DNA from: Dawidia soli
Lineage (GTDB): Bacteria; Bacteroidota; Bacteroidia; Cytophagales; Cyclobacteriaceae
DNA length: 37,890 bases
NCBI RefSeq assembly: GCF_018598185.1
Contig: NZ_JAHESC010000058.1
Location: forward strand, 1-37,890
Direction: 5' to 3'
A program made the position numbers and the translations under genes. Positions 1 to 37,890 of the stretch are shown here, in pieces (the first letter of the stretch is position 1; each line of letters opens with the position of its first letter). A model generated the notes under the pieces. It saw only the letters and a list, made by a program, of their open reading frames with translations, searched no databases and had not been told where the DNA came from.

Positions 1-37
1 TACTGGGATAACACCCGGGAGAGTAAGTCGTTGCCTT
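1..37 (+). rRNA. rrf: 5S rRNA, 3' end (partial)
   Basis: The first bases match the conserved 3' part of bacterial 5S rRNA: the loop-arm end CACCCGGGAGAGTAAGTCG followed by TTGCC, corresponding to the GGGAGAGTAGGTCG-type segment usual in Bacteroidota. The 5' two thirds lie outside the window. A strong intrinsic terminator follows within about 10 bases, as expected for the last gene of an rRNA operon transcribed rightward. The exact 3' end is estimated. Recognition is by pattern only, without a covariance model. Confidence 0.72.
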
Positions 38-46
38 TCTTTTAAC

Positions 47-80
47 AAAGCCTTGATAGCAATATCAAGGCTTTTTTGTT
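47..80 (+). terminator. Intrinsic terminator of the rRNA operon
   Basis: A perfect 12-bp stem (AAAGCCTTGATA at 47-58 pairs with 63-74) closes on a GCAA tetraloop and runs into TTTTTTGTTTT. It lies just after the 5S end and should end the rightward rRNA transcript. On the minus strand the same stem is followed only by a weak T-rich tract, so it may partly stop the leftward operon ending at 287 as well (inference). Bases 81-286 hold no convincing gene or RNA. Confidence 0.85.
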
Positions 81-286
81 TTATAGCCTTCGGGCAAGTG
101 GGGGTTGGAAAGGAAATATCTGAGAAAGGGACGAGCCTCCTCCAGGGTCTCTGGCCCCAGGTAGTAGCCTGCTCTTTATCCCGCTATGGCGTTAGTGAAG
201 CAAGGTTCAGCGTGACCTGCTTTAGTCCCGGTCTTGTCGAGACCCTACTATCGGGCCGCTCCTGAACGGCATGATGGATGGCAATA

Positions 287-721
287 CTACTGAATAACGC
301 CGTCGGTGATAACAATAGTGTTGTTCCCCGAATTCGGAATGATATCATACCGCCGCAACGGTACAATCGCCGGAGGCGACGTAGGATTCCCGCCAAAGTC
401 GAACGTAGACGAGCAGCACGGATCGACCATATAGAGCCCTGACGAATGCACTTCCACCGTCGAGCAAGCCTCGTACGGATGAAATGTGCAGTTCCGCTCA
501 AATGCATAGTATTCCAACGAATTGGGCACCCGGTAGAGGATCACCCCACGAACACCGATCTCATTGATATACATCCATCCCTTCGTGCGCAGGTCGTTAT
601 ACGCCGGCAGGTTCAGGTTAACAGGATAATCCGGAAAGGAAGCCGGAGCGATCGCTTCATCACTCAGATCGGAAGAGCAGGCGCCCAGCAAAAGCAGAAA
701 AAACAAAGACTTACGCATCAT
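287..721 (-). CDS. Small Rieske-like lipoprotein, ligand motif degenerate
   Basis: A 144-residue protein with a lipoprotein signal: MMRKS, a hydrophobic stretch, then a lipobox LLGAC with the lipidated Cys near residue 15, followed by SSD. The start at 721 is chosen because the signal begins there and the upstream dehydrogenase stops 1 base before it; the longer open frame to 832 lies inside that gene. The middle carries NCTFHP, EACSTVEV and DPCCSSTFDF, which line up with the two ligand loops of Rieske proteins (CxH and CPxHGSxFD). The second-loop Cys is replaced by Asp and the His by Cys, so a normal 2Fe-2S cluster is unlikely. I recall similar small Cys-rich lipoproteins in Bacteroidota. 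It is probably envelope-located; function unknown. Confidence 0.75.
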   Translation of the reverse strand: MMRKSLFFLLLLGACSSDLSDEAIAPASFPDYPVNLNLPAYNDLRTKGWMYINEIGVRGVILYRVPNSLEYYAFERNCTFHPYEACSTVEVHSSGLYMVDPCCSSTFDFGGNPTSPPAIVPLRRYDIIPNSGNNTIVITDGVIQ

Positions 722-722
722 A

Positions 723-1586
723 CTATTTCGGAAGGTCCGGGTAATCATAAAACCCCTTTCCGGTCTTGCGCCCCAACTGCCCCGAAGCAATCTTTTGTTG
801 CTGCAGGCGGCTGGGCCGGAACTTAGGATCATGATGAAAGCCCCTGAAAATCGTTTCGGTTACAGCATAGTTAATATCGATGCCGATCAGGTCCATCAAA
901 GCAAACGGCCCCATACGAAAGCCCGTAGCGTGTAATAGCTGATCGATACCCTCGATCGTACACACCCGCTCTTCGGCCAGCTTCAGAGACTCGGTGTAAT
1001 AATGCCGGGCTACGCGATTAACGATGAACCCGGGCGAGTCGGCCGCCAGTACGGCTGTCTTATGTATACGCTGGCAAAAGTCTTTTAGTGTGTTGACGGT
1101 CGAATCACTCGTCGCGGTGCCGCGGATGATCTCCACCAGCTTCATAGTTGTGGCGGGATTAAAGAAATGAAGTCCGGCAAACTGCCCCGGATATTTCAGC
1201 GGCGCGGCAATCTGCGTAATGGCAATGGAGGATGTGTTGCTGGTGAGAATACAATGCGGGTCGTTCAGCTTCTCTACCTCTACCAACAATTTCTGTTTTA
1301 CCTCCAGTTTTTCAATGACCGCCTCGATGACCAGGTCTACCTGCAGTAACCGGAAGTCGCTGGTAGGAACAATGTTCTGTAAGGCAGCCTCGCGCTGGCC
1401 GGCAGTGATCTTCTCTTTTTGAACCGACACGTCCAGGCTGTGCGCAATAGCATGTACCGCGCCCTTGACGAGCTCGGGTTGAATGTCGTACAGAAGGACT
1501 TTAAAGCCGGCCTGGGCGCATAATTGCGCAATGCCCTGTCCCATGGTTCCTGCTCCTATTACCGCTATGTGCTGAATAGGAGCCAT
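723..1586 (-). CDS. hbd: 3-hydroxybutyryl-CoA dehydrogenase family protein
   Basis: A 287-residue NAD-dependent 3-hydroxyacyl-CoA dehydrogenase, the usual length for single-function Hbd/PaaH enzymes. Seen: the Rossmann motif GAGTMGQG at residues 11-18, SNTSS near 116-120, GLHFFNP with the catalytic His140, the domain linker DSPGFIVNR at 183-191, and the C-terminal signature GRKTGKGFYDY near 272-282. It oxidises (S)-3-hydroxyacyl-CoA to 3-ketoacyl-CoA in the cytosol, or runs the reverse reaction. It sits 2 bases after pheS and 1 base before the lipoprotein gene, so all three are probably co-transcribed. Whether it serves fatty-acid, butyrate or phenylacetate metabolism cannot be told from this context. 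Confidence 0.93.
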   Translation of the reverse strand: MAPIQHIAVIGAGTMGQGIAQLCAQAGFKVLLYDIQPELVKGAVHAIAHSLDVSVQKEKITAGQREAALQNIVPTSDFRLLQVDLVIEAVIEKLEVKQKLLVEVEKLNDPHCILTSNTSSIAITQIAAPLKYPGQFAGLHFFNPATTMKLVEIIRGTATSDSTVNTLKDFCQRIHKTAVLAADSPGFIVNRVARHYYTESLKLAEERVCTIEGIDQLLHATGFRMGPFALMDLIGIDINYAVTETIFRGFHHDPKFRPSRLQQQKIASGQLGRKTGKGFYDYPDLPK

Positions 1587-1588
1587 GG

Positions 1589-2632
1589 TTACGCGATGCC
1601 GCTGGTGTTGAATTGTTTCAGAAAGCGGATGTCATTTTCAGAGTACAACCGCAGGTCGTTGACCCGGTAGCGTAGCTGCGTCACACGCTCGATGCCCATG
1701 CCAAAGGCGAAGCCGGTGTATTCCTCCGGATCAATGCCGCAGTTGCGCAGCACATTGGGATGGACCATGCCGGCACCGGCAATTTCCACCCACCCGCTGC
1801 GCTTACACACCACGCAGCCCTCGCCTTTACAGATCAGGCAGGTCACGTCGATCTCGGCGCTGGGCTCCGTAAACGGGAAGAAAGAAGGGCGGAGCCGTAA
1901 CTTAACATCTTTGCCATACATCTCTTTGGCAAAGTGGAATATCGTCTGTTTCAGATCAGCAAAGCTGACGTTCTTATCCACATACAAGCCTTCAACCTGG
2001 TGAAAGAAGCAGTGCGCACGCGCCGAGATGGCCTCGTTGCGATACACCCGTCCCGGCATGATCGCACGGATCGGCGGTTTCTGCGACTTCATCAAACGGA
2101 TCTGTACGTTGGAAGTATGCGTACGCAGCAGCACGTCCTGTGGCGCACCGGCAACGCCTTTCTTTTCAATGAAGAACGTATCCTGCATTTCGCGTGCAGG
2201 GTGGTTCTCGGGGAAGTTCAGAGCAGAGAAATTATGCCAGTCGTCTTCAATCTCCGGACCATCCGCCACGTTAAAGCCCAGCCGCTCGAAGATCTCGATG
2301 ATGCGGTAGCGTGTCAGGGTCAGTGGATGCAGGTTGCCCGTAGTGTTGGGAACGGGGGGCAACGTCAGGTCCAGGGCGTTGGCGGAAGCGGTGGAAGTCT
2401 CCACCTGCTCTTGCAGGGCACTCAGCTTCGCTTCAGCTGCCTGCTTCAGCTCGTTCAGGATCTTTCCGGCCGTTTTCTTTTGCTCGACAGGCATCTGCTT
2501 GAGCTCTTCAAACAGCTCGCCCACGACACCTTTCTTGCTGGTATACCGCAGGCGGTACGCTTCCACACCCGCCTTGTCCGTGGCGTTGTAAGCGTTGATC
2601 TCCTGCAATAACGTCTGAATCCTTTCTTCCAT
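1589..2632 (-). CDS. pheS: Phenylalanine-tRNA ligase alpha subunit
   Basis: A 347-residue class II aminoacyl-tRNA synthetase subunit of standard length. An N-terminal coiled-coil arm (about residues 1-85) is followed by the catalytic core with NFPENHPAREMQDTFF, motif 2 (GRVYRNEAISARAHCFFHQ) and motif 3 (GFAFGMGIERVTQLRY). Before motif 3 there are two CxxC pairs, CLIC and CVVC, a common feature of this subunit. With PheT, encoded elsewhere, it charges tRNA-Phe in the cytosol. A Bacteroidota-type promoter lies about 20 bases upstream, so it is probably expressed apart from the polysaccharide operon it follows. Confidence 0.97.
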   Translation of the reverse strand: MEERIQTLLQEINAYNATDKAGVEAYRLRYTSKKGVVGELFEELKQMPVEQKKTAGKILNELKQAAEAKLSALQEQVETSTASANALDLTLPPVPNTTGNLHPLTLTRYRIIEIFERLGFNVADGPEIEDDWHNFSALNFPENHPAREMQDTFFIEKKGVAGAPQDVLLRTHTSNVQIRLMKSQKPPIRAIMPGRVYRNEAISARAHCFFHQVEGLYVDKNVSFADLKQTIFHFAKEMYGKDVKLRLRPSFFPFTEPSAEIDVTCLICKGEGCVVCKRSGWVEIAGAGMVHPNVLRNCGIDPEEYTGFAFGMGIERVTQLRYRVNDLRLYSENDIRFLKQFNTSGIA

Positions 2633-2651
2633 TACACCAATGCGTAAGCCT

Positions 2652-2682
2652 CAAAAATACAATATTGCGCTGGAATCCCTAA
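2652..2682 (-). promoter_or_regulatory. Putative Bacteroidota-type promoter of pheS
   Basis: On the minus strand TTAG (2682-2679), a 19-base spacer and TATTTTTG (2659-2652) fit the Bacteroidota sigma-factor consensus TTTG-N19-TAnnTTTG, with one mismatch in the -33 box and a perfect -7 box. The -7 box ends about 20 bases before the pheS ATG. The -33 box overlaps the wecA stop codon. This would let pheS be transcribed independently. Sequence match only. Confidence 0.55.
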
Positions 2683-3782
2683 CCTTCTTCCTCTTCAACT
2701 TCCCGCTCCTCGATCTCCCGCTCGTCGACCTCTTTCGTAGAAAGTCGTCCGAGGATCATTCGGTCGAGCGTCACACTGAGGATAAAAGATAACACGATCA
2801 CTCCCGTCAACACATAACGCTCCGAGAAATCGCGGAAGATCAGGGCCAGGCCGATGTACACCACCTGGGTGGCACCCAGGATTATGGTGGTGCGGCCGTG
2901 TGTCATACCCAGGCGCATGATGGCGTGGTGCACGTGGCTCTTGTCGGGCTTGAACGGCGACTGCCCTTTCAGCAAGCGCAGAATGACAATGCGCAACGTA
3001 TCCACCAGGGGGATAATGATAAAGCACGATGCCGTCGCGACCGACGCGTTGAATTTGTACGGCGAGTATTCCGACAGATTGTAGTTCAGGTCGATAAACC
3101 GGATGGTCAATATGGCGAGCATCATCCCGATCACCAGCGCCCCCGTATCGCCCATGAAGACTTCGGACGGCTCCCAGTTAAAGATCAGGAATGCAAATAT
3201 GGCACCCACCATCGCGAACGACAGAATGGAAAAGATCGAATCGTTGATCAAAAAGAACCACGTACCAAAACCGGTCAGCGCCAGGATGGCAATCGTCCCC
3301 GCCAGACCATCCAGACCGTCGATCAGGTTAAAAGAGTTTGTTATCACGATGATCGTAAAATACGTCAGCATATAGCTGATGATGTCGGGCAGCTCGTGCA
3401 CGCCAAACAAACCATAGAACGACTTGATGCGAAGGTCAAACAAAAAGATCAGCAGCGATGCCGCCATGATCTGCCCCATCAGTTTGATCATGGCCCGCAG
3501 CGGAACTAAGTCGTCGCGCACCCCGATAAAGAATATGACAAAAAGGGCTACGAGGATAAATTTGATATTGCCCCAACTCTGGATGTCGATCCAGATCAGA
3601 GACGAAATAAAAAAGCCCAGGAAAATGGCAATACCCCCCATTGAAGGCGTATCGCGTTTGTGGATCTTCCGACGGCCGGGGATATCCACCAGTTTTTTCC
3701 GCAAAGAGAACTTGATGATCACCGGAACGATCAGGAAAGCTATAACAAACGAAGTAATTGCAGCGGCTAGCTGGATTGCCAT
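2679..3782 (-). CDS. wecA: WecA/TagO-type undecaprenyl-phosphate sugar-1-phosphate transferase
   Basis: A 367-residue multi-pass membrane enzyme of the MraY/WecA family. It moves a HexNAc-1-phosphate from its UDP-sugar to undecaprenyl phosphate at the inner face of the membrane, starting repeat-unit assembly. Seen: the substrate loop RRKIHKRDTPSMGG (38-50), the Asp pair in GVRDDL (D90, D91), NLIDGLDGLAG (about 152-162), FMGDTGAL (209-216) and the His motif KSHVHHAI. About ten hydrophobic segments are present. The start at 3782 is preferred because the longer frame to 3863 would run into the upstream aminotransferase and adds a non-membrane leader. The tail is strikingly acidic (EREIEEREVEEEEG). 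It is the last gene of the run, and a possible promoter box lies just upstream. Confidence 0.92.
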   Translation of the reverse strand: MAIQLAAAITSFVIAFLIVPVIIKFSLRKKLVDIPGRRKIHKRDTPSMGGIAIFLGFFISSLIWIDIQSWGNIKFILVALFVIFFIGVRDDLVPLRAMIKLMGQIMAASLLIFLFDLRIKSFYGLFGVHELPDIISYMLTYFTIIVITNSFNLIDGLDGLAGTIAILALTGFGTWFFLINDSIFSILSFAMVGAIFAFLIFNWEPSEVFMGDTGALVIGMMLAILTIRFIDLNYNLSEYSPYKFNASVATASCFIIIPLVDTLRIVILRLLKGQSPFKPDKSHVHHAIMRLGMTHGRTTIILGATQVVYIGLALIFRDFSERYVLTGVIVLSFILSVTLDRMILGRLSTKEVDEREIEEREVEEEEG

Positions 3783-3798
3783 AAAATCAAATAACGAG

Positions 3799-3806
3799 CA
3801 AAAATA
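3799..3806 (-). promoter_or_regulatory. Possible -7 box upstream of wecA
   Basis: On the minus strand TATTTTTG is a perfect match to the Bacteroidota -7 consensus TAnnTTTG. It lies in an AT-rich 38-base gap, 16 bases before the wecA ATG. No good TTTG -33 box is placed 19-21 bases upstream, so this may be a weak internal promoter or chance. Confidence 0.35.
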
Positions 3807-3820
3807 AAGGTTTTGTACAT

Positions 3821-4936
3821 TTAAACGCCGTGTTTGGCGTAAAAGTCGAGGATGTTTTTGCACACATACCGCACCTGTTCTTCCGTCAGTTCGGGGTAGA
3901 TGGGCAAAGACAACACCTCACCCTGCAACCTGCTGGACACGGGAAAATCCTCCGGATGATGGCCCAGGGAATGATACGCCGGCAGATTGGGAAGCGCCAC
4001 TGGGTAATGAACGACGGTTAGGATGCCGTTGGCCTCCAGATATTGTTTTAACGCATCGCGGTGCCTGGCCCGGATGGCGTAAATGTGATACGTATGAACC
4101 GTATCGGGCCGTACCACCGGCAACACAATTTCCTCCACCCCCTGCAGCAAGCCTTTGTATAGATCGGACAGCGCTATACGCCGCGCATTCCAGCGAGGCA
4201 GATGCCTTAGCTTGACCGAAAGGATCGCGGCTTGCAAAGCATCCAGCCGGCTGTTGAACCCTTCAAAAAGATGATCGTCTTTTACCAGGGCGCCATGGTT
4301 GGCCAGCCGGCGCATGCGTTGCGCGAGTGTTTCGTGACGGGTGACGATACACCCGGCGTCGCCGTAGGCACCTAAATTTTTGGTCGGGTAAAAACTAAAG
4401 GCCGCAGCATCACCCCACGTGCCCGCATAACGTTCGCCGTCCCGGGTGAAGTGCGCCTGGGCGCAGTCTTCGATCAGGTGCAGTGTGTGTTGCCGGCAGA
4501 GCGCCGCCAAAGCAGCCATCGGCGCCGACTGCCCGTACAGATGAACCACCACGACGGCAGCCGTGCGGTCCGTGATCTTCTCGGCAACCCGCAGCGGGTC
4601 TAACGTATAGGTCACAGGATCTACGTCGCAGAAGACAACCCGTGCACCGGCTTGCGTAATGGTTTCCGCCGAAGAGATCCAGCTCATCGCCGGTGTAATG
4701 ACCTCGGCCCCCGCCGGTAGGTCAAGCGCAGCGAGGATGGTATACAAGGCATCCGTGCCGTTACCGACGCCGATGCAGTGATTGATCTGCAACGCCTTGG
4801 CAAACTGCGCCTCAAACCCCTTAACGGCATGCCCCCCGATATACGACGCCTGCAACAGCACATCTTTCACCTCCGTGTCTACTTCCGGTTGGATGGACAT
4901 ATACTGCGCATGCAGATCGATAAAGGGAACCTTCAT
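3821..4936 (-). CDS. DegT/DnrJ/EryC1 family sugar aminotransferase
   Basis: A 371-residue PLP-dependent sugar-nucleotide aminotransferase. Seen: VPFIDLHAQY at the N-terminus, GVGNGTDALY (56-65), HLYGQSAPM near 132-140, IEDCAQAH (about 155-162), and the PLP-binding Lys186 in SFYPTKNLGAYGDAG. The start at 4936 gives an ATGA overlap with the upstream wecG-like stop, which argues for translational coupling and against the longer frame to 4963. The family transfers an amino group from glutamate to a 3- or 4-keto sugar nucleotide. The KNLGAYGDAG type resembles FdtB/QdtB and WbpE enzymes (3-amino sugars). It is a paralogue of the aminotransferase at 24916-26040. No dedicated ketoisomerase or dehydratase lies beside it, so its substrate is unclear. 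Confidence 0.9.
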   Translation of the reverse strand: MKVPFIDLHAQYMSIQPEVDTEVKDVLLQASYIGGHAVKGFEAQFAKALQINHCIGVGNGTDALYTILAALDLPAGAEVITPAMSWISSAETITQAGARVVFCDVDPVTYTLDPLRVAEKITDRTAAVVVVHLYGQSAPMAALAALCRQHTLHLIEDCAQAHFTRDGERYAGTWGDAAAFSFYPTKNLGAYGDAGCIVTRHETLAQRMRRLANHGALVKDDHLFEGFNSRLDALQAAILSVKLRHLPRWNARRIALSDLYKGLLQGVEEIVLPVVRPDTVHTYHIYAIRARHRDALKQYLEANGILTVVHYPVALPNLPAYHSLGHHPEDFPVSSRLQGEVLSLPIYPELTEEQVRYVCKNILDFYAKHGV

Positions 4937-5706
4937 TGCACCGTATCCTTTCGTGTTTTCCATACTGCCTTGACGAACCGGAAGTTACTGGTAGTGGCCC
5001 GCTCGAAGAGACGCAGCGGTTCTAAAAAGAACCGGAACAACCATTCCAGGTAAAACTTCCGGAAGATGTAGGGCGCCACCAGGTTTTTACCGGCAAAGAA
5101 GTCAAAGGCACCACCGCAGGTAAAGAACGCCTTTGCCTGTACATCGGCGATGTTTTCTTTTACCCACGTTTCCTGGAAAGGCATACCGAAGCCCACAAGG
5201 ATCACATCCGGCTTCACGGCATTGATGTGGTCGATCACGATCTTGTTCTGTGGACTGCTTTTTTTCTTGTCGAAGTAGCCGTGGTGATGGCCCACGATGC
5301 GAATGTTAGGCTCGAAGGCTTGTATGCGGCCGATGGCCTTTTGCAAGGTGGTCTCTTCCGAACCGAGAAAGTATATCGTGAAATTATTTTGTGCCAGAAA
5401 ACGGGCAAAGCTCCAAAACCATACGTTGTAAGCGATCTTCTGCGGCACCGGCTGCCGGGTAAGCTTGGCCGCTAATTGTACACCGGCCCCATCGCACATC
5501 ACATAATCCACGGTGTTGTTGAAGAACTCTACCAGCCACGGGTCCGTTGTATTGGCCAGCTCAATCAGACGGGCGTTGGCGTGCAGGAACATCTTTCGGT
5601 CCGGTCCCTGAATGGTTTGCTTAACCTGCTCGTGCAACGAATCCACCGTAAAGAGGTGTACAGGAATGTTGGCTATAGAAATTTTCGGTATCATGTCGTT
5701 CGTCAT
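4933..5706 (-). CDS. WecG/TagA/CpsF family glycosyltransferase (GT26)
   Basis: A 257-residue glycosyltransferase. Family features: HANARLIELANTTDPWL (about 41-57), the catalytic-region Asp in VMCDGAGVQLAAKL (about 69-82), FLGSEE (about 114-119), DVILVGFGMPFQETW (about 168-182), TCGGAFDFFAGK and the C-terminal membrane-associating segment FYLEWLFRFFLEPLRLFER. Family members use UDP-ManNAc or UDP-ManNAcA to add the second sugar onto a GlcNAc-diphosphate-lipid at the cytoplasmic face. Paired with the WecA-type enzyme of the same operon it probably adds the second residue of the repeat unit. The sugar could be the di-N-acetylated uronic acid made by the genes at 23411-27301 (inference). It overlaps the next gene by 4 bases. 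Confidence 0.9.
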   Translation of the reverse strand: MTNDMIPKISIANIPVHLFTVDSLHEQVKQTIQGPDRKMFLHANARLIELANTTDPWLVEFFNNTVDYVMCDGAGVQLAAKLTRQPVPQKIAYNVWFWSFARFLAQNNFTIYFLGSEETTLQKAIGRIQAFEPNIRIVGHHHGYFDKKKSSPQNKIVIDHINAVKPDVILVGFGMPFQETWVKENIADVQAKAFFTCGGAFDFFAGKNLVAPYIFRKFYLEWLFRFFLEPLRLFERATTSNFRFVKAVWKTRKDTVQ

Positions 5707-5709
5707 ACG

Positions 5710-6966
5710 TCAGGCGGTTAACTTCCCGGGTTGATGTTGGTGATGGATGTGTCCCCAATACAGGGAAGCCACAAAGCAAAATAACGTAACACCCTTTTGA
5801 ACGTTCAAAAAACATTCCGTCAGGCATACCGCCAGAAAAACGAAAAAAGCAATGCTGAAAAGAAGGTCGCGCGTTTTCAGGCTCTGGTAAAGCGGAGATA
5901 CCAGGCACAACAGCGTTATGCCCAGCCCCAGGAGGCCAACCTTTGCCCAAACGTCGAGGTATTGGTTGTGAGCACTATAATTACGAAGCTCTTCCAGTCG
6001 GCCGAGTCCCTCATAACAGGCATTCATCCTGGCCTGTACATCGCCAATACCATGCCCCACCCACGGACTCTCCCGGATCACACCCGCCGCACAACCCCAG
6101 TGCAAGGTACGGTAGTCTGCAGCTCCGTCCCGCCCCGAAGCGGCATGTACAACGCCATCGAAAGCGGACTTAAAACGCCAGTAAATAACGGGAGTGTTAT
6201 ACGCCGCGACCAATAGCAATACAATACCGCCCACCCGCACCAGCAGCTGCCGTCTGGAGTTGAGCTTGTACACAAAGGCCAGCGCCAGCGCCACCACAAA
6301 AAAGATCACCAGACCGATCTTGGCGCCCAGCAGAATAAGAAACACAAAAAGGAACAGCAGGATAAAACCGTATACTACTTTATTCGGCACCGTCGAAAAG
6401 TCCCCCCGCAGGAGCAACGTAAAGAATGCAAGCAACGTTACCGCCGCAAAATAGGTGGGGTGCAGCCCGATGTACCGGGTCAGGTTGCTATAAGAATATT
6501 CCCAGGTAAAGAAGCGGTCGAACGAGATGTCATTTGCGTGAAAGTGCAGGACGTTCTGCACCAGGCAATAGACCGCAGCACCGCAGGTGGTGGCGACGAG
6601 TAATATGCCGATCGTTCGGAGCGCTTTGGCATTGAGCGTCGCGGCCGTGGCAAACAGTACCGGAAACAGCAGGAAGTATATACCGGTTTCAAGGATCTTA
6701 AAGGCGTAACGCCGATCCTCGCTATAGAGCATGCCGATCAGCAACACCCCGTAATACGCCGGGTATAGCCAAAGCGCTTTGCTGGCCTTCGCCTTCTTCA
6801 CCTTGGCTGACAGCGGATTGCTGAGCAGGCCCAGCGCGCAAAGCACGAGGATGCTGAAGTTTGCCCACTTCACCGAAAAAGGGTACAACACCATGAACGC
6901 ATAGATGCTGTACGGCAGCATGCGCTCCGCAAAACGATGCACCTTGTCAGGCAATGCTACGCTCAT
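5710..6966 (-). CDS. O-antigen ligase/polymerase-type membrane protein (first of two)
   Basis: A 418-residue polytopic protein with about ten hydrophobic segments. It has the Wzy_C/WaaL signature in a long periplasmic loop: GHGIGDV near residue 306 and SAHNQYLDVWAKVGLLGLG soon after, containing the conserved HNxYL. Such proteins polymerise lipid-linked repeat units or ligate finished glycan to lipid A-core or protein, in the periplasm. A near neighbour of the same class starts 20 bases inside this gene's 5' side, so one of the pair probably polymerises and the other ligates; sequence alone does not say which. It is preceded and followed by very short junctions, consistent with one operon. Confidence 0.85.
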   Translation of the reverse strand: MSVALPDKVHRFAERMLPYSIYAFMVLYPFSVKWANFSILVLCALGLLSNPLSAKVKKAKASKALWLYPAYYGVLLIGMLYSEDRRYAFKILETGIYFLLFPVLFATAATLNAKALRTIGILLVATTCGAAVYCLVQNVLHFHANDISFDRFFTWEYSYSNLTRYIGLHPTYFAAVTLLAFFTLLLRGDFSTVPNKVVYGFILLFLFVFLILLGAKIGLVIFFVVALALAFVYKLNSRRQLLVRVGGIVLLLVAAYNTPVIYWRFKSAFDGVVHAASGRDGAADYRTLHWGCAAGVIRESPWVGHGIGDVQARMNACYEGLGRLEELRNYSAHNQYLDVWAKVGLLGLGITLLCLVSPLYQSLKTRDLLFSIAFFVFLAVCLTECFLNVQKGVTLFCFVASLYWGHIHHQHQPGKLTA

Positions 6967-8227
6967 GTTTCTTCAGGTATACCGTTTTGCAATAACTCAC
7001 CAGGAAAAGAATGCCCAACGACATCGACAACTGGTCGATCATGTTTTCGGAAAGCATGGCAAAAAGCAGGCTGTAGATATAATACCGGAAATACCGGACC
7101 TTCGGATCGACTTTTTCGAGTGACCGCAGGTAACGCAACACAGCCCGCAGGCAGATAAAGAACAGGATCAATCCCAACAACCCAAAATCCACCAATACGG
7201 CAAGATAGTCGTTGTGAGTGCCCGGCGCCTCAAAGATCCCGGTCAGGCTACCGGGGTATCCGTTCAGGAAGATGGACCGGTGCGTGCCGATGCCCAGGCC
7301 GAAGAGCCACTTGAGCGGCGAGTCGAGCAGGGAGATATAGGAAGTCCACGCTTCCCACCGCCACAGGATAGAAGAGCCCGAGTGCAGCTCGAAGGTGTCT
7401 GTATTGAACAATATCGCGAGGCGATCCTGGATCGCATCAAGCTTGATCACAAACGCCGCCAATGCCATGGGAACGATCACCACGGTAGCATAGTAGAAAA
7501 GTTTGCTTTTATACCACCGGTTCGATACACCTACATAAAATAGAAAGAGCAGGTGGGCGAGCGTCATCGTAATACTGCCGGTATACAGCAAGATCACGTA
7601 TTGCGCCAGCAGCAGCAGCCAGAACTTCGGACCTTTCTCCTGTACGTACAGCACGATCGTGATGACGATAAAGAAATGCATGAACGCCGCCAGCGTGTTG
7701 GGATTGCCAAAGGGACCGATGAGGCGATCCACCCCCTGGATGTTTTCAAAGCTCGACGTTGCGATCTGCAAAAATGTGATCAGAAAGATGAGCAGAATAG
7801 CCGGGAGGTAAAAGATCGATTTAATACGATGCAGGTCGCGCTCCGAGCGCACGAAGTTCCAAAAGAAAATGGCGATCAGGATCTCCATCAGGTAACGCAT
7901 GATCACCACGCCGATGCCCGTATAGCTCATGCCCACCTGATGAAAGGTGTGCACCGCCCAGCCAGTATAAAACACCATCAACAGCGCCACGGCCACCAGT
8001 ACTTGCTGCAGCGCAAACCGGACCTGAAGCTTTCTGCGAAAAACAATGCCACCCGTCATCATCAGGATCAGCAACGCCGACGCTATGCGATTGTAGTCGT
8101 TCTCCGGCAACTCCGCCCAGCCTACGGCCGTAATAGAACGCGGCAACTCGGTGAAAAGGCGTATCAGCAATACCCAGAGTACCGTCATGAAGAAAAAAGC
8201 GTTAGCAGAATACGAGTAGCTACGCAT
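6947..8227 (-). CDS. O-antigen ligase/polymerase-type membrane protein (second of two)
   Basis: A 426-residue polytopic protein with roughly ten to twelve hydrophobic segments. Its large periplasmic loop includes LFGLGIGTHRS (about 305-315) and APGTHNDYLAVLVDFGLLGL (about 333-352), the GxGxG...HNxYL pattern of Wzy_C/WaaL proteins. It overlaps the downstream homologue by 20 bases and the upstream glycosyltransferase stop by 8 bases. It is only distantly similar to its neighbour, so this is not a recent tandem duplication. Likely roles are repeat-unit polymerase (Wzy) or O-antigen/S-layer glycan ligase; I cannot choose. Confidence 0.85.
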   Translation of the reverse strand: MRSYSYSANAFFFMTVLWVLLIRLFTELPRSITAVGWAELPENDYNRIASALLILMMTGGIVFRRKLQVRFALQQVLVAVALLMVFYTGWAVHTFHQVGMSYTGIGVVIMRYLMEILIAIFFWNFVRSERDLHRIKSIFYLPAILLIFLITFLQIATSSFENIQGVDRLIGPFGNPNTLAAFMHFFIVITIVLYVQEKGPKFWLLLLAQYVILLYTGSITMTLAHLLFLFYVGVSNRWYKSKLFYYATVVIVPMALAAFVIKLDAIQDRLAILFNTDTFELHSGSSILWRWEAWTSYISLLDSPLKWLFGLGIGTHRSIFLNGYPGSLTGIFEAPGTHNDYLAVLVDFGLLGLILFFICLRAVLRYLRSLEKVDPKVRYFRYYIYSLLFAMLSENMIDQLSMSLGILFLVSYCKTVYLKKHERSIA

Positions 8228-9254
8228 GCGGGGTAAATTGAAGACCGTGAAAATTAGTCAGAAATTCGTACAATCGCTCGTTACAGTCTTTTTCTGTCAA
8301 CTTTTCCTGGAGGAGCAGCGCCCGGGTAGCAGGTTTCTTTACGGCCGCCACAGCCTGCGCGCGTATCAGCGCCTGGCGGACGTCGGCCACCGCCGGGTTT
8401 ACGACAAACAGGCCGTAGGCCTCCAGCGCCTCGACGGTGTAAAGCTCCAGCAGGTTTTCCACCAGCCCGATCTCTTTTGTGGCGATGATAAACCGGTCGG
8501 CCGCCATGGCTTCCAGCAGCACCAGCGAGTAGGTCTCATACATACCCGTGAGCATCACGACGTGGCTCTTGTGGTAGGCCGCCGGCATATCGGGGTGGGC
8601 AATGTGGCCGCCTACGGTAAGGTGAAAAGTGAACGGCAGGTTCTCTATGGCCCGCTCCGTCAGGGCAAAACCCTTTTCAGGCCGTCCGGGATTGTGCGGA
8701 AAGAAGATCTGGAATGGAGCACCCGCCTTCAAGTCATGTTGCCCGGGGCCACTAAACGCCTCGGGATCCACTCCCAGGTAGTTCTGCTGCACATACCGTT
8801 GCGCCAGGGCCGTGTTGGTACGTTGGCGATTGTTCAGCACCAGCAGCCTGTCAAAGAACGGCAGGGGCCACTGCAGGAATTTGGTGTAGCGTACTTTTTC
8901 TTTCGTGCTCAGCATGTCGCTATGCGCCCGCACAAACTGCCAACCCAGCACAGGCTCCGTTTCGTGTAGCGCCAACACCGTGGCAGCACCCTTCTTGCCA
9001 TAAAACCAGCGCGACAACACAAACGGGTAGGCGCAGATCACATGGTTGACATATACCACCGAGTATTTGTTCTGCCGCATAAGCCGGCCGATGCGGAGAA
9101 TGTTCTTCCCATACGCCAACAGCCCACCGGTGTCGACTTCGTACAAATCGACATTACCGCCAGACAGCCGCCAGAGCGCTTCAAACTGCCGCTGAAGGAC
9201 GTCCGACCACTTGACGGTAGTAGGCTTCTTTTTGATGTATAGGATCTTCGCCAC
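8220..9254 (-). CDS. GT4-like glycosyltransferase
   Basis: About 344 residues with a GT-B two-domain layout. The C-terminal donor domain holds FFPHNPGRPEKGF (about 184-196), LTVGGH, and the EX7E motif in MYETYSLVLLEAMA (Glu near 240 and 248), typical of family 4 retaining transferases. The N-terminal domain opens MAKILYIKKKP. I take the GTG at 9254 as start because it gives that typical N-terminus; a TTG at 9263 would add three residues (TTG-Tyr-Ala) directly after the upstream TAA. It should add one sugar of the repeat unit at the cytoplasmic face; donor and acceptor are unknown. Confidence 0.87.
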   Translation of the reverse strand: MAKILYIKKKPTTVKWSDVLQRQFEALWRLSGGNVDLYEVDTGGLLAYGKNILRIGRLMRQNKYSVVYVNHVICAYPFVLSRWFYGKKGAATVLALHETEPVLGWQFVRAHSDMLSTKEKVRYTKFLQWPLPFFDRLLVLNNRQRTNTALAQRYVQQNYLGVDPEAFSGPGQHDLKAGAPFQIFFPHNPGRPEKGFALTERAIENLPFTFHLTVGGHIAHPDMPAAYHKSHVVMLTGMYETYSLVLLEAMAADRFIIATKEIGLVENLLELYTVEALEAYGLFVVNPAVADVRQALIRAQAVAAVKKPATRALLLQEKLTEKDCNERLYEFLTNFHGLQFTPHA

Positions 9255-9263
9255 TGCGTACAA

Positions 9264-10577
9264 TTACTTTAAGGCCAGAATGCCGGCCACCATCTTTTTG
9301 AAATCTTCGTGCCCCATCCAGAGTGAGCCTTCGATCGACCCGGCATACAGGTTTTGTATGAACTTCACCGGTTCGTTCGGGGGGCGCGTGGGCGATAGCA
9401 GCTTGTCGAATACCTCGCTCATGTTTTTGGTTGCCGGGAAGTTGCCGTAGACTACATACGGCCAGTGGCCGATGACACACGTGGGCTTGCCCATGATATA
9501 GCTTTCCACGCCTACTGTGGACGATACAATGATAACACCCTGGCTGCTCTTCACAACATCAAAGCTGTTGACCTTTGCGTGAAGCACCACGACGTTGCGC
9601 AGGCGGCTCAACCGGCGATAGCTATTGATCGAAAGGTGTCCTTCGAGGCCTGGGTGCGTCTTCACATAGAGCTTATATCCGGCAGGTAAATGGGCCGCCA
9701 GCTTCTCGATAGCCCCTGCCTGGTCGATGTACTCGTAGTTTCGGATGTATAGCTCCGACTCGGCATCGACATTGAAAGGATAATAAAAATACTTGTCGTC
9801 CTTGTTGAAGTCGTGGAACGTGCCGGCAACCCGGGTATAAAAGTCTTTGATCCTGCGGTCCACCTGGAGCGTCCATTTGCTGGCAAAATAGGCGCGGATG
9901 ATGTTCCAGTTGCCCTCCTTTATCAACGTGAAAAATTTCTTTACCAAGGGGGTCCGAACATAACGCCGTTTCTCGGTCTCGTAGAAGATCACAGGCTTAC
10001 GCTGGATCTTGTCATCGATAAACTTCTGCGCATCCCCGGGTGCCATGACGCGCTTCTCCTGCGGCTCGAGCATGGTGCGGAATTCGTCAGCGTATAAATT
10101 GATCGTGTGTGGAATAAACGTCTCGCCCAGGTAGATGACCCGTATCTTTTTCTCGTCGGCAATTAACGACGCGCAGCGCCGCACAACCTCACCGCCCTGC
10201 ACGGCATGTAACACGATGCCGATTTTATATTCTTCCAACACGCGCGCGAACGCTTCTGCATAGCGGTAAGCATAGCGGATAATGTGGTTATTGCTCTGTC
10301 CATAGTAGGCTCGCTCGGTAGACACATATTTAACCATGTCGTCTATACCCTTCTTCCGAAAATACCCATCTATCGCTGCGCGCGAAGGCGTTTTCGCGGG
10401 AAAGTAATCGTTGAGGTAGACCGCATCGACACCTTGCTTTACCAGCACGTTGTATTCGTTGGGGTTGGGCGTGATGATCAGACAGCGCTTGCCCTGAGCC
10501 TGGATGGTGAAATACCAGTCGGCCGCCAGTATTTCCTCGTGGTATGAGCTAACGATCGCTATATCAAATTCTTTCAT
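9264..10577 (-). CDS. KpsC/KpsS-like capsule glycosyltransferase
   Basis: A 437-residue soluble protein. The C-terminal half carries YKLYVKTHPG (301-310), a run VVLHAKVNSFDVVKSSQGVI, and VSSTVGVESYIMGKP (351-365). This is the arrangement seen in the capsule_synth (KpsC/KpsS, LipA/LipB) GT-B proteins, where the HP motif and a Ser/Thr-rich donor loop bind a CMP-sugar. Known family members include beta-Kdo transferases. Here the operon makes a CMP-nonulosonate, so this is my best candidate for the transferase that adds the pseudaminic-type sugar (inference). The N-terminal half (1-200) resembles nothing I can name and may bind the acceptor. It overlaps wzx by 14 bases. Confidence 0.72.
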   Translation of the reverse strand: MKEFDIAIVSSYHEEILAADWYFTIQAQGKRCLIITPNPNEYNVLVKQGVDAVYLNDYFPAKTPSRAAIDGYFRKKGIDDMVKYVSTERAYYGQSNNHIIRYAYRYAEAFARVLEEYKIGIVLHAVQGGEVVRRCASLIADEKKIRVIYLGETFIPHTINLYADEFRTMLEPQEKRVMAPGDAQKFIDDKIQRKPVIFYETEKRRYVRTPLVKKFFTLIKEGNWNIIRAYFASKWTLQVDRRIKDFYTRVAGTFHDFNKDDKYFYYPFNVDAESELYIRNYEYIDQAGAIEKLAAHLPAGYKLYVKTHPGLEGHLSINSYRRLSRLRNVVVLHAKVNSFDVVKSSQGVIIVSSTVGVESYIMGKPTCVIGHWPYVVYGNFPATKNMSEVFDKLLSPTRPPNEPVKFIQNLYAGSIEGSLWMGHEDFKKMVAGILALK

Positions 10578-11853
10578 GAATAATTTTCTTTTGTGTGTAG
10601 TAGACGATGGTGCGGATGGTCAATATCAGCAGCATGGCGACGATGGTCGACAGCGTGGCGCCATAGAGCCCCAGGACGGGTATAAGCCAGATATTTAAAC
10701 CGATGTTGATGATCGCTCCAGCCAGCGCGCTATAGAGCAGCGCGCGGTCGAAATGTTTGGCGTAAAGAATGGTCTGTACTACCACCTGCACGGCAAACAT
10801 GATCACCTGGAGCAGCATCAGGTAGAATAAGCTGATTTGATCCAACAGTTCCTTACGATTTATAAAGTTGAGAAGAGGATTGATCAATACTACCGCGGCG
10901 CCGCTGGTAATGATGGCCAGACCGATACATTGCCAAAGGAATCGTTTGATCACGTCACGCTTTTCGGCTTCCGGCCGATCGAATTTAAATACGTTGATGA
11001 CCCGTGGATAGTATTGCGCCACGAGCACACTGGTGATCAGCGTAGTGGGAACACTGGCGATGCCATAATAAAAGCTATAAACGCCAACCTCTGTCTTGCC
11101 CAAAAAATAGTCGATCAGATACCGGTCGGAGAAATCCATTGCCTGCTGGGCAATAGAAATAATCAAAAAAGGAAATGCAACGACAATGCCCTGCCGGATC
11201 CACGCGATGTTCAACGTCACACTCCGGAATCTCAGAATCCGCAGCGTCCACAGTTTCCACAAGCCGAAAAAGAATGACAGGACGGTGCCGGCCACCCACG
11301 AACCCAGGATAAGGTGTATATTGATGTCCCATCCAAACACCGTGGGCAACAGCAGTAGCGGGTATACCCACAAGCCACTCTTGAGCAGGTAAATGAAATT
11401 GGCAAATTGTGATCGTTCCAGCGCGATCAAAATGCGAAAGCACTCCTGCGACATCTGATCGAATATGGTGATCAGGATAAAATAATGCAGGACCTCCAGG
11501 GGAACAAAGTCCAGGATAACCAGCAGGGGGCTTAACAGCAACAGGAACGAAAACCCTGTAAAGTGGAACGCCAGTTGATTGAAGACGTGACCGGCTACCA
11601 CGTCGGGCGATTCACCGACAATCTGTCGCAGGGAATAGGCGTAGAACTCAAAACCTATTACATATACCGACCAGGCCACCGTTACAGCAACGATGTTGTA
11701 TAGACCGAGGGCTTCCAGCGACATCTCCTTGCTGATGTATACCACCAGCAGGAACTTTGCAAAAATACCCCCGACCCGGAAGCCAAAATTGAACAGCGTG
11801 CCCTTTACATTTTCGAAGGAAATCCCCTTTAGGAAATTGGTGATGGTAGGCAT
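10564..11853 (-). CDS. wzx: Wzx-type polysaccharide flippase
   Basis: A 429-residue protein built almost wholly of hydrophobic segments (about 12), of the polysaccharide_synt/MOP flippase type. It has the family-typical N-terminal GFRVGGIFAKFLLVVYISK followed by alternating helices, and a charged loop near residues 300-310 (FDRPEAEKRDVIKRF). It should move undecaprenyl-diphosphate-linked repeat units from the inner to the outer face of the inner membrane. With the WecA-type enzyme, the Wzy-type proteins and Wzz this completes a Wzx/Wzy-dependent pathway. The 30-base gap to the upstream dioxygenase gene shows no clear terminator. Confidence 0.87.
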   Translation of the reverse strand: MPTITNFLKGISFENVKGTLFNFGFRVGGIFAKFLLVVYISKEMSLEALGLYNIVAVTVAWSVYVIGFEFYAYSLRQIVGESPDVVAGHVFNQLAFHFTGFSFLLLLSPLLVILDFVPLEVLHYFILITIFDQMSQECFRILIALERSQFANFIYLLKSGLWVYPLLLLPTVFGWDINIHLILGSWVAGTVLSFFFGLWKLWTLRILRFRSVTLNIAWIRQGIVVAFPFLIISIAQQAMDFSDRYLIDYFLGKTEVGVYSFYYGIASVPTTLITSVLVAQYYPRVINVFKFDRPEAEKRDVIKRFLWQCIGLAIITSGAAVVLINPLLNFINRKELLDQISLFYLMLLQVIMFAVQVVVQTILYAKHFDRALLYSALAGAIINIGLNIWLIPVLGLYGATLSTIVAMLLILTIRTIVYYTQKKIIHERI

Positions 11854-11883
11854 GCTATAAACAAGGTGCTGCGATCAAAAAAC

Positions 11884-12882
11884 TTATTTCACCTTGTAGC
11901 GCTGGTACACAAACGGGTAAGCGCTTGCAGCAGCCGTAAACTCAGGAGAGGCCTTGTCGATATCGAAGTTCTCTGCATTGATGCCGAACAAGCTGTTGGT
12001 GAATTCGAACTGCAATAATAAACGATCCGCACGGCTCAGACTTTTTCCTTTGTGGAACCCGCTCGTATCCACCGCAAGGATGGCGCCACGCTTGCCGGTG
12101 ATCTCGATGATCTTGTCGGCAGGGTAAGCCTTTGCGATCTCGGCATCCTCGATGCGACCATCGCGGCGTACAGATTCGGGGAATCCGTTATTCGAACCTT
12201 TTACATAACAATGCGGTCCGGTTTCAGTATCGACATCTGTGAGGTAGAAGAAGAATTTCAAAAATTTGATCCGCTCCATATCCCAATGGTATAATTGAGC
12301 CACTTCCGAGGAAGCTTTTGCAGAGGCCGTCGACCACCACATCGAGATCAGATCGAGGATAGGCTTGGAACCGAGGAAAGCCTGGGATACCGCCAGAATG
12401 CTGGGATCGGCAATGAGCTTCTGGATCACCGGATCCTGTACCAGGTCTTTTTCAAGAAATTGATACTTGATGGTTCTCGGAGCATCCCGTTTGAAGAAGT
12501 CTTCACCCGGGCCACCGTCTTTCGGTTTGGGGATCAGGTTTGCTTTCGTGCGATAAGAAAGTTCTGTCAGGGAGGCTATAGTAGCATCGTCGAGGAAAGC
12601 CGGGAATACGTAGTAGCCCTCTTGTTGAATTTGCTGGCTGATTTTTGTCAGGTCGCTGGTGCTCAGGTTTCCCAACACGCCGTTGGTAGCGCTTAACGTA
12701 TAACCAGGGTTGTTTTTGGCAATGCGTTCACTCAGCCTTCTATTGAACTGCGTATTCGAAGTATAGAACAATTTTCGCAGGCTCAGGTACGAATACAAGG
12801 GGGTCTTGTTAAAAATTTTGTACCAATAATAGCCGGCCCAAAAAACGAGGCTGGCGAGCGCTATCTTAACGTTTTCTACCAT
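11884..12882 (-). CDS. PhyH-like 2-oxoglutarate/Fe(II) dioxygenase, membrane-anchored
   Basis: A 332-residue protein with a hydrophobic N-terminal segment (about 5-22), then a soluble domain of the phytanoyl-CoA dioxygenase type. Visible iron ligands: His199 and Asp201 in YHWDMERIKF, and His277 in DTSGFHKGKSL; Arg287 in RADRLLLQFEF is placed to bind 2-oxoglutarate. The segment YLTDVDTETGPHCYVKGSN is characteristic of the family. The complete triad suggests an active hydroxylase. It lies between the hexapeptide acyltransferase (5-base gap) and wzx (30-base gap) in a glycan operon, so its substrate is likely a sugar, an N-acyl group or a lipid-linked intermediate near the membrane (inference). 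I know no characterised counterpart in pseudaminic acid loci. Confidence 0.85.
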   Translation of the reverse strand: MVENVKIALASLVFWAGYYWYKIFNKTPLYSYLSLRKLFYTSNTQFNRRLSERIAKNNPGYTLSATNGVLGNLSTSDLTKISQQIQQEGYYVFPAFLDDATIASLTELSYRTKANLIPKPKDGGPGEDFFKRDAPRTIKYQFLEKDLVQDPVIQKLIADPSILAVSQAFLGSKPILDLISMWWSTASAKASSEVAQLYHWDMERIKFLKFFFYLTDVDTETGPHCYVKGSNNGFPESVRRDGRIEDAEIAKAYPADKIIEITGKRGAILAVDTSGFHKGKSLSRADRLLLQFEFTNSLFGINAENFDIDKASPEFTAAASAYPFVYQRYKVK

Positions 12883-12887
12883 ATAGA

Positions 12888-13865
12888 TTAAACAATTTTT
12901 ATGCTGTTGAAGCCGAGAAAAAGTCTCTTGTCGTAGGGAATCGCAAAAGTAATAAAAGAAAAGGGATTAATTCTCTCGTCGACCGGCGCCTGACCGGTCA
13001 GATGTACGTTTAGGTCGAAGGTTGCACCTTGCAGGGTGTACGTTCCTATCAAATGGCCGTCAACCGAAACCGCGACCGTAACAGGTTGCGTCCCGGTAAT
13101 AAACCCACGACACTGAATCGTACCGGTCGACGTGGTGGGTATGGCTACGGTGCTCTCTTCGAAGGCAAACATGCCGGGTGCGCCCGAAGGATTGGGGCGA
13201 TGCACACCATAGTGGTCAAATCCACGATAAAAGTACGGACGGTGCTCGTCGATGTCGGCCCGGATATGTGCGGGTGGTGAGAACACCAGCCTGTCCTTGA
13301 TCTTTTTTGCAGGGTTGCCACCCACGATCTCGTAAGGTCCCACGTCGTGCAGCACAACCGCGTTAGCGCCGATCACCGCGCCGCGACCGACAGTAATGCC
13401 TTGCTTGATGAATACCCCAAACCCGATCCAAACATCCTCTTCGATGTGCACCGGTTTTGAATGCTGACGTAGTCCTTCTTCTGTTCCCAGAACCTTTTCA
13501 TCCTGGTGCCGGATCAATAACGACGGAAACCGTGTGGCGTAGTGCTGACCCGACGATATGAAAATGTTGGCCGACAGCAAGCAATACCGTTCGATGGTAA
13601 CCTCGCCGATGATCTTACAATGGGTGTTGAGGGTTGTGCGGTCCTTCAGGATAAGCGCGTCGTTCGGGCCGACGGTGAGATCAGAAAAATTACCGACACG
13701 TACGCCTTCGCCCAGCGTGATCGTTTGGCGCGGTGTACCCCCGGGCTCAAAGTAAATACTGACCGTTTTTCCAATCCACGACGTAGCCGCGAATGTTAGT
13801 TTCTTAAAAGAATTGGTATACCCACCTTTTAAAATAAACTTCAGGTAAAACAGCCAGGCTTTCAT
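12888..13865 (-). CDS. Hexapeptide-repeat acyltransferase with extra C-terminal beta domain
   Basis: A 325-residue protein. Residues about 50-190 form a left-handed beta-helix of hexapeptide repeats (VRVGNFSDLTVG, CKIIGEVTIERYC, EDVWIGFGVFIKQGITVG, GAVIGANAVV), ending in VGGNPAKKIK as in maltose/galactoside O-acetyltransferases; His108 in SSGQHYATRF is a possible catalytic residue. Residues about 215-325 form a second region, rich in Thr, Val and Gly, that looks like a beta-sandwich and is not part of usual acetyltransferases (about 200 residues). It probably O- or N-acylates the repeat unit in the cytosol; the extra domain may bind glycan (inference). Starts at ATG 13865, 28 bases after pseI. 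Confidence 0.82.
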   Translation of the reverse strand: MKAWLFYLKFILKGGYTNSFKKLTFAATSWIGKTVSIYFEPGGTPRQTITLGEGVRVGNFSDLTVGPNDALILKDRTTLNTHCKIIGEVTIERYCLLSANIFISSGQHYATRFPSLLIRHQDEKVLGTEEGLRQHSKPVHIEEDVWIGFGVFIKQGITVGRGAVIGANAVVLHDVGPYEIVGGNPAKKIKDRLVFSPPAHIRADIDEHRPYFYRGFDHYGVHRPNPSGAPGMFAFEESTVAIPTTSTGTIQCRGFITGTQPVTVAVSVDGHLIGTYTLQGATFDLNVHLTGQAPVDERINPFSFITFAIPYDKRLFLGFNSIKIV

Positions 13866-13893
13866 GTGCGATCGCTTCGGAATATAGAACGGT

Positions 13894-14937
13894 TTATAAA
13901 ATATCGTTGAACATCAACGGCGATCCTTTCTTCAAATCTTTTTTCGCAGGTAAGCCAATCAGGCTTTCGTAGAACCGCGGCTCCAGACCGTCACCGGGGC
14001 GGATCACCTTCAGGTTCTTCGCCGAGAAAACCTCGCCCGCACGAATATCTTCCGCTACATAGATCGAGCGCTTGAACTTCTTGCTGTTGACCTCTGCCTC
14101 CAGGATACCGAATTCCGCATGCCCCAGTGCCAGGAATGCGCGCTCGCTTTCCACCACCAGTGACTGCAGCTCTTCCGGCTCCAGCGAGAAGGTGCTATCC
14201 ACGCCGCCATCGGCACGGCGCAGCGTAAAGTGTTTTTCAATGACGCGAGCACCCAGGGCTACCGAGGCAACAGAAGCGCCAACACCCATGGTGTGATCAG
14301 ACAAGCCGATGAGACAGTCGGAGAAAATCTGTTGCATAACAGGGATGGTCAGCAGGTTGGTGTTCTCGGGCGTAGACGGATACGTGCTGGTACACTTCAA
14401 TAACGTGAGATGTTTACAACCGTTGTTGCGCAACACCTGTACCGACTCATAAATATCCGCCAGCGTACTCACGCCGGTTGACATGATCACAGGCTTGCCG
14501 GTAGCGGCAATCTTTTTCAGCAACGGATGGTCCGTGTTTTCAAACGACGCCACTTTGTACAGCGGCACGTTCAGGCTTTCCAGGAAATCTACAGCGGTGG
14601 GATCGAACGGCGAGCTGAAGGCGATCATGCCGAGCTCATTTGCGCGTTGGAAGATTTGCTCGTGCCACTCCCACGGCGTGTACGCCAGCTTGTATAAATC
14701 GTGCAGCTCCTTGCCATTCCACAGCGAATTTTTGTCCTGAATGGTATAGGCGCCTTTGATCGTCATGGTATCGGCCGTGTAGGTTTGCAGCTTGATGGCA
14801 TGCGCACCCGCTTTCGCCGCCGCGTCGACAATGGCCAACGCCCGGTCGATGGACTGGTTATGATTACCCGACATTTCTGCGATCACAAACGGTTTATGCT
14901 GATGGCCAATGGCCCGATTACCTATTTTGAACTCCAT
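13894..14937 (-). CDS. pseI: Pseudaminic acid synthase
   Basis: A 347-residue NeuB-family enzyme. The TIM-barrel domain begins with FVIAEMSGNHNQS (18-29), a signature of the PseI branch, followed by AHAIKLQTYTADTMT, PWEWHEQIF and FSSPFD. It continues with KVASFE, IMSTGVSTL, LLKCTSTYPS, GLSDHT and ARVIEKHFTL. The C-terminal SAF (antifreeze-like) domain starts near 285 (KRSIYVAEDIRAGE). It condenses 6-deoxy-AltdiNAc with phosphoenolpyruvate to give pseudaminic acid, in the cytosol. The length matches the family. It sits 5 bases after the pseG-pseH fusion, as in other Pse loci. Confidence 0.95.
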   Translation of the reverse strand: MEFKIGNRAIGHQHKPFVIAEMSGNHNQSIDRALAIVDAAAKAGAHAIKLQTYTADTMTIKGAYTIQDKNSLWNGKELHDLYKLAYTPWEWHEQIFQRANELGMIAFSSPFDPTAVDFLESLNVPLYKVASFENTDHPLLKKIAATGKPVIMSTGVSTLADIYESVQVLRNNGCKHLTLLKCTSTYPSTPENTNLLTIPVMQQIFSDCLIGLSDHTMGVGASVASVALGARVIEKHFTLRRADGGVDSTFSLEPEELQSLVVESERAFLALGHAEFGILEAEVNSKKFKRSIYVAEDIRAGEVFSAKNLKVIRPGDGLEPRFYESLIGLPAKKDLKKGSPLMFNDIL

Positions 14938-14942
14938 GATGC

Positions 14943-16385
14943 TTATAATTTATACTTGAATGCTTCTTTATAGTTCTCTTCCGTGGGCACTTGCGTGAAC
15001 CCCATGTTCCTAAAGATCGAATTGGACTTTTCGTTCGAGGCCTTTACATACCCGATGATCGCCACCGGCTGCGTATGCTCTTTCCGGAACTGCTCGATGC
15101 CCCGTTGCAACACCCACGAGCCCAACCCTTTGCCGCGATAAGCGGCGTCTATGCCGTAGCTGATGATCGCCTCACCTCCCACAAGATCAAAGCGTATCTG
15201 CGCTACCGGCTGCTGCTTATAGACTACGATATAGTAATAAGCAGCCGTTGCTGTGATCTTCCTTTTGAACCAGTTTTCGTGATCGCTATACGGTATCGCA
15301 CCGCTTTGGAAAGACTGGTTCCGTGTTTCGGGGTCGTTCGCCCAGGCATAGGTTATGTCAACGTCTGCCGCCGTCGCCCGGCGTAATGTGGCGTGCAGGT
15401 CATAGTCCAGTAACAGAAAGACCTTTTGCAGACGCTCGTTCGAACGGCCGTCGAAGATCTTTGCCTGTGCGGCCATGGCTTGCGCCACAGCAAAGCCAGG
15501 GACCGATGGAAAATCCGCAAAGGCAAACGCCAGCGATTCCCGCAACAGGTAGGCGCAAAGGTCTTCCTGGTTATCGGCCGTCTGGTGCAGATACAACGCC
15601 CCGCCCGTGCAGAGGTATTCGTAGGCCACCCCGCTGGGTGAGCATATCGCCGTACGGCACTGTCGCATAAAGGCCACCATGTCGTCCGCCGCCAGGTCGG
15701 ACAACACCCGAATGGCCCCGCGCTGCGCAGCAAACGCTTGCAAAGAAGCATAGTGCTGATACGCCGCGCCGACCACGACAATGTACTCGTCGAAGTTATG
15801 GGCCAGACACTTCTCTAACACATACTGCGTCTGGTTGCCCGGATCGGCGCCACCCAAACAGATAAACAACGCATTGCCGGCGGGAGTTTCATGCCGGTGC
15901 CGCGCCGCCTCCAGAAAGGGCTTCTTCAGCAATGTATAGCGGGGACCGAGGTAAAAACGGGTATACGGCTCGGCGCTATACAGCGAAGGATCGATGCCAC
16001 CCGCATGGTTGATAATGGCGTGCGCCAGAAAATGATACCGGTGTATGTCGTCCAGGCATACGATCTTACACCCGGTTTTGACAATAGCCTGCTGGTAGGC
16101 AAGATCAAAATGATATCCATCCAGCACGATGATGTCCTGGGGAGTGAGCAGGTTCCGGACGATATGCTCCGCCTCCTGGGCCGGATCGAGATCGCCCAGG
16201 TCGATACACTCCTGACACACATCGGCGATCATCGCCTTCAGCGCGGGCAGCGGGTGGCGGGTCACGAAGGTGCAGACAAAAGCGTCGGCCACCATCGCGG
16301 CCAGCCCAAGTGACCGGTGGATATGCCCCAGCCCCATGTGCGCGCTGCCGTCTGCGCGAAAGTAGATATGTGTCCGTTGACTCAA
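14943..16385 (-). CDS. pseG-pseH: PseG-PseH fusion: UDP-sugar hydrolase plus N-acetyltransferase
   Basis: A single 480-residue frame joins two pathway enzymes. Residues 1-about 330 are PseG: IYFRADGSAHMGLGH with the probable catalytic His21, IVLDGYHFD, INHAGG, ICLGGADPGNQT (175-186) and the glycosyltransferase-like CSPSGVAYEYLCTG (248-261). Residues about 333-480 are a GNAT acetyltransferase: LRRATAADVDITYAWAND, the acetyl-CoA loop YRGKGLG (416-422) and ASNEKSNSIFRNMGF (449-463). PseH acetylates the 4-amino group of UDP-4-amino-4,6-dideoxy-beta-L-AltNAc, and PseG then removes UDP, so the fusion couples consecutive steps. In Campylobacter and Helicobacter they are separate genes. The flanking genes lie 2 and 5 bases away. 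Confidence 0.93.
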   Translation of the reverse strand: MSQRTHIYFRADGSAHMGLGHIHRSLGLAAMVADAFVCTFVTRHPLPALKAMIADVCQECIDLGDLDPAQEAEHIVRNLLTPQDIIVLDGYHFDLAYQQAIVKTGCKIVCLDDIHRYHFLAHAIINHAGGIDPSLYSAEPYTRFYLGPRYTLLKKPFLEAARHRHETPAGNALFICLGGADPGNQTQYVLEKCLAHNFDEYIVVVGAAYQHYASLQAFAAQRGAIRVLSDLAADDMVAFMRQCRTAICSPSGVAYEYLCTGGALYLHQTADNQEDLCAYLLRESLAFAFADFPSVPGFAVAQAMAAQAKIFDGRSNERLQKVFLLLDYDLHATLRRATAADVDITYAWANDPETRNQSFQSGAIPYSDHENWFKRKITATAAYYYIVVYKQQPVAQIRFDLVGGEAIISYGIDAAYRGKGLGSWVLQRGIEQFRKEHTQPVAIIGYVKASNEKSNSIFRNMGFTQVPTEENYKEAFKYKL

Positions 16386-16387
16386 GA

Positions 16388-17677
16388 TTAACGTACTTTA
16401 AAGAGCGGTTTCAGCGGCGTGCACTGCAGTTGCCCGGCCAGGTTACCCTTCGCCAGCGCTTCGTTGATCTTTTCGAAGCAAATGCGGTAGGTAGCCATCA
16501 GGTGGTCGACGTCTGCGTCGCTGTGCGCATAGCTCACATTGTGCGTGCCGATAAAGAATACACCGTTGGCAAACATCTCCTGCAGGATGAGCGTCTTCAG
16601 CTCCCACGAAGTATATTTCTCCGTATCCTTGATCATCAGGAACGACCACACCGGGTAGCCCGCCACGCTCATGACGTGCTCGAGCTTGTATTCTTGAATG
16701 AGTGCATTCAGTTTGGAAATGATCGCCTCACCCGTCTTGCGCATCTTTTCGATCACAGGCTCGCGCTGCAGCTTTTTCATCGTCGCGAGCGAAGCCGCCA
16801 GTGACAACGTTTCACCGCCAAAGGTGAACGAGAAGAAGATCTCCTCCATCAGCTTCATGATCTCCGCCTTACCGGCAATGGCCGATACAGGGTAGCCATT
16901 GGCCAGCCCTTTGCCGAACGTAGCAAGGTCGGGCACGACGCCAAAGAATTCCTGCGCACCACCGTTGGCATAGCGGAAACCTGTAATGGTCTCGTCAAAT
17001 ACCAGCACAGCACCGTGCTGATGCGTAAGCTCTTTTACTTGCTGCAGAAAGTTGTTCTCCGGCGGGAATACGTTCACCGGCTCCAGGATCACGGCCGCCA
17101 CCTGACCCTTCAGCTCTTCCAGCTTGGCCTGGAGCGACTGAATGTCGTTGTAGGCAAACTTGTGTGTCAGCACCTTGGTGGACTCCGGCACACCCAGATC
17201 GCGTGTGGTGGTGCCGATGTACCAATCCTGCCAGCCGTGGTAACCACACACCAGTACGTGGTCACGCTTGGTATACGCGCGCGCCAGGCGAATAGCACCG
17301 CCCGTAGCGTCGGAACCATTCTTGCCAAAGCGAACCATTTCCGCGCAAGGCACCATTTTACAGATCTCTTCCGCTACCAGGAACTCCAGCTCGTGGGCTA
17401 CCGAAAAGATAGTGCCCTTCTGCAGCTGCTCGGAAACAGCCTTGGTAACGTCCGGATCGTTATAGCCCAGCGTCAGCGAGCACAGGCTGTTGACGAAGTC
17501 GACGTAGCGGTTGTTGTCCACATCATACATGTAGGCGCCTTCGCCCCGCGAGGCAAAGAACGGCGATACGTTCAGGGGCAGTTGTGTTTTGCTTTTGCTA
17601 AAGGTTTGTGAACCCAGGGGGACGGTCTTCAGTGCCCGTTCCAGGTATTCTTCGGATTTCTTATAGCGTGTACTCAT
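16388..17677 (-). CDS. Class III aminotransferase (GSA aminomutase-like) of the nonulosonate operon
   Basis: A 429-residue fold-type I PLP enzyme resembling glutamate-1-semialdehyde 2,1-aminomutase. Seen: GSQTFSKSKTQLP near the N-terminus, FGKNGSDATGGAIRLARAY (117-135), YHGWQDWYIG (146-155), FDETITGFR (227-235) and the PLP Lys256 in TFGKGLANGYP. It is unlikely to be the haem-pathway HemL, as it is embedded in the Pse operon and overlaps the cytidylyltransferase gene by an ATGA junction. Homologues are known next to NeuB-family synthases but have no settled function to my knowledge. It could install an extra amine on the nonulosonic acid or another sugar of the repeat (inference). Confidence 0.85.
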   Translation of the reverse strand: MSTRYKKSEEYLERALKTVPLGSQTFSKSKTQLPLNVSPFFASRGEGAYMYDVDNNRYVDFVNSLCSLTLGYNDPDVTKAVSEQLQKGTIFSVAHELEFLVAEEICKMVPCAEMVRFGKNGSDATGGAIRLARAYTKRDHVLVCGYHGWQDWYIGTTTRDLGVPESTKVLTHKFAYNDIQSLQAKLEELKGQVAAVILEPVNVFPPENNFLQQVKELTHQHGAVLVFDETITGFRYANGGAQEFFGVVPDLATFGKGLANGYPVSAIAGKAEIMKLMEEIFFSFTFGGETLSLAASLATMKKLQREPVIEKMRKTGEAIISKLNALIQEYKLEHVMSVAGYPVWSFLMIKDTEKYTSWELKTLILQEMFANGVFFIGTHNVSYAHSDADVDHLMATYRICFEKINEALAKGNLAGQLQCTPLKPLFKVR

Positions 17678-18432
17678 GACTCGTTATTTATCGATTTTGT
17701 ATAACCCTCGTTGCGGGTAATAGTCTGGTTGATATTTCGGATGTCGTCGTTCTTCTCCAGGAAGTTGGCATACATCAGCCACGGTTGCTCCGTGCCGACG
17801 CGCAGGATGAGCTGTTCGATCAGGTCAAAGTCGCGCTGCTCGTCGATCGTCATGCGCAGCCCCTCGAATGTATAGCCTTCCGAGAAGTTGCCGGATTGAA
17901 AGAGCGTACCGCCTTTATAGGTAGAGTTGCCCCAGATATACGGCGTGACGTGCTCGCGTTCCGACTGTTTGGCGGCCTCCGTCCACGCCTTCTTCAAGGC
18001 GGCAAACCGGAATACCTCCACGTCTTGTCCGTCGGGATAGGTGGGTTCCAGCACGTTGGAGCAATAGTCGAGCTTTTCGTCAATAGCCTTTTGAATAACC
18101 TTGTCGATCAGCTCGGCGTCGATCAACGGACAGTCTGATGTCAGGCGCACAATATAGTCGGCACCCTTGGTTTCCACCGCGCGATAGAAACGGTCCAGTA
18201 CGTCGTTTACATCGCCGCGGTAATACTCCAGGCCCAGGCTCGTGGCGATGTCGGCAATGGCCGCATCTTCCGGGTTGGTCGTCGTGGCCACCACCAGCTG
18301 ATCGATCTTCTTCGATTTCAGAATGCGCTTCAGGTGAAGCTCCAGCAGGGTGTCGTTGCCGATCTTCTTCAGTATCTTGGCCGGCAGCCGTGTAGAGCTG
18401 GTCCGGGCTTGTGTTACCGCTACTATTTTCAT
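17674..18432 (-). CDS. spsF: SpsF-type cytidylyltransferase, probable PseF role
   Basis: A 252-residue nucleotidyltransferase of the SpsF/CMP-sugar type. Seen: the N-terminal nucleotide loop VTQARTSSTRLPAKILKKI (6-24), VVATTTNPED, YRGDVNDVLDRFY (about 75-87), IVRLTSDCPLID (about 94-105) and PDGQDVEVF. PseF of Campylobacter has an N-terminus of the ARGGSKR type, whereas this is the RTSSTRLP branch known from Bacillus spore-coat SpsF. As no other cytidylyltransferase is in the window, it is the likely enzyme that activates the sugar to the CMP form. A GC-rich hairpin lies in the 46-base gap before its start. Confidence 0.88.
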   Translation of the reverse strand: MKIVAVTQARTSSTRLPAKILKKIGNDTLLELHLKRILKSKKIDQLVVATTTNPEDAAIADIATSLGLEYYRGDVNDVLDRFYRAVETKGADYIVRLTSDCPLIDAELIDKVIQKAIDEKLDYCSNVLEPTYPDGQDVEVFRFAALKKAWTEAAKQSEREHVTPYIWGNSTYKGGTLFQSGNFSEGYTFEGLRMTIDEQRDFDLIEQLILRVGTEQPWLMYANFLEKNDDIRNINQTITRNEGYTKSINNES

Positions 18433-18445
18433 GTCGTCGCTGGTT

Positions 18446-18467
18446 AAAAGCCGCCGGAAGCCCGGCG
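18446..18467 (-). terminator. Weak terminator or attenuator hairpin between pseC and spsF
   Basis: On the minus strand CGCCGG, GCTT, CCGGCG (18467-18452) forms a 6-bp GC stem with a 4-base loop, followed by GCTTTTAA. It occupies most of the 46-base gap, one of the longest in an otherwise packed operon. The U-tract is short, so partial termination or a processing/stability element is more likely than a full stop. Confidence 0.4.
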
Positions 18468-18478
18468 TGCTGGCGATA

Positions 18479-19630
18479 TTATTTAGCGTATTGTAAAACC
18501 GTGTCGATTACATATTGCTGCTCTGCGTCCGTCAGGGTAGGATACATCGGCAGGCTCAGGCATTTCTCATAGTACTTCTCCGCCTTTGGCATGCTGCCCT
18601 TTTTATACCCCAGGTCCTGGTAGTATGGCATGGTGTGCACCGGGATGTAATGCACCTGTGCGAAGATGTTATGTTTCTTCAGCGCATCGTACAGCTCCTT
18701 CCGGTTTTCCACCTGGATCACGTACAAGTGATACGCATGCGAAGTCCCGGCGCCGGGCGTGATGAACTTCACACCTGTATTGTTAAACGCAGCGTCATAC
18801 CGTTGTGCGATCTGGTGACGCTTTTTCAGGCCTTCGTCGGCACGGCTCAGTTGCGACATACCCAGGGCGCTCTGCATATCGGTAATGCGGTAGTTATATC
18901 CCAGCTCCTGCATTTCATAATACCAGTCGCCGTGGTTCTCGTGCAGCAGGTCGGGACGCTTGGTGATACCGTGCGTTCGGAGCAGCAGCAGCTTTTCGTA
19001 CAGGTCTTTGTTGTTGGTGGTGATCATACCGCCTTCGCCACACGCAATGTGTTTCACCGGGTGGAAGGAGAAGATGGCCAGATCGGCATAGGCGCCGTTG
19101 CCGCACATTTGCTTCACGCCCTTGCTGTCCGTAAAATATCCACCGGGGGCGTGGCAGGCATCTTCAATGATCCACAGACCATACTCGTCCGCCAACCGGC
19201 GGAAGGCTTCCAGGTCCACCGGGTATCCGGCAAAGTCTACGGGAATGATACCCTGGTAGGTACCACGCGGCGCGGCGGCCAGCGTTTGGCGCACGCGCTC
19301 AACGTCCAGCAACACCGTAGTGCCGTCGATATCTTCGAACACCACGTCGCCACCACAATACCGCACACAGTTGGCCGAGGCGGCAAAGGTGATGGGGGTC
19401 GTAATGACTTTTTGTCCCGGGGTTACATCCAGGGCCAGCGTGCAAAGGTGCAATGCCGCTGTACCGTTGGCGACCGCTACGGCATACTGCGCACCCACGT
19501 AGGCGGCAAACTTATCCTCGAATTCTTTAATGCGCGGACCTTGCGTGAGGAAATCGGCCTGCAGGGCCTCTACAACAGCGTCGATGTCCTGTTGTGTAAT
19601 ATGTTGTCTGCCGTAAGGAATTGGTTTCAT
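18479..19630 (-). CDS. pseC: UDP-4-amino-4,6-dideoxy-N-acetyl-beta-L-altrosamine transaminase
   Basis: A 383-residue PLP aminotransferase of the DegT family, PseC branch. Seen: PYGRQHITQQDIDAVVEAL (5-23), DFLTQGPRIKEFE (26-38), VAVANGTAALHL (51-62), TTPITFAASANCVRYCGG (77-94), IIEDACHAPGG (154-164) and the PLP Lys193 in FSFHPVKHIACGEGG. It transaminates C4 of the PseB product with glutamate. The length equals characterised PseC proteins. It lies 42 bases after the aldo/keto reductase gene; PseB and PseC are usually adjacent, so the inserted reductase is unusual. A 385-residue open frame on the opposite strand is a mirror of this gene and not a gene. Confidence 0.95.
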   Translation of the reverse strand: MKPIPYGRQHITQQDIDAVVEALQADFLTQGPRIKEFEDKFAAYVGAQYAVAVANGTAALHLCTLALDVTPGQKVITTPITFAASANCVRYCGGDVVFEDIDGTTVLLDVERVRQTLAAAPRGTYQGIIPVDFAGYPVDLEAFRRLADEYGLWIIEDACHAPGGYFTDSKGVKQMCGNGAYADLAIFSFHPVKHIACGEGGMITTNNKDLYEKLLLLRTHGITKRPDLLHENHGDWYYEMQELGYNYRITDMQSALGMSQLSRADEGLKKRHQIAQRYDAAFNNTGVKFITPGAGTSHAYHLYVIQVENRKELYDALKKHNIFAQVHYIPVHTMPYYQDLGYKKGSMPKAEKYYEKCLSLPMYPTLTDAEQQYVIDTVLQYAK

Positions 19631-19672
19631 GTGTATATCCCGGTCGTTATAATAGATAAAGCAAAGTTTTGA

Positions 19673-20551
19673 TCAAGGTTTCCAGGCGGAAGGGTTTAGC
19701 ACTTCCGGCGTGGTGATGACGATCGACTCCAGTGCGGAAGCGATACTAGCGGGGTAGTCGGTCACGATCGAAGCCATATTTTTCTGCAGTTGCGCGGCGC
19801 TGTCCACCCCAATGATCACCTTGTCGATGGTCTCGCAGTGTAGCGCATAGTTTAGACACATCGTTTGGATGTCAAGTCTATGCTCCCGGGCAATTTCTTT
19901 TAGCTGCAGCAAAGGCTCCCGAAACACCGTCAGGTTGCCGGTGAGTGTTTCCGGGTCTTTGAAGAACAGCCCCTGGAAAAAGACCGACCGCACGTGTATC
20001 TCCTTGCCCTGGCGTTTGGCCTCCTGCAGGAGCGCTTTCTTGCCGGCGGAAAAATCAAACGGATGTACCGGTAGCTGGATCAGGTCTACAAACGGATCGC
20101 GCACCGCCTGTTCCAGCTCGTGCAGGTCATACAGAGAGACGCCCACCTTTTCGACTACCTTTTTATTTTTATATGCCTGCAGCTCTTCGCGGCAGGCGCC
20201 GTCGCGGTAGTCCTGGAAGCGGTGGTACATATAGCCGTACAACCGGGTCGCGCCCAGCCGGCTTAATCCCGCGTCCATCTTCTCGGCCAGGGGTGCGCCG
20301 GTATGGATAAACTTGTTGACGATCACAAACGACTTCTGCCCGTGCGCCCGTATATAGCGGCCGAGCACATCTAGCGAGTCGCCGTAGGCGTCGGCCGTGT
20401 CCAGTAAAGTAATGCCGCTGCGGTGCGCTTCGTCCAGGATAGCAAACGCCTCCTGCTGTGCCGGCTTGCCGGTCTGGTTGTTAATGCCGTACGCCAGTCC
20501 CAGTTGTACGGTGCCTAGTCCGATCTTTTGGTGTAGCGCCAGCGTGCTCAA
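19673..20551 (-). CDS. Aldo/keto reductase inserted between pseB and pseC
   Basis: About 292 residues from a TTG start at 20551, which overlaps the pseB stop as TTGA; the longer ATG frame to 20614 would lie deep inside pseB and adds a non-homologous leader. The AKR fold is clear: KIGLGTVQLGLAYG near the start, the catalytic tetrad as Asp51 and Tyr56 in LLDTADAYGDS, Lys80 in VNKF and His110 in YMYHRFQD, and the NADPH-binding end VIIGVDSAAQLQKN. No known Pse step needs such an enzyme. It may reduce a keto sugar intermediate or a side-chain carbonyl, perhaps together with the class III aminotransferase of the same operon (inference). Confidence 0.88.
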   Translation of the reverse strand: MSTLALHQKIGLGTVQLGLAYGINNQTGKPAQQEAFAILDEAHRSGITLLDTADAYGDSLDVLGRYIRAHGQKSFVIVNKFIHTGAPLAEKMDAGLSRLGATRLYGYMYHRFQDYRDGACREELQAYKNKKVVEKVGVSLYDLHELEQAVRDPFVDLIQLPVHPFDFSAGKKALLQEAKRQGKEIHVRSVFFQGLFFKDPETLTGNLTVFREPLLQLKEIAREHRLDIQTMCLNYALHCETIDKVIIGVDSAAQLQKNMASIVTDYPASIASALESIVITTPEVLNPSAWKP

Positions 20552-21558
20552 GCAACGAAATTTGGATCCAGGTAATCGCGGATCAATGTCCGAATCTGCT
20601 CTACATTCAGCCACTCGGTGTTGGTGCCCGAATTATACTCGAAGCCCGGTTCCACTTTGGTTGCTTTCCGGTTCACGATGTATTCGTCAATGCTCCACGC
20701 CGGGTTCTGCGGCAGAATGGCATAGTAGCGACCCAGGTCTACGGTAAAGAATGAATCCGATTCGGTGATCATCTCTTCGTGTATCTTCTCGCCGGGACGA
20801 ATGCCGACAATCTCTTGTTTACACTTGGGGCCGATGGCTTCCGCCAGTTCTGTAATGCGGTAGGACGGAATCTTGGGAACAAAGATCTCACCACCCATGG
20901 CGTGCTCGTGTGCAAACAGTACCAGCTCCACGCCGTCTTCCAGCGAGATGTTAAAGCGGGTCATATTTACATCGGTAATGGGCAGGGTGCCGGTATTACG
21001 CTTCTCGAGGAAGAACGGAATAACAGAACCGCGTGAGCCCATCACGTTACCGTATCGCACCACCGAGAACTTCAGCTTGCGTGCCCCTTTGAAGTTGTTG
21101 GCCGCTACGAACAGCTTGTCCGAACACAGCTTGGTCGCACCGTATAAATTGATCGGGGCCGCAGCCTTGTCGGTCGACAGCGCTACAACGTCTTTCACAC
21201 CGGCATCCATCGCGGCGTTGATCACATTCTCCGCACCGATGATGTTGGTCTTGATACACTCCATCGGGTTATACTCCGCGGCAGGTACTTGCTTCAGGGC
21301 CGCAGCGTGAATGATGGTGTCTACACCTTCACACGCACGACGCAGACGCTCGCCATCGCGCACGTCGCCGATAAAGTAGCGCATCGCGGGGTACTTCGAC
21401 TCTGGAAATGTCTGCGACATCTCGAATTGTTTCAGCTCGTCCCGGGAGTATACGATCAGTTTTTTGACGTTGGGATACTTCTGCAGGACCATTTCAACAA
21501 ATTTCTTTCCGAATGATCCAGTTCCTCCTGTAATTAAGATACTTTTGCCGTTTAACAT
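20548..21558 (-). CDS. pseB: UDP-N-acetylglucosamine 4,6-dehydratase (inverting)
   Basis: A 336-residue short-chain dehydrogenase/reductase that dehydrates UDP-GlcNAc and inverts C5, the first pathway step. Seen: GGTGSFG (11-17), FIGDVRDGERL (62-72), HAAALKQVPAAEYNP (84-98), the catalytic STDKAAAPINLYGATK (128-143) with Asp130-Lys131, Tyr139 and Lys143, RYGNVMGSRGSVIPFF and IRPGEKIHEEMI. The start at 21558 places MLNGKSILITGG at the N-terminus; the frame to 21588 adds a leader that would overlap the promoter box. It is the first gene of the leftward polysaccharide operon. Confidence 0.95.
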   Translation of the reverse strand: MLNGKSILITGGTGSFGKKFVEMVLQKYPNVKKLIVYSRDELKQFEMSQTFPESKYPAMRYFIGDVRDGERLRRACEGVDTIIHAAALKQVPAAEYNPMECIKTNIIGAENVINAAMDAGVKDVVALSTDKAAAPINLYGATKLCSDKLFVAANNFKGARKLKFSVVRYGNVMGSRGSVIPFFLEKRNTGTLPITDVNMTRFNISLEDGVELVLFAHEHAMGGEIFVPKIPSYRITELAEAIGPKCKQEIVGIRPGEKIHEEMITESDSFFTVDLGRYYAILPQNPAWSIDEYIVNRKATKVEPGFEYNSGTNTEWLNVEQIRTLIRDYLDPNFVA

Positions 21559-21576
21559 CCTTGTAAAAATAAGGTG

Positions 21577-21584
21577 CAAATTTA
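21577..21584 (-). promoter_or_regulatory. Putative promoter -7 box of the pse/polysaccharide operon
   Basis: On the minus strand TAAATTTG perfectly matches the Bacteroidota -7 consensus TAnnTTTG and ends 18 bases before the pseB ATG. No clear TTTG lies 19-21 bases upstream, so the -33 element is weak or divergent. The position, directly before the first gene of a 17-gene run and in a divergent intergenic region, supports function. Confidence 0.5.
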
Positions 21585-21665
21585 GCAAAAGTTTAACATG
21601 CTACAGTTTGATTATCAGTGGAAATACAGCTAAAAATTGCATCGTTAAACTTCCGACCGGATAAG

Positions 21666-22688
21666 ATGAAAAAGATGGTACAAACAGGAGGTCTGCCCAC
21701 GACAAAAAGACGCCGTTCCGTTGGTATAACCTTCGTGATAGCGATCGTTTTACCTATTTTCTTTGGGAGTTCCTGCGATAACGACGACGAAACGCCTGAC
21801 GTGGTCATCGCCCGCTATCCTCACGACAAAACGGCAGCCCTATCGCTTACATGGGACGACGGCTGTGCGTCGGTCTTTACCGACATCATTCCCTTGCTCG
21901 ACCGGTATAACCTGCCCGGTACATTTTTTATCATTACTGCCAAAGCCCGGGACAATGGCGAATGGCCACAATGGAAAGCGTTGCATGATCAGGGACACGA
22001 GATCGCAAGCCATTCCCTTTCACACCTGTCGCTGGGGACCATCCTGGACACTACCGTCCTCAAGACCGAGATTGATTCCAGCTATAGCATGATCGAACAT
22101 TACATCGGAAAAGCTCCGTTCTCATTCGGCCATCCGTATCACAGCACCAGTTCCCTGGCCGACAAGCTCATCTTCCGCAAATACGGCGCCACCAAAATAT
22201 CACCCCCCGGCTTTTGCAACATGATCTCCCTCGAAGAGATCGACATGTTTAAACACCAGATGGACCAGGCCCTGCAGACGCATGACTGGTTCGTCACCAC
22301 CGCGCACGGCATCAACGACTGCCCGCAACCGCTCACAGGCGAGTTCTTCACCGAACTCTTCGATTACGTAACGCCCAACGACGACATTTACATCGATACG
22401 TTCGAGCACCTGGCGAAGTATAAAATAGAGCGCACCAACACCCGCGTACACGTTACCAATGTCGACGGCGACATGGTCGTGCAGCTCACCAACGAGCTGC
22501 CGTCCGAGGTATTCGACATGCCGCTCACGGTATCGATACCCGGCATAAACCTGGATGAATACGAGATCGTTTCCAATACCGATCCGCACGCTGTAGCCTA
22601 TGACAAAGATGGCCGTCTATACCTGGAAACCCACCCTCAGTCCACCTTCCGCCTGCGGAAAAAAACGCCATCGAGGTTGATGCTATAA
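21666..22688 (+). CDS. Polysaccharide deacetylase (NodB/CE4) lipoprotein
   Basis: About 340 residues from ATG 21666; an upstream ATG at 21618 would add 16 residues before the signal and is less likely. A basic stretch and hydrophobic segment (about 15-33) lead to GSSCDNDDE, with the likely lipidated Cys37 and an acidic follow-up like the surface-export signals of Bacteroidota lipoproteins. Catalytic motifs: LTWDDG with Asp64 and Asp65, the zinc motif HSLSH (His116, His120), FGHPYHS, and TTAHGI near the C-terminal end of the domain. It removes N- or O-acetyl groups from glycans in the envelope. Residues about 255-340 form an extra beta-rich tail. It is the only + strand gene between two leftward operons, and its 3' end overlaps the convergent gene by 52 bases. 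Confidence 0.9.
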   Translation: MKKMVQTGGLPTTKRRRSVGITFVIAIVLPIFFGSSCDNDDETPDVVIARYPHDKTAALSLTWDDGCASVFTDIIPLLDRYNLPGTFFIITAKARDNGEWPQWKALHDQGHEIASHSLSHLSLGTILDTTVLKTEIDSSYSMIEHYIGKAPFSFGHPYHSTSSLADKLIFRKYGATKISPPGFCNMISLEEIDMFKHQMDQALQTHDWFVTTAHGINDCPQPLTGEFFTELFDYVTPNDDIYIDTFEHLAKYKIERTNTRVHVTNVDGDMVVQLTNELPSEVFDMPLTVSIPGINLDEYEIVSNTDPHAVAYDKDGRLYLETHPQSTFRLRKKTPSRLML

Positions 22689-23404
22689 GCCAGCAACACC
22701 GATGAAAAGTTGAGCTTGCTCGGAATAAGCTCATCGTAAGCGTTGTCCACCACCGGAAACAACGGGGTTACGCTATATAAATATTTTAGCGAGATCGTAC
22801 TGCGCCCCACGGTATACCCGGCACCCGCGGAAACATCCACGCCGATTTTAGTCGGACTTCGGTTGCTCAAAACGTTGAGCTTATACCGCAGGGCTTTATC
22901 GCAAATCTTTTTGTCGCTCGCCGCCAGCGTCACGTTGACGCGACCGCCCAGGTCGACAAAAAAATGCCTGTTCAGGTGGAGCATCGCACCTACCGGCAAC
23001 GTCACCATGGAAAACGTCTTTTTTACCTCGATGTGCAACGGGCGGCGGTCCCACTTCGGCGGCCGCGGGTTCTGTGCGATCAGCGAATGATCGGTATACT
23101 CATAGTCCAGTTTGCGCTGGGAAAAAGACAACCCGGTATAAAGCTCGATGCGATCGTTGAGGTGCCGGCTGATCTGATACCCCACGGCGAAGCCCCACGT
23201 CGCGTCGGTTTTTGTATCGACACCTTCGCTATACAGCCGGTAAGTACCCCCGCGCACAGAGAGGTACGAAGGCAACGCTTTATCAATGACGTGGTCGTAC
23301 AGAAGGCCGACGGTCACGCTGGAGCGGTACGTCTGCGAAAAACCCGGAGCGATACATCCCACCACCAGTAGCAAAAAAAGCAAATATCCCTTCCGTGTTT
23401 CCAT
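22637..23404 (-). CDS. Outer-membrane beta-barrel protein
   Basis: A 255-residue protein with a signal peptide (METRKGYLLFLLLVVGCIAPGFSQ, cleavage likely after Gln23-24 region). The mature part is made of alternating amphipathic strands (WGFAVGYQISRHLNDRIELY, TFSMVTLPVGAMLHLN, VDVSAGAGYTVGRSTISLKYLYS), as in small OmpA-like or PorT-like barrels of Bacteroidota. The final strand, LLAYSINLDGVFF, is followed by RRRKVD. It lies 6 bases after wlbA, so it is probably the last gene of the uronic-acid-sugar operon. It may be linked to export or anchoring of the glycan, but no specific function is recognisable. The 3' 52 bases are shared, antisense, with the deacetylase gene. Confidence 0.8.
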   Translation of the reverse strand: METRKGYLLFLLLVVGCIAPGFSQTYRSSVTVGLLYDHVIDKALPSYLSVRGGTYRLYSEGVDTKTDATWGFAVGYQISRHLNDRIELYTGLSFSQRKLDYEYTDHSLIAQNPRPPKWDRRPLHIEVKKTFSMVTLPVGAMLHLNRHFFVDLGGRVNVTLAASDKKICDKALRYKLNVLSNRSPTKIGVDVSAGAGYTVGRSTISLKYLYSVTPLFPVVDNAYDELIPSKLNFSSVLLAYSINLDGVFFRRRKVD

Positions 23405-23410
23405 ACATTC

Positions 23411-24322
23411 TTACAACGGCGCAGCAGCGCTAAAATTTCGGATCTGATGTGTGACCTCGATCGCCGCGCGCGCATCTTCCAATCCAAAGCCGTTTCCGGC
23501 AATGATATCGGCATAGCTCGCGGTGTGCAGATCGGTAAACCCTTCGCTGAACTCTATTTCCTTTCCCTCCAGGGTCAATGACCGGAAGGTTCTTTTACCC
23601 GAGGCCTTTACATCGGCCGGCAGGTCGTTGGCGTTGATGCTCAGCATCCAGTGAACACGGGCTTGCTGCAACTCCAGGTAGCCCGCTGCCGCGTCTGTCG
23701 TCATACGGCTCACCTGTACATCCTTCACCGCGCCAAAGATCCAGATCAGCATATCAAAGAAATGGACACCGATGTTGGTGGCAATGCCGCCCGACTTCGA
23801 CAGGTCGCCCTTCCAGCTGGCGTGGTACCAGTTACCGCGCGAGGTGATATACTGCAGGTCGATGTCGTATACTTTGTCTTTCGGCGCCTGCCGCACCTGC
23901 TCGCGCAGGGCGATAATGCTGGGGTGCAGGCGTAGCTGAAGGATCGTATAAATGCGGCGGCCTGTCTCTTGCTGGATCTCGGCCAGCGCGTCTACGTTCC
24001 ACGGGCTGAGCACCAGCGGCTTTTCGCAGATCGCGTCGGCGCCATAACGCAGGGCGTAGCGTATATGCGAGTCGTGGAGATAGTTGGGGGAGCAGATCGA
24101 GATAATTTCCACCGGCTCGCCTTTGCGTTTCAGCTTGTCGAGGTGGCGGTCAAACCGCTCGAACTCGGTAAAGAAGTTGGTGTCGGGAAAATAAGAGTCG
24201 AGTACGCCGACGTTGTCGTGCTTGTCGAGGGCCGCTACCAGCGTGTTGCCCGTGTCTTTGATGGCTTTGAGGTGGCGGGGTGCAATGAAGCCGGCGGCGC
24301 CGATCAGGGCAAAACGTTTCAT
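23411..24322 (-). CDS. wlbA: WlbA/WbpB-type UDP-GlcNAcA 3-dehydrogenase
   Basis: A 303-residue Gfo/Idh/MocA oxidoreductase. Seen: the nucleotide-binding start [18 protein letters not shown] (4-21), [13 protein letters not shown] (75-87), ICEKPLVL (98-105) with the conserved EKP, LRLHPSI, and [15 protein letters not shown] (178-192) with His187. The start and SPNYLHDSH segment are typical of WlbA/WbpB. These enzymes oxidise C3 of UDP-2-acetamido-2-deoxy-D-glucuronate with NAD, giving the keto sugar for WbpE. It overlaps wlbB by an ATGA junction, and three other pathway genes lie upstream. Confidence 0.92.
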
Positions 24323-24912
24323 ACAGCCGGCGATGTCAGTTTTTGAACTTTACCTTGTTGCAGGCTGTAGCGTTCGTTGCTTTCGGGGCAAACGGCAATG
24401 CCCTCTTCATTGAACTTCAGCTTGTGGCCGTACTCGCTCATCCAGCCCGTTTGACGGGCGGGATTGCCCATCACCAGCGCATAGTCGGGCACGTCGCGTG
24501 TCACGACGGCACCGGCACCAATAAAGGCAAAACGGCCAATGTTATGGCCGCACACGATGGTAGCATTCGCCCCGATCGAGGCCCCCGTTTTCACCAGCGT
24601 GGAGGCATATTCGTTTTTTCGGTTTATCGCGCTGCGAGGATTGATCACGTTCGTAAATACCATGGATGGGCCCAAAAAGACGTCATCCTCGCATTGGACA
24701 CCGGTATAGATCGAAACGTTGTTTTGCACCTTGACATTTTTTCCAAGCCGCACACCTGGTGAGATGACCACGTTCTGGCCGATGTTGCAGTGCTCGCCCA
24801 GGGTACAACCGGGCATGATGTGTGAAAAATGCCATATTTTGGTGCCTTCACCAATCGTACACCCCTCGTCGATCACGGCGGAAGGGTGCGCAAAGTATGC
24901 GGGGATGCTCAT
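24319..24912 (-). CDS. wlbB: WlbB/WbpD-type UDP-GlcNAc3NA 3-N-acetyltransferase
   Basis: A 197-residue left-handed beta-helix acetyltransferase. Seen: [13 protein letters not shown] (6-18) and [15 protein letters not shown] (21-35), the classic WbpD/WlbB opening, with hexapeptide repeats to about residue 150. The catalytic-region [13 protein letters not shown] follows, then the exit motif [19 protein letters not shown] and a short C-terminal segment. It acetylates the 3-amino group of UDP-GlcNAc3NA with acetyl-CoA in the cytosol. The length is normal. It sits between wbpE (3-base gap) and wlbA (4-base overlap). Confidence 0.94.
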
Positions 24913-24915
24913 AAT

Positions 24916-26040
24916 TTAGAAAAATCGGGTTATTGCGTCGCCAATATACTCCAATTGGCTTGCTTCCATCTCGGTGTGGATGGGCAGAGAAAGAACGGTT
25001 TGGGAAAGCTTTTCGGTGATCGCAAAGGTGCCCGGCCCGGCGTCAGCCTGTCGGTAGGCCTTTTGTAAATGCAGCGGCACCGGGTAATAGATCATCGTGG
25101 GGATGCCTTGCTGCTCCAGGTGTTGTTTGAGCGCGTCGCGCTTGCCCTCGCCGATCTGCAACGTGTACTGGTGGTATACATGGGTGGAATACGGCGCCCG
25201 CCACGGTATGGTCACCTGGGGCACACGGGCCAGCACACGATCGTAAAAGACAGCCGCGTCGTTGCGACGGCGTGCATAGTCATCCAGGTACTGCAGCTTC
25301 ACCCGCAGGATCGCCGCCTGCAGCGTGTCCAGCCGGCTGTTGACACCCACTAGGTCGTGGTGGTATTTCACCTGCTGGCCGTGGTTGGCAATCATCTTGA
25401 TCCTGGCCGCCAGCGACTCGTCGTGGGTAAAGAGGGCGCCACCGTCGCCGTAACAGCCCAGATTCTTGGAAGGGAAGAACGACGTCGTGCCGATGGTACC
25501 CATCGTACCGGCCTTCTTAACGCTCTTATCCGAAAAGGTATAGTCCGCACCCAGGGCCTGGGCGGCGTCTTCTATAATGTGCAGGTTGTGTTTTTGGGCG
25601 ATGTGCAGCAGCGGCTCCATGTCGGCGCACTGGCCGTATAGATGCACCGGTACGATCGCCACGGTGCGGGGTGTGATCTTCTCTTCCAGCCGCGCGGGGT
25701 CGAGCGTAAACGAATCGGCCCGCACTTCGGCAAAGACCGGCGTCAATCCCAGCAGGGCAATGACCTCGGCCGTGGCCACGTAGGTATGGACGGGAAGAAT
25801 GATCTCGTCCCCCGGCCTGAAGCCAAGGGCCATCATGGCGATTTGTAGTGCGTCTGTACCGTTGGCACACGGTATGACGGCGCGTACATCCAGGTAGCCG
25901 GCCAGCGCCTGGGCAAATTCCTGCACGTCGGGCCCCTGGATGAACGCAGTAGAAGTCAGAACTTTTTCAATAGCATGGTCAATCTCGGGTTTGATCCGGG
26001 CATACTGTCGGTGCAGATCAACCATTTGAATTTTTTCCAT
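24916..26040 (-). CDS. wbpE: WbpE/WlbC-type UDP-3-keto-GlcNAcA aminotransferase
   Basis: A 374-residue DegT-family PLP enzyme. Seen: IQMVDLHRQYARIKPEID (4-21), IPCANGTDALQIAMMALG (56-73), PVHTYVATAEVI (83-94), HLYGQCADM (133-141), IIEDAAQALGA (155-165) and the PLP Lys192 in TSFFPSKNLGCYGDGG. The gene order with wlbB, wlbA and the dehydrogenase assigns it to C3 transamination of UDP-3-keto-GlcNAcA using glutamate. It is a paralogue of the product at 3821-4936, sharing the DLHxQY opening, HLYGQ and KNLGxYGD motifs, which hints at related substrates. Confidence 0.92.
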   Translation of the reverse strand: MEKIQMVDLHRQYARIKPEIDHAIEKVLTSTAFIQGPDVQEFAQALAGYLDVRAVIPCANGTDALQIAMMALGFRPGDEIILPVHTYVATAEVIALLGLTPVFAEVRADSFTLDPARLEEKITPRTVAIVPVHLYGQCADMEPLLHIAQKHNLHIIEDAAQALGADYTFSDKSVKKAGTMGTIGTTSFFPSKNLGCYGDGGALFTHDESLAARIKMIANHGQQVKYHHDLVGVNSRLDTLQAAILRVKLQYLDDYARRRNDAAVFYDRVLARVPQVTIPWRAPYSTHVYHQYTLQIGEGKRDALKQHLEQQGIPTMIYYPVPLHLQKAYRQADAGPGTFAITEKLSQTVLSLPIHTEMEASQLEYIGDAITRFF

Positions 26041-26050
26041 GGCTATCGCA

Positions 26051-27301
26051 TCACAGGCGGGCGGTGATCTTCGACTTGTCGAGGAAACCTTTCACATCGT
26101 ACACCACAGCCTTCGGATGGCACAGGCCCCCCAGGTCCAGTTCTTTGAACTCCTGGTGGCTCACCGCCAACACCACAGCGTGATACTTCTTGTCAGGCTT
26201 GCCGACCAGCGTCAGGCCGTACTCGTGCTTCACTTCAGCGGCGTCGGCTTGCGGATCGAAGATGTCGATGTTCGTGCCGAAGCTTTGCAGCTCGCGGATC
26301 ACATCCACCACCTTGCTGTTACGGATGTCCGGGCAGTTTTCCTTGAAGGTGATGCCCAGGACCAGCACGTTGGCTTTGTTGATGGGCAATTCGTTTTGCG
26401 CCATCAGCTTGATGATATTGTTGGCGATATAAACGCCCATGTTGTCGTTGATGCGACGACCCGCCAGGATCACCTGCGGGTGGTAGCCCAGGCTGTCAGC
26501 CTTGTACGTCAGGTAGTACGGGTCAACACCGATACAGTGGCCGCCTACCAGCCCCGGCTTATAGGGCAGGAAGTTCCATTTTGTACCCGCCGCTTCCAGA
26601 ACTTCGTGCGTGTCGATGCCGATACGCTCGAAGATCAGGGCCAGCTCGTTCACGAACGCAATGTTGATGTCGCGCTGAGAGTTCTCAATTACTTTCGCTG
26701 CTTCGGCAACCTTCAGCGACGACGCTTTGTGTGTACCCGCAGTGATGATTTTTTTATACAGTTGGTCAACTTTCTCCGCAATTTCCGGAGTGCTGCCACT
26801 GGTTACTTTCTTAATAGTAGGAAGACGGTGTTGCTTGTCACCGGGGTTGATCCGCTCGGGTGAATAGCCGCAGAAGAAGTCAACGTTGAACTTCAGACCG
26901 CTTACTTTCTCCAGCACCGGCACACAGACCTCTTCGGTACAGCCGGGGTATACAGTGGACTCGTAAATAACAATATCACCTTTTTTCAGCACGCTGCCAA
27001 CGGTCTTGCTGGCGCTTTGCAGCGGACGCAGGTCAGGTGTCTTAAATTCGTCTACAGGGGTGGGAACCGTGATAATGAAATAGTTAACGTCTTTCAGGTC
27101 GCTGGTGTCCGACGAAAAAGTGAGGCCCTTCGAGCTCTTCAGCTCCTCCGGTTCTACTTCCAGAGTACGATCATGACCCTTGCGGAGTTCCGCGATCCTG
27201 TCCTGGTTGATGTCAAAACCAACTACTTGTAACTTCTTGCCAAACTCTACAGCCAACGGTAACCCTACATAACCAAGTCCAATGATACCGATCTTCTCCA
27301 T
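26051..27301 (-). CDS. UDP-N-acetylhexosamine 6-dehydrogenase (TviB/WbpO/WbpA type)
   Basis: A 416-residue UDP-sugar dehydrogenase. Seen: IGIIGLGYVGLPLAVEF (4-20), ITVPTPVDEFKTPDL (77-91), YESTVYPGCTEE (113-124), GYSPERINPGDKQH (145-158), the conserved Lys203 in AEAAKVIENSQRDINIA, and the catalytic Cys256 in GGHCIGVDPYYLTYKA. It oxidises C6 of UDP-GlcNAc or UDP-GalNAc to the uronic acid with two NAD. The Vi-antigen TviB and WbpO branch is my closest match. Given wbpE, wlbB and wlbA directly downstream, UDP-GlcNAc to UDP-GlcNAcA is the likely use, with the adjacent 4-epimerase perhaps giving the galacto form. Confidence 0.93.
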   Translation of the reverse strand: MEKIGIIGLGYVGLPLAVEFGKKLQVVGFDINQDRIAELRKGHDRTLEVEPEELKSSKGLTFSSDTSDLKDVNYFIITVPTPVDEFKTPDLRPLQSASKTVGSVLKKGDIVIYESTVYPGCTEEVCVPVLEKVSGLKFNVDFFCGYSPERINPGDKQHRLPTIKKVTSGSTPEIAEKVDQLYKKIITAGTHKASSLKVAEAAKVIENSQRDINIAFVNELALIFERIGIDTHEVLEAAGTKWNFLPYKPGLVGGHCIGVDPYYLTYKADSLGYHPQVILAGRRINDNMGVYIANNIIKLMAQNELPINKANVLVLGITFKENCPDIRNSKVVDVIRELQSFGTNIDIFDPQADAAEVKHEYGLTLVGKPDKKYHAVVLAVSHQEFKELDLGGLCHPKAVVYDVKGFLDKSKITARL

Positions 27302-27310
27302 GTTGGTTTT

Positions 27311-28336
27311 TTATAAGCTAATTTGATAATACTCTTTATACCAGTCGATGAAATTGCCGATGCCCACTTCGATTGGCGTAGACGGTTTAAAATCTACGGC
27401 CCGCATCAGGTCGTCTACGTCGGCAAAGGTCGCCGGCACGTCGCCGTCCTGGATCGGCATCAGGTTCTTGATCGCTTTTTTGCCGAGCTTTTGTTCGATC
27501 ACTTCAATAAAATACATCAGCTCGGTCGGGCGGTTGTTGCCGATGTTGTAGATCCGGTACGGAGCAAAGCTGGTGGCCGGGTCGGGCTGCATGCCGTTCC
27601 ATTCGGGGTTAGGAGTAGGGATATGCGTTGTCAGGCGGCTGATGCTCTCTACGATGTCATCCACGTATGTGAAATCGCGGCGCATCTTGCCCTGGTTGTA
27701 AACGTCGATCGGCTTGCCCTCGATGATGGCCTTGGTGAAGATGAACAACGCCATGTCGGGACGGCCATACGGACCGTATACCGTAAAGAAACGAAGACCC
27801 GTAGTGGGCAGGTTGAACAGCACCGAATACGTGTGCGCCATCAATTCGTTAGACTTTTTCGAAGCCGCATACAGCGAGATCGGGTGGTCCACATTGTGGT
27901 GCACCGAAAACGGCATCTTGGTATTGGCGCCGTATACCGAGCTGGACGACGCGTAGACCAAATGCTTCACCTGATTATGGCGGCAAGCCTCCAGGATATT
28001 CAGAAACCCGTGCAGGTTGCTTTCCAGGTAAGCATGGGGGTTCACTAACGAATACCGCACACCCGCCTGGGCTGCCAGGTTTACGACGTAGTCCGGCTTT
28101 TGCTCCGAAAAGATCTTGTTGATGCTTTTCTGGTCGGCCAGGTCGGCTTGAATAAAGGTGAAAGCAGGCAGACTCTTGAGGATCGCAAGACGGGAACGCT
28201 TCAGATTTACATCATAGTAATCGTTTACATTGTCGATTCCGATCACCTCGAAGCCCCGTTTTATGAGTTTCTGCGACAAGTGGAACCCGATGAAGCCGGC
28301 CGCGCCGGTCACCAGCACTTTGTGTTGAGATGTCAT
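27311..28336 (-). CDS. NAD-dependent epimerase, UDP-glucuronate 4-epimerase type
   Basis: A 341-residue extended SDR protein. Seen: the GAAGFIG loop (11-17), [17 protein letters not shown] (34-50), which is characteristic of UDP-glucuronate 4-epimerases (CapI/LspL), [11 protein letters not shown] (87-97), YASSSSVYG (128-136), YAASK with Tyr156 and Lys160, [17 protein letters not shown] and [11 protein letters not shown]. It interconverts the C4 configuration of UDP-glucuronate or a related UDP-uronic acid. As the first gene of the operon that makes UDP-HexNAc uronic acids, it might act on UDP-GlcNAcA or GlcNAc3NAcA instead of UDP-GlcA (inference). Confidence 0.9.
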
Positions 28337-28356
28337 TATTTTTCGTTAAAACAGCG

Positions 28357-28388
28357 CCAAAGTAAGCGAATTTGAGGTAATATTAAAA
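28357..28388 (-). promoter_or_regulatory. Weak putative promoter of the uronic-acid-sugar operon
   Basis: On the minus strand TTTT (28388-28385), a 20-base spacer and TACTTTGG (28364-28357) fit TTTG/TAnnTTTG with one mismatch in each box, 20 bases before the epimerase ATG at 28336. It overlaps the opposite promoter of the wzz gene. Pattern match only. Confidence 0.3.
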
Positions 28389-28402
28389 ATCTGCTAAACT
28401 TG
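28371..28402 (+). promoter_or_regulatory. Putative Bacteroidota-type promoter of the wzz-ccm operon
   Basis: TTTG at 28371-28374, a 20-base spacer and TAAACTTG at 28395-28402 match the -33 TTTG and -7 TAnnTTTG consensus with a single mismatch in the -7 box. The ATG of the chain-length gene is 17 bases beyond, giving a very short leader. No Shine-Dalgarno sequence is seen, as is usual for the phylum. Confidence 0.55.
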
Positions 28403-28419
28403 CATCCTCATTACATCCC

Positions 28420-29232
28420 ATGGATAAAAATCTGCCTGACGAGATCGACCTGATGGAGCTTTTGGCCAAAGCTTATCGTGGCATAAAACGACATCTTATC
28501 CTCTTCATCGTGCTGCCCGTCGTGGGCGCCGCCATCGCCTTGCTCATCTCTTATAATGGTCAGGATAAGTATGCTTCCAGTATGATGCTCTCTACCGACC
28601 TGATCAGCAAGAACGAGGCTGAGTTTATCGTAAAGGAGCTCGAAGCAGCCGACTCCATTATGCCCGGCCTCACCCGGGACGAGGCTCAACGGCTCCTGGA
28701 CCTGCGATTCACGGTAGATAGTAAGACCGAGCGCGTTCCCGTAAGCAAAGAAGTAGCCATCGACCGGGAAGTGATTTTTCTCAAGATCACAGCCGAAGTA
28801 ACGGACCCCTCCATCTTCCCCTCGTTGGAGCGGAAGCTGGTGCGGTACATGAACTCCATTGATCCCGTGGTACAAAACCGCAAGCGCCAGGAGTTCTTAC
28901 ATACGAAGATGATCGCCAAGCTCGATTCCGAGATCGTAACGCTCGACGGCATCCGCCGGCAGTCAGACAGCAGAGCCATGGCAGAGTACATCAATCCGGC
29001 ATCATTGTTCTCGAAGACGATAGAGCTCTACGAAGACCGCACGCAACGCGAGCTTCGCCTGCAGGATATGGCCAGCGTACATCTGACCAAGGGCTTTGGC
29101 TCGCTCATGAAAGACTCGCGGCTGCCGCGCACGCTCACGGTGATCCTGGGCTTTGTCGCCGGGCTGTTCACGTTTGTGATCATCATGTTTGTGCAATACT
29201 TCAACCAGTACAACAGCGCACTGAAAGAATAA
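28420..29232 (+). CDS. Wzz-like polysaccharide chain-length (co-polymerase) protein
   Basis: A 270-residue inner-membrane protein with the polysaccharide co-polymerase layout. A short cytoplasmic start with DEIDLMELLAKAYRGIKRH (7-25) leads into a first helix at about 26-45, a mostly helical periplasmic part and a second helix at about 240-262 (TVILGFVAGLFTFVIIMFVQYF). The second helix lacks the Pro/Gly-rich flank of enterobacterial Wzz but is preceded by RLPRT. No kinase domain follows, so this is the short Wzz class, not a Wzc tyrosine kinase. It should set glycan chain length together with a Wzy-type protein of the other operon. ccmB starts 13 bases later. Confidence 0.82.
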   Translation: MDKNLPDEIDLMELLAKAYRGIKRHLILFIVLPVVGAAIALLISYNGQDKYASSMMLSTDLISKNEAEFIVKELEAADSIMPGLTRDEAQRLLDLRFTVDSKTERVPVSKEVAIDREVIFLKITAEVTDPSIFPSLERKLVRYMNSIDPVVQNRKRQEFLHTKMIAKLDSEIVTLDGIRRQSDSRAMAEYINPASLFSKTIELYEDRTQRELRLQDMASVHLTKGFGSLMKDSRLPRTLTVILGFVAGLFTFVIIMFVQYFNQYNSALKE

Positions 29233-29245
29233 ACCAAACGCCGGG

Positions 29246-29902
29246 ATGCTGCTGATACTGATACGAAAGGAGTTTATGCTCGAGCTGCGGCGCAAGGCCG
29301 TGATCTCGGGCATCGGCCTGTATATGTTCAGCCTCATCTTTATTTGTTACCTCACCTTCAGCCTGCGGCAGAACTCCATCAACGAAGCCACCTGGTCGGC
29401 GCTGTTCTGGCTGGCCATTCTTTTTTCGGTGGTGAACAGCGTCGCCAAAAGCTTCATCGGCGAGAAGCGGGGCATCGCGATCTATTATTACACGCTGGCT
29501 AGCCCCCACGTTGTAATCCTCTCCAAGATCCTGTACAACGCGCTGCTGTGCCTGGTCCTGTCCCTGACGGGCTACGGGCTGTTTGCCTTGTTCATCGACA
29601 ATCCCGTACAAGACACGCTGTACTTCCTGCTCACACTGGTGTTGACGTCCCTGGGGTTTTCGTCGGCGCTCACGCTCATCTCGGGCATCGCCGCCAAGGC
29701 CAACAATAGTCACATCCTCATGGCCGTCCTCAGCTTTCCCGTGGTCATCGCCATTTTGCTGATGGCCATCCGGCTGACCAAAAACGTGCTCGACGGCATC
29801 GACCGCGGCGCCAGCCTGGACGAGCTTCTCAACCTGCTGGCAATTAATTGTATCCTCACAGCGCTGGCGTATTTGCTCTTCCCGTATATTTGGCGCAGCT
29901 AA
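29246..29902 (+). CDS. ccmB: Haem exporter membrane subunit CcmB
   Basis: A 218-residue membrane protein with six hydrophobic segments, the CcmB size. It opens with LLILIRKEFMLELRRKAVISGIGLY, the amphipathic coupling segment typical of CcmB, and has FWLAILFSVVNSVAKSFIGE and YYYTLASPHVVILSKILYN. With the ATPase CcmA and with CcmC it forms the ABC complex that releases haem-loaded CcmE. No ccmA gene is present beside it, so the ATPase must be elsewhere or the complex works differently. It is followed by ccmC after 20 bases. Confidence 0.88.
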   Translation: MLLILIRKEFMLELRRKAVISGIGLYMFSLIFICYLTFSLRQNSINEATWSALFWLAILFSVVNSVAKSFIGEKRGIAIYYYTLASPHVVILSKILYNALLCLVLSLTGYGLFALFIDNPVQDTLYFLLTLVLTSLGFSSALTLISGIAAKANNSHILMAVLSFPVVIAILLMAIRLTKNVLDGIDRGASLDELLNLLAINCILTALAYLLFPYIWRS

Positions 29903-29922
29903 CAGACCTTTGAAAAGCGGGC

Positions 29923-30594
29923 ATGAAGAATTGGGTTAAAATACTGGGAATCTGCTTGTTGCTGTATGTACACACGGCAGGCCTCCTGGCCGAGGTTCCC
30001 CGGCTGAACATCCTCAACGAAACGATCCGGGCCTTGTACTTCCATGTGCCCATGTGGTTTGGCATGACCTTCCTGTTTACCATGTCAGTCTATTACGCCA
30101 TTCTCTACTTGCGCAACCCGTCGCCCGAGCTCGACCGCAAAGTGCTGGAATATGCGAATGTCGGTACCGTCTTCGGTGTGCTGGGCATCCTTACGGGCAT
30201 GCTGTGGGCCAACTACACCTGGGGATCACCCTGGCACGGCGACCCCAAGCAGAACGGCGCCGCCATCGCCCTGCTGGTCTACCTGGCTTACTTCGTACTG
30301 CGTGGCTCGCTAGATAACCAGGAACAGCGCGCCCGCCTCAGCGCAGTCTATAATATCTTTGCCTTCGCTGCCATGGTACCGCTCATCTTTGTGATCCCCC
30401 GCATGACAAGCTCTATGCACCCAGGCAGCGGCGGCAACCCCGGTTTTAACGTCTATGAACTGGACTACCGCATGCGGATGGTCTTTTACCCTGCGGTGGC
30501 CGGCTGGATCCTGATCGGACTGTGGATCACCAACGTGCGTATCCGACTCAAAAACGTGGAAGAAGCGATAATCGAACTAGAAGATGAAAAATAA
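29923..30594 (+). CDS. ccmC: Haem-handling protein CcmC
   Basis: A 223-residue six-helix protein of the CcsA/CcmC family, which loads haem onto CcmE at the outer face of the inner membrane. The tryptophan-rich loop reads TWGSPWHGDPKQNGAAI, in place of the WGTWWVWD form of the E. coli protein: the first WG and a second Trp are kept while the WD pair is altered to GD. Conserved His residues lie in HVPMWFGM (about 44-51) and SSMHPGS (about 164-170), the usual axial ligand positions. The stop overlaps the start of ccmD by 11 bases. Confidence 0.9.
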   Translation: MKNWVKILGICLLLYVHTAGLLAEVPRLNILNETIRALYFHVPMWFGMTFLFTMSVYYAILYLRNPSPELDRKVLEYANVGTVFGVLGILTGMLWANYTWGSPWHGDPKQNGAAIALLVYLAYFVLRGSLDNQEQRARLSAVYNIFAFAAMVPLIFVIPRMTSSMHPGSGGNPGFNVYELDYRMRMVFYPAVAGWILIGLWITNVRIRLKNVEEAIIELEDEK

Positions 30595-30808
30595 ACTCCT
30601 GACCGCCCTCCTGTCTTTATTTACCGTCCTGGCGGCGCAAGCGCAATCGTCTGACGTAGAAATGGCCGACACCATGCGGTCGGAAGGAAAGATCTACGTG
30701 GTCGTAGGCATCATCCTGATCGTACTCGTCGGTCTGATCGTATACCTCTTGCTAATAGACCGCAAAGTAACACGCCTCGAAAAGCAACTTTCTGACAGAC
30801 AGCGTTAA
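30584..30808 (+). CDS. ccmD: CcmD-like small membrane protein
   Basis: A 74-residue protein with an apparent N-terminal signal peptide (to about AQAQ, residue 21), a single membrane helix (about 37-58, IYVVVGIILIVLVGLIVYLLLI) and a charged tail DRKVTRLEKQLSDRQR. This matches the CcmD-family proteins placed after ccmC in Bacteroidota. Proteobacterial CcmD has no signal peptide and holds the CcmABC complex together with haem-CcmE. The overlap with ccmC argues for coupled translation. Confidence 0.8.
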   Translation: MKNKLLTALLSLFTVLAAQAQSSDVEMADTMRSEGKIYVVVGIILIVLVGLIVYLLLIDRKVTRLEKQLSDRQR

Positions 30809-30881
30809 ACTTGTATAAGCGCGCGTATTCCGGGCTGACTTTTTTCAGCTGAAATTCCCTTACTTTCTAGGCTTTTGTGTC

Positions 30882-30911
30882 TAATTTTGCGCTGCCTTTG
30901 AAGTGAGGAGG
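30882..30911 (+). promoter_or_regulatory. Possible promoter -7 box and strong Shine-Dalgarno of ccmE
   Basis: TAATTTTG (30882-30889) is a perfect Bacteroidota -7 box in the 107-base gap before ccmE; no good TTTG lies 19-21 bases upstream. AGGAGG (30906-30911) lies 4 bases before the ATG and is a full Shine-Dalgarno sequence, which most genes in this window lack. It marks the start codon firmly. Confidence 0.45.
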
Positions 30912-30915
30912 AATT

Positions 30916-31320
30916 ATGAAGAAATCGCACATTTTAATCATTGTGGTCATCGCCGTAGCCATCGGGATCATGGTAGGCACCGCCGGCGATGCCAGCACAT
31001 ACGTGAATTTCGACGAGGCGCACAAACTGGCCGCCGCCGGTAAAACAAAGGATATACACGTGGTAGGCCAGCTGAAGAAAGATGCCGGCGGACACATCGT
31101 AGGCATTGAAGAAGGCGCCGACAGGGTGTCGTTCTCATTCATCCTGGTAGACGACGCCGGCAAAGAACAGCGGGTAGAATACAACGAGCCTATGCCGCCC
31201 GATATGCTCAAGTCTGAAAAGGTCGTGATCGTCGGCAGCTACGCAGGCGAGCGCTTCAAAGCCAGCAAGATCATTCTGAAATGCCCCTCCAAATACCAGG
31301 AGGAAGGGATCAATGCATAA
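30916..31320 (+). CDS. ccmE: Haem chaperone CcmE, Cys (CxxxY) variant
   Basis: A 134-residue protein with an N-terminal membrane anchor (about 5-22) and a beta-barrel haem-binding domain in the periplasm. Features of CcmE are visible: YVNFDEAHKLA, IHVVGQLKKD, FSFILVDDAGKEQRVEYNEPMPPDML, VVIVGSYAGERFKASKIILKCPSKYQEE. The haem attachment residue of E. coli CcmE is His130 in an HxxxY motif. Here the equivalent is Cys123 in CPSKY with Tyr127, so it is the CxxxY form known from archaea and Desulfovibrio. It carries haem from CcmC to CcmF. Gene order and a strong ribosome binding site support the call. Confidence 0.92.
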   Translation: MKKSHILIIVVIAVAIGIMVGTAGDASTYVNFDEAHKLAAAGKTKDIHVVGQLKKDAGGHIVGIEEGADRVSFSFILVDDAGKEQRVEYNEPMPPDMLKSEKVVIVGSYAGERFKASKIILKCPSKYQEEGINA

Positions 31321-31392
31321 AGGCACGCGGCATAGCTTCCGGCCGGGCCGCCTTGTTATTTTCTTTTTTCGTCAAACCGCTACGGCAATATC

Positions 31393-33927
31393 ATGATGCA
31401 CTATTGGGTTGGTAACCTCGGTCACTTCTTTGTCATTACGTCATTTGTCACGGCCATCGCGGCAGCATTCGCGTACTTCCGCGCCGCGGCCACCGAAGAC
31501 CTGGGCAACAAAAACGCCTGGCTCATCAACGGCCGGACGGGCTACTACCTGCACGCCGTCGCCATCGTCGGTGTTTGTGTGCTGCTGTTTGTCATCATCT
31601 GCAACCACTACTTCGAGTATCACTACGCCTACAGCCATTCTGATAAAAAGCTGTCCACCGATTATCTGATCTCGACATTTTGGAACGGGCAGGAGGGCAG
31701 CTTCCTGTTGTGGATGTTCTGGCAGGCGCTGCTGGGCATCGTACTGATCCATACCAACAAATTCTGGGAGGCGCCCGTCATGACCGTGTTCGCCCTCGTA
31801 CAGGCCTTCCTGGCGTCGATGATCCTCGGCGTGGTGTTGCCGGGCATATCGGTAAAGATCGGCAGCTCGCCGTTCATCCTGCTGCGCGAAGTCATGCAAG
31901 ATGCGCCCATCTTTAAGACCAACCCCAACTTCATTCCCGAAGACGGCACCGGCCTCAACCCGTTGCTGCAAAACTACTGGATGGTCATTCACCCGCCCAC
32001 GCTGTTCCTCGGCTTTGCCACAACGCTCGTACCCTTTTCATTTTGTATCGCCGGCCTCTGGTTTAAGAAATACCGCGAGTGGATCCGCCCCTCACTACCG
32101 TGGGCACTGTTCAGCGCGGCCGTACTGGGCCTGGGTATATTGATGGGTGGCTATTGGGCCTACGAAACGCTCAACTTCGGCGGCTACTGGAACTGGGATC
32201 CGGTAGAAAATGGTGTATATGTGCCCTGGCTCGTACTGGTAGGCTCCATTCACACCATGATCTCTTATAAGAACAGCGAGACTGCGCTGAAAGCATCCGT
32301 CATCCTGGTGATCGCAACGTTCATTCTGATCTTATACTCAACGTTCCTGACACGCAGCGGCGTGCTGGGCGATACATCCGTACACTCCTTTACCGACCTG
32401 GGCTTGTCAGGGCAGCTGTTGGCTTACTTACTGTTCTTTGCCGTGGCGGCTATTGTATTGGCCATCGTACGCTGGCGCGAAATTCCCTCCAGCAAAGAGG
32501 AGGCCGCCGTATACTCACGCGAGTTCTGGATCTTTATCGGCGTGATCACGCTTTGCTTTATGGGCTTCCAGGTGTTGATCCCCACGTCGTTTCCGGTGTG
32601 GAACCAGTTCGTAGGGTTGTTCGGTATCAAATCTTCACTCGCCCCTCCCGGCGACCAGATCGCCTTTTATTCTAAGTTCCAGCTGTGGTTTGCCATTATC
32701 ATAGCCTTTCTTTCCGGTGCCGTGCAGTTTCTGTGGTGGAAAAAGATCGACGTCAGGACCTGGATGCAGCAGCTCATTATACCCTTTGTGGTAGCGTTGC
32801 TGGCAGCGCTCATCATTGTCAACGTCCGCAAAGTATTTGATATACGTTTTGTGCTGATGCTGCTCGGTGGGTTATTCACGATATGCGCCAACGCTAAAAT
32901 TATTATACAGCTGATGCGCACCAGCCCCGGCCTGTCTGGCGGTGCCGTGGCGCACATCGGCGTTGGCCTGATGCTGATCGGCGTGATGTTCTCGGCCGGC
33001 TACTCACGGGTCGTGTCGCTGAACAACACGGGCATGATGATCTCCAAGGATTTCAGCGACGAGTTTAACCGCGACAACCTCATTCTCTTTATCAACGAAC
33101 CCCGCACCATGTGGGGCTATGACATCGAGTACATGGGCGAGCGCCTGGTTCCGCGTTATCACGGGGGCTATGTACGCAGCAGCGACGTGGTCACGACCGT
33201 CGACAAAGATCTTGTCATTACCAAGATCCCTCAGAACCTCGAAGGCGTCGCCTATAAAGCCGGCGACACGATCAGGGTCAAAGGAGAAGACACCTACTAC
33301 GAAATTCAGCTCCGCAAGGACGGCAAAACCTATAAGCTTCACCCGCGTGCCCAGATCAACCAGGAGATGGGCGGCATACTGGCGTCACCCGACATCTACC
33401 GCACCGTGAGCGCTGACCTGTACACACACGTGTCGTCGGTCATGAACACCACCGAAGAGCCGGAGTGGAGCCCCTTGCAAGAGGACACCGTTCGTCAGGG
33501 GCAGCAGTTTTTTGCCAACGACTATGTCACCGTGCTGGAATCGGTCGAACGCGTGAACACCGTAGAGGGCGTGACGCTGGGAGATCAGGACGTGGCCGTG
33601 CGGGCGCATATCCGGATCCAGGGCGAACGCGGCGATTATATAGCCGAACCGCTCTTTGTCATCAAAGACAAAATGGTGGGCCGCATCTCCGACGAGGTCA
33701 AAGACCTGGGCTTGCGCTTCACACTGCTCAGCATCCACCCCGAGACCAACACCTTTGTCGTGGGAGTCAACACCCGGCAGAAGGATTGGGTTATCATCAA
33801 GGCCATGGAGAAACCGTTCATCAACATTCTGTGGATCGGTACCCTCGTACTGATGGCCGGCTTTGGCATCGCCATGGTACGCCGCTTCCGCGAGTTCATC
33901 AAGATGAGAGCGAAAGGCCAGGAGTAA
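31393..33927 (+). CDS. ccmF: Cytochrome c haem lyase CcmF
   Basis: An 844-residue multi-pass membrane protein, longer than E. coli CcmF (about 650). Seen: FWNGQEGSFLLWMFWQALLG (96-115), QNYWMVIHPPTLFLGFATT (193-211) with His200, the WWD haem-handling loop GGYWNWDPVENG (263-274), SVHSFTDLGLSG and a final membrane helix near 810-830. Between about 560 and 800 lies a large periplasmic beta-rich domain. CcmF joins haem from CcmE to the CxxCH cysteines of apocytochrome c. No ccmG, ccmH or ccmI gene follows. Two consecutive ATG codons open the gene; either may start it. Confidence 0.94.
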   Translation: MMHYWVGNLGHFFVITSFVTAIAAAFAYFRAAATEDLGNKNAWLINGRTGYYLHAVAIVGVCVLLFVIICNHYFEYHYAYSHSDKKLSTDYLISTFWNGQEGSFLLWMFWQALLGIVLIHTNKFWEAPVMTVFALVQAFLASMILGVVLPGISVKIGSSPFILLREVMQDAPIFKTNPNFIPEDGTGLNPLLQNYWMVIHPPTLFLGFATTLVPFSFCIAGLWFKKYREWIRPSLPWALFSAAVLGLGILMGGYWAYETLNFGGYWNWDPVENGVYVPWLVLVGSIHTMISYKNSETALKASVILVIATFILILYSTFLTRSGVLGDTSVHSFTDLGLSGQLLAYLLFFAVAAIVLAIVRWREIPSSKEEAAVYSREFWIFIGVITLCFMGFQVLIPTSFPVWNQFVGLFGIKSSLAPPGDQIAFYSKFQLWFAIIIAFLSGAVQFLWWKKIDVRTWMQQLIIPFVVALLAALIIVNVRKVFDIRFVLMLLGGLFTICANAKIIIQLMRTSPGLSGGAVAHIGVGLMLIGVMFSAGYSRVVSLNNTGMMISKDFSDEFNRDNLILFINEPRTMWGYDIEYMGERLVPRYHGGYVRSSDVVTTVDKDLVITKIPQNLEGVAYKAGDTIRVKGEDTYYEIQLRKDGKTYKLHPRAQINQEMGGILASPDIYRTVSADLYTHVSSVMNTTEEPEWSPLQEDTVRQGQQFFANDYVTVLESVERVNTVEGVTLGDQDVAVRAHIRIQGERGDYIAEPLFVIKDKMVGRISDEVKDLGLRFTLLSIHPETNTFVVGVNTRQKDWVIIKAMEKPFINILWIGTLVLMAGFGIAMVRRFREFIKMRAKGQE

Positions 33928-33975
33928 GCAGCGTCGCAATACCGTATAGGGCACACGGGTACCACCGGGGTGTCA

Positions 33976-35340
33976 ATGCTTTTATGTTACGCTCAGGCCG
34001 CTTATATTGAACGCGTGAATTTGCTGTGCGACTATTTTATCGGTGACTACCTACGCCGTGAACCTGACCTATTGAAACAGGCGAGCATCCGACTGGTGTA
34101 TCACATCCTCATGGCCGCCATCATCTCGCTGGTCTTCTTCTTCGCCATTTACATCATTAAGCGATACGATGTCCAGCTGATCAAGAACCTGATCATCTTT
34201 GCGCTGTTCGTCGGAGCACTTTTTTATATCAAGTATACCGGATCGATCCGGTCTGTCTGCCACTTCCTCGTCACGGTTACGTGGTTGAACAATAATGTCA
34301 ACATCTATCTCTTCGAGGATTTTAATTTCATCGTTGCGTTGCTGACCGTAGCCGATATCCTCTTTGCCTTTCATACACTGGGGAGTCGCGCGGGATTGAT
34401 CTATTCGCTGTTGCACTTTCTCCCCATCCTGGCATACTTCATGATCCGCCATGCTGGCATCCACCTGAATCCCGGACCGCCGCAACAACTGGCCTACACG
34501 GAGAGCATCATCACGTTGTTCCTCATGTTCTTTATCATTATCTACCTCATCTATCATTACCATCAGGCCTACGAGCTGGCACGCCGCGCCATCTTGCAGA
34601 ACGTAGAAGACCTGGAGAAAGCCCGCGAGATCGCCCACGCCATGAACAGGCTCAAGGCGAACTTCCTCTCGAACATGTCGCACGAGATCCGCACGCCCGT
34701 CAACGGTATCCTGGGCCTCAGCCAGGTGATCGCCCTCGAGTCGAAGGAAGAAGACACGCGCAAGTATGTGGAAATGCAACAGCAAAGCGGCCGTCGCCTG
34801 CTCGACACTATGACGAGCCTACTCGAGCTGTCGCGCCTCGAGGCCGAACAGGAAGAGCCCGGGCGCAGGGCCGTAGCCATCAATCCCCTCGTGGAACAGT
34901 GCCTGGCCGACGTCGAGGGCCGTGTGCGCGAGAAAAGACTCGACATCACCTTCCGCCCTTGCCCCAACAGACCGGAAGGTCTGTCGGACGAGCACATGCT
35001 GCGGCAGGTCATCGCCCACGTCGTGGGCAATGCCGTGAAGTTTACCGACCGCGGCAGTATACTCGTGGAGACCCGCCTGGCGGAGGCCGACCCCGGCATG
35101 ATCATGATCCGCATTACCGACACGGGCATCGGTATCGGCCCCGAGTTTATGGCCCGCATGTACAGCCCCTTTGAGCAGGAAAGCACCGGCCGCAGCCGCA
35201 GTCACGAAGGCACCGGATTAGGACTTGCCCTGGCGAAGAAGTACATTCAGTCTCTGAAAGGCGAAATACGCGCCCAATCAGAAAAAGGCAAAGGCAGTGT
35301 ATTTACCATACTGCTTCCGGCCTATATACCCACAGCATGA
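33976..35340 (+). CDS. Membrane-bound sensor histidine kinase
   Basis: About 454 residues. Five to six membrane helices (about 40-195) form a 7TM-like sensor without a recognisable extracellular domain. A coiled coil (about 200-230) leads to the HisKA domain with the phospho-accepting His in SNMSHEIRTPVNGILGL (His near 236), then the ATPase with the N-box HVVGNAVKFTDRG, DTGIGIG, the F-box SPFEQ and GTGLGLALAKKY. The start is uncertain: ATG 33976 is listed, GTG 33970 extends it, and GTG 34015 (MNLLCDYFIGDYL) gives a start closer to related kinases. The stop overlaps the next gene as ATGA, so it is paired with that response regulator. No ligand can be inferred. Confidence 0.9.
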   Translation: MLLCYAQAAYIERVNLLCDYFIGDYLRREPDLLKQASIRLVYHILMAAIISLVFFFAIYIIKRYDVQLIKNLIIFALFVGALFYIKYTGSIRSVCHFLVTVTWLNNNVNIYLFEDFNFIVALLTVADILFAFHTLGSRAGLIYSLLHFLPILAYFMIRHAGIHLNPGPPQQLAYTESIITLFLMFFIIIYLIYHYHQAYELARRAILQNVEDLEKAREIAHAMNRLKANFLSNMSHEIRTPVNGILGLSQVIALESKEEDTRKYVEMQQQSGRRLLDTMTSLLELSRLEAEQEEPGRRAVAINPLVEQCLADVEGRVREKRLDITFRPCPNRPEGLSDEHMLRQVIAHVVGNAVKFTDRGSILVETRLAEADPGMIMIRITDTGIGIGPEFMARMYSPFEQESTGRSRSHEGTGLGLALAKKYIQSLKGEIRAQSEKGKGSVFTILLPAYIPTA

Positions 35341-35705
35341 AGCGCATCTTATACGTCGAAGACGACCTGATCAACGCGTTGGTCATGGAGAAACTTTTAA
35401 AAGAAAGGTTTTTGATCACCCATGTGAACAACGGTGAAAGCTGTCTGGCAACGCTGGCCCGTGAAAGCTTTGACCTGGTGCTGATGGACATCAACCTCGG
35501 CCCCGGCCGGATGACGGGTGTCGAAGCGCTGCAAGCCATCCGCCGCGGGCCCGCGACGGCCGGCATACCCGTGGTAGCCATCACCGGCTATGCCTTTGCC
35601 CACGACGAAGAACGGTTTCTGAAAGAGGGCTTTACCGGCTACATTCGCAAGCCACTCGACTGGCGTGCGTTGCCCGAAAAAATCGACCAATATTTTGCCC
35701 GGTAG
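35337..35705 (+). CDS. Single-domain response regulator (CheY-like)
   Basis: A 122-residue receiver domain with no output domain. Seen: the acidic pocket YVEDD (6-10), the phospho-acceptor Asp51 in LVLMDINLG, Thr83 in AITGYA and Lys105 in YIRKPLDW. It overlaps the kinase gene by 4 bases, so the kinase is the likely phospho-donor. With no DNA-binding or enzymatic domain it must act by protein contact or feed a phosphorelay. A 51-base gap follows before rarA. Confidence 0.92.
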   Translation: MKRILYVEDDLINALVMEKLLKERFLITHVNNGESCLATLARESFDLVLMDINLGPGRMTGVEALQAIRRGPATAGIPVVAITGYAFAHDEERFLKEGFTGYIRKPLDWRALPEKIDQYFAR

Positions 35706-35756
35706 TTTTACTTCCTGGGGGTTTTTGTAATTTCAAAACTTTAGTGATAACCGATC

Positions 35757-37025
35757 GTGCTGTTGAATTCACGTCCCCCGTTGGCGGAGCGCATGCGCCC
35801 GGCAAAGCTCGATGAGCTGATAGGACAAGAACATCTTACAGGCCCGAATGGAGTCATCCGCCGGGCCATACAAATGGGCAATATTCCCTCCATGATCTTC
35901 TGGGGGCCGCCCGGTGTCGGCAAGACCACCCTGGCCAACATCATTGCCAACGAAATAAAGAAACCGTTCTATACCCTCAGCGCCATCAACGCCGGCGTAA
36001 AAGACGTGCGCGAGATCATCGACAAAGCCAAACACTCGACGCGCTCCATCCTGTTCATCGACGAGATCCACCGCTTCAATAAAAGTCAGCAGGACGCCCT
36101 CCTGGGGGCGGTCGAAAAGGGAACCATCACACTCATTGGCGCCACCACCGAAAACCCCTCGTTTGAAGTGAACACCGCGCTGCTGTCGCGGTGCCAGGTA
36201 TATACGTTGCGTGCCCTGACCGAAGACAAGCTGCTGGAGCTCGTGCGCCAGGCGCTGACACGCGACGAAGACCTCAAGACCCGCAACATCGAAATACGCG
36301 AGCACCAGGCGCTGCTCAACATCAGCGGCGGTGACGGCCGCAAGCTGCTCAACCTCGTCGAGCTGATCACCGAAGCCGTGCCCGGCGACCTCGTCGTTAC
36401 CGACGAGCTGGTCATGGAGCTGGCGCAAAAACACATCGCCATCTATGACAAGAATGGCGAGCAGCACTACGATATCATCTCCGCCTTTATCAAGTCCATC
36501 CGCGGCAGCGACCCGAACGCCGCGCTATACTACCTGGCACGTATGGTAGAAGGAGGGGAAGATGTGAAGTTCATCGCCCGCCGGTTGGTCATACTCGCGT
36601 CGGAAGATGTCGGCAACGCAAACCCCACGGCGCTCATCCTGGCGACGAACACCTTTCAGGCCGTCAACATCATAGGCTACCCCGAGGCACGCATCATCCT
36701 GGCGCAATGTGTAGTATACCTGGCCAGCTCGTCCAAGAGCAACGCCAGCTATATGGGCATCGGCAAAGCGCTGCAGATGGTAGCACAGACCGGCGACCTG
36801 CCGGTGCCGCTGTCGATCCGCAATGCACCCACCAAGCTCATGAAAGACATGGACTACGGCAAGAACTACCAATACGCGCACGACTACGAAAACAACTTCA
36901 TCAACATGGAGTTCCTGCCCGACAAGATCAAAGGCACCAAGTTCTACGAACCGGGCAACAACGCACGCGAAGACGAGCTGCGCAAGTACCTGCGCAATCT
37001 TTGGAAAGATAAATACCGATACTAA
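35757..37025 (+). CDS. rarA: Replication-associated recombination protein RarA (MgsA)
   Basis: A 422-residue AAA+ ATPase of the clamp-loader-like family. Seen: PLAERMRPAKLDELIGQEHL (8-27), Walker A WGPPGVGKTT (49-58), Walker B ILFIDEIHRFNKSQQDALL (98-116), sensor 1 IGATTENPSF (about 126-135), the arginine-finger region LLSRCQVY, and the C-terminal tetramerisation part with SIRGSDPNAALYYLARM and DVGNANP. It acts at stalled replication forks with SSB. The start codon is GTG at 35757; no ATG is available before residue 13. The length matches RarA. Confidence 0.95.
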   Translation: MLLNSRPPLAERMRPAKLDELIGQEHLTGPNGVIRRAIQMGNIPSMIFWGPPGVGKTTLANIIANEIKKPFYTLSAINAGVKDVREIIDKAKHSTRSILFIDEIHRFNKSQQDALLGAVEKGTITLIGATTENPSFEVNTALLSRCQVYTLRALTEDKLLELVRQALTRDEDLKTRNIEIREHQALLNISGGDGRKLLNLVELITEAVPGDLVVTDELVMELAQKHIAIYDKNGEQHYDIISAFIKSIRGSDPNAALYYLARMVEGGEDVKFIARRLVILASEDVGNANPTALILATNTFQAVNIIGYPEARIILAQCVVYLASSSKSNASYMGIGKALQMVAQTGDLPVPLSIRNAPTKLMKDMDYGKNYQYAHDYENNFINMEFLPDKIKGTKFYEPGNNAREDELRKYLRNLWKDKYRY

Positions 37026-37040
37026 CCCAGGCCGGCCGCC

Positions 37041-37890
37041 ATGCAACAGATACTCTTCGACTCATCGCCCGCTTATTTGCTACTGTGCCTCGTATTGGCC
37101 GTAGCGCTGGCGTACCTCATGTATCGCGCCGGCCACCCCTGGAGCAAGACGTGGAACCGCGCACTCCTCGGCCTGCGCGCAGTGCTGCTCTTCCTGCTGT
37201 TCTTCCTGCTGCTGGGCCCGATCGTACGGCAGATCAACAACCTCTTTGAAAAGCCCGTGTTCGTACTGTTGTACGACGACTCCGCCTCGGTGCGCGAAGC
37301 AACAGACTCTACCGTGCTGCATATGGTAGTGCAACGATTACAAGCCACCGAACAAGCCCTGGAAGAGCAGGGCTACCAGGTGGTCCGTACCGGCCTGGCC
37401 GGAACTCCCCTCGACAACGTAACGTATACTGCGCCTACCACCGACCTGACAGGGGCACTGAAAAAAATATCCGATCGCTACGAAGGCAAAAAGATCGCCG
37501 GCGTACTGCTGGCGTCCGACGGTATATATAACACCGGCCTCTCGCCGCTCTATGCTTCGTACGGATTCCCCGTTCACACCCTGGGCCTGGGCGATACGCT
37601 GCAGCGCATGGACATTGCCGTCAAGAACGTCGCCTATAACAAGATAGCCTACCAGGGCAACCAGTTCCCCGTGCGGGTAGAGGTCATGGCGCGCAACGTC
37701 GGCAGCCGCGCCGTGCAGGTGTCGCTGCTGCAACGCGGCCGGGTGCTGTCGCAACAAACCAAGCCGGCCAACGGCGACCAGCTGCTGGTATACGATTTCC
37801 TCGCCGCCGCCAACGATCAGGGTATCCAAAAGCTCGACGTGGAAGTTACCGTGCTGCCCGGCGAGTTCAACACCCGCAACAACCGTACAT
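37041..37890 (+). CDS. Membrane VWA-domain protein, 3' end outside the window
   Basis: An open frame from ATG 37041 runs past the window end (283 codons seen). Two hydrophobic segments (about 10-28 and 42-62) precede a von Willebrand factor A domain. FVLLYDDSASV near residues 74-84 gives a MIDAS-like DxSxS, and VLLASDGIYNTG (about 154-165) gives the later Asp of that fold. The part after about 200 (YNKIAYQGNQFPVRVEVMARN) looks like an Ig-like domain with NQFPVRVEV. Bacteroidota carry large proteins of this layout, related to the BatA/BatB type, of unclear function. It starts 15 bases after rarA and may be co-transcribed with it. Confidence 0.75.
   Translation, partial: MQQILFDSSPAYLLLCLVLAVALAYLMYRAGHPWSKTWNRALLGLRAVLLFLLFFLLLGPIVRQINNLFEKPVFVLLYDDSASVREATDSTVLHMVVQRLQATEQALEEQGYQVVRTGLAGTPLDNVTYTAPTTDLTGALKKISDRYEGKKIAGVLLASDGIYNTGLSPLYASYGFPVHTLGLGDTLQRMDIAVKNVAYNKIAYQGNQFPVRVEVMARNVGSRAVQVSLLQRGRVLSQQTKPANGDQLLVYDFLAAANDQGIQKLDVEVTVLPGEFNTRNNRT

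Follow-up and report, generated by a model that had tools for sequence, protein, structure and literature searches.

A PhyH-family oxygenase of nonulosonic acid loci that may hydroxylate its sugar for capping by an exchangeable acetyl- or methyltransferase

Background

Nonulosonic acids (NulOs) are found on flagella, capsules and O-antigens, where hosts and phages recognise them. Their known diversity consists of N-acyl, O-acetyl and epimer changes laid on top of the six-enzyme pathway to CMP-pseudaminic acid. The window analysed here, a stretch of 37,890 nucleotides that forms one contig of the 7.5-Mb genome of Dawidia soli, carries within a pseudaminic acid (Pse) operon a gene for a predicted 2-oxoglutarate (2OG)/Fe(II) oxygenase, which raises the question of what such an enzyme does there. 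An earlier note on this DNA had started from the premise that no known step of Pse synthesis needs a hydroxylase, and the premise agrees with the six enzymes of CMP-Pse synthesis listed in sections of PMC6120980 (PseB, PseC, PseF, PseH, PseG and PseI), none of which is an oxygenase.

Results and discussion

The oxygenase gene and its predicted product

The gene (positions 11,884-12,882, minus strand) starts with ATG and encodes a protein of 332 residues, assigned to the PhyH-family 2OG/Fe(II) oxygenases by its Pfam match, its residues and its structure model. It is a real gene: Parachryseolinea silvisoli has a 92% identical protein, encoded within an operon that is syntenic with this one. PF05721 (PhyH) matches at 2.5e-9 with 38.1 bits, against a curated cut-off of 22, and is the only Pfam family to match at E up to 10, PF11004 (Kdo_hydroxy) being absent. 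The window protein has His199, Asp201, His277 and Arg287, an HxD...H triad with a C-terminal arginine, and none of the four varies across an alignment of 35 sequences that includes it. Besides the start methionine, fourteen residues are invariant in this alignment, among them these four as well as Trp182, Trp183, Lys209 and His224. The triad is that of the iron ligands and Arg287 is the putative 2OG residue; the reading frame, the family and the numbering of triad and arginine given in the earlier note are all exact.

Two further PF05721 proteins are encoded in the same genome, both on other contigs, and blastp and profile searches of the 12 and 18 kb around them found no NulO, hexapeptide acyltransferase or methyltransferase gene of the families described below. 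Compared with a PhyH paralogue of this genome, the window protein has two tryptophans (WW) before the HxD motif and, where the paralogue reads NGAL, a G-x-H motif that is mostly GPH.

The structure model (mean pLDDT 96) has a predicted double-stranded beta-helix fold matching solved 2OG/Fe(II) enzymes. At an E-value limit of 0.001 Foldseek gave 512 matches, with SnoN (4.5e-12), EctD (7.1e-12), proline hydroxylase H11 and SnoK at the top and EvdMO1, AviO1 and KanJ also among the first 50, for which TM-scores were 0.44-0.55 by query and 0.37-0.66 by target. SnoN, SnoK, AviO1, KanJ and EvdMO1 are antibiotic-pathway enzymes that act on sugars or glycosides. At the sequence level, phmmer with the single window protein gave no match among PDB sequences at E up to 1, and the family profile recovered DhiD (1e-6), the oxidase/hydroxylase 4xc9 (2.7e-4), which we take to be HygX, and also SnoK and EctD. 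The window protein is thus like EctD, SnoN/SnoK, AviO1 and KanJ in domain, triad, C-terminal arginine and fold, and differs from the PF05721 family in adding three N-terminal helices, modelled ahead of the Pfam match, and a NulO context.

The surrounding operon

The oxygenase gene is separated by 5 bases from a hexapeptide acyltransferase gene (12,888-13,865) and by 30 bases from a gene for a Wzx-type flippase (10,564-11,853; PF01943, Polysacc_synt; family F12), so that its placement between an acyltransferase and the flippase in the earlier note was correct. These three genes, the upstream set and the Capsule_synth-type gene named below lie on the minus strand. The upstream set comprises the PseB dehydratase (20,548-21,588; 535.3 bits, cut-off 407.75), an aldo/keto reductase (19,673-20,614), the PseC aminotransferase (18,479-19,630; 483.6 bits, cut-off 423.5), a CTP_transf_3 cytidylyltransferase with a putative PseF role (17,674-18,432), a class III, GSA-aminomutase-like aminotransferase (16,388-17,677), PseG fused to a GNAT (PseH-like) domain (14,943-16,385; PseG 164.7 bits, cut-off 153.55), the pseudaminic acid synthase PseI (13,894-14,937; 476.6 bits, cut-off 340.25) and the hexapeptide acyltransferase, the four Pse cut-offs being those of NCBIfam equivalogs. 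Cytidylyltransferase and aldo/keto reductase are thus encoded by separate genes (17,674-20,614), in an operon that also has a class III aminotransferase, and instead of plain Pse5Ac7Ac the operon may make an isomer or a derivative of Pse.

Downstream of the flippase gene lie genes for a Capsule_synth-type protein (PF05159; 9,264-10,577), a glycosyltransferase, two Wzy_C proteins, WecG, a DegT protein and a GT4 protein. The Capsule_synth-type protein, of a kind that recurs near PhyH in the loci of relatives, is a candidate CMP-NulO glycosyltransferase, a guess from its distant resemblance, far below the cut-off, to the BFO_1060 glycosyltransferase family. The hexapeptide acyltransferase (325 residues with a C-terminal extension) matches NCBIfam models that include Vat/CatB/WbbJ-type acetyltransferases, all below cut-off, and we propose it as an O-acetyl capping enzyme. 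A histidine at the position of His108 of this enzyme, presumably catalytic by analogy with Vat and CatB, is found in 12 of the 13 hexapeptide proteins encoded next to PhyH. Long hexapeptide acyltransferases (311-336 residues) recur near PhyH in loci L015, L018, L022, L067 and L086 (relatives' loci carry L numbers, genomes G numbers). A second sugar gene set (22,637-28,336) encodes a Gfo/Idh oxidoreductase, a hexapeptide protein, a DegT aminotransferase, a UDP-sugar dehydrogenase and an epimerase, which we take to be consistent with a UDP-GlcNAc3NAcA-type pathway; we know of no step in GlcNAc3NAcA synthesis that needs a hydroxylase.

Recurrence of the oxygenase in nonulosonic acid loci

A scan of a GTDB collection with one peptide pattern confirmed 179 relatives, the best 80 of which were used. 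Plasmid and own-phylum loci were added, L012 and L013 were removed because they duplicate L015 and L023, and L001-L005 were left out; a quick tree, which carried long-branch warnings, was then built from 88 rows, the window and 87 loci. Rows were labelled by BLAST with the Pse proteins of the window (a PseI match with E below 1e-8, or PseC together with PseB at no less than 50%) in flanks of at most 10 kb, some of which were ended by contig ends. NulO synthesis genes were found within about 10 kb of 22 of the 88 homologues, the row labels being Pse for 13, a NeuB-family synthase without a close PseB for 9 and none for 66. The labelled rows fall into clade A, to which the window belongs (11 of 14 rows), clade B (5 of 5) and clade C (5 of 6), with one more, L067, unresolved near clade B. 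Altogether 21 of the 25 rows in the three clades are labelled, against none of the 62 rows outside these groups within about 10 kb. Because the clades were delimited after the labels had been seen, a label-blind measure was also used: the label 'none' needs 7 changes on the tree, compared with 19.9 in shuffles, and 0 of 500 shuffles went as low. Clade A spans Bacteroidota, Ignavibacteria, one representative each of Planctomycetota, Actinomycetota, Anaerolineales and Rokuibacteriota, and two Proteobacteria; clades B and C contain Alpha-, Beta- and Gammaproteobacteria.

Among the four unlabelled clade rows, the genomes of L014 and L091 have PseI, that of L020 has NeuB and that of L016 neither, so that a NeuB-family synthase occurs somewhere in 25 of 26 NulO-group genomes, L016 being the exception. 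In L023, PhyH stands beside PseB and PseC, with PseI on another contig. The L014 copy (2077-3147, minus strand, genome G396) has a ten-residue segment repeated in tandem, in frame, right behind the HxD region and may be altered or an assembly artefact.

Co-occurrence was also seen at the genome level. In a sample of 395 Bacteroidota genomes PhyH was found in 3 and PseI (E up to 1e-90) in 62, all 3 being among the 62, and in 59 genomes of relatives PseI was found in 13 and PhyH in 2. Within the genus (7 genomes) both genes are present in G000 and G002 and both are missing from G001 and G003-G006. Co-occurrence of homologues with pseI, which the earlier note had put forward as a check, is therefore exact in the seven congeneric genomes, alongside a clustering on the tree beyond all 500 shuffles. 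Since most PseI genomes lack PhyH, it is an optional gene.

In Pseudomonadaceae the gene was found in 3 of 248 genomes, too few for a co-occurrence test. One of these three, G718, has aldo/keto reductase, PseC, PseB, hexapeptide and F9 genes alongside PhyH. In loci L027, L028, L041 and L098 the PhyH gene opens a Pse-type cluster. The L041 copy is preceded by rpsA, ihfB and a gene whose Wzz-like match is below cut-off, a flank that we take to be the O-antigen locus position, as in P. aeruginosa, and a role of the Pseudomonas copies in flagellar glycosylation was dropped on this account. The IHF family also precedes the L027 and L028 copies, and directly before the latter stands a gene for a beta-CASP/MBL-type protein, not wzz.

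Outside the NulO loci, the sister groups are Nostocales, most Azospirillum/Nitrospirillum and rhizobia. Of 18 genomes tested (from 62 rows), 10 have PseI and 12 a NeuB-family gene, PseI being present in 5 of 5 from Azospirillum/Nitrospirillum/Roseomonas and in 3 of 9 cyanobacteria. In L087 (Ramlibacter, G483 C202), which also lies outside the three clades, PseI is about 17 kb off on the same contig, which means that labelling within 10 kb may have overlooked some NulO loci. Two Azospirillum copies (L006, 8803-12945; L009, 7037-10594) have neighbours annotated as 'sialidase family protein' and 'SRPBCC family protein', and no NulO synthase was found in their vicinity. Two rhizobial plasmid relatives (L007, 9557-10519; L008, 9599-10561) come from bean-nodule strains, and the copy of R. 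tropici CIAT 899 adjoins nifHDKEN behind a LysR gene. A tblastn search of plasmids gave 46 records, all under 60% identity, and the same search in phages found no relative. Since no NulO synthase lies within about 10 kb of PhyH in any of the 62 outside rows, the PhyH subfamily as a whole may have other substrates too. Towards the outcome that the earlier note had set against its own proposal, homologues scattered without polysaccharide genes, these sister groups go part of the way: the copies of Nostocales, most Azospirillum and rhizobia lie outside NulO loci.

An acetyl- or methyltransferase partner beside the oxygenase

Hexapeptide acyltransferase and methyltransferase genes are common tailoring genes. 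In 27 loci, namely 14 from clade A, 6 from clade B (with L043 and L067) and 7 from clade C (with G718), we scored both at a distance of up to two genes from PhyH; gene calls were made by ORF length, and that of L043 was corrected manually. A hexapeptide gene was found in 12 loci, a methyltransferase gene in 11, both in 0 and neither in 4. The loci with neither are L021 and L061, the latter from Sphingomonas sp. Leaf343, as well as L014 and L023, in which a GNAT gene stands next to PhyH instead. A partner is thus present in 23 of 27 loci. Around a gene drawn at random from the rest of these loci one is present in 7.9 +- 2.1 of 27, and none of 2000 draws reached 23, the highest being 15. The figure of 23 is inflated because the methyltransferase profile was built mainly from PhyH-neighbour methyltransferases, namely family F10 plus four picked for standing beside PhyH. 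The PhyH-adjacent methyltransferases match this one profile, which includes them, at 1e-31 to 1e-116. The profile misses other methyltransferases in the loci, and the exclusivity of the two partners and their exchange depend on it less than the adjacency does. The exclusivity gives a Fisher value of 1.8e-4 if the loci are taken to be independent, a condition that does not hold for all of them (the window and the P. silvisoli locus L015; four Pseudomonadaceae).

On the tree, at least 6 changes between hexapeptide and methyltransferase are needed among 22 rows. In clade A the slot just before PhyH holds a hexapeptide gene in the window, L015, L018 and L022 and a methyltransferase gene in L016, L017, L019, L020 and L026. 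The clade B slot, between flippase and PhyH, holds a hexapeptide gene in L038 and a methyltransferase gene in L033, L043 and L092, and that of clade C, after a gene for an F9 polytopic membrane protein (no Pfam match), a hexapeptide gene in L027, L028, L041, L086 and L094 and a methyltransferase gene in L091. Methyltransferase and PhyH genes touch or lie at most 10 bases apart in L019, L033, L043 and L092. Outside the NulO loci, within 2.5 kb of PhyH, the methyltransferase profile was matched in 1 of 36 cyanobacterial, 0 of 20 Azospirillum-type and 0 of 6 other cases, and the hexapeptide profile in 3 of 36, 1 of 20 and 0 of 6. The exchange of acetyl and methyl transfer beside the oxygenase suggests that a new hydroxyl group is made and then capped.

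Proposed activity and its alternatives

We give about even chances to the reading that the PhyH protein is a 2OG/Fe(II) oxygenase hydroxylating a 5,7-diamino NulO, the hydroxyl being O-acetylated here and O-methylated in relatives. The substrate would be pseudaminic acid in the window and legionaminic acid (Leg) in some relatives, either as the CMP-NulO or as a residue of the lipid-linked repeat unit. With O2 and 2-oxoglutarate, a C-H common to both sugars would be hydroxylated, after which the adjacent hexapeptide enzyme would O-acetylate the new hydroxyl, or one methyltransferase family would O-methylate it in relatives, and the neighbouring Wzx would flip the unit for polymerisation. An oxygenase followed by a capping enzyme would explain the fold, the context and the partner exchange together, and the location of PhyH close to the genes for the flippase and the Capsule_synth-type protein suggests that it acts late and in the cytoplasm.

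Two clade A relatives, L017 and L018, lie in legionaminic acid loci, with LegB, LegC, NeuC and NeuB over curated cut-offs, and the target is therefore likely to be common to Pse and Leg, PhyH going with both 5,7-diamino-3,5,7,9-tetradeoxy acids. PseI is the better match, over cut-off, in L021, L033, L067 and L094, and in L024 and L026 the NeuB-family gene, cut off in L024 by the end of the locus, reaches neither the PseI nor the NeuB cut-off. Pse and Leg have in common the C-3 methylene, the C-9 methyl and two amino groups. The N-acyl machinery differs among loci (a GNAT-formyltransferase protein and PIG-L in L019, a WbuX amidotransferase and a HisF-like protein in L033, PseG-GNAT in the window), which favours a skeleton carbon over one N-acyl group. 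It is most likely, on this reasoning, that the hydroxylated position is the C-3 methylene or the C-9 methyl, and less likely that it is an N-acetyl methyl.

The same variation of acyl chemistry, with the formyltransferase-domain and PIG-L proteins of L019 and the amidotransferase-type protein of L033, counts against hydroxylation of a NulO N-acyl group (for example N-acetyl to N-glycolyl) whose hydroxyl is then acetylated or methylated, an alternative that we regard as unlikely. The reaction that gives PhyH its name is an acyl alpha-hydroxylation, the 5-N-acetyl group derives from UDP-GlcNAc in both Pse and Leg and would thus be common to the loci, and animal CMP-Neu5Ac hydroxylase is a counterpart from another enzyme class. 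According to sections of PMC6120980, moreover, the Pse of Tannerella forsythia carries an N-glyceroyl (dihydroxypropionyl) group.

Slightly less probable still is a target in a different sugar of the repeat unit, or in the acyl chain of that sugar, the NulO cluster being merely the usual company of such a glycan. PhyH enzymes are diverse, the window has the second sugar gene set at 22,637-28,336, and glycosyltransferase genes lie near some relatives without NulO genes (L006 of Azospirillum and L011 of Skermanella), but the families that recur in at least 3 of the 27 loci are mostly NulO synthesis, hexapeptide, methyltransferase, flippase and Capsule_synth-type genes.

An oxidation without net hydroxylation, that is epimerisation, oxidative cyclisation to an orthoester or bridge, or oxidative deamination, seems to us rather improbable. 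SnoN epimerises, AviO1 and EvdMO1 cyclise oxidatively (orthoester or bridge) and KanJ deaminates oxidatively, and all four are among the first 50 fold matches; the alternation of acyltransferase and methyltransferase in one slot, however, fits a free hydroxyl better.

The earlier note had also described an N-terminal hydrophobic anchor, which would suit LpxO-like hydroxylation of the lipid carrier or a membrane lipid. A helix is indeed modelled at residues 2-24, but it is only mildly hydrophobic and its hydrophobicity is mostly unconserved: over 19 residues the highest Kyte-Doolittle mean reaches 1.01 for the window protein and 0.87 for the P. silvisoli copy, compared with the usual transmembrane threshold of 1.6, which is exceeded in 3 of 14 clade A rows (L018, L019, L022) and in 0 of 12 rows of the other two NulO groups, L067 included, where start codons are a heuristic choice. 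The segment is possibly a peripheral or in-plane helix, and with values above 1.6 in 3 of 26 NulO-group rows, PF05721 as the only match at E up to 10 and the recurrent NulO company, a lipid substrate is very improbable. Equally hard to credit is a hitchhiking metabolic PhyH with no glycan role, which would fit the rhizobial copies that adjoin nifHDK or lie near toxin-antitoxin and regulator genes, but not three separate NulO-locus clades across phyla and exact co-occurrence in the 7 genomes of the genus. Of the glycan-tailoring hydroxylase that the earlier note proposed, then, the tie to NulOs is strongly supported by the 22 of 88 homologues, the shuffles, the seven genomes and the partner exchange, and the membrane part is weak.

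Relation to known systems

KdoO, which hydroxylates the 3-position of Kdo, is the nearest functional precedent for the hydroxylation proposed here, with hydroxylation of an ulosonic acid as the parallel. KdoO belongs to PF11004, for which the window protein gave no match up to an E-value of 10, and the locus studied here is a Pse/Leg locus, not a lipid A-core one. The idea of a new tailoring step has to be narrowed accordingly, as sections of PMC5462993 already describe how KdoO, by 2OG-type hydroxylation, turns another ulosonic acid of surface glycans, Kdo, into Ko. Pse tailoring is also carried out by EpaA and EpaB, which, according to sections of PMC12053666, bring about 8-epimerisation of Pse, EpaA being a fusion of CTP_transf_3 and Aldo_ket_red domains. 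The window operon encodes these two domains as separate genes. Epimerisation is unlike the proposed hydroxylation, and 'dioxygenase' is absent from the main text of PMC12053666. The Pse cluster of T. forsythia is likewise a Bacteroidota pse operon with a flippase and glycosyltransferases and also has methyltransferases, and its GtfS transfers modified Pse (sections of PMC6120980).

Neither 'PhyH' nor 'phytanoyl' appears in the text of PMC6120980, where 'dioxygenase' occurs once, in a reference title, and PMC7371886, on NulO clusters, contains none of 'hydroxylase', 'oxygenase' and 'phytanoyl'. A PhyH-like biofilm gene of Xanthomonas appears as a table entry in part of the polysaccharide and glycosyltransferase literature. 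Searches joining phytanoyl-CoA dioxygenase with pseudaminic acid found nothing, and those combining NulO, Pse, Leg or O-antigen with dioxygenase, hydroxylase or 2-oxoglutarate found no description of a PhyH/NulO module. As far as these searches go, the kind of enzyme is known, and the NulO substrate class and the module with exchangeable capping are undescribed.

Conclusions

The wider proposal, to which we give somewhat less than an even chance, is that a 'hydroxylate then cap' module occurs across phyla, in which acetyltransferase and methyltransferase are exchanged in one slot, and that it yields hydroxylated and O-acetylated or O-methylated forms of Pse and Leg, for example a 3-hydroxy NulO as the nine-carbon counterpart of Ko. 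The products would then be expected at +16 Da, followed by a further +42 or +14 Da with the acyl or methyl partner. If this is true, an oxygenase that inserts a hydroxyl group would open a class of NulOs overlooked by gene-based predictions and mass searches.
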